Shown: piece by piece, positions 1 to 59,513 of the stretch
Layout: the number at the start of each line of letters is the position of its first letter
How positions within the stretch are numbered: position 1 is the first letter of the stretch
Assembly: GCA_013822425.1 (NCBI GenBank)
Contig: PNKL01000015.1
Coordinates: forward strand, 1-59,513
From: Gemmatimonas sp.
Lineage (GTDB): Bacteria > Gemmatimonadota > Gemmatimonadetes > Gemmatimonadales > Gemmatimonadaceae
Direction: 5' to 3'
DNA length: 59,513 nt
Made by a program: the position numbers and the translations under genes
Notes under the pieces: generated by a model
Told to the model about the DNA's origin: nothing
Seen by the model: only the letters and a program-made list of their open reading frames with translations
The model's database searches: none

Positions 1-1
1 G

Positions 2-469
2 GGGCCGCTCAAGGGGGCGGAGTTCGAGATCCACTCCGCGCTCACCAACGTAGGCCGCGGGACGCACAACGATGTCGTGCTCCGCGACGAGAGCGTTTCC
101 GACTCGCACGCCAAGATCCAGAAACGTGAAGGCGGCTGGTATATCGTAGACCAGGAGTCCACCAACGGCACGTACGTCGGTGGCCGTCGCGTGCAGGGCG
201 AGCAGCGCGTCGAAGGGGCGCCGGACGTCCGCTTCGGCGGCATCACGATGACGTTTCGGCTGGTCGCCGTCACCAGCGACGAACGCGGCGGCACCCGTGC
301 CATCGCCGCCGTCACCGTGGACCAGGCGCGCCAACCCGCCGCCGCGAAGCCTGCCGCGGTGCCGGCCGAGAGCAAGACGAAGGGATGCGGGGCGATGATC
401 GCCTTCCTCATGGCCGCTGGCGCCGCCGGCGCGTCGCTCCTGATGATCCTCCTTTCGACGGGGCGATAG
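2..469 (+). CDS. FHA-domain protein with C-terminal membrane anchor (5' end outside window)
   Basis: The reading frame is open from the first bases, so the start lies upstream of the window. The visible part is a forkhead-associated domain, a phosphothreonine-binding fold. It shows the GRG turn, then the SDSHAKI strand and STNGTYV, which supply the usual Arg, Ser-x-x-His and Asn-Gly phosphopeptide contacts. A proline/alanine-rich linker follows. The C-terminus is one hydrophobic helix (about AMIAFLMAAGAAG onward) that would anchor it in the inner membrane. It ends 3 bases before a PP2C phosphatase gene, a classic pairing in Ser/Thr-kinase signalling. The phosphorylated partner cannot be read from the sequence. 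Confidence 0.85.
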   Translation, partial: GPLKGAEFEIHSALTNVGRGTHNDVVLRDESVSDSHAKIQKREGGWYIVDQESTNGTYVGGRRVQGEQRVEGAPDVRFGGITMTFRLVAVTSDERGGTRAIAAVTVDQARQPAAAKPAAVPAESKTKGCGAMIAFLMAAGAAGASLLMILLSTGR

Positions 470-472
470 CTC

Positions 473-1228
473 GTGCATCTCGCGGTTGCCGCTCGATCCG
501 ACGTGGGGATGGTCCGGTCGGGGAATGAGGATTCGTTTTTCGCCGAGGCCGACTCGCATCGCGGCGTGTTCATGGTCGCCGACGGCATGGGCGGCCACGC
601 CGCCGGCGAGGTGGCCAGCGAGATGGCGGTGCAGATCGTGGCACGCGCGCTGCTGCAGTTGGAGAGCGTGGTGCAGCCCGATGCCGCACAGCGCACGGCG
701 CAGTCCCTGCGCGACGCGAATCGCGCGATCTACGATCGCATGCTCGCGGAGAACGACAAGCAAGGCATGGGCACGACCGCATCCGTGCTGCTGCTCTCGG
801 AGGGCCGCTACCTGATCGGGCAGATTGGCGACTCCCGCATCTACATGCTGCGGGACGGCGCGTTGACCCAGATCACCAAGGACCACTCGTACGTGCAGGA
901 GCAGGTTGATGCCGGCCTGCTCACGCCGGAACAGGCGCGCTACCACCCGTACAGCAACGTCATCACGCGGTGCGTGGGCGCGGGCGAGTCGGTCGAGCCG
1001 GACCTGTACGCGGGTGAAGTGCGGGCGGGGGATGTCTTCCTCGTGGCGTCGGACGGACTCACGGGGATGGTGGACGACCGTCGTCTCCAGCAGCTCCTGC
1101 TGGCGCGCTCAGGGCCCGGGCGCATCGTCGATGCCCTCATTGCCGAGGCCAACGGGCGCGGCGGCCTCGACAACATCACGGCGATCGTGGTCCAGGTCGT
1201 CAGCTTCGATGCCGTCGGGCAGGGATGA
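473..1228 (+). CDS. PP2C-family Ser/Thr protein phosphatase (Stp1/PrpC type)
   Basis: This is a 251-aa, metal-dependent protein phosphatase that should remove phosphate from Ser/Thr residues placed by bacterial Hanks-type kinases. All PP2C metal motifs are visible: GNED (Asp20), VADGMGG (Asp37/Gly38), GDSR, VASDGL and the terminal GLDNIT. There is no signal peptide or membrane segment, so it is cytoplasmic, and its length fits the minimal catalytic domain. The start is a GTG 3 bases after the stop of the FHA gene, which suggests co-translation. With the FHA protein it probably forms the 'off' arm of a phospho-signalling pathway whose kinase is not in the window. Confidence 0.93.
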   Translation: MHLAVAARSDVGMVRSGNEDSFFAEADSHRGVFMVADGMGGHAAGEVASEMAVQIVARALLQLESVVQPDAAQRTAQSLRDANRAIYDRMLAENDKQGMGTTASVLLLSEGRYLIGQIGDSRIYMLRDGALTQITKDHSYVQEQVDAGLLTPEQARYHPYSNVITRCVGAGESVEPDLYAGEVRAGDVFLVASDGLTGMVDDRRLQQLLLARSGPGRIVDALIAEANGRGGLDNITAIVVQVVSFDAVGQG

Positions 1229-1241
1229 CGCTGGACCCGCG

Positions 1242-1421
1242 ATGAACGACCAGGAAGAGACCGTCGGCTCCCTGTCCCAGCTTTACCTGGGCAACATCCT
1301 GTACGCACTGGAGACGTGCGCCCTCGCGCTCGAGGAGCAGGGCAAGGGCGCGGATGCCGCGTTCTACCGGGGCATTGCCCGCAAGCTCGCCGAAGCGCAC
1401 GGGCGAGCGAAGGCCGGGTGA
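1242..1421 (+). CDS. Small conserved-looking helical protein, 59 aa, unknown function
   Basis: A short protein starting at ATG 1242, 13 bases after the PP2C stop. It begins MNDQEETVGSLSQLYL and is mostly amphipathic helix with a basic, alanine-rich tail. I recognise no domain. It is called real because it is collinear with its neighbours and its stop overlaps the next gene's GTG in a 4-base GTGA. The start could be elsewhere in the same frame, but this one leaves the PP2C intact. The context suggests an accessory to the phospho-signalling genes; that is inference. Confidence 0.55.
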   Translation: MNDQEETVGSLSQLYLGNILYALETCALALEEQGKGADAAFYRGIARKLAEAHGRAKAG

Positions 1422-2272
1422 CCGCGAGCCGTCGCGCGTACCCGGCGCCGCTGACGCTCCTCTGGGAACTCGTGACAGGCCGGCGCGCGGTGGAGCACAG
1501 CGGGCCGCTGCTCGGCACCTTCGTGAGATTGCCGGCTCCGCTGCGCGATGCCGTGCGATGGATCCTTCGTCCAAGACGCCGCTTCCTCTTCGGGCGCTTG
1601 CGTGCGCTGTCGCGTGACCGGGTCCTGAGCGGCCCCTTTGCCGGGATGCACCTGACGGGGCAGCCCGCAGCGCCGGAACTGCTGGGCACGTACGAGCGCG
1701 AACTCTTCGACGTGGTGCGGGAACTCGCGTCGCGTCCCTTCCGCACGCTGATCAATCTCGGGGCGCGCTACGGCTACTACGCCGTTGGGTTGGCTCGGCT
1801 GATGCCGGCCGTGAAGGTGACGGCCTTTGAGGGCAACGACGAGGCGCGCGCCCAGCTGGAGAGCGCCGCGGAAGCGAACGGCGTGCGGGACAGGGTGACG
1901 GTTGCGGGATACTGCGAGGTAACCGATCTCGCCGCGGCCCTTGAGACCGATGGTGGCGTGCTGGTCGTTTGCGACATCGACGGCGGCGAGGTGGCCCTGC
2001 TCGACCCGCAGCGGGTGGGCGCGCTTACCCGGGCCACGATCCTCGTGGAGTGCCACGGGCCTGCGGAGTCACCCACGGGACCGGTGATGGAGCACCGTTT
2101 CCTGCCCACGCACGACGTACGCCGCTTCGCCGTGGAAGAACGCGTGCTCTCGCACCTGGCGGCAGGCGTCGCGGAACCTTGGCGCTCACGCATGCCGCGC
2201 ACGCTGGAGGCGCTGATGCAGGAGCATCGCACGCTCCCGCAGTCGTGGTTGCTGCTGACGCCTCGCGGCTGA
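1418..2272 (+). CDS. SAM-dependent methyltransferase-like protein (FkbM-like)
   Basis: A 284-aa protein starting at GTG 1418, which overlaps the previous stop (GTGA). A basic N-terminal region of about 100 residues precedes a Rossmann-type methyltransferase core. Motif I appears as LINLGARYGYYAVGLA and is followed by an acidic strand end (VTAFEGNDEA) that would bind the ribose hydroxyls of S-adenosylmethionine. A later VCDIDGGE resembles the FkbM motif. The first glycine-rich loop is less canonical than GxGxG, so catalytic activity is likely but not certain. The substrate is unknown. Confidence 0.7.
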   Translation: MTASRRAYPAPLTLLWELVTGRRAVEHSGPLLGTFVRLPAPLRDAVRWILRPRRRFLFGRLRALSRDRVLSGPFAGMHLTGQPAAPELLGTYERELFDVVRELASRPFRTLINLGARYGYYAVGLARLMPAVKVTAFEGNDEARAQLESAAEANGVRDRVTVAGYCEVTDLAAALETDGGVLVVCDIDGGEVALLDPQRVGALTRATILVECHGPAESPTGPVMEHRFLPTHDVRRFAVEERVLSHLAAGVAEPWRSRMPRTLEALMQEHRTLPQSWLLLTPRG

Positions 2273-2275
2273 GTC

Positions 2276-2306
2276 GCGCCGGTCCCGGATCCGGGGCCGG
2301 TGGCGC
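2276..2306. terminator. Imperfect hairpin between convergent genes
   Basis: GCGCC at 2276-2280 pairs with GGCGC at 2302-2306. The inner GGTCCCG (2281-2287) pairs with CGGGGCC (about 2292-2298), with a short bulge and one G-T pair. It sits exactly between the ends of two convergent genes, so it could stop transcription from both sides. There is no clear T-run. Confidence 0.45.
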
Positions 2307-3527
2307 CTACGCCCCGAGCATCCGAAGCACCTCTTCCTTGCCGATGCTCACGCGCCGCACGGTGAAGACGCGCAGCCACCGCGCCGAGCGATACAGCTGG
2401 TCGGCAAGCACCGGCAGGTTGATGGCGCCGGCCATCCCTTCGCTGGTGAGCCGTTCGACGCGGCCGTCGCGGGTGAGGACGGGGATGTCGAGGCCGAGCA
2501 TCTGTTCCTTCTGCGGGTAGTCGATCAGCACGTCGCCCGGGGCGAGCCCGAGCAAGGCGGCGAGGGCGTCTTCCGCGCGGCGTGCGCGCTCGCGGTCCTC
2601 GGCGATCCACTCGAGGTCAATGCCGTCGAGTTCGGCGGCGGGGCATTCCATGGCGCGCTTGTAGAGGCGGCGCGAGAGGATCGCGTCGAGCAGCGCGCCG
2701 GGCGTGCGCGCGCGAAGGGCGTGCAGGAGCCCCTCGTCCGTGTGCGCCACGAGTTCGCTGGACTGCAGCGCACCGGCGCGCAGCGCGTCGTCCACCAGCC
2801 GCTTGTACATCGCGGTCGGGCTGCGCACGGCGTGGTGCCAGTACACGTTGCGGTACATCTGGTACTTGGCGAAGAGCAGCGACTCGAGCGCGCTCAGCGC
2901 CTTCTCCAGCACGCCGACCGCGGCGTGTCCGAGGTGCGGGTCTTCCACGATGACCAGCGCGTGGAGCAGGCGATCCACGTCGATCTCGCCGTACGGCACG
3001 CCGCACATCAGCGCGTCGCGCTTCAGATAGTCCGTCTTGTCGAGGTCCAGCGACCCGCTGATGAGCCCCTGCAGCGGCGAGTCGCTTTCGCCGCGCATCA
3101 GGGCGAAGACGCGCTCTGGCGCATCGGCGGCGATCTCGCTGCGCAGGATGGCGGCCACCTCGCCGCCGGTGATCATCGGCTCGGCCACCGCCTCGTGGTG
3201 CATGGCCCCGATTTCCTCGAGCGCGTGCGAGAATGGATAGTGCCCGACGTCGTGCAGCAGCGCGGCGGCCGCCACGACCGCTGCTTCGTCGGGCGCCATG
3301 CGGTCGAGCACCCCAGCCTCCTGGAACCGCCGCAGCGTGCGGTTGGCGAGGTGGAAGGCCCCCAGGGCATGCTCGAACCGTGAGTGCGTCGCTCCTGGAT
3401 AGACGAGATGCGCCAGTCCGAGCTGCCGCACGTAGCGGAGTCGCTGGACGACCGGCGTGTCGGCGAGCCGCAAGAAAGGCCCGTCGATGCGGATGTTGTT
3501 CCAGAGGGGGTCGCGGATGAAGGGCAC
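2307..3527 (-). CDS. HD-domain phosphohydrolase (COG1078 dNTPase-like)
   Basis: This 406-aa protein belongs to the HD superfamily of metal-dependent phosphohydrolases, in the subgroup related to deoxynucleoside triphosphate triphosphohydrolases. The metal ligands are seen as H53 in HSRFEHALG, the H92-D93 pair in LLHDVGHYPFSH, and an Asp near 161 in GSLDLDKTDYLKRD. Length and motif order match COG1078 proteins such as YdhJ/YwfO. The start codon is GTG at 3527. It stands alone and faces the methyltransferase gene. Nucleotide substrate and regulation cannot be read from sequence. Confidence 0.85.
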   Translation of the reverse strand: MPFIRDPLWNNIRIDGPFLRLADTPVVQRLRYVRQLGLAHLVYPGATHSRFEHALGAFHLANRTLRRFQEAGVLDRMAPDEAAVVAAAALLHDVGHYPFSHALEEIGAMHHEAVAEPMITGGEVAAILRSEIAADAPERVFALMRGESDSPLQGLISGSLDLDKTDYLKRDALMCGVPYGEIDVDRLLHALVIVEDPHLGHAAVGVLEKALSALESLLFAKYQMYRNVYWHHAVRSPTAMYKRLVDDALRAGALQSSELVAHTDEGLLHALRARTPGALLDAILSRRLYKRAMECPAAELDGIDLEWIAEDRERARRAEDALAALLGLAPGDVLIDYPQKEQMLGLDIPVLTRDGRVERLTSEGMAGAINLPVLADQLYRSARWLRVFTVRRVSIGKEEVLRMLGA

Positions 3528-3683
3528 GATGGGGCAGACGGGAGACGGGGGACGACGAATCTAAAGCTGGCCATGCGGGCGTGGTGGGGCCAGCATCGGA
3601 ACCCGGCACGGCGTGTCTGATCGTTGCGCACTGCGGCCGGGTGGTTACAGTATTCTGGACCATTCGACCTGCGTTCGGTTTCC

Positions 3684-4253
3684 GTGCCCTTCTCTCGACG
3701 CCTCGCCTCCCGACTATCCGCTCTCGCCGTCCTGGGCGTGGCGCTGTCCGCGTGCGCGCGAGGGCGTGTCGAGGTGACGCCGACGCCGGCACGCAGTGGC
3801 GGCGATGAAGCCACGGCCCGCGGTGAGAGCGCGACGGGCTCGACGCGCTCATGCGCGGGGTGCGCCGTGGGGGTCGAGGACGAGGTCATCCGCGCGGTTG
3901 CCGTGCGCGTGGCCGACCTCAAGGCGCGCGGCGGCGCGTGCCAGGCCTACGGCGTCGTGCTGGAGGGGTCGTTGGCCAACCAGCGCATCCTCGTGCGTCC
4001 CTTCATGTGGCGCGTCGACGGCCGCCTGGCCTCGGCACAGGCGCTGTCCACGGGCGAGATCGACGTGGCGCGCCACGTCGATCCGCTCAATATCGGCCGG
4101 CGCTCCCTCGACGAGGTGGTGCACAGTGTGGAGCATGAGGCGGTGCACATCGCGTTTGCGATTCCGTCAGGGGCGGAGTGGCACGAGGTGCTGGTGAACG
4201 AGCGGGTCGAGGGCTGCCGCTCGAGAAGCGCGGTCGCGGCGGCGACACCGTAG
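3684..4253 (+). CDS. Putative lipoprotein with HEAVH zinc-protease-like motif
   Basis: Starting at GTG 3684 gives a 189-aa protein with a proper lipoprotein signal: basic n-region, hydrophobic helix and lipobox LSAC with Cys24 as the lipid attachment site. The same frame is open further upstream, but only this start puts the signal at the N-terminus. Near the C-terminus, H151-E-A-V-H155 fits the HExxH zincin signature, followed by IAFAIPSGAEWHEVLVNE, where a Glu could be the third ligand. Two CxxC-like cysteines (SCAGC) lie near residue 57. I do not recognise the family. A membrane-anchored metallopeptidase is inference from one motif. Confidence 0.6.
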   Translation: MPFSRRLASRLSALAVLGVALSACARGRVEVTPTPARSGGDEATARGESATGSTRSCAGCAVGVEDEVIRAVAVRVADLKARGGACQAYGVVLEGSLANQRILVRPFMWRVDGRLASAQALSTGEIDVARHVDPLNIGRRSLDEVVHSVEHEAVHIAFAIPSGAEWHEVLVNERVEGCRSRSAVAAATP

Positions 4254-4283
4254 CGCCGCCCGCGTTGCGGGCGGCGCTACGGT
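4247..4283. terminator. Perfect 17-bp hairpin, bidirectional terminator
   Basis: Bases 4247-4263 are exactly complementary to 4267-4283, with a GTT loop at 4264-4266. The stem overlaps the last codons of both convergent genes (stops at 4253 and 4277), a compact way to end both transcripts. No T-run follows, so termination would rely on the stem or on Rho. Confidence 0.75.
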
Positions 4284-5890
4284 CCCGCCGCCGCAATCGC
4301 GGTCTCGACGTTTCCGAACTTCTCGAAATTCTTGCGGAACATCTCCGCCAGCTTCTTCGCCTGCGCATCATACGCCGCGGGGTCGTCCCACGTCTTGCGC
4401 GGGGTGAGGAGCCTGCTGGGAATGCCGTGAATGTCGGTGGGGACATGCAGGCCGAAAATCGGATCCTCGTTCGTCGGCAGCTCGTGCAGGTGGCCGCTGA
4501 GCGCCGCGTGCACCATGTGGCGCGTGAGCGACAGCTGCATGCGCTTGCCGACGCCGTACGGGCCGCCGCTCCACCCGGTGTTCACCAGCCAGACGACCGC
4601 GTGGTGATCATCCAGGAGCTTGCCGAGCATCTCCGCGTACTTGGTGGGATGCCAGACGAGGAAGACGGCGCCGAAGCAGGCGGAGAACGTGGCCTGCGGC
4701 TCGGTCACGCCGCGCTCGGTGCCGGCGACCTTGGCCGTGTACCCCGAGAGGAAGTAGTACATCGCCTGTTCGCGGGTGAGCTTCGCGATGGGCGGCAGCA
4801 CGCCGAACGCGTCGGCCGTGAGGAAGATGACGTTCCTGGGATGGCCGCCACGTCCGCTCGGCACGTGGTTGCGGATGTAGTGCAGCGGATACGACGCGCG
4901 CGTGTTTTCCGTGATGGACTGATTCTCGAACTCCACCTTCCGGCGGTTCGGTTCGAGGACGACGTTCTCGAGGATCGTGCCGAACATCTGCGTCGTCTGG
5001 TAGATGTCGGGCTCCCCTTCCGCGGAGAGGTTGATGACCTTCGCGTAGCAGCCGCCCTCGAAGTTGAACGTGCCGTCGGGGCTCCAGCCGTGTTCGTCGT
5101 CGCCAATCAGCTCGCGCTCGGGGTCGGCGGAGAGCGTCGTCTTGCCGGTGCCGGAGAGGCCGAAGAAGAGCGCCGTGTCGCCGGCCGCGCCGATGTTGGC
5201 GGAGCAGTGCATGGAGAGCACGCCCGCCTTCGGCAGCAGGTAGTTCATCACCGTGAACATCGCCTTCTTGAGCTCGCCGGCGTAACGCGTGCCGCCGATG
5301 ACGATCGTCCGCGCGGCGAGATTGAGCACGATGAACGTGCCGGTGCGTGTGCCGTGCCGCGCCGGGTCCGCCTGGAACTCGGGGGCATGATAGACGGTGA
5401 AGTTCGGCACGAAGCCGGGCAGCTCCGTCTGCTCCGGGCGGATGAACATGTTGCGCACGAAGGCCGCGTGCCACGCGTTGGGCAGCAGGTAGCGCACGCT
5501 GAGCCGGTAGGCCGGATCGGCGCCGCAATACAGGTCCTCCACAAAGAGCTCAGGCAGGCCGTTGAGGTACTGCTTCACGTCGGCGAGCAGCGTTGCGAAG
5601 TGTTCGGGCGAGATGGGTTGGTTGACCTTGCCCCAGTCAATGTCCTTCTCCGATCCTGGCTCCTTGACCACGAACTTGTCGTTCGGCGACCGGCCGGTGT
5701 GCGGGGTGGTGATCGCGACGAACGGCCCCATGTCGGCGAGCTGTCCTTCGCCACGGCGTGCGGCGGCCTCGATGAGTTCCGGCGTCACGAGGTTCCAGTG
5801 AACCTTGCCCGTCGGCTTGAGGTCCTGGCCGGTGAGTCCGTCGGGGCTTGAGCGTGGGAGGGCAGGGGCGATCGGGTTGGCGTCGGACAT
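4277..5890 (-). CDS. pckA: ATP-dependent phosphoenolpyruvate carboxykinase
   Basis: Converts oxaloacetate and ATP to phosphoenolpyruvate, CO2 and ADP, the first committed step of gluconeogenesis, in the cytoplasm. The 537-aa length matches the ATP-type family. Visible motifs are RSPNDKF (67-73), a substrate-binding arginine segment; the P-loop GLSGTGKT ending near residue 251; and the kinase-2 motif DDEHGWSPDG beginning at D264, which binds metal. An AGGAG ribosome site lies a few bases before ATG 5890. It lies 57 bases downstream of maeB on the same strand. Together the two link C4 acids to PEP and pyruvate. Confidence 0.97.
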   Translation of the reverse strand: MSDANPIAPALPRSSPDGLTGQDLKPTGKVHWNLVTPELIEAAARRGEGQLADMGPFVAITTPHTGRSPNDKFVVKEPGSEKDIDWGKVNQPISPEHFATLLADVKQYLNGLPELFVEDLYCGADPAYRLSVRYLLPNAWHAAFVRNMFIRPEQTELPGFVPNFTVYHAPEFQADPARHGTRTGTFIVLNLAARTIVIGGTRYAGELKKAMFTVMNYLLPKAGVLSMHCSANIGAAGDTALFFGLSGTGKTTLSADPERELIGDDEHGWSPDGTFNFEGGCYAKVINLSAEGEPDIYQTTQMFGTILENVVLEPNRRKVEFENQSITENTRASYPLHYIRNHVPSGRGGHPRNVIFLTADAFGVLPPIAKLTREQAMYYFLSGYTAKVAGTERGVTEPQATFSACFGAVFLVWHPTKYAEMLGKLLDDHHAVVWLVNTGWSGGPYGVGKRMQLSLTRHMVHAALSGHLHELPTNEDPIFGLHVPTDIHGIPSRLLTPRKTWDDPAAYDAQAKKLAEMFRKNFEKFGNVETAIAAAGP

Positions 5891-5947
5891 GTGAGCTCCT
5901 GATGTTTCACACGAGCGAACCCCGATGCCGGGCCCGCTCGCAAATCG

Positions 5948-8194
5948 TTAGCGGTTGCGGTCCTGCGAATCGATGACGGCCACCGCGGCCATGTTCACGA
6001 TGTCCTGCACGTCGGCGCCCTGTTCGAGCACGTGCACCGGGTGTTTCATGCCCACCAGAATGGGGCCGATGGCCGTGGCTCCGCCCAGGCTCTTCACGAG
6101 CTTGTACGCAATGTTGCCGGCGCTGAGCATCGGGAAGATCAGCACGTTCGCCGCCTGCTTGAGCCGGCTGAATGGGTAGCGCATGGCGAGGACGTTCTCG
6201 TCGAAGGCGGTATCGGCGTGCATCTCGCCGTCCACGATGAGGTCCGGCTCGCGCTCGCGCAGGAGCCGCACGGCCTCGGCGACCTTGGCCGCCTCGGGGT
6301 GCTTCACCGACCCGAAATTCGAGAACGACAGCATGGCGATGCGCGGCTCGATGCCGAACGTGCGGACGAGGCGCGCCGCCGACTGCGCGATCCTGGCAAG
6401 CTGGTCGGCATCGGGGTCGATGTTGACCGTCGTGTCGCCGAAGAAGATGGCACGGTTGTTGATCACCATCATGTACAGGCCGGCGACCAGCCCGGTTGCG
6501 TCGGCGCCCACGACTTCGAGCGCGGGGCGGATGGTCTCGGGGTAGTGCTTGTTGAGGCCCGCCACGACGGCGTCGGCGTCGCCACTGTTGACCATCTGGC
6601 TCGCGAAGTAGATGCCGCGTCCCATGCGCGAGTAGGCTTCGTCGCGCGACAGACCGCGGCGCTGCCGCCCATTCCACAGTTCCTCGGCGTAGCGCTCCCG
6701 GTCGGGCGACAGGTTGGGATCGATGATCGAGCAGCCGTTGAGCGCGATGCCCAACTCGTCGAAGCGCTGCTTCATCCGCTCGGCGCGACCGAGCAGGATG
6801 GGTTTGGCGATTCCCTCTTCCTGCAGGATGTGCGCCGCCCGGATGACCTTCGGATCTTCGCCCTCGGGGAAGACGACGCGCCTCGGGTCGCGATGCGCCC
6901 GCATATGGATGCCGCGCATCACGCTGCGCGACTGTCCCAGGCGTCCCTCGAGCTGTTCGCGGTAGGCATCCATCGCGATGGAACTCTTGGCGACGCCGCT
7001 GGCGATCGCGGCCTGCGCCACGGCCGGCGCCACCCAGAGGAGCACCCGCGGGTCGAACGGGAACGGGATGAGGTAGTCGGGACCGAACTGCACGCTGGAC
7101 AGGCCGTAGAGGGCCGCGACCGAGTTCGGTACCGGTTCACGCGCCAGCGCGGCAAGCGCGCGCGTGGCCGCCATCTTCATCTCCTCGTTGATCGTCGTGG
7201 CGCGCACGTCGAGCGCGCCACGGAAGATGAACGGGAAGCAGAGGACGTTGTTGATCTGGTTCGGGTAGTCGCTGCGCCCCGTGGCGCAGATCGCCTCCGG
7301 GCGCGCCGCCTTGGCCTCGTCCGGGAGAATCTCGGGCGTCGGGTTGGCCAGCGCGAAGACAATGGGGCTGGCGCCCATGGACTTCACCATGTCCTGCGTG
7401 CACGCGCCGGCCGCCGAGAGTCCCACGAAAACGTCCGCGCCGACGAGCGCGTCGGCGAGCGTACGGTTCCTGGTTTCGTGCGCGAACATGGCCTTGTGCG
7501 GCTCCATGTCCTTGTCGCGCCCGGCATAGATGACACCCTTGCGGTCGCACAGCGTGATGTTTCCGCGGTCCACCCCGAGGCGGACGTAGTGCTCGGCCAC
7601 CGAGATGGCCGAGGCGCCGGCGCCGCTGAAGACGACCTTCACGTCGCCGAGCTGCTTGCCCACGATCTCCACGGCGTTGATCAGCGCGGCGCCCGAGATG
7701 ATGGCGGTCCCGTGCTGGTCGTCGTGGAAAACGGGGATGTTCATGGTCGCCTTGAGCTTCTCCTCGATGTAGAAGCACTCGGGCGCCTTGATGTCCTCGA
7801 GGTTGATGCCGCCGAGCGTGGGCTCCACCAGCTGGCAGAAGCGGATGATCTCCTCCGGGTCCTCCGAGGCGATCTCGAGGTCGAACACGTCAATGTCGGC
7901 GAACTGCTTGAAGAGGTTGCCCTTCCCCTCCATCACCGGCTTGCCGGCCAGCGCCCCGATATTGCCGAGGCCAAGCACGGCGGTACCGTTGCTGATGACG
8001 GCCACGAGGTTGCCGCGGGCCGTGTACTTGTAGGAGTCCTCGGGGTTCTGCTCGATCTCGAGGCAGGGCTCGGCGACACCAGGCGAATAGGCGAGTGCCA
8101 GGTCGCGCTGGTTGGCGAGCGGCTTGGTGGCAACAACAGCGATCTTCCCGGGGCGGCCACGGGAGTGATAGTCGAGGGCGTCTTGGCGTTTCAT
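5948..8194 (-). CDS. maeB: NADP-dependent malic enzyme with phosphotransacetylase-like C-terminal domain
   Basis: Oxidatively decarboxylates malate to pyruvate, making NADPH. The 748-aa length fits the MaeB type. The N-terminal malic enzyme half (about 1-420) shows H157-DDQHGTA with metal/substrate residues and the nucleotide loop FSGAGASA (191-196). The C-terminal half resembles phosphate acetyltransferase; in characterised MaeB it is regulatory and senses acetyl-CoA rather than catalysing transfer. No good Shine-Dalgarno precedes ATG 8194. An A/T-rich TTATCTTATTAG stretch lies directly upstream and might be a -10 region close to the start codon. Confidence 0.95.
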
Positions 8195-8266
8195 GGGAAT
8201 CTAATAAGATAACCGGACCGCCTTGGCGACCGTCAGGGTTGTGGCGAAAAAGCGACCGAAATCCCC

Positions 8267-8935
8267 CTACAGACGGAGGTCAATCGCCTGCCGCACGAGC
8301 CACCGTAGCGTGCTGATGTCGCGGCTGCTCGGCACTGCCACCGACGGCTGTGCGAACATCACGTCGAGCGCGTTGGGGCTATGGCCGCCGATGCCGACGG
8401 CGTGACCGAGTTCATGGGTCACAAGCGCGCGCAGCGTGTTGGTCGCGTTCGTGGCATCCGGATTGATGGCGATGTCCACCTTCACCCGTCCCGTGCCGGG
8501 GCCACCCACGAGCGGGAGCGTGAGTGCGCTGTCACGGGCGGGGCAGAAGAAGGTGACGCCGCCGGCAAAGGTGGGTGGCTCCGCACACCCGGCGAGCTCC
8601 ACGAGCCGCGGTGCGGCACTGACGTGCACGATGACATCGGCATCGGCGGCCGTGGCGGCGGTGCGAAACGCGAACTGGCTGCCGCCGAGCGCGGCCTTCC
8701 AGGCGGCCATGCCGGCGGCCGTGGTGCCGGCGAGGTCCACGCCGGCGCTGACGGCGGTGGGGTCGACGTAGACGGCAATGGTCGTGCCCGTTGGCCACCG
8801 GTAGATGAGGCCGCCCGACAGCTGCGTCGGGTCATAGGCGGGCGGGTCTAGCTTTGGCCCGGCGGCTTCGGTGCATCCGCTGAGGATCACCAGCGTGGCG
8901 ACGAGAGCCGGAGCGAGAGCGACGTGGCGGCGCAT
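8267..8935 (-). CDS. Metzincin-type metalloprotease lipoprotein
   Basis: A 222-aa protein starting at ATG 8935 (a GTG two codons earlier is possible). The signal peptide ends in a lipobox with Cys21, so it should be a lipid-anchored envelope or secreted protein. Residues H174-E-L-G-H178-x6-H185 fit HExxHxxGxxH, the three-histidine zinc site of metzincins such as matrixins. A downstream DVMFAQ supplies a plausible Met-turn. The short catalytic domain without propeptide is typical of the many small matrixin-like lipoproteins in environmental bacteria. Substrate is unknown. It lies downstream-facing from a divergent CxxC/TonB gene pair. Confidence 0.82.
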   Translation of the reverse strand: MRRHVALAPALVATLVILSGCTEAAGPKLDPPAYDPTQLSGGLIYRWPTGTTIAVYVDPTAVSAGVDLAGTTAAGMAAWKAALGGSQFAFRTAATAADADVIVHVSAAPRLVELAGCAEPPTFAGGVTFFCPARDSALTLPLVGGPGTGRVKVDIAINPDATNATNTLRALVTHELGHAVGIGGHSPNALDVMFAQPSVAVPSSRDISTLRWLVRQAIDLRL

Positions 8936-9048
8936 GACCACGGGAAACTATGCTGGCCGTCGGTGCGTGCAACTTTTCGTGTCACTCACGGGTTCCATTG
9001 CAATGACCCTACCGCACCACCCCCGGCTCTGGTAGGCTTCCCGTTAGC

Positions 9049-9399
9049 ATGCGTATCCACTCCCCCGCCCACCGCATCGTTCTCGGTCTGCTCGCGGTGC
9101 TGCACCTGTCAGTGCCCACCGTGGCGGCCGTCGCCCATGCGCGGCTGTCGCAGGCCAGCGCCGTCGACGGGGAGCAGGTCCACGTCGAGAATCTAGGCCG
9201 CCGCCACGCGGTGCCCACGCATCCGGAATCCTGCGTGCTCTGCCAGTTGCTTGGCCGGGGGATGCTGGCGGAAGTCGAACTGATGGCGCGGGCGGAGAGC
9301 GCTGTGCGCCCTGCTCCGCCACCACGCGGCGGACCAGACGTTCACTCTCGCACCGCGACCGCACGGCCCAGCAGCCGAGCACCTCCGGCACGCGCGTGA
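9049..9399 (+). CDS. Small secreted CxxC protein preceding a TonB receptor (DUF2946-like, tentative)
   Basis: A 116-aa protein with an N-terminal signal peptide (hydrophobic stretch about residues 10-27, ending near AHA) and a HPESCVLCQL motif that could bind a metal or form a disulfide. Small CxxC proteins of this layout are often found just before TonB-dependent receptors for copper or zinc. The C-terminal third is low-complexity and basic, so the true end of the fold is unclear. The receptor gene begins 105 bases downstream on the same strand. Metal handling is inferred from context. Confidence 0.55.
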   Translation: MRIHSPAHRIVLGLLAVLHLSVPTVAAVAHARLSQASAVDGEQVHVENLGRRHAVPTHPESCVLCQLLGRGMLAEVELMARAESAVRPAPPPRGGPDVHSRTATARPSSRAPPARA

Positions 9400-9504
9400 C
9401 CGTGTCCCCGCCGCGTGCGGGGCACTATCCACGCTGATACATCGTCCGCTCGCGACAACAGGGTCGCGGGCCATGCGATCACTCAACTGCCGGAGTTTCC
9501 CCCC

Positions 9505-11748
9505 ATGCTTCGCTTTCTTGCCACGGCGCTGGCTGCCGCGTTTCTCTCGTTCCTTCCTGACCGCGCGAGCGCCGCGCCGTATTTCGGTCCGACGCTCCTC
9601 GGTACCGTGCGCGACACGAGCGGTACGCCCCTCCCCTTCGTTCAGGTGATTGTGGCCGAGGCAGGGCGCACCACCACGACTGATGTCGACGGTCGTTTCG
9701 TGCTCCGCGGACTCCCTGCCGGCACGTACCACATCACGACTCTGCTGATTGGTTACCGCCCCGGCCATGCCGTCGCGACCGTGACGACGACCGGCCCCGA
9801 TGTGACAGTGGACATCGTGATGGTGGGCTCGACGCTGCGCCTGCAGGCGGTGAACGTGACGGCCGCGAGCTCGTCGGGCGAGGCCGCCGGTGCGGCCCAG
9901 GCAACGGCCGAGCTGTCGGGCAAGCAGTTGCAGCGAAGCCTTGGTGCATCGCTCGCGCAGACGCTGGCGGCCGAACCGGGCATGTCGATGCGCTACAACG
10001 GGCCGGCGGCGACGATGCCCGTGATTCGCGGACTCAGCGGTGAGCGCATCCTGGTGCTCCAGGACGGTGCGCGCTCGGGCGATCTCGCGTCATCAGCACC
10101 CGATCACGGCACGAGCGTCGACCCGCTCGCGGCACAGCGCATCGAAGTCGTGCGTGGCCCGGCATCGCTCCTGTACGGCAACAGCGCGCTTGGCGGCGTG
10201 GTAAACGTCATCTCCAACGATATCCCCTCTGCCGTACCGGCGCGCGTCACGGGTTCGCTGGCCCTGCAGGCAGAGTCCGTGAATCCAGGAGGTGCCATAA
10301 GCGCCGGCGCCATCCACCCGCTGGGCAGCACGTCGGCAGTGAACGTGCGGCTGGGCGGGCGACGCACCAATCCCGTGCGCGTCGGCGGCGGCGGCGTGCT
10401 GGACGGTACGAGCAACCGCAACCTGAATACCGTGCTAGGCTACGGTTTCGTGCGCGACAGGGTGCAGGGTGGTCTTGCGCTGAAGGCGTTCGACTTCAAC
10501 TACGGGCTCCCAGCCGAGCCGGGCAGCGACGCGTCCGGCATTCGTATCGACGGCCGTCGGTATCAGGTGGCGGGCAAGCTCTCCGCCAACACCGGATGGC
10601 GGGCGGTGAGGCAACTTCGTTTCGAAGGGTCGGTGCAGGACTTCGCGCAACAGGAAATCGAACCGGACGGCGCCGTCGGCACGTCCCTCACCCTGCGCAC
10701 ACAGACGGCGGGCGTCACGGCACCGGCACACTTCGGACGGATGAGCGGCACCATTGGCGCGCAGCTGCTCTTGCGCCAGTACGCGGCGGAAGGTGAGGAG
10801 GCGCTCACCCCGGCGGCGAATTCCGCGAATGGAGGTGCCTTCATCTATCAGGAACTGCCGCTCGGGCACGACGGCGGCGAGCACCCAGAGGGTGGCGCGC
10901 GACTGCAGGTTGGCGCACGCTTCGACGGCTATCGTATCACGTCGCAGGCGGGCAACCCGAAGTTCGGCGCGGCGCGCACGCTCTCGTTCAACAATTTTTC
11001 CGGTTCCCTCGGCTTTTCTGCACCGCTCGCCGAACACGTGACGCTGAGCGGGAGCGTGGCGCGCGCCTTCCGCGCGCCTTCGGTCGAAGAGCTGTTCAGC
11101 AACGCAGTGCACGCCGCCACTGCGAGTTATGAGATGGGGAGTCCCGACCTCGCGGTTGAGCGCAGCCTCGGGGTCGATGTGGTGCTGCGCGTGAGCGGCA
11201 CCGGTCTGTCGGGCCAGCTCGCGGGTTACGTCAACAGGGTGGAGAACTACATCGCGCCCGACGTATCGCGCGATACGACGATTGACGGGGCGACGATGCC
11301 GCTGGCGCTGTACGGGCAGCGCGACGCGATGCTGCGCGGCGTCGAAGGGCAGGGCGAGGCCAGGCTCGGGGAGCGGTTCGTGCTTGGGGTGATGGGCGAC
11401 GTGACACGCGGAACGTTCGCCGGCGGTGCGCCGCTGCCCTTCATGCCGGCCGCGCGCGTTGGGGCGTCGTTGCGCTGGGACAACCGGTCGTTCAATGCCG
11501 GCGGCGAGGTGCGATACGCGTTTGCGCAGCGCGACGTGACCGGCGGCCCGGATGTGCCTGTGGATGCGTACACCCTGCTGAACATGAGTGCGAGCTGGAC
11601 GCTGCCGGTCGCCGGCCGGCTGCACGAACTCACGTTGCGTGCCGACAACATCGCTGACGTGCGCTACCTCGACGCGACGAGCCGCATCAAGTCGTACGCG
11701 CCGAATCCGGGGCGCAACGTCACGCTCGTCTATCGGCTCATGTTCTGA
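9505..11748 (+). CDS. TonB-dependent outer-membrane receptor (ZnuD-like)
   Basis: Starting at ATG 9505 gives 747 aa with a signal peptide ending at DRASA. After it comes a carboxypeptidase-regulatory-like Ig fold (about 30-115), then a plug domain with the LLYGNSALGGVVNVIS signature, then a 22-strand-type barrel ending in an aromatic residue (RLMF). The plug segment SSAPDHGTSVDPL resembles zinc receptors of the ZnuD group. The CxxC protein upstream also hints at a metal ligand, but siderophore or other cargo is possible. The gene end overlaps the convergent endonuclease gene by 11 bases. The longer upstream open frame is ignored because it would bury the signal peptide. Confidence 0.9.
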   Translation: MLRFLATALAAAFLSFLPDRASAAPYFGPTLLGTVRDTSGTPLPFVQVIVAEAGRTTTTDVDGRFVLRGLPAGTYHITTLLIGYRPGHAVATVTTTGPDVTVDIVMVGSTLRLQAVNVTAASSSGEAAGAAQATAELSGKQLQRSLGASLAQTLAAEPGMSMRYNGPAATMPVIRGLSGERILVLQDGARSGDLASSAPDHGTSVDPLAAQRIEVVRGPASLLYGNSALGGVVNVISNDIPSAVPARVTGSLALQAESVNPGGAISAGAIHPLGSTSAVNVRLGGRRTNPVRVGGGGVLDGTSNRNLNTVLGYGFVRDRVQGGLALKAFDFNYGLPAEPGSDASGIRIDGRRYQVAGKLSANTGWRAVRQLRFEGSVQDFAQQEIEPDGAVGTSLTLRTQTAGVTAPAHFGRMSGTIGAQLLLRQYAAEGEEALTPAANSANGGAFIYQELPLGHDGGEHPEGGARLQVGARFDGYRITSQAGNPKFGAARTLSFNNFSGSLGFSAPLAEHVTLSGSVARAFRAPSVEELFSNAVHAATASYEMGSPDLAVERSLGVDVVLRVSGTGLSGQLAGYVNRVENYIAPDVSRDTTIDGATMPLALYGQRDAMLRGVEGQGEARLGERFVLGVMGDVTRGTFAGGAPLPFMPAARVGASLRWDNRSFNAGGEVRYAFAQRDVTGGPDVPVDAYTLLNMSASWTLPVAGRLHELTLRADNIADVRYLDATSRIKSYAPNPGRNVTLVYRLMF

Positions 11749-12865
11749 TCCTGTGGCGCGGGGCTGGCATGGCGCCGGGCCCCGCGCGTTCGGGCGCGCG
11801 CTCGCCGCGTGCGAACGCCCGCAGCTTCCGCAGCATCGCGCGGTCGTTCGACACCAGGTCATCGCCCTTCGGCGTCTCGAGCGACTTCGGGATCGCGGCC
11901 AGGCGTGGCTCGGTCATGATGCGCCGGAATGCGCCGTCGCCGATGAAGCCCGCGCCGATCAGCTCATGGCGGTCCTTCTTCGATCCCAGCGGCGCTTTGG
12001 AGTCGTTGAGGTGCAGCATCCCGAGACGGTGGAAGCCGAGGACGTCGCCGAAGCGCGCCATCACGCCGTCGAAGTCGTTGACGAGGTCGTAGCCCGCGGC
12101 AAACACGTGCGCCGTGTCCAGGCAGACGCCGACGCGCACCTGCAGTGCGGCGGGCAGGCGCGCGAGCAGCGCCGCCATCTCCTCGAAGGTCGAGCCAATG
12201 ACGGTGCCCTGACCGGCGGTGAGCTCCATCAGCAGGCGCGTCGGTCCCGTGACGCGCTCGAGCACGTCGATGATTGCGTCGGCGTTGCGCGCGATCCCGC
12301 TCGCGCGGTCGTCCATGAAGTTGCCCGGGTGCGACACGACGGCGTCGAGGCCGAGCGCGTTGCCGCGGCGCATCTCGTATTCGAACGACGTGATGGACTT
12401 GGCGCGCAGGTCCGGGTTGGGCGACGCGAGGTTGATGAGGTAGCTGTCGTGCGCGTTGGTGAACGCCACCGGCGTGGCGGCCAGCGCCTGACGGAACGCC
12501 GCCACTTCGGCCTCGTCGAACAGCCGCTCCTTCCACTGGTTTGCCTGCTTGGTGAACAGCTGGATGGCGGTGGCGCCGATGTCCACACCGCGCGGCGGAG
12601 CCGTGGCCACGCCACCAGAGGTGCTGACGTGCGCCCCAAGCGGTGCGCCCGTGTACGGAATGTCGTAGGGCGATGCGCCGGCCGAGGCGGGGACCGTACC
12701 GGGTTTCGGGACGCTGACGGCGCGGGTGCTCGTGGGACGTGTGCCACTGAAGGCTGGCCTCTTCGCGGCCGGTTTCTTCGCGGCCGGTTTCTTCGCGGCC
12801 ACCGACTTCCCGGCGGGTTTCTTCGCCGCGTGTTTCTTCGCCGCCGCGCGCTTCCTGGGGACCAT
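11738..12865 (-). CDS. nfo: Endonuclease IV (AP endonuclease) with lysine/alanine-rich N-terminal tail
   Basis: Cuts DNA 5' to abasic sites in base-excision repair. The TIM-barrel catalytic part (about residues 70-350) shows GAHVS, VVSHPGN, LLMELTAGQG and CLDTAHVFAAGYD, plus LHLNDSK. These hold the His, Glu and Asp ligands of the three-zinc site. The unusual part is the first 35 or so residues, made of AAKKPA-type repeats like histone H1 or bacterial Hc1 tails, followed by a 35-residue linker. Such a tail should bind DNA non-specifically. Its 3' end overlaps that of the TonB receptor gene. Confidence 0.92.
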   Translation of the reverse strand: MVPRKRAAAKKHAAKKPAGKSVAAKKPAAKKPAAKRPAFSGTRPTSTRAVSVPKPGTVPASAGASPYDIPYTGAPLGAHVSTSGGVATAPPRGVDIGATAIQLFTKQANQWKERLFDEAEVAAFRQALAATPVAFTNAHDSYLINLASPNPDLRAKSITSFEYEMRRGNALGLDAVVSHPGNFMDDRASGIARNADAIIDVLERVTGPTRLLMELTAGQGTVIGSTFEEMAALLARLPAALQVRVGVCLDTAHVFAAGYDLVNDFDGVMARFGDVLGFHRLGMLHLNDSKAPLGSKKDRHELIGAGFIGDGAFRRIMTEPRLAAIPKSLETPKGDDLVSNDRAMLRKLRAFARGERAPERAGPGAMPAPRHRIRT

Positions 12866-12895
12866 CAGCTCCTCACCGGGCTATCGCCAATCGCA

Positions 12896-12945
12896 GTCCG
12901 AATTCGCAGTCCTGAATCGCGATCCTGGGTCCAAATCCTCAATCG
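12896..12945 (+). repeat. Dispersed repeat family A, copy 1
   Basis: Degenerate AATCGC/GATCC units end in a conserved 25-base core at 12921-12945 that reads GATCCTGGGTCCAAATC and continues to AATCG. The same core occurs at 22148-22172 and 36694-36718. This copy lies between the zinc-ribbon gene and nfo. It runs over the zinc-ribbon stop codon, so the repeat supplies that protein's last residues. Confidence 0.8.
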
Positions 12946-13145
12946 AATTCTCCGTCGCGTCCCCTCAGCCGCTTCCCGCACCGCGGGCAATGCAGCAGGT
13001 CCCCCGCTTCGTGCAGCGCGAAATCGTAGCTGCGGCCGCAGGTGCAGGTCGTCTCCAGCGCCTCCGAGCCGCACACGATGCAGTACGCGTCCTCTTCCTC
13101 ATACGCGCGGATGCGGCTGCACACCGCGCAGCGCTTGGTGATCAT
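12939..13145 (-). CDS. Small zinc-ribbon protein, 68 aa
   Basis: Four CxxC-type knuckles are visible in order: CAVC, CIVC, CTCG and CPRC. This gives two zinc-binding ribbons, a fold used for nucleic-acid or protein contacts. ATG 13145 is chosen because it overlaps the stop of the EnvC-like gene in a 4-base ATGA; a start six codons upstream is possible. It is the last gene of the long minus-strand envelope/division operon. Function is unknown. Confidence 0.72.
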   Translation of the reverse strand: MITKRCAVCSRIRAYEEEDAYCIVCGSEALETTCTCGRSYDFALHEAGDLLHCPRCGKRLRGRDGEFD

Positions 13146-14398
13146 CGTCGGCTCCTGAGCCATTCGAGCGGATCCACGGCGCGTCCCTTGGGACGCATTT
13201 CGAAGTGCAGGTGGGCATCGAGGTCGGGATCCGTGCGCCCGACGGTGCCCACCACCTGGCCCTTCTGGATGGTCTGCCCCTTCCGCACGTCGAGGCGCGC
13301 GAGCGACCCGTATACGGAGAAATCGCCGTCCCCGTGGCTGAGGATCACGGTCTGCCCATATGTGCCGAACGCCTCGGCGAGCACCACCGAACCGCCGGCG
13401 ACCGACCGGACGGGCGTTCCCGCTGCGGCACCGATGCCGACGCCGTTCCAGCGCGTCGTCGTGTGGTTGGGGTTCACGACGCGGCCGAAGCGGTAGAGGA
13501 TGGCCCCTTCCACCGGCCAGTCGAGCCGGCCGAGGTCGCTGGTGCGAAGCGTGCTGACGGCGGCGGGTGCGTTGGGGCGCGCCGCCGCGGCGCGTCGGCG
13601 TTCGGCCTCAAAGGCGGCGAGCAGGTCGGTCAGCCGCTTCTCATCGCGCCGGACTTGCTGCAGTCGCGCCTGCGTCGTCCGTGCCGACTGCTGCACCCGC
13701 GCGAGCGACCTGCCGCGGGCCTCCTCGAGTTCGCGCAGACGCCGCTCTTCCTCGCTCTTCTGCTCGCGGCTCAGTTCCATCTCGCCGCGGAGGCGCACGA
13801 GCTGCGTGCGCGTGCCGGATACCTGGTCGTTGAGCAGTTCCACGCGGCGCACGAGCGCGCGGTCGCGCTGCGTCACGAGGTGCAGGTACTTGTACCGGGC
13901 GACCAGCGCGCCGAACGACTGCGCCGAGAGCAGCGCCTCCAGCGAGTAGAGCGGCCCGCGCTTGTAGATCTCGCGCACGCGGCGCTGCAGCATCGCGCGC
14001 TTGATGACCAATTCGTCCTGCGCCACGATGAGGCTCGACGTGGCGTCGTCCACCTCGCGCTCGAGCGCGCCGATCTGCACGTCCAGCGACCGGACGAGCC
14101 GCGCCGTGGCGTCGGCCTGCCGCTCGATGTTGGTGCGCTCCTCGCTGATGTCGTGCGCGCTGCTCTGCAGCTCGCGCATCCGCTGCTCGAGCCGTTCGCG
14201 CTCGGCGCGCATGCGGTCGAGTTCCTCGCGACTGGCCTGCGCACGGGCCGCGGCGGACGACGGCGGGGGCTGCTGGGCGGAGATGGTAGATGGCAGGAGG
14301 TAGATGGTAGATAGGACGGCCATGGCGACGCGGCGCGCGATCCATCGCCCCCCGCGCTCTACCATCCACCATCTACCAGCTACCATCTGCCGGCTCAC
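13142..14398 (-). CDS. EnvC-like murein hydrolase activator (coiled coil plus degenerate LytM/M23 domain)
   Basis: A 418-aa protein whose GTG start at 14398 overlaps the ftsX stop (GTGA). Later in-frame ATGs are possible. A hydrophobic stretch near residues 26-42 should be a signal peptide. A long coiled coil (about 45-270) follows, then a LytM domain at the C-terminus. HLHFE is kept, but the usual HxGxD zinc ligands are replaced by RWNGVGIG, so the zinc site is incomplete. E. coli EnvC is likewise a non-catalytic LytM protein that FtsEX uses to switch on amidases at septation. Gene order ftsE-ftsX-this supports that role in the periplasm. Confidence 0.85.
   Translation of the reverse strand: MSRQMVAGRWWMVERGGRWIARRVAMAVLSTIYLLPSTISAQQPPPSSAAARAQASREELDRMRAERERLEQRMRELQSSAHDISEERTNIERQADATARLVRSLDVQIGALEREVDDATSSLIVAQDELVIKRAMLQRRVREIYKRGPLYSLEALLSAQSFGALVARYKYLHLVTQRDRALVRRVELLNDQVSGTRTQLVRLRGEMELSREQKSEEERRLRELEEARGRSLARVQQSARTTQARLQQVRRDEKRLTDLLAAFEAERRRAAAARPNAPAAVSTLRTSDLGRLDWPVEGAILYRFGRVVNPNHTTTRWNGVGIGAAAGTPVRSVAGGSVVLAEAFGTYGQTVILSHGDGDFSVYGSLARLDVRKGQTIQKGQVVGTVGRTDPDLDAHLHFEMRPKGRAVDPLEWLRSRR
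14281..14392. repeat. Inverted GATGGTAGATGG-type repeat inside the envC-like 5' end
   Basis: GATGGTAGATGG-type units at about 14281-14317 are matched in inverted orientation by ACCATCTACCA-type units at about 14358-14392, separated by roughly 40 bases. The arms could fold into a hairpin. The whole element is translated as the N-terminus and signal peptide of the EnvC-like protein; on the minus strand the left arm encodes STIYLLPSTIS. Confidence 0.7.
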
Positions 14399-15243
14399 AC
14401 GCGCCTCAGGTGTCGACCCACACTGAGCGCCGAGCCTGCCAGGCCGATGCTGGCACCGGCCAGCACGCCGACGGTACCCATCCAGGCGTCGAAGAACGTC
14501 GCCTGCACGACGAACCGGTTGATGATCGCGAGCGCGACCCAGGCCAGGACCAGGGCCAGCAGGCCGCCAAGCGTTCCCTTGAGGACGCCCTCGATCAGGA
14601 ACGGCGCGCGGATGAAGCCGTTGGTGGCGCCGACAAGTCGCATGATCGCGATCTCGCGTGCGCGCGCCATCACCGCCATACGGATGGTGGAGCCGATGAT
14701 GATGATCGCGACGATTGCGAAGGTGAGGCCGAGGGCGACGCCGGCGAGCGTCGCGATGGTGCGCAGGCGGTGCAGCTTCTCCACCCACTCCTCGCCAAAG
14801 CGAATGTCATCGATGAAGTCGTACACCTCGATGCGCTTGGCGACCGCGCGCACCGTGGCGGGGTCGCGGAAGCCGACCTTGAGCCGCACTTCAATGGACG
14901 CGGGGAGGATCCCCTCCTCAAACACGTCGCTGAACTCGCCGAGTTCGCGCCGCGCGCGGTCGAGGGCCTGCGATTGCGTGACGAGCCGCACCGAGGCGGC
15001 CTCGGGGAACGCGCTGATATCGCCAAGCGCGGCGCCGGTGGCCTCCGCGCCCGTGCCATCGGCGACGAACGCGCGGATCTCCACGCGGTCCTCGACGGTG
15101 CGGAGCGCGTTGCGGATGTTCAGCGCGACCAACCCGAACAGGCTGAAGGCGAACAGCGAGAAGGCGATGGTCGTGATGGACAGCGCGCTCAGCATCGGGG
15201 CGCGGCGGACGGCGAGGAGGGCCTCGCGTACGGCGAGTCTCAC
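14395..15243 (-). CDS. ftsX: Cell division protein FtsX
   Basis: A 282-aa integral membrane protein that, with FtsE, forms an ABC-transporter-like complex. It transmits ATP hydrolysis to periplasmic murein hydrolase activators at the division site. One hydrophobic segment near the N-terminus (about 20-45) precedes a periplasmic domain with the FtsX pattern. Three further membrane segments lie in the C-terminal half (about 165-190, 215-240, 250-275). The start is GTG 15243, overlapping the ftsE stop in GTGA; its own stop overlaps the EnvC-like gene in the same way. Confidence 0.92.
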   Translation of the reverse strand: MRLAVREALLAVRRAPMLSALSITTIAFSLFAFSLFGLVALNIRNALRTVEDRVEIRAFVADGTGAEATGAALGDISAFPEAASVRLVTQSQALDRARRELGEFSDVFEEGILPASIEVRLKVGFRDPATVRAVAKRIEVYDFIDDIRFGEEWVEKLHRLRTIATLAGVALGLTFAIVAIIIIGSTIRMAVMARAREIAIMRLVGATNGFIRAPFLIEGVLKGTLGGLLALVLAWVALAIINRFVVQATFFDAWMGTVGVLAGASIGLAGSALSVGRHLRRV

Positions 15244-15956
15244 GCGTCGCCCTCCATCGCCTTGAGCGGTTGCGACGGGCGGAAGCCGCCGTCCGAGGCC
15301 GAATCGAAGACGACCTGCCCGCGGTTGATCTCGATGGTGCGGCAGCCGGAGCGCCGCACGAGGTCGAGGTCGTGCGTCGCCATCAGCACCGCCGTGCCGT
15401 TGGCGTTGATGTCGCGGAACAGTTGAAAGATGCCGCGCGTGGCGCGCTCATCGAGGTTACCGGTCGGTTCGTCGGCAACCAGTGCCACGGGATCGTTGGC
15501 GAGGGCGCGGGCGATGGCGACCCGCTGCTGCTCGCCGCCCGACAGTTCCAGGGGAAGTGCCGTCGCCTTGGCCGAGAGCCCCACCTGCAACAGGAGGCGC
15601 GCAACCCGCGGCGCGATCTGCGACGGCGGCGTGCCGGTCACTTCGAGCGCGAACGCGACGTTGGCCTCGACGCTGCGGTCCTCGAGCAGGCGGAAGTCCT
15701 GGAAGATGATCCCAAGCCGGCGGCGCAGCCGCGGGACGTCGGGGGGCCGAAACGTCGCGGAACTGACGCCGTAGACCTTCACCTCGCCCTGCGTGGGACG
15801 CTCCTCGAAGAAGCAGAGCCTGAGGATCGTGCTCTTGCCGGCGCCGCTCGGGCCGGTGATGAACACGAACTCACCCTTGTTGACCTGGAACGAGACGTCC
15901 GCCAGCGCCGCGCCGGTGTGCGCGAACGACTTGTGCACGTGCGAGAAGCGGATCAT
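15240..15956 (-). CDS. ftsE: Cell division ATP-binding protein FtsE
   Basis: A 238-aa ABC ATPase. Walker A is GPSGAGKST, the signature is [15 protein letters not shown] and Walker B is [11 protein letters not shown], followed by the H-loop ATHDLD. FtsE powers FtsX at the septum. The gene starts at ATG 15956, 3 bases after the stop of the PLP-enzyme gene and directly before ftsX. The order ftsE-ftsX-envC-like is the textbook module for septal cell-wall splitting. Confidence 0.95.
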
Positions 15957-15959
15957 CGG

Positions 15960-17120
15960 CTAGCGGAGCGCCTGCTCAAGGTCGGCCATGATGTCACCGG
16001 CATCCTCGAGCCCGACACTGAGTCGAATGAAGCCGTCGGGGATGCCGAGATGCGCGCGCGCGTCGGCCGACATGCGTGCGTGCGACGAGAAGCGCGGCTC
16101 GCTGACGAGCGTGTCCACCCCGCCCAGGCTTGCCGCGTAGCGCACGAGCTTCAGGCGCCTGGCGAACCGGTCGGCGGCGCGGGCGCCCCCGCTGAGCTCG
16201 AAGGCCAGCATGCCGCCGAACCCGTCGAGCTGGTCCACGGCGACGGCGTGGTCGGGATGGCTCGCGAGCCCCGGGTAGTGGCAGCGGCGGACCTCCTTGC
16301 GCCCCTCGAGCCACTCGGCGATCTGCTGCGCCGAGTCGTTCTGCCGCCGCACGCGCACGTCGAGCGTCTTGAGCCCGCGTTCGAGCAACCAGCAGGCAAA
16401 CGGATCCGGCGTCTGTCCCCAGACGATCTCCTTCTGGCGCACCTCCTCGATGTAGGGCGCCGTGCCGCAGACCACGCCGCCCAGCACGTCGTGGTGCCCG
16501 TTGAGGTACTTCGTGGCCGAGTGGATGACGACGTCGGCGCCGTGCTCCAGCGGCCGGAAGTTGACCGGGCTCGCGAAGGTGGAGTCGACGACCAGGGCGA
16601 TGCCCAGTTCCTTGGTGAGCAGCGACACGCCGCGCATGTCGAGGACGCGACACGTCGGGTTGACGGGCGACTCGATGAAGATGGCGCGCGTCTCCTTGCG
16701 CAGGCGGCGGCGCCACGCGCGCGGCTCGAACGGCTCCACCAGCGTCACGTCGATCCCCATCTGCTGGAACTCCTCGGTGAGGAGCCGGTGCGTGCCGCCG
16801 TAGATGTACTGGCTGGCCAGCAGGTGGTCGCCGGGCCGCAGCAGGGCGAGCAGGCCGCAGGCCGTGGCGCCCATTCCGCTCGCGAGCACCAGCGCGTCCT
16901 CCGCCCCCTCGAGTGCGGCGATGCGCCGCTGGATGCGAGCGGCGTTGGGCGTGTTGCCGTACCGCGTGTACATCAGGTCGTCGCTGCCCGGTTCCTGCAC
17001 ATAGTTCACCGACTGCACGAGCGGCGACACCACGGGGTCGCCGGCGGCGTGCATCCCGTCACCGGCGTGCAGGACCTGGGTGGCGAGCGCGTGGGGACGA
17101 ACGGGTTTCCTGGAGGCCAT
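15960..17120 (-). CDS. Cys/Met-metabolism PLP enzyme (cystathionine gamma-synthase/lyase type)
   Basis: A 386-aa fold-type I PLP enzyme of the trans-sulfuration family. The Schiff-base lysine is in VIHSATKYLNGHHDVLGG; the phosphate-binding SGMGATA and YTRYGNTP segments are also clear. Sequence alone does not separate cystathionine gamma-synthase, gamma-lyase and beta-lyase. It makes or breaks the C-S bond linking cysteine and homocysteine in the cytoplasm. It sits 3 bases upstream of ftsE, an unexpected metabolic gene in a division operon. Confidence 0.88.
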   Translation of the reverse strand: MASRKPVRPHALATQVLHAGDGMHAAGDPVVSPLVQSVNYVQEPGSDDLMYTRYGNTPNAARIQRRIAALEGAEDALVLASGMGATACGLLALLRPGDHLLASQYIYGGTHRLLTEEFQQMGIDVTLVEPFEPRAWRRRLRKETRAIFIESPVNPTCRVLDMRGVSLLTKELGIALVVDSTFASPVNFRPLEHGADVVIHSATKYLNGHHDVLGGVVCGTAPYIEEVRQKEIVWGQTPDPFACWLLERGLKTLDVRVRRQNDSAQQIAEWLEGRKEVRRCHYPGLASHPDHAVAVDQLDGFGGMLAFELSGGARAADRFARRLKLVRYAASLGGVDTLVSEPRFSSHARMSADARAHLGIPDGFIRLSVGLEDAGDIMADLEQALR

Positions 17121-17123
17121 GGG

Positions 17124-17429
17124 TCAGACGGGCTTGGGATTCAGCACCGGGCGGTCCGCGTCAACGCGTACCAGCCGGATGATCTCGGTGGGCGCGAGGC
17201 CGGCGACGTCGCGCACGACCACGCCGCCGCGCGGCAGCGTGTCGTCAATGATGGCCGTCGCCAGGTCGTGGCGCCGCGGACCGTAGATCCACACCAGCTT
17301 GCCATCCGCCACCCCGCGGAGCTTCGCGTCGTCCGTGCGCAGGCGGATGGCCGGGCCGCGCTCGGCGTCACCGCGGCGCGTGGCGATGAATCCCACGACC
17401 TGCAGGGGCGGATTGTAGCCGTCTGCCAT
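17124..17429 (-). CDS. Conserved-looking small protein, 101 aa, unknown function
   Basis: Begins at ATG 17429, overlapping the stop of the STAS-wHTH gene (TAATG), and ends 3 bases before the PLP-enzyme gene. It is rich in beta-strand patterns (LQVVGFIAT, KLVWIYGP, GGVVVRDVAGL) and has no membrane segment, cysteine motif or known catalytic signature. The VVVRDVAGLAPTEIIRL ending suggests a small beta-barrel. No function can be assigned; operon position ties it to the switch proteins upstream. Confidence 0.65.
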   Translation of the reverse strand: MADGYNPPLQVVGFIATRRGDAERGPAIRLRTDDAKLRGVADGKLVWIYGPRRHDLATAIIDDTLPRGGVVVRDVAGLAPTEIIRLVRVDADRPVLNPKPV

Positions 17430-17995
17430 TACTGCACCGTGTCGGCGACGTCGAGCGCCTGGAACCCGTTGATCCCCCGGCGGACGAGCCGACGCCGTGA
17501 CAGCTCATCGAGCACCCCAGCCACGAAGTCCTCGCCGAACCCGAACTCGTCGGCCAGTTCGGACGGGGCCGCCTGGCCGCGAACACGCACCATCTCCCAC
17601 GCCCGCCGCTCCGCCTCGCTTACGCGGCCGATCAGGCGCGGATTGCCGTCCTCGCACAGGCAGACCAGGGCCAGGCCATGGTTCGTCAGCACCGACTCCA
17701 CCAACTCCAGGTGGTCCTCGCCGATGCCGCGGAAGACCACGTAGCCACCGCGCGTGATGTCGTCGTTCTGCAGCAGGACCAGGAGCTTGGCCACCACCTC
17801 GTCGGCGCACGAGTAGTCCATCAGCCCGATGCTCGAGAAGTCGAGCGACGTGATGCCGCCCTCGCGGTGGGCCGCGAGCTCGCGCTCGATCTGGTGGCGC
17901 ACCGCCATTCCGGTGTCACGGGTGAGGAGGTTACCGTAGTTCTGGTTGACGGCGCTGCGAAGCACCGCGCAGACGTCGATGGTATGCGGGGCCAT
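17429..17995 (-). CDS. STAS-domain protein fused to a winged helix
   Basis: 188 aa. The N-terminal part (about 20-125) has the STAS/anti-sigma-antagonist pattern, with SLDFSSIGLMDYSCADEV. Ser62 is in the position phosphorylated by partner kinases in SpoIIAA-like proteins. The C-terminal part (about 135-188) is a small winged-helix fold (SELADEFGFGEDFVAGVL then RRLVRRG). ATG 17995 is preferred; a GTG two codons upstream overlaps the previous stop (GTGA). The upstream gene encodes a HATPase, so the two probably form a partner-switching pair in which the antagonist itself may bind DNA or RNA. Confidence 0.75.
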   Translation of the reverse strand: MAPHTIDVCAVLRSAVNQNYGNLLTRDTGMAVRHQIERELAAHREGGITSLDFSSIGLMDYSCADEVVAKLLVLLQNDDITRGGYVVFRGIGEDHLELVESVLTNHGLALVCLCEDGNPRLIGRVSEAERRAWEMVRVRGQAAPSELADEFGFGEDFVAGVLDELSRRRLVRRGINGFQALDVADTVQ

Positions 17996-17997
17996 GG

Positions 17998-18879
17998 TCA
18001 CCGTTCGAGCGCTTCGGGGATCATGATGAACAGCTGGGTGCCCGGCATGGGTGCCAGGTGGTCGCGGCGCACCACATCGTCGTCCCACTGCGGCACTTCG
18101 GCGACGCGCGCCGTGCCACTGCGGACCGCGAGCTTTCCCTTCCATTTGCGCAGGTAGCCGCGGATGCCCTTGAAGCCCTGCCCGCGACCCGGATCTGGGA
18201 ACCGGCTGGTCCCCTGGATGACGGCCGTCTCGAGGGCCACGCCGTCGTCCCACCGGTCGGTCAGCGGACGCCGGTTGCCGCTCTCCAGCGACTCGCGAAT
18301 GCCGACGCCCGCGTCACAGACGGCGATCTGCACCACGTGCCGTCCCATGCGCTTGCGGTAATTGTAGTTCTGCACGGCCACCCAGCCGCCCCGCCCGGCG
18401 TGTTCGACGATGTTCTGGCAGGCCTCCGAAAGCGCCATCGCAAATCCCATCACCGCACGCGACTCGAGATGGAGGTTGTGCGTGAGAATGTGGGCCGCCT
18501 TGTCCTTGATCCGCTCGACGACCTTGTGCACGTCGTCGCTGCGCGAGACCGGCGTGACCTCGAGCAGGGTCTGCGACTCGCGCTCCGGACCGCGCGCCGG
18601 CACCTTGCCCTTGATCTCGAACAGCTCGCCGGCGTAGTCGAAGAACCGCGCCCGCGACCAGTAGGACGACGTGTCGTCCCGCTCCGGCGGCATGAACTGC
18701 GGCTTCTCCGCGCGCGACTGCGCCAGCGTCAGCAGCGCCGTGAGCCCGTACGGCGACGCCCACGTCGTGTTGCGGGCGTCAATGAGGATGCGGGCATCCG
18801 CCGGCAGGGGGGCGAGCTGCTCCAGCACCTGCTCGAAGGTCTGGTCGTCCAGCGACGGCGGCACGGTGATGACGTTCAC
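17998..18879 (-). CDS. STAS-like/HATPase anti-sigma-type switch kinase
   Basis: 293 aa. The N-terminal 60 residues resemble a STAS half (DARILIDARNTTWASPYGL). The C-terminal domain (about 125-290) is a GHKL ATPase: N-box with E152 and N156 in ALSEACQNIVEHAG, G1 box DAGVGI at 189-194, and the glycine-rich lid GRGQGFKGIRGYL. Such domains phosphorylate STAS antagonists or sequester sigma factors. GTG 18879 overlaps the stop of the PfkB gene, and its own stop is followed at once by the STAS-wHTH gene. No sigma factor is encoded nearby. Confidence 0.78.
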   Translation of the reverse strand: MNVITVPPSLDDQTFEQVLEQLAPLPADARILIDARNTTWASPYGLTALLTLAQSRAEKPQFMPPERDDTSSYWSRARFFDYAGELFEIKGKVPARGPERESQTLLEVTPVSRSDDVHKVVERIKDKAAHILTHNLHLESRAVMGFAMALSEACQNIVEHAGRGGWVAVQNYNYRKRMGRHVVQIAVCDAGVGIRESLESGNRRPLTDRWDDGVALETAVIQGTSRFPDPGRGQGFKGIRGYLRKWKGKLAVRSGTARVAEVPQWDDDVVRRDHLAPMPGTQLFIMIPEALER

Positions 18880-19856
18880 GAGGGACTCAGCTCTCCACGA
18901 AGGAAATGCGCGAGCCCGGTGGCTCCGCGGTGCTCGACGTTGCGGGCGGCGGCGGCAATCGCCGCGCGCAGCGCATCGGTGATTATATCACCGGCGAGCA
19001 GCCGTGAGTAATAGGTAGCGCCGAACACGTCACCGCACCCGGTGGGATCCCCCTTGACGTGCACCTGTCCGGCGGTTGGCGCAAGCAGCGCGGTGCGGAG
19101 CGTGCCACCCGACGACGCGAGCGGCCGCGCCCCCGTGGCCCGGTCGGCGAGGCTCGCGAAATGCGCGGGGGCGAAGTAGACCGCGCCGCGCGGTCCCAGC
19201 GTCACCACCAGCGCCTGCACCCCGGCGGCCAGCGCCGTCGCCGCCAGCGCGAGGCCGTCGGGCGCCATCATCGAGAGCTCATCCTCGTTGACCTGGAGAA
19301 GGTCGAAGCATCGACACCAGTCTTCGACGCGGGGGAGGGGTTGGAGGGTGCGAAGTCCGGAGGGCTGCACGGCGAGCACCAGGGAGTGCAGGTCGCAGTA
19401 GATGGGGCCGCGAAAGTGCTGACGCAGCAGGGTCGCCGTCTCGAGGTCGAGTTCGAAGCCCGAAATCAGGTTCACGTAGAGCGCGTCGAGCCCGCCCAGC
19501 AGCGGCTGCAGCCCCTGCCAGGTCCATCCGGGCACGCCGCCGCTGAGGACCTCGCTGCGGCGCTCGTCGTCGATGTAGCGGAGTTCGACGCGGTTGTTGG
19601 GGTAGGGCACCGTGACCGGCGCGACGTCGTGGGCCACGCGCTTCAGGGTGGACAGGAAGGTGCGCGCTTCGCGCGCCAGATCCTCGCCGACCTTGACGAT
19701 GGGCACCAGCTCCCAGTCGTCGGGAAGCGCCGCATCGAAGCCGGCCAGCGCATACGTGATGCCGCCCCACTCCTGCACGGGGGCCGTCCGCACGTCACGA
19801 CCGTGAATGACGTCCCAGACGAAGGTGCCGAGAACGCCGACCCGGCGCTTGGTCAC
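18876..19856 (-). CDS. PfkB-family carbohydrate kinase
   Basis: 326 aa from GTG 19856, which overlaps the ROK gene's stop (GTGA). The family's C-terminal ATP/catalytic motif is seen as KGDPTGCGDVFGATYYSR, with Asp as general base, and the N-terminal GTFVWDVI matches the first glycine region. It phosphorylates a sugar or nucleoside hydroxyl with ATP; the substrate is not evident. It lies between a glucokinase-like ROK gene and a switch-kinase gene in a continuous operon. Confidence 0.82.
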   Translation of the reverse strand: MTKRRVGVLGTFVWDVIHGRDVRTAPVQEWGGITYALAGFDAALPDDWELVPIVKVGEDLAREARTFLSTLKRVAHDVAPVTVPYPNNRVELRYIDDERRSEVLSGGVPGWTWQGLQPLLGGLDALYVNLISGFELDLETATLLRQHFRGPIYCDLHSLVLAVQPSGLRTLQPLPRVEDWCRCFDLLQVNEDELSMMAPDGLALAATALAAGVQALVVTLGPRGAVYFAPAHFASLADRATGARPLASSGGTLRTALLAPTAGQVHVKGDPTGCGDVFGATYYSRLLAGDIITDALRAAIAAAARNVEHRGATGLAHFLRGELSPS

Positions 19857-20833
19857 GCCACCGGGTGCTCTTCGAGGAACGCCGCCACCGCGCCCACCAT
19901 GCCTGCGCTGCCGTCGAGGGAGCCCGGGACGATGCGGCAGGCCTCCACCGCCGGCTTGAACGCGCGGCGGCGCACCTCCGCGCGCAGCGGCACGAAGAGC
20001 GAATCCCCCGCCTGCGCCACCCCGCCGGCGAGCACCACCACGTCGGGATTGTAGACGTTGAGGACGTTGGCGACGCCGATCCCGAGGAATCGGGCGGTCT
20101 CTTTCACCACCTCGGAGGCGATCGCATCGCCCTGCTTCGACGCCTTGTAGACGATCGCCGCCGTCAACCTGGTGAGGTCGCCGCCGGCGAGTTCGTGCAG
20201 CAGCGACGGCTCGCCGTTGGCCACCGCCTCGCGTGCGCGCATCGCAATGGCAGGACCCGACGCGTACGCCTCGAGGCAGCCGTAGTTGCCACACCCGCAC
20301 CGGCGGCCGTTCGCCTCAATGGTCGTGTGGCCGATCTCGCCCGCCACGTCGCTCGCGCCGTGGAACAGCCGCCCGTCGAGAATCAGCCCGCCGCCGATCC
20401 CCGTCCCCAGCGTGAATCCTACCACATGACGCCCGCCCTTGGCGGCGCCGAGCCACCACTCGCCGAGCGTGGCGCAGTTGGCGTCATTGTCGAGCGTGGC
20501 CGGCAATCCGACCTCACGCGCCACGCGGTCGCGCAGTGGGAAGTCCGTCCAGCCAAGGTTCGGCGTGACGATCACCACGCCCCGCTCACGGTCCAGCGGA
20601 CCCGGACATCCGATGCCCACGCCCGCGAACTGCCCGCGTGTCGCTCCGGTCTCGCCTGTCACCGTGGCGATGGTCGTCTCGATCATGTCGCAGATCCGCT
20701 GCACCACCGCATCCGCGCCCAGGTCGGCGCGCGTCGGAAGCGTGTGCACGCCGATCTCACGGCTGCCGTCGGCCGGCATGGCGCCGACCACGAGGTTGGT
20801 GCCTCCGATGTCGACGCCGACGATGTAGCTCAT
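19853..20833 (-). CDS. ROK-family sugar kinase, probable glucokinase
   Basis: 326 aa. The N-terminal GVDIGGTNLVVG is the ATP phosphate-1 loop. LDNDANCATLGEWW carries the catalytic Asp. GHTTIEANGRRCGCGNYGC holds the ROK zinc motif (His plus three Cys), and LEAYASG follows as in bacterial glucokinases. No DNA-binding domain is present, so this is an enzyme rather than a repressor. It phosphorylates glucose or a close sugar at C6. It lies 12 bases downstream of the heptosyltransferase gene. Confidence 0.88.
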   Translation of the reverse strand: MSYIVGVDIGGTNLVVGAMPADGSREIGVHTLPTRADLGADAVVQRICDMIETTIATVTGETGATRGQFAGVGIGCPGPLDRERGVVIVTPNLGWTDFPLRDRVAREVGLPATLDNDANCATLGEWWLGAAKGGRHVVGFTLGTGIGGGLILDGRLFHGASDVAGEIGHTTIEANGRRCGCGNYGCLEAYASGPAIAMRAREAVANGEPSLLHELAGGDLTRLTAAIVYKASKQGDAIASEVVKETARFLGIGVANVLNVYNPDVVVLAGGVAQAGDSLFVPLRAEVRRRAFKPAVEACRIVPGSLDGSAGMVGAVAAFLEEHPVA

Positions 20834-20845
20834 AGGGTGCAGGGG

Positions 20846-21859
20846 TCAGGGAGCAGGGTGGTTGACCAGCAAATTGCGCACGCGCTCTGCCACCCGCGAG
20901 GGTTCGAGCGTGCGCATGCAGTCGAAATGCCCGAGCGGACACTCGCGCGGACCATGCGGATGGCAGGGACGGCAGCCCAGTCCCTCCACGCCGACGGACT
21001 CGGACTGCGGGGCGAGCGGGCCGAAACCGAACGCCGGCACCGTGGGGCCGAAGATCGTGATCGTGGGGGTGCCCACGCCGGATGCCAGGTGCGTCGGTGC
21101 CGAATCGTTGGCGACGAGGACGGCGCAGCGACCGATGAGTTCGGCGCTCGCCAGCAGCGAGAGCCGACCCGTGGCGTCCAGCACGCGCCCGGGTGCCGCC
21201 GAGGCGATGGTCTCCGCCAGGGCGGCGTCCTCACCGCTGCCGATCACCACGAACCGCGCCTCGTCGAGGGCGGCGACGAGGCCCGCGATGTGCGGCCAGC
21301 GCTTCGTTCCCCAGATGCTGCCCGGGGCAACGCCGACGATCGGGCCACCCGGCGGCAGGTCCCGCAGCAGCGCGTCCACCGCGGCGCGGTCGTCGTCAGA
21401 CGGGTAGAGGCGCGGGCGAATGACCTCGGGCGCTGGTGTCGCCGCCGCATCGCCCGCAGCGAGCCGCCAGAGCCGCTCGGCGTGGTGTGCGCTGCGTCGA
21501 AACGGCACGCGCTCCGTGTAGAGCGCCCGACCGGCCGAGGTGTCGAAGCCCACGCGGCGCGGGATGCGTGATGCGCGGGCAAGCACCGCGCTGCGCAGGG
21601 AGCCCTGCGCCAGGTATGCCACCTCGTAGCCGACGCCGCGCAAGTGCCGGGCGAGCCGCCGCAGGCTCATCACGCCCGCGTCGCGGCCTCGCTTGTCATA
21701 GACGATCAGCGTGCGAACCGACGGATTGCCCCGCAGAAGCGAGGCGCCCAGGGGTGTCACCACCATGTCCACCGGGCCGTGCTCGGCCAGCGACGCGACA
21801 AGCGGCGTGGTCAGGACGGTGTCGCCGAGGAACGACGTCTGGATGACAAGGGCGGGCAC
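20846..21859 (-). CDS. ADP-heptose:LPS heptosyltransferase (WaaF-like, GT9)
   Basis: 337 aa, starting at GTG 21859. Glycosyltransferase family 9 features are clear: N-terminal IQTSFLGDTVLTTPL and VGVAPGSIWGTKRWP, and the C-terminal nucleotide-binding VANDSAPTHLASGVGTPTITIFGPT. The family adds L-glycero-D-manno-heptose to the inner core of lipopolysaccharide on the cytoplasmic face of the inner membrane. It heads the long minus-strand operon; 317 bases of repeat-bearing DNA separate it from lepA. Confidence 0.9.
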   Translation of the reverse strand: MPALVIQTSFLGDTVLTTPLVASLAEHGPVDMVVTPLGASLLRGNPSVRTLIVYDKRGRDAGVMSLRRLARHLRGVGYEVAYLAQGSLRSAVLARASRIPRRVGFDTSAGRALYTERVPFRRSAHHAERLWRLAAGDAAATPAPEVIRPRLYPSDDDRAAVDALLRDLPPGGPIVGVAPGSIWGTKRWPHIAGLVAALDEARFVVIGSGEDAALAETIASAAPGRVLDATGRLSLLASAELIGRCAVLVANDSAPTHLASGVGTPTITIFGPTVPAFGFGPLAPQSESVGVEGLGCRPCHPHGPRECPLGHFDCMRTLEPSRVAERVRNLLVNHPAP

Positions 21860-22176
21860 GGTGGAAAACTAGCGACTGCTGGGAGGGCGTGCGACCAACG
21901 GAACTGGAACAGACTTACCACGGATGACACGGAATGAGGACGGAGGAACACGGATCCTGCTTTGAGGGGTTCTCCCAATGCCCGATCCGTGTTCCTCCAC
22001 CAATTTCCGTAAAATCCGTGGTAGGCAGTTGCGGTATGCCCACGCACGCGACACCCCCCAGCGATTGGCGATACGGACGATTGGCGACCCGCCGCGCCCT
22101 CCGCAGCCAATCGCCAATCGTGATCCTCCATCGTGATCCGTTATCGAAATCCTGAGTCCAAATCCTCAGTCGCCGT
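21860..22176. repeat. Gene-free stretch with repeat B3 followed by A2
   Basis: No gene is seen between the heptosyltransferase start and the lepA stop. Bases 21918-22021 form a nested inverted repeat of family B. CCACGGAT at 21918-21925 pairs with 22014-22021, and a perfect 15-bp stem pairs 21942-21956 with 21984-21998. Downstream lie AATCGCCAATCG-type units leading into the 25-base family A core at 22148-22172, which ends 4 bases before the lepA stop. The only place here where both families meet. Confidence 0.8.
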
Positions 22177-23997
<1,821 letters not shown>

Positions 23998-24312
23998 GAA
24001 AGTTAGCCAGATGGCACGCCCGATCCAAGGTGAACCGGCCGAGCTTTGCGAGGCGAGCGGGCCTTTTTCACCACGGAGCACACGGAGGAAGAACCGGAGG
24101 ACCACGGAGTACTACAATGGGGGAACAGCGTACGCCACGCAGGCGTCGGCGTTGCGCGCTGTCTTTAACCCCAGTAGTTGCAGTACTCCGTGGCCCTCGG
24201 CTGTTCCGTGTGCTCCGTGGTGAAGGAGTCATCGGATCCGAGGTGAAAGAGTCATCGGATGCACGCCGAACCCCGCGTTTTGGTGCGCGACCGCGTACTA
24301 TTACATCGCGAC
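23998..24312. repeat. Divergent intergenic region carrying repeat B1
   Basis: Between the lepA start and the DUF58 gene start lies a family B element. A perfect 20-bp outer stem pairs 24067-24086 with 24205-24224 (arms read TTCACCACGGAGCACACGGA and its complement). An inner 12-bp stem pairs 24102-24113 with 24182-24193. The rest shows no gene. Because both flanking genes point away, their promoters must lie in or beside this element. Confidence 0.8.
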
Positions 24313-25230
24313 ATGACAGGCCCGTCCAACTCGCAGCGCCCTGAACTCCTCGATCCCGCCCAGCTCAATGCGCTCGGCGGGCTGGAGATTCGTGCGCGCT
24401 GGGTGGTCGAGGGCTTCCTCACCGGACTGCATCGGTCGCGCAAGAAGGGCTTCTCGGTGGAGTTCGCCGAACACCGCCCGTACATGCCCGGCGACGACCT
24501 CCGGTACATGGACTGGAAGATGGCCGCCCGCGCCGACAAGTGGCTCATCAAGCTCTTCGAGGAGGAAACCAACCTCCGGGCCACCATCGTTCTCGACGTC
24601 TCGAAGTCCATGCACTGGACGGGCTCGCCGGTACGCCTCACGAAGCACGCGTACGCCGAAACACTGGTCGCCGCGGTTTCGCTGCTGCTGATCAAGCAGC
24701 GTGACGCCGTGGGGCTCGTCCGGTTCGATGACGACGTGCGCACGGTCCTGCCGCCGCGGTCGCGCGACCTGCATTTCCGGCGCATACTCGCGGCGCTCTC
24801 GGAACCCGGGGCGGGGGCAGGGAGCGATGCCCCGGGAGCGTTGATGCGCGCCGCGCGCCTCGTGCCGCGCCCGGGCATGGTGATCATCGTCTCCGACCTC
24901 CTGCTCGATGCCGACGAGACCATCAAGGCGATCCAGGTGCTGCGCGGTGCGGGACATCAGGTGACGGTGCTGCACCTGCTCGATCCGGCGGAGCGCGACC
25001 TGTCGGTGCAGGGCGCCGAACTGGTCTTCGTCGACACGGAGACGGGCCGCGAGGTCGAGGCCACTGTGGGCGACGTCCGCGCGGCATACCGCGCCACGGT
25101 GGATGAGGCAATCGGTGAGTGGCGGTCGCGCCTCGCCGGCGCGGGCGCGTCCTATGAGCCGATCTACACCGATGCGCCCTTCGTGGTGCCGGTGCGGCGC
25201 GCCTTCCTCTCCCGCCAGCGCCTGCCGTGA
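24313..25230 (+). CDS. DUF58 / von Willebrand A-like protein
   Basis: 305 aa from ATG 24313. The DUF58 core is recognised by EFAEHRPYMPGDDLRYMDWK and LFEEETNLRATIVLDVSKSMHW. The last part has DxSxS, the metal-ion-dependent adhesion site of a vWA-like fold. No membrane segment is seen. Such proteins usually sit with MoxR AAA ATPases and BatA/BatB in envelope-stress or chaperone operons; the MoxR partner is not in this window. Its stop overlaps the next gene (GTGA). Confidence 0.85.
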   Translation: MTGPSNSQRPELLDPAQLNALGGLEIRARWVVEGFLTGLHRSRKKGFSVEFAEHRPYMPGDDLRYMDWKMAARADKWLIKLFEEETNLRATIVLDVSKSMHWTGSPVRLTKHAYAETLVAAVSLLLIKQRDAVGLVRFDDDVRTVLPPRSRDLHFRRILAALSEPGAGAGSDAPGALMRAARLVPRPGMVIIVSDLLLDADETIKAIQVLRGAGHQVTVLHLLDPAERDLSVQGAELVFVDTETGREVEATVGDVRAAYRATVDEAIGEWRSRLAGAGASYEPIYTDAPFVVPVRRAFLSRQRLP

Positions 25231-27032
25231 GCCTGCTTGCGCCCCTCGCGCTCCTGCTCGGCCTCGCCGCGGCGGTGCCGCTCTGGCTGCATCTGCGCCG
25301 CCGCAAGGTCGAGATGCGACTCGACTTTCCCGCCGTGCGCTATTTGCTGCGCGCGGAGCAGGAGCACGCGCGCGAGCTCAAGGCGCGCAACGCCCTGCTG
25401 ATGTTCCTGCGCGTCGCCATCGTCCTGCTGATCGCGCTTGCTGCCGCCCGCCCGCTCGCGCGGCTCGGCGGGACCGGCCACGGGCCGACGGCGATGGCCG
25501 TGGTGCTGGACAACTCGATGAGCACCGGCGCGGTGGTGGACGGGCGGTCGGTGCTCGCCGGGTTGCAGGAGGTCGTGCGCGACGTGATGGACCCGGCGCG
25601 CCCGAGCGACCGACTCTGGCTCGTGACGGCCGACGGTGCCGTCACGGGCGGTTCGGCCTCGGCGCTCGTCACGGCGGTGGATCGCGTAGTGCCGCTGGCC
25701 GGCGCCGGCGACCTGGCCACCGCCGTGCGCGCGGGATCGGCCGTCGCGAGTGGCGCGGGCCTGCCAACGGCACGCGTGGTGGTCGTCACCGACGGACAGG
25801 CGAGCGCCTGGCCCGTGCGGCTGCCGGCGCCATCGGCGCCCATGGTGCTGTATGCCCCCCCCACGCCGCCGCCGGCCAACCGCGCGGTGACACGCGTCGT
25901 GACCGATCCGCCGCACTGGGCGCCGCGCGGTACGTTGCGCGCCACGGTGCTCGCGCGCGAACCCGTCGCCTGGCGTGTTGCCCTCGGCAGCGCTACGCTC
26001 GCGCGCGGCACCGTCACCGGCGGCGGCACCATCGAGACGGGCGCCACGCCCGCCGCGCGCGGCTGGACGTCGGGCCTCGTGGAACTGCCGCCGGACGAAC
26101 TGCGCGCCGACGACGTACGTGCGTTTGCGCTGCATGTCGGCGCGGCGCCCGCCGCACGCGCGGAGGCCGCGGCCGGTCCATTTGTGCGGACGGCGCTCGC
26201 GGCGCTTGCCGCCGACGGCCGCGTCAGCGACGGACCGGGCGTCACCATCAGGAGCGCAGAAAATGCGGGCGCCCTTCCGGCGCTCCTCGCTGCCCCGGCA
26301 GATCCCGCGCGCGTGGCGCTCGCCAACCGCGCGCTTGAGCGCGCACGCATTCCGTGGCGACTTGGCGAACGCCGTGCCGGACCCGTGCAGCTTCGCGGCG
26401 ACGGACTCGACGGGGCCACCGTCCAGCGCTACTACGCCCTGCAGCCGGTCGGCTCTGCAATCGCCGACACGCTGGTCCGCGCCGGTGTGGAGCCGGTGAT
26501 CGTTGCCGGCGAGGGCTGGGTGCTCGTCGCCTTCGCGTTCGACCCGGCCGATACCGACCTGCCGCTGCGCGCGTCGTTCCTGCCATGGCTCGACCGCACC
26601 ATCGCGCGGCGGCTGGCCGCCGACGCGGGGCCGGTGCTCGACGCGGCCCCGTCGTCATGGGTGGCGCGTCCCTCGTGGGCGACGGGACTCGAAGCGAGCG
26701 ACGGCACCGTGCAGGCGGTGCAAGGTGCGCGGTTCCGCGCGCCAGCCGCCGCCGGGGTCTACTTCCTCCGGCGCGGCGCCGAGCGCGCCGGCGCCGTCGT
26801 CGTCGCGTCGGAGGGCGCCGAGTCGGTGCTCGACCGCGTGCGTGCGACAGCCATCGCGTCGCGATTCGCCGGGCGCGAGGTGGATGGCGTGGACGATGTC
26901 GCGCAGCTCACGGCGCGGGCCTGGTCCGGCGACTCGCCGCGCCCCGTCCTCGCGGGGCTCGTGTTGGGTGCGCTGCTCCTGCTTGCCGCCGAGACCTGGT
27001 TGTCACGTCGCGACGACGCGGACACGGCCTGA
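25227..27032 (+). CDS. BatA-like membrane protein with vWA domain
   Basis: 601 aa from GTG 25227. Two N-terminal membrane segments (about 3-20 and 57-76) flank a LRRRKVEMRLDFPAVRYL linker typical of the BatA N-terminal region. A vWA-like domain follows with VLDNSMS as its metal site. The long C-terminal half is an alanine/arginine-rich periplasmic region, and a last membrane helix lies about 570-590. It is translationally coupled to DUF58 and 3 bases from mfd. Role: probably envelope integrity or aerotolerance as in Bat operons; this is by family only. Confidence 0.8.
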   Translation: MSLLAPLALLLGLAAAVPLWLHLRRRKVEMRLDFPAVRYLLRAEQEHARELKARNALLMFLRVAIVLLIALAAARPLARLGGTGHGPTAMAVVLDNSMSTGAVVDGRSVLAGLQEVVRDVMDPARPSDRLWLVTADGAVTGGSASALVTAVDRVVPLAGAGDLATAVRAGSAVASGAGLPTARVVVVTDGQASAWPVRLPAPSAPMVLYAPPTPPPANRAVTRVVTDPPHWAPRGTLRATVLAREPVAWRVALGSATLARGTVTGGGTIETGATPAARGWTSGLVELPPDELRADDVRAFALHVGAAPAARAEAAAGPFVRTALAALAADGRVSDGPGVTIRSAENAGALPALLAAPADPARVALANRALERARIPWRLGERRAGPVQLRGDGLDGATVQRYYALQPVGSAIADTLVRAGVEPVIVAGEGWVLVAFAFDPADTDLPLRASFLPWLDRTIARRLAADAGPVLDAAPSSWVARPSWATGLEASDGTVQAVQGARFRAPAAAGVYFLRRGAERAGAVVVASEGAESVLDRVRATAIASRFAGREVDGVDDVAQLTARAWSGDSPRPVLAGLVLGALLLLAAETWLSRRDDADTA

Positions 27033-27035
27033 GAC

Positions 27036-30000
27036 ATGGCACTCCCGCTGCTGCTCGATCGCTTCACCGCGCTGCCGCAGTTCCAGGTGCTGCGCGCGCG
27101 CGCGCCGCGCGCCGGCGAGATGCTCCCCGTCGCCGGGCTCGCAGGATCGAGTGATGCGCTGCTGGTGGCCGCGATCGCCGTCGAGGCGCCCAACCGGCTG
27201 CACATCGTCATCGCCGACCAGGTGCCGGAAGCCGAACGCTGGCTCGCCGACCTCGAGGCCATTGTCGGCGAGGGGCTCGTGGCGCTGTATCCGTCGCGCG
27301 AAGGCTTCGGCGAGGTGGAGCCGCACGCCGAAGTGGCCGGCGAGCGCGTCGAGACGCTGGAACGGTTGAGCCGCGGGCAGGTGCGCATCCTCGTCACCAC
27401 GGTGCGTGCCGTGCAGGAACGCACGCGCCTGCCGTACGCACTCGCCGAGGCACGGCTGGAACTCGCGCGCGGCGCCACGTGGCGGCTGGAGGAACTCGCC
27501 GCGCATCTCGCGCGCATCGGCTTCGAGCGCGCCGAGATGGTGGAGGACGTCGCGCAGTTCTCCGTGCGCGGCGGCATCGTGGACGTCTACGGCTTCGGTA
27601 TGACGGCTCCAGTGCGCCTCGAGTTCTGGGGCGATGAGCTGGTCGAGATGCGGGAGTTCGACCTGTCGTCCCAGCGCACCACACGTGCCGTGGAGAAGGT
27701 CGTCGTGTTGCCGTTTGAATCCGGGCACGGCGAGGCGAGGACGGCAAAGGGCGGGGCGCCAGAGGAATCGGCCGGCGTGGGCCCGCGCACCACGCTCGTG
27801 GAACTGTGGCCGCCCGACTCGCTGGTGATCATGCCCGAAGGTGTGCATGTGGAGCCCGAGCTGCGACGCACGTGGGACGAAGCGGCGCACCATCTCGACC
27901 TCGCGCGCCGTCGCGGCGAGGACGCGGCCGCGCGCGACGACCTGCTCCAACCGCCCAAGGTCGCCGAGAGCGGCCTGCGGCGCTTCGCCGCTCTCGCCAT
28001 CGTGCCCACCGTTGAGGGCGACGCGGGGGTGCGCTTCCCGCTGCGGCCACCGGAGCCCATCGAGCGCGACATGGCGCGGCTGCGCGCCGTCGTGGCTGAC
28101 GGCACGCCCACCGTGATCCTCTGCGATAACGCCGGCCAGGCTGAACGACTCGAGGAACTGCTCTCGGCCACCGGACGTGAGGCGCTGCCGGCGCTGTCCA
28201 TCGGCGTGCTGGGCGGCGGCTTCGTGATTCCGCCGCGCGCGCATCCCGACGGCCTGCGTGTCCTCACCGACCACGAGATCTTCCGGCGCGACCGGCGCAT
28301 CCGCCGCGCGCGGCGATATGCCGCGGGAACCGCACTCGAACTCGTCGGTGCCCTCAAGCCCGGCGATTTCGTGGTGCACCTGGAGCACGGCGTCGGCATC
28401 TACCGCGGCATGGAGACCATCTTCGTCGGCGAGAGCACTGTCGAGGTGGTCGTCATCGAGTACGAGGGGGGCGACCGGCTCAACGTCCCGCTCTATCGCA
28501 TCGACCAGGTGGAGCGGTTCCGCCACGCCACGGACCTCTCCGACGACGCGCCCCCGCCGCGGCTCCACCGGCTGGGCGGCAAGAAGTGGGCGCAGCAGCG
28601 CGACCGCACGCGTGCGGCGATTCGCGAGATGACGCAGGAACTGCTCGAGCTCTATGCACGCCGCCACATCGCGCACCGGCCGCCGCACCATCCCGACGGT
28701 GCCTGGCAGAAGCAGCTCGAGAGCTCGTTCCTGTTCGAGGACACCCCCGACCAACTCCGCGCCACGCTGGATGTGAAGCGCGACATGGAGGCGACGCGCC
28801 CCATGGACCGCCTGTTGGTGGGCGACGTCGGCTACGGCAAGACGGAAATCGCGGTGCGTGCCGCGTTCAAGGCGGTGCAGAGCGGGCGGCAGGTTGCCGT
28901 GCTGGTGCCGACAACGATTCTCGCCGAGCAGCACGCGCGCACCTTTGGCGAGCGGCTCGCCGATTTTCCGGTCAAGGTCGCCGTGCTCTCCCGTTTCCAG
29001 ACGACCAGGCAGCAGAAGGCAGAGCTCGCCGAGTTGAAAGCCGGCACCGTGGACATCGTCATTGGCACGCACCGCCTGCTTTCACCAGACGTCGAATTCC
29101 GCCAGCTCGGCCTCATCATCGTGGACGAGGAGCACCGCTTCGGCGTGAAGCACAAGGAACGGCTCAAGCAACTCAAGCTCGAGACCGACGTGCTGACGCT
29201 CACCGCCACGCCGATCCCGCGCACGCTCCACCAGGCACTCGCCGGCCTGCGCGACCTGACGCTGATGCAGACACCGCCGCGCGACCGTTCGCCGGTGCTC
29301 ACCTTCCTCGAACCGTGGGACGACGGCCTGCTGGAGGAAGGGATCGCACGTGAACTCGATCGTGGCGGGCAGGTCTTCGTCGTGCACAACCGCATCGAGA
29401 CCATTGAGGCGGTAGCCGACCACCTGCGGCGTCTCATCCCGCGCGCCCGCGTCGAGGTGGGGCACGGCCAGCTGCGCGAGCGCGACCTCGAGCAGGTGAT
29501 GGCGCGCTTCGTGCGCGGCGAGGTGGACGTGCTCGTCAGCACCATGATCGTGGAGAGCGGCCTCGACGTCCCCAACGCGAACACGATGTTCGTGAGCCGC
29601 GCCGACCGGTTCGGGCTCGCCCAGCTCTACCAGCTGCGCGGGCGCGTGGGGCGCTCGCACCGCCGCGCCTACTGCTACCTGCTGGTGCCGGACACGCAGG
29701 TGGACCTCGACGCCGAGCGCCGCCTCAAGGTGCTCGAACATCACACCGAGCTGGGCGCCGGCTACCACGTCGCGCTCAAGGACCTCGAACTGCGCGGCGC
29801 CGGCAACCTGCTGGGGCCCGAGCAGTCGGGCTTCGTGCACGCCGTCGGCTTCGACCTCTACCTGCGCATGCTCGAGGAAACGGTCCAGCGCGTCCAGCGG
29901 GGCGCGAATGCGCCGCCGCCCCCGCCGGCCGATGTGGCCATGGACGTGCCGTGCTTCCTGCCGGACGACTTCATCGCCTCGGCAGACGCCAAGCTCGACC

Positions 30001-30368
30001 TGTACCGTCGGCTGGCCAGCGCCCAGTCCGTGGAGGCCATGGACGCGCTCCGCGACGAGGTCCGGGACCGCTTTGGGGCCCTGCCGGCGCCGGCGGAGGC
30101 CTATGTGGCATCGGCGATGCTCCGCCTCGTGGGTGGGCGGCTGGGAATTGAGGGCATCCTGGTGCGCGGCGGAGAGGCCCGTGTTAACTTCAGGGCTGAT
30201 GCGCTGCCGCGCATGAAGCCCCTGGCCACCGCCTTCCGGGACGTCCAGTTCCAGGTCGATGTCCGGCGAGTGCAGCCCCTGTCGTTGAAGCTGACGCGCC
30301 TGGGTGTTGCCTCGATGCTCGAGGGGCTCGTGCGCGCGCTGCGAACAATTACGACCGAGCCGAAGTAA
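27036..30368 (+). CDS. mfd: Transcription-repair coupling factor
   Basis: 1110 aa. Removes RNA polymerase stalled at DNA lesions and recruits UvrA. Domains in order: UvrB-like N-terminal region (1-about 330); the RNA-polymerase interaction (CarD-like) domain around residue 440, with KPGDFVVHLEHGVGIYRG; the translocase motor with Walker A GDVGYGKTE near 595 and DEEH near 696; helicase motif VI QLRGRVGRS; and the C-terminal TRCF domain. Length is normal. It starts 3 bases after the BatA-like gene. Confidence 0.97.
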   Translation: MALPLLLDRFTALPQFQVLRARAPRAGEMLPVAGLAGSSDALLVAAIAVEAPNRLHIVIADQVPEAERWLADLEAIVGEGLVALYPSREGFGEVEPHAEVAGERVETLERLSRGQVRILVTTVRAVQERTRLPYALAEARLELARGATWRLEELAAHLARIGFERAEMVEDVAQFSVRGGIVDVYGFGMTAPVRLEFWGDELVEMREFDLSSQRTTRAVEKVVVLPFESGHGEARTAKGGAPEESAGVGPRTTLVELWPPDSLVIMPEGVHVEPELRRTWDEAAHHLDLARRRGEDAAARDDLLQPPKVAESGLRRFAALAIVPTVEGDAGVRFPLRPPEPIERDMARLRAVVADGTPTVILCDNAGQAERLEELLSATGREALPALSIGVLGGGFVIPPRAHPDGLRVLTDHEIFRRDRRIRRARRYAAGTALELVGALKPGDFVVHLEHGVGIYRGMETIFVGESTVEVVVIEYEGGDRLNVPLYRIDQVERFRHATDLSDDAPPPRLHRLGGKKWAQQRDRTRAAIREMTQELLELYARRHIAHRPPHHPDGAWQKQLESSFLFEDTPDQLRATLDVKRDMEATRPMDRLLVGDVGYGKTEIAVRAAFKAVQSGRQVAVLVPTTILAEQHARTFGERLADFPVKVAVLSRFQTTRQQKAELAELKAGTVDIVIGTHRLLSPDVEFRQLGLIIVDEEHRFGVKHKERLKQLKLETDVLTLTATPIPRTLHQALAGLRDLTLMQTPPRDRSPVLTFLEPWDDGLLEEGIARELDRGGQVFVVHNRIETIEAVADHLRRLIPRARVEVGHGQLRERDLEQVMARFVRGEVDVLVSTMIVESGLDVPNANTMFVSRADRFGLAQLYQLRGRVGRSHRRAYCYLLVPDTQVDLDAERRLKVLEHHTELGAGYHVALKDLELRGAGNLLGPEQSGFVHAVGFDLYLRMLEETVQRVQRGANAPPPPPADVAMDVPCFLPDDFIASADAKLDLYRRLASAQSVEAMDALRDEVRDRFGALPAPAEAYVASAMLRLVGGRLGIEGILVRGGEARVNFRADALPRMKPLATAFRDVQFQVDVRRVQPLSLKLTRLGVASMLEGLVRALRTITTEPK

Positions 30369-30443
30369 CACCTCACTTACGGGACTGCCTGCCACCGGCG
30401 CCTTCGCTGGTCGGCTCGGCAACGCCCGCCTTCCCATCTCTCG

Positions 30444-31910
30444 ATGAAGCGCAACGTCATCCTCGCCACCACCCTGGTTGCCACCCTTGGCATCGCCGCC
30501 TGCGACGGCTTCAAGGAGGCGCTCACCGCCCACGTTGACGTGGTGGCCCGCGCCGGCACGCAGGAGCTGTCGGTCACCCGACTCGCCGACCTGCTCGGCA
30601 ACGCGAAGGTCCCGCTGCGCAAGGACGTCGCCAACGCCGTGGCCGACATCTGGGTCTCGTACCAGTTGCTCGGCTACGCGGCCGCGCACGACGACTCGCT
30701 CCACGATCCCAAGGTGGCGGACGAGGCCATGTGGTCCATGGTGGCGCAGGAGAAGTCGAAGGCGTTCCACAGCGTTATCTCCAAGGACTGGAGCAAGGTG
30801 GATTCGGCGACGCTGCCGGTCAGGTACGCGGTCGGCGAGATGTATGCCGCGCGCCATATCCTGCTCATGTCGCCACGCGAGGGGATGACCCAGAAGTCCC
30901 GTGACTCGGTGCGCGCCGAGCTCGAGAAGATTCGCCGCACCGTGACCGCTGCCAACTTTGCGGACATCGCCAAGGCCAAGTCGCAGGATGGCTCCAAGGC
31001 CAACGGCGGCGCGCTTGGCGTCTTCCCGCCGGGGGCGATGGTGCCCGAGTTCGAGAACGCGGTCAAGGCGCTGAAGCCGGGTGAGGTCTCCGGCATCGTG
31101 GAGTCGCAGTTTGGCTTCCACCTGATCAAGCGCCAGCCATACGAAGAGGTCGCCAAGGAGTTCGCGCAGGCCTATGGCCAGGTCGCCACGCAGAAGGCCG
31201 AGAGCGTCTACATGGCGGCGATGGAGAAGGGGGCCGTGGTCGAGGTGAAGTCGGGGGCGTCCAAGACGGTGAAGGAAGTGGCGCAGGACATCGACGCGCA
31301 CCGCGAGGACAAGGCGACGCTCGTCTCGTGGAAGGGCGGCAGCCTCACCGCCGCGCGGCTCGTGCAGTGGATGGGCGCGATGCCGCCGCAGGCCCGCATT
31401 CGCGAGCAGCTCGCGCAGGCGCCGGACACCGCCATCCCGTACTTCCTCAAGCAGATCGCCCGCAATGAACTCATCCTGCGCGCGGCAGACAGCGCCAAGA
31501 CCATTCCGGATTCCGCCGCCATGGCGAACATCCGCGGGTCGTTCTATGGACAGGTCGCCGGCGCCATGTCGGAACTCAAGGTTTCGCCGTTCTTCCTCAA
31601 GGACTCGGCCAAGACCGCGTCGGAGCGCGAGCGCCTCGCCGCATCGCGCATTGATGCGTACTTCGACCTGCTGCTCGCCGAGAAGGCGCAATTCGTGAAC
31701 ATCCCGGAGCCGGTGTCGTCGGCGCTGCGCAAGAAGTACGAGTCGCGCGTGGTGGCGGCGGGGATCGAGCGCGCCCTCGAGCGCGCCACCAAGATCCGCC
31801 AGGTAGCCGACTCCACGCGTGCCGCCCAGCAGCCGCAGTCGGCGGTCCCGATGCCTGGCGCCGCGCCCACCCCCGCCCAGCAGCCGGCGACACCCGCCAA
31901 GAAGCCTTAA
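30444..31910 (+). CDS. Parvulin-type peptidyl-prolyl isomerase lipoprotein
   Basis: 488 aa. The signal peptide ends in a lipobox (GIAAC, Cys20), so it is membrane-anchored and faces the periplasm. Residues 40-130 resemble the SurA/PrsA chaperone region. A parvulin domain lies about 135-235 (ARHILLM, GGALGVFPPGAMVPEFE, FGFHLIKR). The C-terminal half is a helical extension ending in a Pro/Ala/Gln-rich tail. It assists folding of exported proteins. The next foldase starts at the very next base after its stop. Confidence 0.88.
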   Translation: MKRNVILATTLVATLGIAACDGFKEALTAHVDVVARAGTQELSVTRLADLLGNAKVPLRKDVANAVADIWVSYQLLGYAAAHDDSLHDPKVADEAMWSMVAQEKSKAFHSVISKDWSKVDSATLPVRYAVGEMYAARHILLMSPREGMTQKSRDSVRAELEKIRRTVTAANFADIAKAKSQDGSKANGGALGVFPPGAMVPEFENAVKALKPGEVSGIVESQFGFHLIKRQPYEEVAKEFAQAYGQVATQKAESVYMAAMEKGAVVEVKSGASKTVKEVAQDIDAHREDKATLVSWKGGSLTAARLVQWMGAMPPQARIREQLAQAPDTAIPYFLKQIARNELILRAADSAKTIPDSAAMANIRGSFYGQVAGAMSELKVSPFFLKDSAKTASERERLAASRIDAYFDLLLAEKAQFVNIPEPVSSALRKKYESRVVAAGIERALERATKIRQVADSTRAAQQPQSAVPMPGAAPTPAQQPATPAKKP

Positions 31911-33242
31911 GTGAAGGTCCGCATCTTCTCCCGCGTGGCGCTGTTGTGCGGCGCCGTCACCCTGCCGGCCTTCGGGCAGCAGGGCGCCGGCGCGGCACCG
32001 CGCGAGCTGCCGGTGGATCGCGTCATCGCGGTGGTCGGCGCCAAGCCCATCATGTGGAGCGAGGTGCAGGAGCTGATCAACTTCCAGCGCCAGCAGGGGG
32101 CGCAGATCCCCGACGATTCGGCCAAGTTCGTCGCGTTTGCGCGCGAGGTGATCAGCGATCTCGTGGACCAGGAAGTGCTCATCGCCACCGCGAAGAACTA
32201 CAAGATCGAAGTGAGCGATGCCGAAGTGCTGCAGCAGGTCGAGGGCGAGATGAAGCGCATCCGCGACCAGTTCAAGACGGAACAGGAGTATCGGGACGCC
32301 CTGAAGGCAGAGGGTTTTGGAACGGCGGACGAACTGCGCCGGATCCGGGTGGACCGGGCCAAGCGCGACCTGTTTCAGCAGCGAGCCATTGACTCGCTCA
32401 AGGCAAAGGGACGCATGCCCTCCGTCCCGATCAGCGAGGCGGAGATCGCCGAGGCGTTCGAGAAGGCAAAGGACCGCCTTCCGCGCCGCCCCGCGACGGT
32501 GACCTTCCGGCAGATCATCATTAGTCCGCGGCCGAGCGCCGAGAGCAAGAAGGCGACCTTGGCCAGGATGGATTCGCTTCGCGCCGAGATAACCAAGGGG
32601 ACCGACTTCGAAGTGGTGGCGAAGCGCGAGTCACAGGATCCCGGGTCGAAGGACCTGGGAGGCGACCTCGGCTGGGCGCGCCGCGGCATGATGGTGCCGG
32701 CGTTCGACCAGATGATGTTCGCGCTCAACCCAAACGTCGTCAGCCCCACGGTGGAGACGGTCTTTGGCGCGCACATCATCCGCGTGGACCGCATCCGCCC
32801 CGCCGAGGTGAAGGCGCGGCACATCCTGCTCCGCTGGAACATGGATTCCGCCGACGTGGCGCGCGCCCGGGCCGAGGCCGATACCATGCTCGCCGCGTGG
32901 CAGAAGGGGGCGTCGTACGATTCGCTCGTGACAAAGCACCATGACGACGCCGAACTGCGGCTCATGGCCGACCCGGTGCCGCGCGACTCGCTGCCGCCCG
33001 AATACCGCGAGGCGTTCAAGGACAGGAAGGCCGGCGATTTCGCGGGTCCGTTTGCCATCCCGAACCCGCAGAACGGACTGAGCAAGGTCGTCATCGTGCA
33101 GCTGACGTCCGCCGAGGAGGGCGGCGACCTGAAGCTCTCGGACGTGCGCGAGCGCGTTCGCGCGCAGCTGGTGCAGGAGAAGACGGCGCGCCGCATCCTC
33201 GACCAGTTGCGCAAGGAACTCTACGTCTCCATCCGCATGTGA
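31911..33242 (+). CDS. surA: SurA-like periplasmic chaperone/peptidyl-prolyl isomerase
   Basis: 443 aa from GTG 31911, directly abutting the previous TAA. After a signal peptide ending near AFGQ comes the SurA N-terminal chaperone domain (VDRVIAVVGAKPIMWSEV, then the long helical region). Two parvulin-like domains follow, about 185-300 and 300-425; the first keeps DLGWARRGMMVPAFDQ, the second is more divergent. SurA escorts outer-membrane proteins to the BAM complex. Its stop overlaps pdxA, the same surA-pdxA order as in Proteobacteria. Confidence 0.88.
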   Translation: MKVRIFSRVALLCGAVTLPAFGQQGAGAAPRELPVDRVIAVVGAKPIMWSEVQELINFQRQQGAQIPDDSAKFVAFAREVISDLVDQEVLIATAKNYKIEVSDAEVLQQVEGEMKRIRDQFKTEQEYRDALKAEGFGTADELRRIRVDRAKRDLFQQRAIDSLKAKGRMPSVPISEAEIAEAFEKAKDRLPRRPATVTFRQIIISPRPSAESKKATLARMDSLRAEITKGTDFEVVAKRESQDPGSKDLGGDLGWARRGMMVPAFDQMMFALNPNVVSPTVETVFGAHIIRVDRIRPAEVKARHILLRWNMDSADVARARAEADTMLAAWQKGASYDSLVTKHHDDAELRLMADPVPRDSLPPEYREAFKDRKAGDFAGPFAIPNPQNGLSKVVIVQLTSAEEGGDLKLSDVRERVRAQLVQEKTARRILDQLRKELYVSIRM

Positions 33243-34141
33243 CGCCGCCGCGCCTCGCCATCACGCTGGGCGACCCGCGCGGCATCGGCGCGGAGATCGT
33301 GCGCAAGGCGCTCGCCGACCCTCGGGTGGCGGGCGCTTGTCGTTGGGTGGTGGTCGGGCCGTCGGGGCTCGAGTGTGCGGCCACCGACGTGATTGGCGAG
33401 TGGCATCCGCGGCAGAGTGACGCCAACGCCGGGCGGCTCGCCGGCAAGGCGATCGCACGCGCGGTGGCGCTGTGCCAGTCAGGTGACGCCGATGGCGTCG
33501 TGACGGCGCCCATCGACAAGCACGCCCTGCTTGCCGGCGGCTACGACTATCCAGGGCACACGGAGATGCTGGCCGCACTCACCGGGCGCGCGGTCGCCAT
33601 GATGCTCGCGAGCGACCGCCTGCGCGTGGTGCTCGCCACCACGCACGTGCCGCTCCGCGACGTTCCGGCGCTGCTCACCGGCGACCTGATTGCCCGCGTG
33701 GCCCGCGTGACGCGCGACGGCCTGCGCAGCGCGTTCGGCATCGCCGAGCCGCGCATCGCGCTCTGTGCGCTCAATCCGCACGCCGGCGACGGCGGGCGCT
33801 TCGGTCGCGAGGATGACGAACTCCTCGCCCCGGCCGCGCGCGCCAGCGGGCTGCTCGGCCCGTTCCCGGCCGACACCGTCTTCGTGCGCGCGATGCGGGG
33901 GGAGTTTGACGCCGTCATCGCACCGTACCACGACGTCGGCATGACGGCCATCAAGGTGGCGTCCTTCGGGTCGGCCGTGAACGTCACGCTCGGGCTGCCG
34001 TTCCCGCGCACCTCGCCCGACCACGGTACCGCCCTCGACATCGCGGGGCAGGGAAAGGCGGATCCCTCCTCGATGATCGAGGCCATCCTGCTCGCGGCAC
34101 GGCTGACGCAGCGCCTGGCGGACCGCGTCGCTCCTCGCTGA
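33239..34141 (+). CDS. pdxA: 4-hydroxythreonine-4-phosphate dehydrogenase
   Basis: NAD-dependent oxidation of 4-phosphohydroxythreonine in the DXP-dependent pathway to pyridoxal phosphate. 300 aa from GTG 33239 (overlap with the previous TGA). The family signature begins ITLGDPRGIGAE. Metal-ligand histidines are in GYPGHTEML-like DYPGHTEM, APYHDVGM and SPDHGTALDIAG. The length is slightly short of the E. coli enzyme, with no visible gap in the core. It ends the foldase-PdxA operon, right before a family B repeat. Confidence 0.94.
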   Translation: MTPPRLAITLGDPRGIGAEIVRKALADPRVAGACRWVVVGPSGLECAATDVIGEWHPRQSDANAGRLAGKAIARAVALCQSGDADGVVTAPIDKHALLAGGYDYPGHTEMLAALTGRAVAMMLASDRLRVVLATTHVPLRDVPALLTGDLIARVARVTRDGLRSAFGIAEPRIALCALNPHAGDGGRFGREDDELLAPAARASGLLGPFPADTVFVRAMRGEFDAVIAPYHDVGMTAIKVASFGSAVNVTLGLPFPRTSPDHGTALDIAGQGKADPSSMIEAILLAARLTQRLADRVAPR

Positions 34142-34359
34142 CCTTCTTCACCACGGAGCGCACGGAGGAAACGGAGGGCCACGGAGGACAACAACTTCTT
34201 CGGGGAACTGCAAACGCCACGCGGATGTCAGCGTGGCGTGGTGTCTTTACGAGAGTATTGGCAGTACTCCGTGGCCCTCAAGCAGTTCTCCGTGCGCTCC
34301 GTGGTGAAAAAGGCCTGCGCTCCGTGGTGAAAAAGGTCGGCGAAACGCGCAGAAGTCAG
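34142..34359. repeat. Repeat B2 between convergent genes
   Basis: A family B inverted repeat: a perfect 21-bp stem pairs 34147-34167 with 34288-34308. An inner CGCCACGC/GCGTGGCG pair surrounds the loop, and an extra copy of the right arm end (CTCCGTGGTGAAAAAGG) begins near 34319. No gene is seen. Here it lies between two gene 3' ends and could act as a terminator; B1 lies between two 5' ends. Confidence 0.8.
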
Positions 34360-35649
34360 CTACTCCCGCGTCATCTCCAGAATCGCGATCCGCCGCCCGT
34401 CCATTTCGCGCACGGTCCACGTTGCCCCGCCGCCGCTCACGCGGTCGCCCACCTGCGGCAATCGCCCCAGCAGGCCGAACACGAACCCGCCCACCGTCGT
34501 GTAATCCTCCTCCGGAACCAGCAGTTCGTACTGCTCGTTCACGTCGCCAATCTCGGCCTGTCCGGGCACCAGCGTCACGCCCGCCACCGTCCCGTGCGTC
34601 GTCGCCGCCCCCTCGTCGTGCTCGTCGAGAATCTCGCCCACCAGCTCCTCGAGCAGGTCCTCCATCGTCACGAGCCCGGCGGTGCCGCCGTACTCGTCGA
34701 GCACGATGGCCATGTGCTCCTTCAGCCGCTGAAAGTCAGCCAGCACCTCCTCCACCTCGCGGGAACCGGGGACCGCGTGTACGTCGCGCATCACGCTCGC
34801 CACGGAAAACGTCGCCGGGCGATGGCGCAGCACCGGCAGGAGGTCCTTGGCGTGCACCATCCCGACCACGTTGTCGAGCGACTCCTCGAACACGGGATAG
34901 CGCGAGAAGCCGGCCTCTTCCACGATGACGAGCGCCTCGTCCAGCGTGGCATCGGCGTCAATGGCCACGATCGCCGTGCGCGGTGTCATCACCTCGCGCG
35001 CGTTCTTCTCGGAGAACTCGAACACCGCGCCAATGAGGTCGGCGTCCTGCTGCTCGATCTCGCCCTCGCGCTGGCTCTGCTCGACGATGACCTTGAGCTC
35101 CTCGGGGGAGTGCACGGCATCGTGTGTTTCGTCAAGACGGATGCCGAACGGGCGGAGGACGCCCGCTGCCGACATATTGAGCAGCGACGTGAACGGGTGT
35201 ACCAGCCAGGCGAAGCCAAGGAGCGGCGGGGCCAGCCACTTGGCCCACGCTTCCGTGTTCTGCAGGGCGAGGGCGCGCGGCACGAGCTCGCCGAAGACCA
35301 CGTGCAGGTACGTCACTGCGAGCAGCGCCACGCCGGCGCCGATGCTCACGCGCACGCTGGTCTCGACCGCCAGTGGAAGCTGCGCAAACCAATGCTCGAA
35401 CAGGCCGCCGAGTGCCTCTTCGGATGCCCACCCGAGGCCGAGCGACGCGCTCGTGACCCCCAACTGGCTCGCCGACAGCACCCGCGCCAGATTGTCGGTA
35501 GCGCGCACGGCAAACCGGGCGAGCACGTCGCCGGACCGGACCATGGCCTGCAACCGCGTGCGCCGTGCGCGCACGAGCGAGAACTCGGTGGCGACGAAAT
35601 ACCCATTCAGGAGCAGCAGCAGGACGATGAGGCCAAGGCGCGTGATCAC
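34360..35649 (-). CDS. DUF21/CBS/CorC-HlyC membrane protein (hemolysin-like family)
   Basis: 429 aa from GTG 35649. The N-terminal DUF21 (CNNM-type) membrane domain spans about 1-190 with three to four hydrophobic helices. A pair of CBS domains (about 205-325; [20 protein letters not shown] and VHAKDLL) follows, then a CorC_HlyC transporter-associated domain that ends in [14 protein letters not shown]. Family members are linked to Mg/Co efflux and membrane-stress tolerance; 'hemolysin' is a historical label. It is divergent from the CDF metal exporter. Confidence 0.88.
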
Positions 35650-35736
35650 AGGTCAAACGTACCGAGGGCGCCGTGGGCCACGCCAGCGCCGGAGCGGCTG
35701 GTGAGCGCCTCCGTTGCCAAGGCGGACTGCGCCCAG

Positions 35737-36663
35737 ATGGCGAACGGCCGCCCGGGCGGGACGGCGCACGCGCACACGCACGAGGGCGGCGGTCCGCATC
35801 ACCACACCAGCGGCACTGCCGGCCTCAAGGCCGCCCTGGGGCTCACGCTGGCCTTCTTCTTCGCCGAGGTCGTCGGTGGCTGGATGGCCAATTCGCTGGC
35901 CCTGCTCGCCGATGCCGGCCACATGCTCACCGACGTCGGCGCGCTCGGGCTGTCGCTCTTCGTGGCCTGGTTCAGCCGCCAGCCGGGCACCTCGAGCAAG
36001 ACCTTTGGCTACCTGCGCTGGGAGATCCTCGCCGCCTTCCTCAACGGCTCCGTACTGTTGCTCGTGAGCGTGGGCATCGTCTGGGAGGCCGTCGGCCGCC
36101 TCCGCCAGCCGGAACCGCTCCAGAGCGGCCTCATGCTGGTGGTGGCCACGGGCGGACTGGTGGTGAACATCATTGCTGCACGCCTCCTGCACTCCGGCGC
36201 GTCGTCGTCACTCAACGTGCGCGGGGCGTACCTGCACGTGCTCGGCGACCTGCTCGGGTCGGTGGCGGCCATCCTGGCCGGCCTCGCGGTGCGCTACAAG
36301 GGGTGGACCATCGCCGATCCGGTGGCGTCCATCGTCATGACGCTGTTCATCGTCCGCGGGGCGTGGGCGCTGGTGCGCGAGTCGGTGGATGTGTTGCTGG
36401 AGGCCGTGCCTCCGCATATCTCGCTGGAAGCCGTGCGCGCCGCCATCGCCGCCGTCCCCGGCGTGGGTTCGGTGCACGACCTCCACGTCTGGACGGTCAC
36501 GAGCGGGATGGTCGCCATGAGCGTGCACGTCGTGGCCCCCGACGCGGAGCACCACCAGGAGGCGCTCGAGCAGGTCCACGCCGCCATGGCACGGTTCGGC
36601 ATCGGCCACGTGACGGTGCAGATCGAAGGGCAGGAGCTGGCGGACTGCGTCCCCCATCGCTAA
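35737..36663 (+). CDS. Cation diffusion facilitator (CzcD/ZitB-like metal exporter)
   Basis: 308 aa from ATG 35737; a GTG at 35701 would add 12 residues. The His-rich N-terminus (HAHTHEGGGPHHH) is a typical cytoplasmic zinc-binding tail. Six membrane helices follow. The transport-site motifs are HMLTD in helix II and HVLGD in helix V, the H-x-x-x-D pattern of Zn/Cd exporters. A cytoplasmic ferredoxin-like domain ends the protein (VHDLHVWTVTSGMVAMSVHV). Exports divalent metal against protons. Divergent from the CBS protein. Confidence 0.92.
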   Translation: MANGRPGGTAHAHTHEGGGPHHHTSGTAGLKAALGLTLAFFFAEVVGGWMANSLALLADAGHMLTDVGALGLSLFVAWFSRQPGTSSKTFGYLRWEILAAFLNGSVLLLVSVGIVWEAVGRLRQPEPLQSGLMLVVATGGLVVNIIAARLLHSGASSSLNVRGAYLHVLGDLLGSVAAILAGLAVRYKGWTIADPVASIVMTLFIVRGAWALVRESVDVLLEAVPPHISLEAVRAAIAAVPGVGSVHDLHVWTVTSGMVAMSVHVVAPDAEHHQEALEQVHAAMARFGIGHVTVQIEGQELADCVPHR

Positions 36664-36727
36664 TCGCCATCCGCAATCGCAATCATCGGTCGCAATCCTG
36701 AGTCCAAATCCTCAATCGTCTGCCCCC
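36664..36727 (+). repeat. Dispersed repeat family A, copy 3
   Basis: AATCGC/ATCC-type units from about 36662 lead to the 25-base core at 36694-36718. The core is identical to copy 2 apart from one base. It lies directly upstream of the PilT-like gene, whose ATG at 36728 follows 9 bases later, so any promoter or ribosome site for that gene must lie inside the repeat. Confidence 0.8.
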
Positions 36728-38317
36728 ATGGCCCAGCTCGACAAACTCCTCTCCGTGATGATCCAGAAGAGCGCCGAGGCGCTCTACCTGGACGAGGACC
36801 AGCCCTCGACGCTGAAGCTCGAGGGGAACGACACGCCGCTCACCAAGCCGCTCAACGGGGCGCAGGTGGTGGGGCTGCTCAAGGAGATCGCGCCGCCGCA
36901 CGCGGCACAGAGCCTCGACCAGAAGGCGCCGGTCAAGTTCCAGTACACCAACGCCGAGGGCGTCTTCCTCGTCCGTGCCATGCTGCAGGCCAGCAGGTGG
37001 CACTGCCAGCTGACGGTGGACGACAAGGGTGAGTTCGAGCGGCGCACGGGGATGTTCCGCGCCGTGGACCTCGAGACGGGGGCGGTCGGCACCTCCGCGC
37101 AGGCCGCGCCGGTGGCCGACGCCGCGGCGCTCAGCGACCCGGCCAAGGCCAAGGTGGAGATGGAGCGGCTGCTTCGGCTGCTCGTGGAGGTCGCCGGCTC
37201 CGACTTGCACCTGCGCGTCGGCGAGCCACCGATCATCCGAAAGAGCGGCGAGATGACGCGCGTGGAAGGGGTCACGATGGCGCCGGACGGGCTCGAGGCC
37301 CTGCTCTGGTCCATCATGCCCGACCGCAACAAGAAGGAATTCACCGAGCACAACGACACCGACTTCGCGTACGAGATCACCGGCGTCGCGCGCTTCCGCG
37401 CCAACGTGCTGAAGGACCGCAAGGGCATTGCCGCGGTCTTCCGCGTGATCCCCAGCAACATCATCACCGCCGACCAGCTGGGCATTTCGCCGGAGGTGCA
37501 GAAGCTCTGCTACCTCACCAAGGGGCTGGTGCTGGTCACCGGGCCTACGGGCTCCGGCAAGTCCACGACGCTCTGCGCCCTCGTGGACCTGGTGAACCGG
37601 TCGCGTTCGGATCACGTGATCACCATCGAGGACCCCATCGAGTTCGTGCACGAGAACAAGAGCTGCATCGTCACCCAGCGGCAGGTGGGGGTGCACACCG
37701 ACTCGTTCAAGAGCGCGCTGCGCGCCGCGCTCCGCGAGGACCCGGACATCATCCTCGTCGGCGAGCTGCGCGACCTCGAGACGGTGGCCATCGCCATCGA
37801 GACGGCGGAGACGGGACACCTCGTCTTCGGCACGCTGCACACGACGACCGCGGCCAGCACCATTGACCGCCTGATCGACCAGTTCCCGGCGGACCGTCAG
37901 GAGCAGGTGCGCACCATGCTGTCCGAGTCGCTCAAGGGCGTGGTGTCGCAGGTGCTGTGCAAGAAGATCGGCGGCGGGCGCGTGGCCGCGCGCGAGATCC
38001 TGCTCGTCACCTCGGCCGTCTCCAATCTCATCCGCGAGGGCAAGACGTTCCAGATCCCGAGCATCATGCAGACGTCCAAGCGCATCGGCATGGTGACCAT
38101 GAACGACACGCTCCTCGAGCTCGTGGACTCCAAGCAGGTCGAGCCCAAGGAAGCGTGGATGAAGTCGGTGGACAAGCCGTCGTTCGTGGCGTCGCTCAAG
38201 GCGAGGGGGTGGGACGTGTCGTTTGCCGAGTCGGAGATGCAGCAGCAGGCCGCGGCGGCGGCGGGGCCGGCGGGCGGCGGTGCGGCCCGTCCCGGCATGG
38301 GGGGCGCCAAGCGGTAG
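36728..38317 (+). CDS. PilT-like type IV pilus retraction ATPase
   Basis: 529 aa, longer than the usual 340-380. Residues 1-125 are an extra N-terminal region with no clear motif. The PilT N-terminal domain starts near 140 ([21 protein letters not shown]). Walker A is GPTGSGKST near residue 273. The Asp-box and Walker B are seen in ITIEDPIEF and [10 protein letters not shown], and the His-box in [11 protein letters not shown] Gly/Ala/Gln-rich tail ends the protein. PilT motors disassemble pili for twitching motility at the inner membrane. No other pilus gene is present here. Confidence 0.9.
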
Positions 38318-38377
38318 GCCGAAGAAATTGGGCCGATGCGGTGAATTCGGGGGCTCGTTCTGCTATCTTTAAAGGCT

Positions 38378-40213
<1,836 letters not shown>

Positions 40214-40243
40214 CCCACCAGGCAGCACACGGAGCGCAGCATC

Positions 40244-40585
40244 ATGTCGGGCACGTTGGCGTCGTCGGAAGTCGGAAATCCTCTCGACGCGGACCGCAGC
40301 GCCCTCGGACTGCTGGCCGCGGCCCCCGAGGACGACGAGGAGCTGTTTGATTCGGACCTCGATGAAGACGATGAGTTCGATGACGAGGACGATGAGGACG
40401 AGGGCCTGGAGGACGACGAGGACGACGACGAGGTGGATGACGACGACCTTGAGGAGGACGACCTCGACGTTGATGATGAGGGCATTCTGGACGACGACGA
40501 GCTCGACGATGATCTCATCGACCTTGATGACGAGTACGACAGTCTCGAGGACGAGGAGCCGAAGGGAGGCGCCTTCGACGGTTGA
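40244..40585 (+). CDS. Extremely acidic small protein, 113 aa
   Basis: About 30 ordinary residues are followed by a stretch of some 70 residues that is almost all Asp and Glu (for example EDDEELFDSDLDEDDEFD). No fold is visible; it is likely disordered and strongly negative. It could be a nucleic-acid mimic, a metal buffer or a histone-like partner, all inference. Nothing but GAN/GAY repeats sustains the frame, so a compositional artefact is possible. Against that, it follows bipA closely and has a good ATG. Confidence 0.5.
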   Translation: MSGTLASSEVGNPLDADRSALGLLAAAPEDDEELFDSDLDEDDEFDDEDDEDEGLEDDEDDDEVDDDDLEEDDLDVDDEGILDDDELDDDLIDLDDEYDSLEDEEPKGGAFDG

Positions 40586-40594
40586 CTGCGGGGC

Positions 40595-40671
40595 GGGGTG
40601 CAGGGTGGGGTGCAGGGGCAGGGGCACAGTGGGGTGCAGGGGCAGGGGCACGGTGGGGTGCAGGGTGCTGG
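40595..40671 (+). repeat. G-rich tandem repeat, potential G-quadruplex
   Basis: A 24-base unit (GGGGTGCAGGGGCAGGGGCA plus four bases) occurs twice perfectly but for one base, at 40607-40630 and 40631-40654. Partial copies lie before and after it. Each unit has three G4 runs with short loops, so the strand meets the canonical G-quadruplex pattern several times over. It lies between the acidic gene and the tRNA promoter. Confidence 0.85.
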
Positions 40672-40703
40672 AAGTACCTGTCGCGCCTTCGGTTACTTGC
40701 CCG

Positions 40704-40734
40704 TTGACCCAACTTCTTGGAATGGCGATATTTA
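40704..40734 (+). promoter_or_regulatory. Probable tRNA-Ile promoter
   Basis: TTGACC at 40704-40709 resembles a -35 box, and ATATTT/TATTTA at 40728-40734 a -10 box, 18-19 bases apart. The tRNA starts 8 bases further on. Confidence 0.5.
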
Positions 40735-40742
40735 AAGGTTCT

Positions 40743-40818
<76 letters not shown>

Positions 40819-40848
40819 GGAACGACAACTCATTGTCCCGCTAGCGCT

Positions 40849-42111
40849 TCAGGCGCTGGCGGGGCGATGTGTTTTCTGGCCGATTTGCGGCGTGGTGTCC
40901 ATTCGTGGTGTCCGTTCAACCGACACCAAACCGGCAGCGGTGAGGCTGCCTCGGCTCGCCAGCGCGGCGCGCAGCGTGACGTCATCGGCCCGCTGATAAC
41001 ACTTGAGGATGGTCTGCGCCGACTTCCACCCGCCCAACTGCGCCAGATCGCGCAGCGGTGTGTTCTTCAGTTCGGTGGCGAACTTCCGCCGCAGACTGTG
41101 CCAGCCTCGTCCCGGCTCCGGCTCAATTCCTGACAGGGTCTCGAGCCGATCCCACCAGGTACGCGCCCGATGGCGGGAAACGGGCTGCAACGGGCGTTCT
41201 GGCGCCGGGAAGACCCATCCGTCGCCAAGGTGCGCCCGCTCGCGGCGGGCGCGCTTGAACCACTCAACTGCCTGAACTGACAGCGGCGTCTCGTGGGCAG
41301 AACGCAGCTTGTCACTTTCCGCACGCCAGCGCACGCGCGCGTTGTCGAGATCCAAGTCCGACCAGCGGAGTTGGAGGACTGCCCCGACCCGATGCCCCGT
41401 TTCGTGCACGGTCATCAGGAGCAACGGGCAAAGTGGCGATACTCTGGGTGCCACCGCCAACATCTTCTCAAATGCCTCGGCGACCAGCACCGGGCGTCGG
41501 ACACTGGCGTCCGTCGGATAGGGCAACTTGTCGAGCGGATTCCGCTCGAGGAGCTGCTTGCCGGTCCCATCCCCGGCCTGCGTGGCCCAGTTGAGCACGG
41601 CCCGCATGAACTTGAGGTCCTGAACGATCACGCGGCTGCGGACCTCACGCCTCTCCGGCTTCTGATGCTCTTGGGGAGCCTTCCGAGGCCGCAAGTCGCC
41701 GTTTTCCCGCCGCCAGACAATGAAACGGTCCCAATCGCGGCGGGAGAGGGTCATCAACTCCCGACCGAGGCCCCAGCACTCGCTGAAGCGCTTGGCTGCT
41801 CGTCGGTCGTGACCCTGCGCGCTCTTGCCCTTCTGTGGTGTGACTTCGCGTAGGTAGATGTCAAACAGCATCCCGAGTCGGAGGGCGCCTGCGGGCACCG
41901 TGCGGTGCCCGCGCAGCGCCGACGCCGCATTCTCAGCCGCCGTTTTGGCGGCCTCGATGTCCCGGTGCCCGAGGGCCACGCGGGTGCGGCGTCCGGCCTC
42001 CCTGAACTCCAGGAACATCCGACCGGTCACGGGATGGGCAAAAGCCCGCACCCGATTCCGGCCGCGCTCGCCGGTGGCAAAGCTCCAATGCGTCGGTGGT
42101 CGTCGTGTCAT
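40849..42111 (-). CDS. int: Tyrosine recombinase (integrase) of the island
   Basis: 420 aa. An N-terminal arm-binding region (about 1-75) precedes a SAM-like core-binding domain (about 80-200) and the catalytic domain. Catalytic residues: R241 (ETGHRVGAVLQLRW), H338-x-x-R341 (WHSLRRKF), W362 (LGGWKS) and the nucleophile Y372. The ATG at 42111 overlaps the upstream stop (TAATG), so it is co-translated with the HTH gene. It should recombine the 45-bp att sites to insert or excise the island at tRNA-Ile. Confidence 0.95.
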   Translation of the reverse strand: MTRRPPTHWSFATGERGRNRVRAFAHPVTGRMFLEFREAGRRTRVALGHRDIEAAKTAAENAASALRGHRTVPAGALRLGMLFDIYLREVTPQKGKSAQGHDRRAAKRFSECWGLGRELMTLSRRDWDRFIVWRRENGDLRPRKAPQEHQKPERREVRSRVIVQDLKFMRAVLNWATQAGDGTGKQLLERNPLDKLPYPTDASVRRPVLVAEAFEKMLAVAPRVSPLCPLLLMTVHETGHRVGAVLQLRWSDLDLDNARVRWRAESDKLRSAHETPLSVQAVEWFKRARRERAHLGDGWVFPAPERPLQPVSRHRARTWWDRLETLSGIEPEPGRGWHSLRRKFATELKNTPLRDLAQLGGWKSAQTILKCYQRADDVTLRAALASRGSLTAAGLVSVERTPRMDTTPQIGQKTHRPASA

Positions 42112-42533
42112 TACGGGGATTCTCTGGAAGCGCCCGCACTGGCACGAACAACCTGCTCAGCCTTCGCGCCTAGAAGATGCACGCGAGCCGCCGGTGCTGC
42201 CACTTGGCTGGGCTTCACGGGCAAACTTCGCCGGACGATCCGCCACGCGCGACCGCGCCCCGATGCCAGGATGATTCCTTGGCGGGCGAGGCGTCGAAGG
42301 TGAGCAGCGCTATACCCGGACTCCGCCGCGGCCTCTGCCAACGTGAGTGACCGATCAGGCGACTCGACCTCAACGGCGTCAAGGTCCGCGATGAACTGCT
42401 CGCACAGTGCGCCGCCCGACACGTGCGCCTCAACTGCGCGCAGAACGTCCGCCGTCGCTCGCCATTTTGCGATCAGTTCCGCGCGGCTCATCGGACGCGG
42501 TCGGTCCTGTGGACCTCCGGCAGGCAGATGCAT
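42111..42533 (-). CDS. Small HTH protein, probable excisionase
   Basis: 140 aa from ATG 42533, which overlaps the stop of the MerR-like gene (TGATG); ATG 42542 is an alternative. A winged HTH in residues about 75-115 (SLTLAEAAAESGYSAAHLRR, then GRAWRI) matches the MerR/excisionase class. The first 60 residues are helical. Its position directly upstream of and overlapping the integrase suggests a recombination directionality factor. The basic C-terminus may also bind DNA. Confidence 0.72.
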   Translation of the reverse strand: MHLPAGGPQDRPRPMSRAELIAKWRATADVLRAVEAHVSGGALCEQFIADLDAVEVESPDRSLTLAEAAAESGYSAAHLRRLARQGIILASGRGRAWRIVRRSLPVKPSQVAAPAARVHLLGAKAEQVVRASAGASRESP

Positions 42534-43447
42534 CAGGCCCATTCCGACAGCACCTCGTCGACTTCCTGCTCGACACGCCACTCCGTCCACTCTGGACATA
42601 CGACTCCGTCCAAATGCCGCCGAATAGCCTCGCGCGCCTCCAGGGCTGCAAAAGGGGCCCAGAGCGTGCGGTCGCTCGTCCGCTTGAGCGCATAGGATTC
42701 GCCGTGTGTGAGTAGGTCTGTGCGATGGAGTGCTTGTTTCATTGCCTCCACGGCGGCCTTCGCCTTCGCCTTCTTTTCCGCCTCGACCGCGGCGTGGTGG
42801 CGATCGAGTATGGCGGTGCACTCCGCCTCGATCAGTCGGAGCGGAACGCCGATCCGCGCATGCTCCGCCAGGTAGCGTTCCACCTCCGCGCAGATCGCGG
42901 ACGGCTCTCCGATGACGCGAAGTCGAATCATCGCTACACAGGTATCCAGCGCCGTCTTCTCCTGCCTCGCTGCCTCGGCCAGTTCCGCCTCCTTTCTCGC
43001 CGACGCGGCACGTGCCTCCGCATCAGCCCGGGCTGCTGCCGCACGGTCTCGCTCCAGTGCGCGGGCGGCATCCTCCCGCGCGCGCAATTCCTCGCGATAC
43101 TGCCGAATCTCCTGACGGCGAGCGATTTCAGCACGCGTCACATCGAGATTCGCCTCGGCGTTCGCTCGTCGTGCCTCCCACGGTGGAACGACAGCGGGGG
43201 CGCGTGCGGCCTGCTCGGTCTCCCGGGGAGGCACCGAGCCCTCATGAGGCTGATGCGAAGCCGCGTCAGCCTGCCTTGCTCCACCAGCGCGCAACCGTTC
43301 AACCGAGGACCGTCTGAACCGCCGCTGACCACCCGGCGTCCGCTCTCCCACGAGTCGTCCCTGCGCCTCGTATCGTCGGACCGTTTCGGGCGCCACGCCA
43401 AGCTCGCGGGCCGCCTCGCTCACGGTAAGAAAGTCATCTCTAGACAT
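42533..43447 (-). CDS. MerR-type HTH protein with long coiled coil
   Basis: 304 aa. Residues 1-52 are a MerR-like winged helix (LTVSEAARELGVAPETVRRY, then GGQRRFRRSSVERL). A proline-rich linker is followed by an uninterrupted Ala/Arg/Glu coiled coil (about 95-170). The last 130 residues are helical, with no known effector domain. The layout resembles plasmid partition or replication accessory proteins such as KfrA more than metal-sensing MerR; that likeness is by architecture only. It lies between ssb and the HTH/integrase pair. Confidence 0.7.
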   Translation of the reverse strand: MSRDDFLTVSEAARELGVAPETVRRYEAQGRLVGERTPGGQRRFRRSSVERLRAGGARQADAASHQPHEGSVPPRETEQAARAPAVVPPWEARRANAEANLDVTRAEIARRQEIRQYREELRAREDAARALERDRAAAARADAEARAASARKEAELAEAARQEKTALDTCVAMIRLRVIGEPSAICAEVERYLAEHARIGVPLRLIEAECTAILDRHHAAVEAEKKAKAKAAVEAMKQALHRTDLLTHGESYALKRTSDRTLWAPFAALEAREAIRRHLDGVVCPEWTEWRVEQEVDEVLSEWA

Positions 43448-43490
43448 TCTTCACGTTTCCGGAGATTGCTGCAAATCCGCCCTTCCGATG

Positions 43491-43895
43491 TCAGAAAGGC
43501 GCGGGTGCGGCCTGGGCCGGTACTGCCCGGTCGTCGGGCGCCTTGCGCGGCGACAAGAGCACCACCTCGCGAACGTTCACCTCGGCGACATGGTGTGTAC
43601 GGCCCTCCTTATCGTCGTACTGCCGGTATTCAAGTCTCCCTTCGACAAACACCTTGTCACCTTTCCGCGCGTAGCTCTCCATGATGTCGGCAAGTCCAGC
43701 ACCATCCGCCGACCGATTCCACGCGATGCATTTGTGCCACTCCGTGCGCTCCTGTCGTTTGCCGGAGGCATCATCCCACTGGCGGCTCGTTGCGATCGAG
43801 AACTGCGCGACCTTCGTTCCAGCTTGGGTTGTACGGACTTCGGGGTCGGCACCGAGATTTCCGATTAGCGACACCCGGTTCAGACTGCGGCTCAT
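43491..43895 (-). CDS. ssb: Single-stranded DNA-binding protein of the island
   Basis: 134 aa from ATG 43895. The OB-fold pattern is clear: SLNRVSLIGNLGADPEVR, then FSIATSRQW, WHKCIAWNR, KGDKVFVEGRLEYRQY and VNVREVVLL. It ends in PAQAAPAPF and keeps the terminal Pro-Phe, but lacks the acidic DDD tip that recruits host repair proteins. The tail is only about 20 residues. A private SSB next to a rolling-circle Rep fits an element that exposes single strands when it replicates. Confidence 0.92.
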   Translation of the reverse strand: MSRSLNRVSLIGNLGADPEVRTTQAGTKVAQFSIATSRQWDDASGKRQERTEWHKCIAWNRSADGAGLADIMESYARKGDKVFVEGRLEYRQYDDKEGRTHHVAEVNVREVVLLSPRKAPDDRAVPAQAAPAPF

Positions 43896-43932
43896 AGCGA
43901 CTCCTGAGAGAGTTGAGTTCGTTCGCATACGG

Positions 43933-43968
43933 GCGCACTTCGCCCGTCAAGTCGCGGGCGAAGTGCGC
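43933..43968. other. 14-bp perfect hairpin between rep and ssb
   Basis: GCGCACTTCGCCCG (43933-43946) is exactly complementary to 43955-43968, with an 8-base loop at 43947-43954. It sits in the 127-base gap between the Rep and SSB genes. It could be a terminator/attenuator or a replication origin structure for the HUH protein. Confidence 0.7.
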
Positions 43969-44022
43969 AACCCGCCTCCTTCCCGCGCTCCGGTGCATGG
44001 CATCGCGGAGCGCGGCGATCGG

Positions 44023-44742
44023 TCATGGAGGACGGCTGTCGACCGCTGCGAGGAGCGGGAGTGACGTCAGATCTGGAAACGCTCCGCCCAGGTCGATCTC
44101 TCCACCCTTCGCCACGTATTTCGCGCAGTAACCACTCACGCTTCCGATTGAACGAGGCGTCTCGAGTCGAGCGAATCCGCGACCAATGTCCAGCCACTCT
44201 GCCTCCCAAACGCGGCGGTCTGCGCATGCGAGGCGATCGTCGGCCCGTGCCAGGCGAGCCGCACCAACGAGCGCGTGATAGTGGATGACGCCGCGCCGCT
44301 GCAATTCCAGGGCACGAATCCAGTAGACACCGCTTTGCCGCTTGTACCAGCGCGCGCCGTAGAGCGACCGGCTGAGCTTGCTCGCCCAGACGCGGTAGCG
44401 TTTGTCGGCCGCCTCCGGATGCACTTCCTGAGCGAATGTGAACGTGCCAAACCACGACCACGGGTAGCGCGCCAGAAACGCGCGCCATGCGTCAAGCAGC
44501 ATGTTGTGCCGCACCTTGGAAGTGTCTTCCGGGGGCGCTGCCCCCGGACCCCCGGAGAGCCTTTGATTGGGGCGCACCCGGCAGGCCGCATTGCACCCGC
44601 CGGATACGTCCCCCGCATCCCGTTGCCGGTCTGCGCCCGCGTAGCTCGGGAGGCTCTCAGGAACCCGTCTACACACCGCACAGCGTCGCGCTTCAGCGAC
44701 AGCTGCTGCCTGTTGAATGCTCGTCTTCGTCTCCGACACCAT
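44023..44742 (-). CDS. HUH-type rolling-circle replication initiator (Rep)
   Basis: 239 aa from ATG 44742; the next codon is GTG and fits better behind the AAGGAGGT site, so either may be used. Motif 1 is WFGTFTF (98-103). Motif 2 is H154-Y155-H156, the metal-binding HUH. Motif 3 is Y205-CAK-Y209-VAK, with candidate catalytic tyrosines and lysines. A Cys-rich N-terminus (CAVC) may bind zinc. Such proteins nick one strand at an origin and start rolling-circle replication. No helicase domain follows, so host helicase is needed. Confidence 0.8.
   Translation of the reverse strand: MVSETKTSIQQAAAVAEARRCAVCRRVPESLPSYAGADRQRDAGDVSGGCNAACRVRPNQRLSGGPGAAPPEDTSKVRHNMLLDAWRAFLARYPWSWFGTFTFAQEVHPEAADKRYRVWASKLSRSLYGARWYKRQSGVYWIRALELQRRGVIHYHALVGAARLARADDRLACADRRVWEAEWLDIGRGFARLETPRSIGSVSGYCAKYVAKGGEIDLGGAFPDLTSLPLLAAVDSRPP
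44528..44548. other. 9-bp perfect hairpin inside rep
   Basis: TCCGGGGGC (44528-44536) pairs perfectly with 44540-44548 around a GCT loop, within the Rep coding region (a Gly-Pro-Ala-rich stretch near residue 65). In several rolling-circle replicons the nick site lies inside rep; here that is only a possibility. Confidence 0.55.
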
Positions 44743-44856
44743 GCACCTCCTTCGTCGATGCCTCGAGCATTCCGCCGACAACCAGCCTGATCCCGACCCG
44801 CACGACGACGGAGGTACAGCGTCGAAATCCCGATTTGCCTGCCACCGGTTACCCAA

Positions 44857-45051
44857 CTACTCGTCTTCTTCGTCCGAACCGTCGGGCTCATCGTCGAGTG
44901 CGACCAGATCATCCTCTGAATCGGACACGTCGTCGTCGGACTCAACCGTCTCGTCGTCGAGCAGGTCATCAAGCACGGATTTCACGTCGTGCAAGGCGGC
45001 GCGGAGTTCTTCGCACTCCGCCGCGAGTTCAGCGCGCGTTGGGCGTGCCAT
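44857..45051 (-). CDS. Small protein with coiled coil and acidic tail, 64 aa
   Basis: ATG 45051 lies 8 bases after a GGGAGG ribosome site. The first half is a helical segment (ELAAECEELRAALHDVKSVL). The second half is nearly all Asp, Glu and Ser. A GTG three codons upstream overlaps the preceding stop. No family is recognised. It is strongly negative and could mimic DNA or bind the basic HTH/Rep proteins coded beside it; this is inference. Confidence 0.6.
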   Translation of the reverse strand: MARPTRAELAAECEELRAALHDVKSVLDDLLDDETVESDDDVSDSEDDLVALDDEPDGSDEEDE

Positions 45052-45056
45052 CGAAA

Positions 45057-45338
45057 TCACCTCCCGTAGTCTGCTGATGTCATCGCGCGCCGGACGACGC
45101 GCGGCAAAGCAATGCTCCTCCTCTGCGCGAAGCGCACGAGGTCACGCAGGGTAATTCGGCGAGTTCCGAGCACTCTCCGAGTCCGCAGGGCCCCAGTGGT
45201 GACCCACCGGTGCACGACTTGGCGAGAGCGACGAACCAGCGCGGCCGCCTCACCTAGTGAGAGGAGGTCATCTGCGTAGAACGCCTGAGCGCGGTGATCG
45301 CCGCTGCGTCGATGATTACGCGTTGTCAGGTTGGCCAT
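45057..45338 (-). CDS. Small HTH DNA-binding protein (MerR/excisionase-like)
   Basis: 93 aa from ATG 45338. The HTH reads LLSLGEAAALVRRSRQVVHR then WVTTGALRTRRVLGTRRITL, the usual helix-turn-helix plus wing of excisionase/MerR proteins. It is the first gene of the minus-strand mobility module and faces a divergent regulator. A TTGGCCA direct repeat (45331-45337 and 45341-45347) covers its start codon and may be its own or its rival's operator. Confidence 0.72.
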   Translation of the reverse strand: MANLTTRNHRRSGDHRAQAFYADDLLSLGEAAALVRRSRQVVHRWVTTGALRTRRVLGTRRITLRDLVRFAQRRSIALPRVVRRAMTSADYGR

Positions 45339-45347
45339 GATTGGCCA
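45331..45347. promoter_or_regulatory. TTGGCCA direct repeat at a divergent promoter
   Basis: TTGGCCA at 45331-45337 and again at 45341-45347, three bases apart; each contains the palindrome TGGCCA. They straddle the start of the small HTH gene. Confidence 0.4.
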
Positions 45348-45392
45348 CTTTACCAGGATGCCTGTTCAGGAGACAATCTTTTGCGGCAAGAC

Positions 45393-45407
45393 TTGACGGA
45401 GCGTCAA
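45393..45407. promoter_or_regulatory. Inverted repeat over the ribosome site of the island regulator
   Basis: TTGACG-GAG-CGTCAA is a perfect 6-bp inverted repeat ending one base before ATG 45408. It contains the GGAG ribosome site. A protein bound here, or an RNA hairpin, would block translation or transcription of the regulator. Confidence 0.5.
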
Positions 45408-46430
45408 ATGCGGCGTCTGAAGCACGCCGCAGATCCGCTGGTTCCTATGTCGCAGGACCGTCTCCGGGCCGCATTTGAGCAAAGCCCGTATCGGGGTAAG
45501 GCGGGTGGTGCTGCCCTGGCGCGCGCCTTGTCGTCTGCCCTCGGGAGACCCGTCAGTCGGCAGTGGATTCACGATCGAGTGCGGCGCTGGGAAGATGGGT
45601 CTTGCCGGCGTAGCATTCGAGCTGGCCTCGCGAAGCTGCTTGGCGTTCCCGACAAGTGGCTAGCAGGTGAGCCTGTTCCGCTGCCCCTGATGGCGTTGTT
45701 TCTGCTGGGGGAGCCCATCGTCGGCTTGGACGAAGCCGACAGGGCTGCCCTGCAAAACGGCCCTTCAATTGGCCCGCGGCTTCAACTTGCGGCAGAGAGG
45801 CTTCTAGAGAAGTGCGTTAACGCCTGCAATCGTGACCTTCAGCGCCTCAACATCGAAGCCAACGCAGCAGAGCCGAGCGAACCTTTCGATCCTGCAGAGC
45901 AAGTCCGCGAGGATGTTCGCAACTACCTTGCCACCGCCATATTCGCGCTTACATCCGCACGCTCTTGGGGCGCAGCACTGCTTCGATCGCGGGAAACTGA
46001 ACGGAAGCTGACCGTCGCTGAGCAGAAGGCGTTGCTCGATGGATCATGGGCTGCGGCAAAGCCGACAGCCCTCTCAAGGGCAGAGATCGACGCGTCACTG
46101 CTACTGCTGCGCGGGTTCGAGGCTATTCTGCAGCCGTGGTTTGCCGACGAGGAATGCCTGAACTATCGGCGGCTACGCGAGGTTCTCATCGGCGTACGGG
46201 GAGTTGTCGCGACGATTGCGAGCAACTGCCTTCGGCCAACGATGGTTCGCCGCAGCAGCGGGCACCCCGTCAGCTTGGCTGATCGATTCACTCCACTGGC
46301 GGTGCTTAGATGGCGAAACGATGGGATGGCTGAGAAGTCTAAAGAAGACGCCTACACGCCAGAAGTCGCCCAGAGCGAAGGCAGATCCTTGCAGGACGTC
46401 GGATCGGTGACCGATGAACGCGAGAAGTGA
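45408..46430 (+). CDS. Island regulator-like protein with N-terminal HTH
   Basis: 340 aa from ATG 45408, chosen because GGAG lies 6 bases before it; ATG 45447 is possible. Residues about 15-75 resemble a phage-repressor HTH (LARALSSALGRPVSRQWIHD, then RAGLAKLLGVPDKWLAGEP). The remaining 260 residues are mostly helical without a known domain. It is divergent from the mobility operon, the usual place for a CI-like master repressor. No protease/LexA-type cleavage residues are evident. Confidence 0.62.
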   Translation: MRRLKHAADPLVPMSQDRLRAAFEQSPYRGKAGGAALARALSSALGRPVSRQWIHDRVRRWEDGSCRRSIRAGLAKLLGVPDKWLAGEPVPLPLMALFLLGEPIVGLDEADRAALQNGPSIGPRLQLAAERLLEKCVNACNRDLQRLNIEANAAEPSEPFDPAEQVREDVRNYLATAIFALTSARSWGAALLRSRETERKLTVAEQKALLDGSWAAAKPTALSRAEIDASLLLLRGFEAILQPWFADEECLNYRRLREVLIGVRGVVATIASNCLRPTMVRRSSGHPVSLADRFTPLAVLRWRNDGMAEKSKEDAYTPEVAQSEGRSLQDVGSVTDEREK

Positions 46431-46734
46431 TGGACGATCGGTTCGCCACTTAGCGCCGGCTCCGTCCTCAAGTAGACAAACACGACAGTTCGCGGCTTTG
46501 GTGAGAGTCGATCGAGGGAATTCGATCCTCCCACCCACGGCCCGTTTGTCCTTTCTCGGGACAGCGAACGGGTTCAAGTCGCGTTTGAGAACCTCGTCAA
46601 GGCCGAGCAAGTCGACGAAACTACGGAGTTCCGTCGGGTGAGCCGTGCAGCATACTTGCGTTTAGACGGCCTTCTTCCTAGATTAGTCCGTTCGAATATG
46701 CTGCTAACAGTAATACTATCAACTAGTTAGAGAC
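46431..46734 (+). promoter_or_regulatory. Gene-free region with candidate promoter for the AAA/subtilase pair
   Basis: No convincing gene. A/T content rises sharply toward the end. TTGCGT (46656-46661), a 17-base spacer and TAGATT (46679-46684) make a reasonable sigma-70-like promoter about 50 bases before ATG 46735. Confidence 0.4.
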
Positions 46735-47898
46735 ATGACGGACGATTTCGAGGTAGTTTCTACTGATTTAGCCCATATGGCCAGGCTCGCCCTGCTCGAG
46801 CGATCCACGGACGTGCGTCTCTTCGCGGCACGTCTTGTGCGCAAGTATCGAAAGACCCACCCGGAAATCGCTTCTGAACTCGAGAAGTACCTTCGTGTGC
46901 GTCCCGAACGAGGGTTCTCTCCTCTCCGAGACTCGACCGCAACCGCTCCCGCCGGAACTGCGGAGACGACCTCCAGTCCTCAAGACAGCGACTCTAGACT
47001 CTCACTCCTACGGACGGAGGACCGGAGTGGAGCCGTCACGGAGCCGATCCTCGCCCCGGCGCTGAGGGAGATGATCGATCAACTGCTGAAGGAACGGTCG
47101 AGTGCAGAACGGCTCGCGTCGCGCGGATTGGTGCCCGCTGGTTCGGCGATATTCGTCGGACCTCCTGGGGTCGGCAAGACGCTCACGGCGCGTTGGATTG
47201 CATCGCAACTCGGACTTCCGTTGCTAGTGCTTGATCTCGCTGCGGTAATGAGCAGTTATCTCGGCCGAAGTGGAACGAATCTGCGGTCCGCATTCGATCA
47301 TGCGAGGCGGGTTCCATGCGTACTTCTTCTCGATGAGATTGATGCGATCGCGAAGAGGCGCAGCGACGAGTCAGACGTTGGCGAACTGAAGCGCCTGGTC
47401 ACTGTGATCATGCAAGAGGTTGATGAGTGGCCATCCACTGGTCTCCTACTCGCTGCCACTAATCATCGTGAGCTGATAGACCCAGCACTCTGGCGTCGAT
47501 TCGACCTCATCCTCGAGTTCCCCCTTCCGGGTCCTGAGGAAATCCAATCGGCTATCGAACGGTTTGCCGGTCGCGACGGGCATGAGTTCGGCCCGCTTAT
47601 GCCCGTGCTCACTTCAGTACTTGCGGGCATCTCGCTGAGTGATGTTGAGCGCGCCATTCATCGGATACGTCGCGGACTTGCTCTAGGCCGACAGTTGCCG
47701 GCCGATCTGGTGGAAGATCTGATGCGTGAGACTGCGAGACCAGCAGATCGCCGCTCGCGGATAGAGCTGGCCATTCGACTCAGCGAGTTGGGGGCAATTT
47801 CGCAGCATCGCGTGTCCGAGCTCACAGGGGTGAGTCGAGACACTCTTAGGAAATATCAGCGCGACGGTGGACCGGAGAAACCGCGAGACGAGCGATGA
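46735..47898 (+). CDS. AAA ATPase of an IetAS-like defence pair
   Basis: 387 aa. A helical N-terminal region (1-110) precedes one AAA domain: Walker A GPPGVGKT (142-149), Walker B VLLLDEID (D200, E201), sensor AATN (N243) and arginine finger region ALWRRFD (R254/R255). The C-terminus adds a short helix-turn-helix-like segment (ISQHRVSELTGVSRDTLRKY). Its stop overlaps the subtilase start (ATGA), so the pair is made together. AAA plus S8 peptidase pairs are known as IetAS, tied to plasmid incompatibility/stability and later to phage resistance. Confidence 0.85.
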   Translation: MTDDFEVVSTDLAHMARLALLERSTDVRLFAARLVRKYRKTHPEIASELEKYLRVRPERGFSPLRDSTATAPAGTAETTSSPQDSDSRLSLLRTEDRSGAVTEPILAPALREMIDQLLKERSSAERLASRGLVPAGSAIFVGPPGVGKTLTARWIASQLGLPLLVLDLAAVMSSYLGRSGTNLRSAFDHARRVPCVLLLDEIDAIAKRRSDESDVGELKRLVTVIMQEVDEWPSTGLLLAATNHRELIDPALWRRFDLILEFPLPGPEEIQSAIERFAGRDGHEFGPLMPVLTSVLAGISLSDVERAIHRIRRGLALGRQLPADLVEDLMRETARPADRRSRIELAIRLSELGAISQHRVSELTGVSRDTLRKYQRDGGPEKPRDER

Positions 47899-50123
47899 GT
47901 GCTACGAATTTTCTAATCGGGCGAGGAGAACTACTGACGGCTGAGGTACCGCCGCCTAAGCGCATCGTCGAGAAAGCTGAGGTGTACGGCGTCACGGAGA
48001 CGAGAGATCGCTTGTCGCCACAGTTAGCTGCGGTGGTCGAGCAGATGGATCGCCTACCCGACGGCGCGTGCCCGGAAAACCTCGCGGTGGCGAGAGTGGC
48101 AATCAACCCAAGCTATCTCGCAAAATCCTTCTTTCCTGGCCAGCTGCTTCGGCATGCGAACCTGGAATCGGTCGGCAGTCGTGCGATTAGACTCACGCCG
48201 CGGAAATGGTCCAAGAAGTCGACGCCGTGCGAGACCGCGACCGCCGAGCTATTTGTGGCGGGAAGCCGCTCCGCATTCCGCGCGCTTTCCGTGTGGATTA
48301 GTGAACTGAGCGAGACGGTGGATCTCAGCGCTGCGGTGGTCGATGCGACGCGCCTTGAGCGCGTCGCGCCGTTTCGACCGGAAGAACGAATTCGTGGCGA
48401 CACCATACCTGATGATGGATTCTATGAGGTCGGAATCCATCTGCTGCCCGGGCAGTTAGCGAACGTGATTCGCACGGGGTTCGAAAGTCTCGCGCAGTCA
48501 CTGGAAGTGCGACTTCACAGCAACCCGAGTTTCGAGGTCGGTAGTCTGTGGTTCCTGGTGGTCGAAGCGTCCGCAGCGAGGATCCGCAGCTTGGCTGAGT
48601 ATTCCTTCGTCCGCATCATCCGACCGTTGCCGCGTTTGCGCGGCCTGCTGCCCTCTCTTCGCCACGGCAGTGCGGTGAGTGTCACCTGCCAGCTGCCGCG
48701 TGTGGGAGCACTCTCGCTCGAGCCACGCGTTGCGATCCTGGACGGCGGCCTTCCTGACGAGCATCAGATCGCACCCTGGCTGCGTTCATACACGCGCCTC
48801 GATGCCTTGGCTCCGGACGACGAAGGATGCACAGCTCATGGCCTTGCCGTCACGTCTGCGTTCCTGTTTGGCCCCATCACGCCGGCGGGCCCGGCCCAGC
48901 GACCTTTCGCGCCGGTCGATCACCTGCGCGTATTGGATCGGAATAGTTCGCACGAGGATCCTCTCGAACTCTATAGGACGCTGGGCCATGTGGAGGAAGT
49001 GCTCCTGTCCCGACAATACGAGTTCATCAACCTGAGCCTCGGTCCGGCGCTACCGGTTGACGATACGGACGTACATGCGTGGACCTCCGTGATCGATGAG
49101 ATTCTCAGTGACGGCAACACGTTTCTTACGGTGGCGGCAGGTAACAATGGCGCACAGGACCGAGCCTCCGGTAACGCACGAATTCAGGTTCCGGCGGACT
49201 GCGTAAATGCTGTTGCTGTCGGAGCCGCGAACAGCACGACGTCGTTGTGGCGACGTGCCGACTATAGCGCGATGGGTCCGGGACGCAGTCCGGGTGTGGT
49301 AAAGCCAGACTTACTCGGCTTCGGCGGTGAGGGCGGCGAGTATTTCCATGTCTTGTCACCGGGAGCGAACCCGGAGCTGAGCGCGCAGCTGGGCACAAGC
49401 TTCTCAGCACCGCTTGTGCTTCGGAACGCAGTCGGTGTGCGGGCGGTGCTCGGACCATCGATGAGTCCCTTGGCGATCAAGGCATTGCTTGTGCATTCCG
49501 CGGAGACAGCAGGTCACCCAGCATCCGAAGTGGGATGGGGGCGAGTACCCGAGAGTCTCGATGCGATCATCGTTAGTCCGCCAGGGGTTGCGCGGGTTGT
49601 TTACCAAGGCGAGTTGCGACCGGGGAAGTATCTTCGTGCGAAAGTTCCGATGCCGGCGACAGGTATCCGAGGTTTGGTGACGTTGCGGGCAACGTTCTGT
49701 TTCGCGTCGCGGATCGACCCACAGGACACGGTAGCGTATACGAAAGCCGGCCTCCAAGTGACGTTGCGCCCCAACGTGGAGAGTGTTCGCGAGGGCGCCC
49801 AGAATGCGAAGACGAAGGCGTTTTTCGAGGAGACCCCATACGCGACAGAGCACACCCTTCGCGCAGACCATGGGAAATGGGAGACTGTTCTTCATGGTGA
49901 AAAGCGCATGCGTGGAAGTTCGCTTCACGAACCTGCGTTTGACGTGCACTACAATGCTCGCGATGGCGGTGGCCCGTCACACAGCGGCGAGAAGATCCCG
50001 TATGCGCTGGTGATCTCCCTTGAGGCCCCACAGCACGTAGATCTCTACGCCGAGATCTTAGCGGCCTATCCGCAGTTGCTTGTGCCAATTCGACCGCTAG
50101 TGCCGGTCCCGGTGCGCGTGTAG
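47895..50123 (+). CDS. S8 subtilisin-like serine peptidase of an IetAS-like pair
   Basis: 742 aa, with no signal peptide, so the protease is cytoplasmic. An N-terminal region of about 270 residues precedes the S8 domain. The triad is Asp283 (AILDGG), His315 (CTAHGLAV) and Ser502 (GTSFSAP), with Asn417 (AAGNN) as the oxyanion residue. A 200-residue C-terminal beta-rich region follows. A complete catalytic site in an intracellular protease coupled to an AAA ATPase implies controlled proteolysis, probably on an infection or plasmid signal. The trigger and substrate are unknown. Confidence 0.88.
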   Translation: MSATNFLIGRGELLTAEVPPPKRIVEKAEVYGVTETRDRLSPQLAAVVEQMDRLPDGACPENLAVARVAINPSYLAKSFFPGQLLRHANLESVGSRAIRLTPRKWSKKSTPCETATAELFVAGSRSAFRALSVWISELSETVDLSAAVVDATRLERVAPFRPEERIRGDTIPDDGFYEVGIHLLPGQLANVIRTGFESLAQSLEVRLHSNPSFEVGSLWFLVVEASAARIRSLAEYSFVRIIRPLPRLRGLLPSLRHGSAVSVTCQLPRVGALSLEPRVAILDGGLPDEHQIAPWLRSYTRLDALAPDDEGCTAHGLAVTSAFLFGPITPAGPAQRPFAPVDHLRVLDRNSSHEDPLELYRTLGHVEEVLLSRQYEFINLSLGPALPVDDTDVHAWTSVIDEILSDGNTFLTVAAGNNGAQDRASGNARIQVPADCVNAVAVGAANSTTSLWRRADYSAMGPGRSPGVVKPDLLGFGGEGGEYFHVLSPGANPELSAQLGTSFSAPLVLRNAVGVRAVLGPSMSPLAIKALLVHSAETAGHPASEVGWGRVPESLDAIIVSPPGVARVVYQGELRPGKYLRAKVPMPATGIRGLVTLRATFCFASRIDPQDTVAYTKAGLQVTLRPNVESVREGAQNAKTKAFFEETPYATEHTLRADHGKWETVLHGEKRMRGSSLHEPAFDVHYNARDGGGPSHSGEKIPYALVISLEAPQHVDLYAEILAAYPQLLVPIRPLVPVPVRV

Positions 50124-50407
50124 CAGGCGGTGTGGTTGTCTAGAATCAGGAGTGCCCGCACACTCCACGCGCCCGGGTGCGAGAAGTGACGCAGACCATG
50201 ATGCCGACCGAATGCGCGAAGCTCTGCTTCGTGTGCTTGCGGGCTACCGCACCGGCTTGCCACCTCGAAATCACTTGGCCTGCACTCTCAGAGCAACCGC
50301 TGGAAAGGGATTCCGTCGTATCCGCACGTGGCGCCTCCGCCGAGAGCTACCCTTGGACGAATTCTAGAGCATCCCACGAAATCCAGGCTCTCGGGCGCCG
50401 TCGGTTG

Positions 50408-51265
50408 TCACCTTGCAGCAATCCTAGCTAGTGCCTGCCGGTGCAGGCGCGACTCAATCCATGAGTACCACGCCAGTCCGACGAAGCTGAGCACGAACGG
50501 AGCGGCCATGGCGATGTCAGGATGTGATGCCCCGCCAAACACAATCACCGTCTTGTCGAGCGCGGCATAGCCCAACGCAAGCGCCAGCGCCAGTTTCAGG
50601 CGCCGCATTGCTAGGCCGGCTGCCGCGAGCGCCAAGAAGCCACTTCCCCCTGAAATCGAAGGTGACCATGCGCCCGCCTTGTGTGCCAAGAGCGCTCCAA
50701 CGACGGAGGCAGAGGCGCATGATAGTATGACCGCTCGATGACGATTTGCCCGCGCACGCTCATCGGCAATGAACGCGAACTTCGGCGCGCTGCCGATGAT
50801 GGCCAGTCCGCGAGCAAGACCAGAGAACCAAACGATGATTGCACCAATCACCGCCATGACGAAGAGGGACGACATCAAGGCGACGCCCGGGAGGCGCCCC
50901 TCATTGAGGAAGGTCGAGCCAGGAGCATTGCCGAATGTCCCAGAGAGCATCTGGGCGGCGACCCCCGTAAGCATCAAGAGCGATACCCCGATGATAAGAT
51001 CATTGGCATGTGCTCGATGGCTCGCGAACGTGCTCAGGCTTCCCAGTACCAATCCGACCGCGAGCGCCGCCAGCAGACTGCCCGGTCCGGTAAGTGTCGG
51101 GCTGGTAGTCGCCGCGATTGCCGCTCCGAGACTCACAATGCCATCGAGCGCAATGGGAATACTGCCCACTCGCATCTGCAAGCTCGCCGTTGCCACAAGG
51201 AGGAATAAGACAGCCGCGTTTGCAGCGACGCCCTGGAACCAATCGGCCAAGATTGGCAAGGTCAC
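50408..51265 (-). CDS. BMP-type ABC transporter permease 2
   Basis: 285 aa from GTG 51265, overlapping the stop of permease 1 (GTGA). Eight or so hydrophobic helices and the IPIALDGIVSLGAAIAA, GSLLAALAVGLVLGSL and NDLIIGVSLLMLTG segments match the second permease of simple-sugar/nucleoside importers of the BmpA/PnrA class. It closes a five-gene minus-strand cassette. The 284 bases after its stop (50124-50407) show no gene. Confidence 0.82.
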   Translation of the reverse strand: MTLPILADWFQGVAANAAVLFLLVATASLQMRVGSIPIALDGIVSLGAAIAATTSPTLTGPGSLLAALAVGLVLGSLSTFASHRAHANDLIIGVSLLMLTGVAAQMLSGTFGNAPGSTFLNEGRLPGVALMSSLFVMAVIGAIIVWFSGLARGLAIIGSAPKFAFIADERARANRHRAVILSCASASVVGALLAHKAGAWSPSISGGSGFLALAAAGLAMRRLKLALALALGYAALDKTVIVFGGASHPDIAMAAPFVLSFVGLAWYSWIESRLHRQALARIAAR

Positions 51266-52113
51266 TCTCGTGCTCCTGTCTTCGGTAACCAGAACAACGC
51301 TCCAACTGCCAGAACGACTCCGAGGCCAAGGGCATATGTGTAACTCGGCAATCCGAACTGAATACTGATCGCCGGTACCGCTAGGCGCGCCAGTGCGATT
51401 GCGACGCTGGCTGGAAAGAGCCACGTGAGCGACCTTGCAGATGCGATAGCCACGATCAGCCCCTCCAACGTCAAGAACTCATAGTCTCCGTACTGATACC
51501 GCATGCGCGAGCCAAGAAGGTCGGTGAGCGGCACAACCGCAATTGTAAGGCCGGCCCAGAGGAGCGCCCATGAGAAGACCTTCCGTCGGTGCTCGCCGTC
51601 AAGCGCATCAGGCGCCGCGTTCGCGATGATAGAAGCTCGCCCTAACGATGTGCGCCGTTCGATCGCGGGGGCCAGAACGCTCACGAGGAGCGCAAGGCCC
51701 GCGCTAGCCCAAGCAACGACTGGTGCCGGATAGGTGGAGCGTACCCATCCCGGAATGGGCGGTGATGCGACGAGCTGTGAACTTGCGTCGACCGGAAGCG
51801 CAGCCTTCAACAGGGGCTGCAGCGCGAGTGCGAGAATGAGGGAAGTGAGCACCGCACTCCGGTCGGATGTCGGTGCAGCCGCCTTGATTAGAAGAAGAAG
51901 GCAACAAGCAAGAAGGAAACTCGCGGCTCCTGCGAGAACTAAACAGTATCCAGCCGCTAGCATCATTGACGTCAACGCGGCCGAAAGCGCTATTTGGGCG
52001 CTCCACGCGAGATTCAGGACGCCGGCGCGCCGCAAGAGCTCAAGTGCCAAGCCGGATAACAGAAGCGTTGGCAGTGTATCTCGAAGTCCTAGAATCCAAG
52101 TATCAGATGCCAA
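51262..52113 (-). CDS. BMP-type ABC transporter permease 1
   Basis: 283 aa. The frame is closed by a TGA two codons before TTG 52113. No ATG or GTG occurs until far inside the first helices, so TTG is the likely start; it overlaps the ATPase gene by 11 bases and would depend on re-initiation. Multiple membrane helices and TSLILALALQPLLKAALP/RYQYGDYEFLTLEGLIVAIA segments match importer permeases of the nucleoside/simple sugar class. It is shorter than usual for this position (commonly about 350), perhaps lacking N-terminal helices. Confidence 0.78.
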   Translation of the reverse strand: MASDTWILGLRDTLPTLLLSGLALELLRRAGVLNLAWSAQIALSAALTSMMLAAGYCLVLAGAASFLLACCLLLLIKAAAPTSDRSAVLTSLILALALQPLLKAALPVDASSQLVASPPIPGWVRSTYPAPVVAWASAGLALLVSVLAPAIERRTSLGRASIIANAAPDALDGEHRRKVFSWALLWAGLTIAVVPLTDLLGSRMRYQYGDYEFLTLEGLIVAIASARSLTWLFPASVAIALARLAVPAISIQFGLPSYTYALGLGVVLAVGALFWLPKTGARE

Positions 52114-53473
52114 GGTAGGTCATCCATGCGGGATCGTCCTGTATCGTCTCAAAGGCAATCGAGGCTTGAATCCACGGGAAACTCGGGGGTGAGGCCGTCA
52201 GAATCAGCACCAATGACCCAGCGCGGGCAGCCTCGCAAAACAGCCCCGCCACCGTTTCCACGCCGCGATCATCCAAACCACGAAACGGTTCTTCAGCGAC
52301 GATGACCGCATGTGGGTCGAAGGACTCTCGAGAGATAACGAGGCGCTGCCGATTACCGCCCGAGAGGCAGTCCACCAACTCGTCGAGACTCTTCACTCCG
52401 CTCACACCCGCCCGTTCCGTGACGCGCTTCGCGAGCGCATCGATATCGCTGTGATGCAATAACCCGAACGGCCCACGAGCTGCGTGATGCCAACGATTAA
52501 TGACAGCATTGTCGCGAACTGAAAGGTTCGCTGCTAGTGATTTCTCTGAGGCATCTGCAGGGATTCGACAAATCGAGAATGAACGGACGTTTCCTCGCAG
52601 CCGGGCACGCGCGGTCTCCTCCCTGAGCAACGCTTCGCAGAAGGTGCGGAACGGGCGAGTCGGCGGCCCATGAAGCCAAGTGATCTCGCCGGATCGTGCA
52701 ACGGAATATTCAACATGCTCGGCGTTCGTAGTGACTGTTGCGAGAAGCATGTGGAACGAGCACTCGGTTACGGCCCGGCCTCTGCTTGGCGCTGTGGGCG
52801 TAGGCGACGGCTTCACATATGGGACGAGTCGTCCCGCTGCGAGACTATGGGTTCGACACACCGGCAGTGACTGTTGCGGATGCGCAATGGCGACAGCGTA
52901 TGCGCCTCGGCGCGACACCTCGTTGAGGAGGGCCCCCCAGACCTTTGCGGCGCGGATTGGGTCGAGGAAGCTCGTCGGCTCATCGAATACGAGAACCTTG
53001 CGCTCCTTGAGTAGCGCCGCTCCTACGATGGTGAGCTGAAGCTGGTCGGACGGGAGGTCGGCCAACCGATCATCTACGCTCACAGTCAGATCTACGTCGT
53101 AGCCTTGCCAAAGCTCGCGCACGCGGGACATCGCTCGAATCTGAGCGTGCCGATCGCCTCTCGTGCTCTGCATCGTCAACAGGTCGCCGAGTGACGCTTC
53201 GGTTATTCGAGGCAGGCACTGTGGTGCGACCGCAGCTAAATACGCCGGAATCTTCGGCACACTGACAAGAAGCGACTTCGCCGTCTGCAAAGAGAACGAT
53301 CCCCTGCGGGGAGTGAGACGCCCAGCACAGAGTTGTCCAAGCGTAGTCTTCCCAGCGCCATTCTCGCCGGTAATGACCACAAGTTCGCCTTCTTGCACGC
53401 TCAGGCAGACGTCCACGAGAAGGGGTTCGCCAGTCGCGGGGAACGCAAACTCGAGATTGCGCGCTTCAAACAT
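52103..53473 (-). CDS. Double ABC ATPase with one degenerate site
   Basis: 456 aa, two fused ABC domains as in RbsA/YufO-type importers but shortened. Domain 1 has a good Walker A (GENGAGKTT, 36-44) and Walker B (D164-E165), but its signature is lost (LADLPSDQ, 137-144). Domain 2 has lost Walker A (GPPTRPFRTF, 269-278) and has Glu-Glu where Asp-Glu is expected, but keeps an intact signature LSGGNRQ (370-376). Domain 1 nucleotide site plus domain 2 signature therefore form one working site; the other is dead. Confidence 0.85.
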   Translation of the reverse strand: MFEARNLEFAFPATGEPLLVDVCLSVQEGELVVITGENGAGKTTLGQLCAGRLTPRRGSFSLQTAKSLLVSVPKIPAYLAAVAPQCLPRITEASLGDLLTMQSTRGDRHAQIRAMSRVRELWQGYDVDLTVSVDDRLADLPSDQLQLTIVGAALLKERKVLVFDEPTSFLDPIRAAKVWGALLNEVSRRGAYAVAIAHPQQSLPVCRTHSLAAGRLVPYVKPSPTPTAPSRGRAVTECSFHMLLATVTTNAEHVEYSVARSGEITWLHGPPTRPFRTFCEALLREETARARLRGNVRSFSICRIPADASEKSLAANLSVRDNAVINRWHHAARGPFGLLHHSDIDALAKRVTERAGVSGVKSLDELVDCLSGGNRQRLVISRESFDPHAVIVAEEPFRGLDDRGVETVAGLFCEAARAGSLVLILTASPPSFPWIQASIAFETIQDDPAWMTYLGI

Positions 53474-53493
53474 GGCGCCTCCGCCACGGTGGG

Positions 53494-54411
53494 CTACTTC
53501 CTCGGTGCGGGAACCATGGCGGCGGACGACAGGGGGGTGAGTGCTACAGCCGAATCTGCCAAACCGAAGCTCAACGACTTGCCGCCAAGGCGTCCGACAC
53601 GCTGCCGTAAGTCAGTAACTCGCACGATCGCGACGTCGAGTCGCTTCAGCATGCTGGTAAGCACGGTCGATGGGGCAAGGTATCCCTGGTCCACGTCGAC
53701 GCCGATAGCCCAGACACCGCGCTCACGCGCCGCCTGAATGACACCGTTGCCAGATGTGCCCGCGGCATGATAGAGAACATCAGCCCCAGCCGCGATAGCA
53801 GAAAGAGCAACTTCTCGTCCTCGAACGGGGTCGGTAAAGGCACTGCCACCTGTTCCAAGGAAGTAACTAGCGAGGTTGACGTCCGAGGCGGCATCGCGGA
53901 TCCCAGCGGCAAAGCCATCGCGAAATTCGCGGATGACGGGAATGTCCATGCCGCCGATAAACGCAACATGCCGGGTGCGCGTTGCCTGAGCGGCTACGTG
54001 TCCCGCAAGGCGAGAACCCTCAAACGCCAAGAACTTCACCGACGTCACGTTCGGTGCAGCGCTGAATGAGCCGTCCAAGATCACAAAGTCGATACCGGGA
54101 TACTTAGGCGCTGTGCGCTTGACTGGTTCTTCGTAGAGAAAACCGACGCAGAAAACCACCGCCGGTCGCCGGGCGGCCAGCGCCTCCAAGCCTCGCGAGT
54201 AGTCTTCCATGGAACTGGGTTCGTACTCATCCACGACTACGCCGCGACTCTTCAATACCCCAACCGCGCCGGACGCCGCGTCATTGTAGGAGCGGTCGCC
54301 TTTTCCTCCGAGGGCGTAAGCGAGAGCAACATGCTCCTTCGATGTTGGTGACCGCGCGCACGCAGACCCGATTACGATGAACAGAGATAGCGACCAGACG
54401 AGTTTGGACAT
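53494..54411 (-). CDS. BMP/PnrA-family substrate-binding lipoprotein
   Basis: 305 aa from ATG 54411; a GTG three codons upstream is possible. The lipobox (VIGSAC) marks it as membrane-anchored. BMP-family signatures: ALGGKGDRSYNDAASG at the ligand entrance, AFIGGMDIPVIREFRDGF, and VLYHAAGTSGNGVIQAARERG with WAIGVDVDQ. Characterised relatives (PnrA, BmpA, Med) bind purine nucleosides. It stands directly upstream of its ATPase and permeases, and 6 bases behind the unknown membrane protein's stop. Confidence 0.9.
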   Translation of the reverse strand: MSKLVWSLSLFIVIGSACARSPTSKEHVALAYALGGKGDRSYNDAASGAVGVLKSRGVVVDEYEPSSMEDYSRGLEALAARRPAVVFCVGFLYEEPVKRTAPKYPGIDFVILDGSFSAAPNVTSVKFLAFEGSRLAGHVAAQATRTRHVAFIGGMDIPVIREFRDGFAAGIRDAASDVNLASYFLGTGGSAFTDPVRGREVALSAIAAGADVLYHAAGTSGNGVIQAARERGVWAIGVDVDQGYLAPSTVLTSMLKRLDVAIVRVTDLRQRVGRLGGKSLSFGLADSAVALTPLSSAAMVPAPRK

Positions 54412-54426
54412 AATGGGCACTCGTTG

Positions 54427-55701
54427 TTACTCAGGTTTCCTAAAGGCACGCAGTCGCATGCCCAAGTTCTCTCGAGCGGCACGCAGGCGCATTCGCGCGC
54501 TTCCTGGGGTGATCACGAAGTAGACGATCAAGAAGAGGACAGCTGTTACGGCTGCTACGACTCCGCGATGGAGCTTATCGGGGACCAGCTTGTCGAGAGT
54601 CAGTGCAAGGAACATAGTGAAGGTGGCGATGGCCAATTCGCGGCTACGAACGAGACGCTCGTCCTTTGTGCGCAACGAGAAGAAGAGATTCTGATCATCA
54701 GCTTCGAAAGTCGCTACCTTCGCCAATTCGTACTGGAGACCTGGCCAATATGGTACAGAGTCTGGCGATACCCGAGCCCATTCCTCAGGCTCACGAATCA
54801 GGTGCGGACTCCTCACGAGCGGAGGTACAGCTTCGATGATGGAATGGGAGTCTGGGATTCGGGGGAAGTAGTTCAACTTCGCTTGGCCAGCAGCCTCACC
54901 ATGCACCGCAATGTGAAGAGAAAACGGAGTCTCGTCAAAGTGCTCGACAAAGTACATTGGGGCTCTGGCACTTTCGCTGTCCTTGCGCCAAGCGCAAGAC
55001 CACCAGAAGCTGACCGCTTCTTGCTTGCGAAGCTGATACGCCGGAACGACTTCGATAGAGTTACGACTGCCAGCCAACAAAGTTGGTTGCAGCGTTATCT
55101 CAACCTCCTCCTCCTTCTTGCGCTCCGAGCTTCCAGAGAAACTACACGGATAGCAAGTCCGTTGATCAGTTGGTAGATGCACGACGGACTGGCGCCTGAT
55201 GGCGACTGTCCCCGGCCAAACATCATTGTCTTCTACGACGCGAGCCGCTCGAATATGGCTTAGTGACTCCTTCAAACGAGGCGCATTCGCGGGCGTGGTC
55301 AGCCTCGTTGAAGTTGCGCCATATGCAGCCGGCAGGGGATCTCTGCCTTGTGTCGTGGGATAGAAGAAATGCGAGTAAATGTCCCTGTTCAAGGACAGAC
55401 TTGCCACTACATTTCGCTGTGGTCTGCCCTCGGCAGCGAGTAGAAGTGGCGAACAATCGAGAGAGAGCTCAGTAACTTCGCCGGCGAATGCGCTTTGAGG
55501 TGTGAGTTGGATGACAACCGTTGGTGGGTCGAGGTAACCGTCTGCGTCGTGTCCTATGACGAACTCGATGTATACCGGCACGATTCCTGCACTCCGGGCG
55601 ACCAGTCCCTTCGACGGCAAGACCGGATTTACAGTCAGTTCAAGGAGTCGGTAACCCTTCGGTTCAATCTGGACATGCAATCGCGGTACGAGGGTTAGCA
55701 T
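54427..55701 (-). CDS. Unknown protein, 424 aa, with two C-terminal membrane helices
   Basis: Not recognised. Residues 1-320 look like a mostly beta-strand soluble region (VQIEPKGYRLLELTVNPVLP, PPTVVIQLTPQSAF, PFSLHIAVHGEA). Two hydrophobic helices (about 358-372 and 380-398) and a basic cytoplasmic tail (SARMRLRAARENLGMRLRAF) follow. There is no signal peptide, so the large N-terminal part is probably cytoplasmic. It is the first gene of the BMP-ABC cassette, only 6 bases from the binding protein, so it is likely co-transcribed. Signal-sensing or transporter gating are guesses. Confidence 0.72.
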   Translation of the reverse strand: MLTLVPRLHVQIEPKGYRLLELTVNPVLPSKGLVARSAGIVPVYIEFVIGHDADGYLDPPTVVIQLTPQSAFAGEVTELSLDCSPLLLAAEGRPQRNVVASLSLNRDIYSHFFYPTTQGRDPLPAAYGATSTRLTTPANAPRLKESLSHIRAARVVEDNDVWPGTVAIRRQSVVHLPTDQRTCYPCSFSGSSERKKEEEVEITLQPTLLAGSRNSIEVVPAYQLRKQEAVSFWWSCAWRKDSESARAPMYFVEHFDETPFSLHIAVHGEAAGQAKLNYFPRIPDSHSIIEAVPPLVRSPHLIREPEEWARVSPDSVPYWPGLQYELAKVATFEADDQNLFFSLRTKDERLVRSRELAIATFTMFLALTLDKLVPDKLHRGVVAAVTAVLFLIVYFVITPGSARMRLRAARENLGMRLRAFRKPE

Positions 55702-55710
55702 CGTCTTGCC

Positions 55711-55730
55711 TCGACTGAAGTCAGTGTCGA
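55711..55730. promoter_or_regulatory. Inverted repeat in a divergent promoter gap
   Basis: ACTGA-AG-TCAGT inside TCGACTGAAGTCAGTGTCGA, in the 56-base gap between the unknown membrane protein and the divergent methyltransferase gene. A shared operator is plausible. Confidence 0.4.
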
Positions 55731-55757
55731 CAATTCTTAGTGCGAGGGGCGTTCATA

Positions 55758-56483
55758 ATGAGTCGGTATAATCGACACAGCACGGTAGCGCCCTATCTAC
55801 GCAAGGTCCGTCGGCACAAGTCGCCTTATCTGATAGACGTTCGAGGCATCCCAATCTGGGTGTTGCCTCGTGTCATGTCACCGAAATACGACTGGACGTC
55901 CGGATTCACGCTTGATGTGTTGCCCTCCCAGGCCCGAAAGCGGGTACTGGAAATAGGAAGTGGATGCGGCGTTCTTGCCTGCGCCTGCGCGCTCGACGGT
56001 GCAACAGAGGTTGTCGCGACGGACATAAGCCCTATCGCCGTCGAGAATACGCTACTGAATCTTTGCCTTCTTGGCCAGTCGAAGCGAACGACGGTGATAC
56101 AGTCAGATGTCTTCGCGAACGTCACAGGGAGGTATGACACGGTCATCTTCGCCGCGCCATATCACGGCACGAAACCACGGTCGTGGCTGGAATACGGTGT
56201 CTCAGATTCTCGCTATCGGGCCCTTCGGAGCTTCTTGACTCGCGCCCGCGGCTTTCTCCGCCCGAGAGGGAGAATCTATCTTGGATTTAGCGATGTCGGT
56301 GACGAAGCGCTGCTCAACCGCCTGCTCCGGCAGGCGCGACTGGTGCGACGGGCTCTTTGGCAACGTCGCGCACATGGCTTCACGGCAATGCTAATCGAGT
56401 TGAGCCCCTCGTCGTACGCGCAAAAGCCTAACTCGCCCTGCACAGGCCCCAGCCTACTTCGGTCGTACCGATCTGCCGTTTAG
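55758..56483 (+). CDS. SAM-dependent methyltransferase (small-domain/RsmC-like)
   Basis: 241 aa from ATG 55758, 8 bases behind GAGGGG; a GTG upstream is weaker. Motif I is VLEIGSGCGVLACACA and the acidic ribose-binding residue is in VVATDISPIAVEN. FAAPYHG replaces the NPPY of N-methyltransferases, so target amino group and activity are uncertain. Length and layout resemble MTS-type enzymes that modify rRNA, proteins or small molecules. It lies 12 bases upstream of the RES gene on the same strand. Confidence 0.78.
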   Translation: MSRYNRHSTVAPYLRKVRRHKSPYLIDVRGIPIWVLPRVMSPKYDWTSGFTLDVLPSQARKRVLEIGSGCGVLACACALDGATEVVATDISPIAVENTLLNLCLLGQSKRTTVIQSDVFANVTGRYDTVIFAAPYHGTKPRSWLEYGVSDSRYRALRSFLTRARGFLRPRGRIYLGFSDVGDEALLNRLLRQARLVRRALWQRRAHGFTAMLIELSPSSYAQKPNSPCTGPSLLRSYRSAV

Positions 56484-56495
56484 GAGTCCCCACTC

Positions 56496-57233
56496 GTGGC
56501 GCTATTCTCCATCGACAGGCAGTACCTCGACGAACTTCGCGCGTGGAATCACTTCGCGAAGGAATTGAGGTTAAGGAATAGGTATGTCGTGCGCGATATG
56601 GCCTACTTCGAGCGACTTGTCGACGAGACTCTCGCTACCGAAGCCGTGTTGCCGAAGGACGCCGTACTGTTCCGGGCGCGGATGCTCGACAGCGAGCGGA
56701 CGTCGGAGAAGAGTCCATATGGGCGGATGGAGATGGGTGCGCCATCGGCGGCCAAGGCCACATCGGGTCGGCTGAATCCGCAGGGGATCTCGTGTCTCTA
56801 CCTCGCGGATACACCGAACACTGCGATCTCAGAGGTGAGGCCATTCGTCGGCGCTGTGGTTTGCGTGGCTACACTGACGACGCTAAGAGATCTTCGGATT
56901 CTGGACCTGTCTGGTGCGGATGTCCGTCGAGGTCGTAGTCCCACTATGCGCGCCCTTTCCCGTACGCTGGCTAGGCCAGTACATCAGGACGACGGGCTCG
57001 CGTACATCGCAACCCAGTTTCTTGCCGAGACTCTTAAGAGCAAGGGTGTCGATGGCCTCCAGTACGCTAGTGCCCTTCAGGAAGGCGGCAGGAACGTCGC
57101 GCTGTTCAATCCACGAAGTGCGCGTGTCGATCAGGTCCGAGTCGTCGAGGTGAGACGGGTCGAGTACACATCCTCGGATCTACAGAACTTTCGCGCACGT
57201 AAGCCGAAACGTCGAAGAGTGAGCGAGAGCTGA
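56496..57233 (+). CDS. RES-domain protein (NAD-degrading toxin family)
   Basis: 245 aa from GTG 56496. RES family marks: LFRAR (R60), GRLNPQGISCLYLADTPNTAISE (Gly91 to Glu113), and FNPRS (S208), giving the Arg-Glu-Ser set after which the domain is named. Characterised RES toxins are NAD phosphorylases or glycohydrolases that starve the cell. An N-terminal helical extension of about 50 residues precedes the domain. The usual partner, an Xre-like antitoxin with a MbcA domain, is absent; the gene before it is a methyltransferase. Confidence 0.82.
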   Translation: MALFSIDRQYLDELRAWNHFAKELRLRNRYVVRDMAYFERLVDETLATEAVLPKDAVLFRARMLDSERTSEKSPYGRMEMGAPSAAKATSGRLNPQGISCLYLADTPNTAISEVRPFVGAVVCVATLTTLRDLRILDLSGADVRRGRSPTMRALSRTLARPVHQDDGLAYIATQFLAETLKSKGVDGLQYASALQEGGRNVALFNPRSARVDQVRVVEVRRVEYTSSDLQNFRARKPKRRRVSES

Positions 57234-57665
57234 CCGCGCGACTGGCTGAGAGCGTCGAGCTTACAGGATGCAAGTCTCCGACAACTGGTCATGCACGCGT
57301 TGCTGACTCGAGCCGGTAACTGCACGTCGGTGCTTTCAAGGCCTTCGGCGCGAGATGCAAAACGGCGCGACCGAGATTGACCGACTCGTATTGCTTGAGG
57401 CGGTTCACGTGCAGGCGAGTATCGTCACTACTTGACCTGGCCGTGACAAGACGGTCGGCCTGTGAGCAACAGTCGAAATCGCCGTGGAGAAGGCCGCAAT
57501 TGATCGACTGATCGATCAGCGTGATCGATGTGCTGGTTTTCACCGAAGCGGTCGGCCCGGCCAAGGCCTCAGTGCTTTCTCGAGAGCTTCTGGGCCATCC
57601 GGGACGTGAATGTCGACGTCGCTACCCCGCAGGGCCAGTGCCACTTTTCATTAGGACGGACCTTA
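57234..57665. other. Gene-free stretch before the IS
   Basis: No convincing gene on either strand. A perfect 12-base palindrome, CTGATCGATCAG, lies at 57509-57520. Broken open frames just before the IS may be remains of a gene split by insertion, but I cannot identify one. Confidence 0.4.
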
Positions 57666-58957
57666 GGGCCCGCGACGAAATAAATATCGCAAGTTAGCAT
57701 TGCTTGTGCGGGCGAATCGTGTAGTTCCAGTCGCCGTGAAACGCGGCGGGCCGGAGTTGAATGGTCGCCCACTCCGCCGCAGAGATCTTGCGGCCCGTCG
57801 GGTACCGACGCCGATCCAACCGGCAGGAGACGTTCAACCCGGTCGTGGTGACGGTCTTGGAGATCAGGTTCACCACGGTCGCATAGTCGACCAATGGTTC
57901 GCCCCGCCAGTTCGAACTGATGAATGAGAACAGGCGGTGCTCCACCTTGTTCCATTTGCTGGTCCCCGGCGGAAAATGGGAGACCGCGATCGGGAGCTGC
58001 AATTCGTCGGCCAGCCGTTGCAGTTCCCATTTCCACAGGCGCAGTCGCGCTCCGTTGCTGCCTCCGGCATCAGCGGTGATCAACAGACGTTTGGCGTTGG
58101 GATACGCGCGCCGTCCGTCCTTCCGCCACCACGCCCGAATCGACGCCACGGCAAAAGTCGCTGTATCGTGATCGGTGCCGACATTGACGAACCCCCGGTT
58201 GCGCGTCAGTTCGTAGATCCCGTAGGGGTGGGCGCGCGGCACCGAGGGGTCGGGGAAATCGTGCATCTTGACCGGGCGAGCATCGCCTTGCTTGCGCCAC
58301 TGCGTCCCGCGATTGGCATAGTTGCCCACTAGTTCCTTCTTCTTGGTATCCACGGAAATGACCGGCTGAGCGGCGCGCATCTCCTGGGTCACCCGGGCAT
58401 TGATGTACTCGAACTGCGCATTGCGGTCCGGATGTTGCTTGCCTTCCAGCGTCTTCCGATTGCCCTGGAGGCTGTATGCCATCTCGTGCAGCAGCGCCCC
58501 AACCAGCCGACTACTGGCCGCATAGCCGAGCGTGGCCAACTCCCGCGAGAGCTGTCGGGTGCTCTTGCAGGTCCAGCGCAGCGGCGACTCCGGATCGCCG
58601 CGGGTGAGCGGCTCGACCAGCGCTTCGAGCGCTTGCGGGAGATCCGGCTGATGCGCGACGCCCGATTTGCGCCCGCCACCGGGCCGCCGCACGCGGCCTT
58701 CCGGCAGAATGTTGCCACTGTCGATCTCGCGCAGTCCGACCAGGATCGCGCGCCGGGAGATGTGGGTCGCGCGCGCGACCAACGAAATGCCGCCGTACCC
58801 GTGCGCGCGGGCTTCCGTGGCCGCCCAGAGGCGGCGCGTGTGCTCATCCAAGCGCGCGGCCAGCGCACGAAACTTCGCTCGAATCGCCGTTTCCAGTGCC
58901 ATGCATCAGCATAACACATTCCCCACTAAGATGCTATAGTTATTTTGTCGCGGGTCC
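57666..58957 (-). mobile_element. ISAzo13-family insertion sequence, 1.29 kb
   Basis: The ends are imperfect inverted repeats: GGGCCCGCGACGAAATAA at 57666 onward and GGACCCGCGACAAAATAA reading inward from 58957. TTA flanks both sides (57663-57665 and 58958-58960), a likely 3-bp target duplication. It carries one intact transposase gene. Confidence 0.8.
57694..58902 (-). CDS. ISAzo13-like DDE transposase
   Basis: 402 aa. An N-terminal HTH region (about 35-75) precedes the RNase H-like DDE domain: D185 (VISVDTKKKE), D278 (LITADAGGSNG) and E321 (FPPGTSKWNKVEHRL). The last pattern is typical of the ISAzo13 ('Rhodopirellula-type') family. The gene is full length and lies between good terminal repeats, so the IS could still be active. 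Confidence 0.92.
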   Translation of the reverse strand: MALETAIRAKFRALAARLDEHTRRLWAATEARAHGYGGISLVARATHISRRAILVGLREIDSGNILPEGRVRRPGGGRKSGVAHQPDLPQALEALVEPLTRGDPESPLRWTCKSTRQLSRELATLGYAASSRLVGALLHEMAYSLQGNRKTLEGKQHPDRNAQFEYINARVTQEMRAAQPVISVDTKKKELVGNYANRGTQWRKQGDARPVKMHDFPDPSVPRAHPYGIYELTRNRGFVNVGTDHDTATFAVASIRAWWRKDGRRAYPNAKRLLITADAGGSNGARLRLWKWELQRLADELQLPIAVSHFPPGTSKWNKVEHRLFSFISSNWRGEPLVDYATVVNLISKTVTTTGLNVSCRLDRRRYPTGRKISAAEWATIQLRPAAFHGDWNYTIRPHKQC

Positions 58958-58958
58958 T

Positions 58959-59279
58959 TACGATCAAGGTGCGGCGCTGTTCCTGCAAGATCATCGAGTT
59001 CGACCTTGCGGGCGACATTGTGCTGAGAGGCCCTGCGATGTCCGCCAGCAAGACGGCGTCATCTTCCGCCCGCTCTTCTGCGTGCGGTCGCTTATCGGAT
59101 GCGGCAGTCGTGAGTAGCTTCTGGTCGCGCTCTTCAGATGCTGTGTGGTGTCCATGTGTGTGTACAGGTTGTCCCTGAATGTGCGCAGCTTGTGCTGATG
59201 CGACGCGAAACTGAGCAGGATGTCCGTCCAGCGCGAGCTAAGTGAACATTCGCGCACAAATCATGCGCACTTGCGGGGT
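58959..59279. other. Gene-free right end of the island
   Basis: Between the IS and attR I see no supported gene. GTGGTGTCCAT at 59145-59155 repeats a sequence found at 40892-40902 near attL (and partly at 40905-40913), a possible integrase arm-binding site. Confidence 0.4.
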
Positions 59280-59324
59280 CCTGATAAGCGTGAGGTCCGA
59301 GGTTCAACTCCTCGATGGCCCATT
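59280..59324 (+). other. attR: right 45-bp attachment repeat
   Basis: Identical to 40774-40818 and consisting of the 3' half of tRNA-Ile. It is not a functional tRNA because the 5' half is missing. Marks the right edge of the island. Confidence 0.93.
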
Positions 59325-59335
59325 CGGACGAAACG

Positions 59336-59368
59336 AACCCCCGTCGACGCAGAGCGTCGGTGGGGGTT
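59336..59368 (+). terminator. Original tRNA-Ile terminator
   Basis: AACCCCC (59336-59342) with GACGC (59346-59350) pairs with GCGTC...GGGGGTT (59354-59368) around an AGA loop, with two mismatches and a short T-run after. It lies 12 bases past attR, as expected for the terminator of the uninterrupted tRNA gene. Confidence 0.65.
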
Positions 59369-59414
59369 TGGCCTTGGCGTGATTGACTCCGCCTGCCGAA
59401 CGCGGGGTGTTCTC

Positions 59415-59513
59415 CTACAGACGCGCCTCCCACTCGGCTGTCGCGCGACGCAGCTCCTCGACAATACGCGGATTCTCCTTGGCGGCGTTCCGACGTTCGG
59501 CCACGTCAACCGT
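59415..59513 (-). CDS. C-terminal tail of a sulfatase-like protein (cut by window)
   Basis: Reading leftward from the window end, 32 codons precede TAG at 59415-59417. The peptide runs VDVAERRNAAKENPRIVEEL and closes in a helix ending TAEWEARL. The spacing Asn-x-Ala ... Pro-x-Ile-Val-x-x-Leu ... Trp matches the usual ending of arylsulfatase-type enzymes, where the last helix follows the DPxExxNLA turn. The active site is outside the window, so the family call is tentative. Confidence 0.45.
   Translation of the reverse strand, partial: TVDVAERRNAAKENPRIVEELRRATAEWEARL

Follow-up and report, generated by a model that had tools for sequence, protein, structure and literature searches.

The cassette and its neighbourhood

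The window, i.e., the whole stretch of 59,513 nucleotides of Gemmatimonas sp. analysed here (contig PNKL01000015.1), carries at positions 50408-55701 a minus-strand run of five intact, co-linear and tightly packed open reading frames. Read 5' to 3', these encode a 424-aa protein, a BMP/PnrA-type lipoprotein, a double ATPase with two nucleotide-binding stretches (NBD1 and NBD2) and two permeases (P1 and P2); the coordinates are collected in Table 1. The first two genes are separated by a 6-bp gap and BMP and NBD by a 20-bp gap, while NBD and P1 overlap by 11 bp and P1 and P2 by 4 bp. For P2, the GTG at 51265, which produces this last overlap with the P1 stop, is a more plausible start than the alternative at 51424, which would give a 338-aa protein. 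The order BMP-NBD-P1-P2 matches that of ordinary BMP-ABC operons, and the five frames, with their PF02608 and ABC_tran matches, bear out the five-gene BMP-ABC cassette of the original prediction.

No nucleoside-salvage enzymes accompany the cassette; in contrast, operon L041 has genes for cytidine deaminase, purine nucleoside phosphorylase and deoC. Upstream of the cassette, no riboswitch or other RNA was detected, the tRNA being the sole RNA found, and a promoter scan returned no more matches than expected by chance.

Table 1. Features of the integrative element and of the cassette, with positions in the window.
Feature	Position	Strand	Evidence or remark
Integrative element, 18.55 kb	40774..59324		perfect 45-bp direct repeat at both ends; tRNA-Ile target
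tRNA-Ile (GAT), integration target	40742..40817	+	tRNA search
Left end repeat, 45 bp of the tRNA-Ile 3' end	40774..40818		perfect direct repeat
Tyrosine integrase	40849..42111	-	PF00589 E 1.3e-19; 92-93% identical to its G001 counterpart at this tRNA
Replication initiator, ORF2/G2P type	44023..44856	-	PF23343 E 5.8e-9
378-aa protein, no family	45294..46430		54% conserved in sister element, directly ahead of the cargo slot
IetA AAA ATPase, defence	46735..47898	+	PDLC02196 E 2.2e-74; NF042959 E 2.2e-64, under its curated NCBIfam cut-off
IetS subtilase, defence	47895..50123	+	PDLC02197 E 5.5e-37
Permease 2 (P2), BMP type, divergent	50408..51265	-	hhalign to ordinary BMP permeases; 15/34 invariant positions
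Permease 1 (P1), shortened, highly divergent	51262..52113	-	operon position; co-linear hhalign match; 14/34 invariant positions
Double ATPase (NBD1 + NBD2)	52103..53473	-	ABC_tran E 2.5e-18, two stretches
BMP/PnrA-type lipoprotein, lipobox IGSAC	53494..54420	-	PF02608 E 1.1e-46; fold model; pocket mapping
424-aa protein	54427..55701	-	probable hydrophobic hairpin near the C-terminus (about 355-398), then a basic tail; searches gave no homologue
Class I methyltransferase	55740..56483	+	PF05175 E 3.6e-14; divergent from the cassette, about 38-56 bp between
RES-domain protein, possible NAD-degrading toxin	56496..57233	+	PF08808 E 3.5e-22
Right end repeat, copy of the tRNA-Ile 3' end	59280..59324	+	perfect 45-bp direct repeat

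A tRNA-targeted integrative element with variable cargo

The components of a tRNA-targeted element are all present around the cassette: a tRNA gene, an adjacent integrase and direct repeats at both ends. The repeat, a perfect 45-bp copy of the 3' end of the tRNA-Ile (GAT) target, confirms the proposal that the cassette travels on a mobile island. The GC content is 0.61 in the element versus 0.69 in the left chromosomal flank. Genes for the integrase, an SSB and the replication initiator come first, followed by IetA/IetS, the cassette, the methyltransferase, the RES protein and a transposase; this last, an intact gene of the ISAzo13 type (57694-58902; PF07592 E 3e-135), lies just inside the element's right end. 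The cassette had been placed between a defence pair and a RES toxin gene, and the arrangement holds with IetA and IetS on one side and RES on the other, except that the methyltransferase gene intervenes before RES. No Xre-type antitoxin gene is adjacent to the RES gene.

Integration at the same tRNA was found in further genomes. The same-genus genome G001 carries a sister element, split over two contigs, whose integrase, SSB and initiator are 92-93%, 90% and 87% identical to those of the island. The 378-aa protein probably belongs to the element's core, and in G001 the slot that follows it is occupied by an HKD+Snf2 helicase, a type IIG restriction enzyme and a PDC-S68 defence candidate, with neither IetAS nor a BMP cassette in this sister. 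Two att-like repeat copies lie downstream in the G001 element (L161, G001:C8:119500-138303), about 5.6 kb apart, which suggests a composite of two cargo blocks, one with the helicase and type IIG genes and one with a small gene pair and PDC-S68. A third element, in G074, has a 53% identical integrase, the same tRNA and repeats on both sides; it encodes an HsdM-type N6-methylase, whose neighbours look like HsdS and HsdR from their position, and no BMP cassette. In G023, a fourth element at this tRNA lies near an MmeI-type restriction enzyme, and its far end was not found.

Altogether, restriction or other defence genes are the cargo of two or three sister elements whose integrases are related, and a BMP cassette was observed in none of these. 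The cassette therefore sits in a slot that carries defence genes in the known sisters, as expected from the defence-island setting first proposed for it. It forms variable cargo of this tRNA-Ile-targeting element, and its place in the slot is an association that does not prove a function.

The lipoprotein retains a predicted nucleoside pocket

The lipoprotein is a member of the BMP/PnrA family, scoring 159.6 bits against PF02608 (curated cut-off 24.1), with a conserved predicted nucleoside pocket. Its fold model, built from 27 sequences, reached a pLDDT of 89.5 and superimposed on guanosine-bound Lbp (7x0r) with a Z of 32.2 and an rmsd of 3.6 over 272 aligned residues. Nucleoside-bound BMP structures headed the fold matches at Z 30-32, and sugar-binding proteins scored no higher than 21.6; the matches also included 2hqb, a Med-like regulator of comK. 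In mycoplasma P48 and pneumococcal PnrA, the pocket consists of D, F, N, D, F, G, D and K (PMC12892991). We mapped these residues ourselves, by motif and using alignments with solved structures, to D42, Y45, N46, D116, F195, G221, D242 and K259, which makes seven of the eight identical and one a change of F to Y.

The C-terminus is about 25-40 residues shorter than in ordinary family members, and the ends around the gaps are conserved. In the lipoprotein tree, the branch measures 2.4 versus a median of 0.15 and its placement is unsure; this long branch shows that the lipoprotein too evolves fast.

The ATPase and permeases have diverged from ordinary pumps

The pump is a divergent relative of BMP-ABC importers. 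NBD1 keeps Walker A (GENGAGKT), Walker B and the H-loop and has a degenerate signature; NBD2 has lost Walker A and has an intact LSGGN signature. With the NBD1 Walker A and the NBD2 LSGGN both kept, one composite ATP site is complete. Neither P1 nor P2 matched any Pfam or NCBIfam permease model, whereas Pfam BPD_transp_2 finds ordinary BMP permeases at E 1e-37 to 1e-40. In profile comparison with ordinary BMP permeases, P2 aligned with an hhalign probability of 97% (E 9e-11), and P1 gave a co-linear match at E 0.065 over 208 columns. Statistically, P2 alone appears as a BMP-type permease, and P1 is provisionally assigned by its position and its weak co-linear match. The importer had been described as complete; this is borne out, with the qualification that P1 matches at E 0.065 and, like P2, is missed by Pfam and NCBIfam.

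Conservation was assessed at positions invariant in ordinary operons. In a first set of 82-91 operons, picked by BMP similarity, the cassette kept 45/54 such positions in BMP, 44/125 in NBD, 15/55 in P1 and 15/38 in P2. Because this selection favours BMP, the comparison was repeated with 18 operons taken from PF02608 matches and picked without reference to the cassette. Here the cassette kept 20/24 positions in BMP (83%), 40/69 in NBD (58%), 14/34 in P1 and 15/34 in P2 (41-44% for the permeases); for NBD and the two permeases, every other operon of the set keeps at least 74%, and the cassette falls short of this. The asymmetry was significant for BMP versus the permeases (Fisher p 0.0007) and for BMP versus NBD (p 0.028).

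Among the 18 operons themselves, BMP shows the lowest conservation (43% versus 45-49%), so the pattern in the cassette is not the family's usual one. Measured on the first set, the paralogue in the same genome shows the reverse, with 48% for BMP, 79% for NBD, 75% for P1 and 79% for P2. These comparisons suggest that ligand capture has been preserved and that the constraints on the pump have changed. Combined with the missing salvage genes, the asymmetry is the basis for suggesting that the cassette may be a sensor and not a feeder, though it does not prove it. For the permeases, the divergence could stem from relaxed decay or from a shift to a different substrate.

The 424-aa protein

The frame of the 424-aa protein is coding: it would remain open by chance with a probability of about 9e-8, and it scores highest for codon usage. 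Searches of Pfam, NCBIfam, PADLOC, PHROGs and PDB sequences, of plasmids, viral contigs and genome contigs, and of 60 relatives, 395 genomes of the phylum and 179 of the family gave chance-level matches only. A scan of 84,980 species with short exact peptides, which reaches close relatives only, likewise gave no homologue. Thus, the profile, sequence and genome searches leave the protein as unplaceable as it had first seemed.

Hydropathy delineates one clear membrane segment (380-398). A single-sequence AlphaFold model had an overall pLDDT of 33, with helices at 348-372 and 376-397 at about 55 and little else. The C-terminal hydrophobic stretch is probably a hairpin, which fits the two modelled helices, and the tail behind it is strongly basic; of the two helices and basic tail noted earlier, the tail and a hydrophobic stretch are recognizable in the sequence. 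By the positive-inside rule, the basic tail together with the hairpin would place both ends in the cytosol. The large N-terminal domain is probably cytosolic; this topology, like the partner role proposed below, is drawn from hydropathy and the same rule.

Linkage and occurrence

IetA relatives were collected from 298 genomes, yielding six IetA+IetS loci. None of the six had cassette genes or ordinary BMP genes in the flanks read, which argues that the cassette is not part of IetAS. Conserved linkage, on which the idea of an undescribed system had relied, found no support, since the 424-aa protein has no detectable homologue and the six related IetAS pairs lack the cassette.

Of 200 genomes of the phylum, 131 have BMP genes; many members of the family carry two, whereas G001 and G004, the same-genus genomes with any, carry one. 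It had been anticipated that a cassette common in core chromosomes would speak for ordinary uptake: ordinary BMP-ABC operons are indeed common, but the divergent cassette was seen once. The permease search for relatives recovered ordinary operons only, at 27-32% identity, and no relatives were found in plasmids or viral contigs. Among the matches listed, the genome-wide BMP scan had a best identity of 44-46%, and the 80 loci kept contained no close match to the other cassette proteins. Locus L046, suspected from its NBD to be a second divergent cassette, was rejected: its BMP and NBD are both ordinary, it lacks permeases, and its contig looks mixed.

Interpretation and comparison with known systems

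Together, the data support the reading of a nucleoside-type BMP-ABC cassette carried by a mobile element. Our preferred explanation, which we hold with about as much confidence as doubt, is a strongly diverged BMP/PnrA-type ABC system that serves as cargo of a defence slot and combines nucleoside capture with a 424-aa partner. The lipoprotein would capture a nucleoside outside the inner membrane, and the two permeases with their one complete ATP site would move the nucleoside or change conformation. The 424-aa protein, anchored by its C-terminal hairpin, would be a dedicated partner coupling to the remodelled permeases. Nucleoside capture is the most secure functional step and very probable. 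Of the possible outcomes, delivery of the nucleoside into the cell as a nutrient is plausible, with the balance tipping somewhat against it, and a signalling role towards the element or its defence cargo seems rather unlikely. It is improbable, although conceivable, that the element carries a nucleoside-sensing ABC device of its own, in which the lipoprotein, the remodelled permeases and ATPase and the membrane-tethered 424-aa partner would report extracellular nucleosides, for instance from lysed neighbours, and control the element or its anti-phage cargo.

Ordinary nucleoside uptake deserves to be taken seriously even as we doubt it: a normal, fast-evolving importer would provide an extra nutrient route and lie beside defence genes by chance. 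The ordinary gene order, the intact pocket and the frequency of BMP genes in the phylum, including a second copy in many family members and one in G001 and G004, are consistent with it, but the pump has lost positions that ordinary importers keep, Pfam recognises neither permease, salvage enzymes are missing and the paralogue has the opposite pattern. A further reading is a nucleoside sensor, in which binding, not transport, controls an element function (acquisition, excision) or the defence cargo by analogy with mycoplasma P48 (PMC12892991). The conserved pocket with a remodelled engine, the cassette's place among the defence cargo of an integrative element, the extra protein with its probably cytosolic domain and the presence of 2hqb among the fold matches all point in this direction. 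However, P48 is a chromosomal recipient factor of a wall-less organism and not ICE cargo, retention of Walker A in NBD1 and of the signature in NBD2 would fit a continuing need for ATP hydrolysis, and no signalling partner emerged from the analysis; we judge a sensor of this kind unlikely.

Loss of function altogether would also produce shortened genes, a missing NBD2 Walker A and missing permease motifs, as in an operon that was acquired whole and is now drifting with a pump that no longer works. Five unbroken frames whose junctions overlap or nearly abut, a codon-usage signal in frame and a pocket with all eight positions kept, one as F to Y, which drift would not have spared, make such a decaying passenger very unlikely. 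Finally, the cassette is adjacent to and convergent with IetAS on the same element and might be its accessory, supplying or sensing a nucleoside signal; given the six same-phylum pairs that do without it or any ordinary BMP gene in the flanks read, we consider this highly improbable.

Set against known systems, the diverged BMP/PnrA-type reading makes the cassette a genuine, divergent form of an already described importer type, lodged in a slot that carries defence genes. It shares the lipoprotein fold, the pocket residues, the operon order and the double NBD with two permeases with the PnrA/BMP importers (Treponema PnrA/TmpC, pneumococcal PnrA, Borrelia BmpD and C. thermocellum Lbp). Unlike in these importers, its ATPase keeps 35-58% and its permeases 27-44% of the invariant positions over the two sets, the permeases are missed by Pfam BPD_transp_2, an extra 424-aa protein heads the operon and the whole lies on a mobile element. 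In mycoplasmas, nucleoside binding by the PnrA-like lipoprotein P48, and not transport, governs ICE acquisition (PMC12892991). The cassette resembles P48 in its PnrA-like, predicted nucleoside-binding lipoprotein with ABC genes and in the connection of nucleoside binding to an integrative element, which is an analogy; unlike the chromosomal P48, it is carried by the element itself. As for the IetAS anti-phage system, IetA and IetS adjoin the cassette, and related pairs occur without it.

The literature searched contained no paper linking BMP-ABC genes with defence islands. Should the pocket-kept, pump-remodelled cassette work on the element as proposed, it would be a second, independent tie of nucleoside recognition to mobile DNA or defence, after that in mycoplasmas (PMC12892991). 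If it is an importer only, defence-carrying elements would also move nutrient uptake genes. BMP genes ride on phages as well, as seen from a gene for a BMP-type binding protein in Lactobacillus phage Ldl1 (KM514685.1 57541-58452; 30.7% identity).
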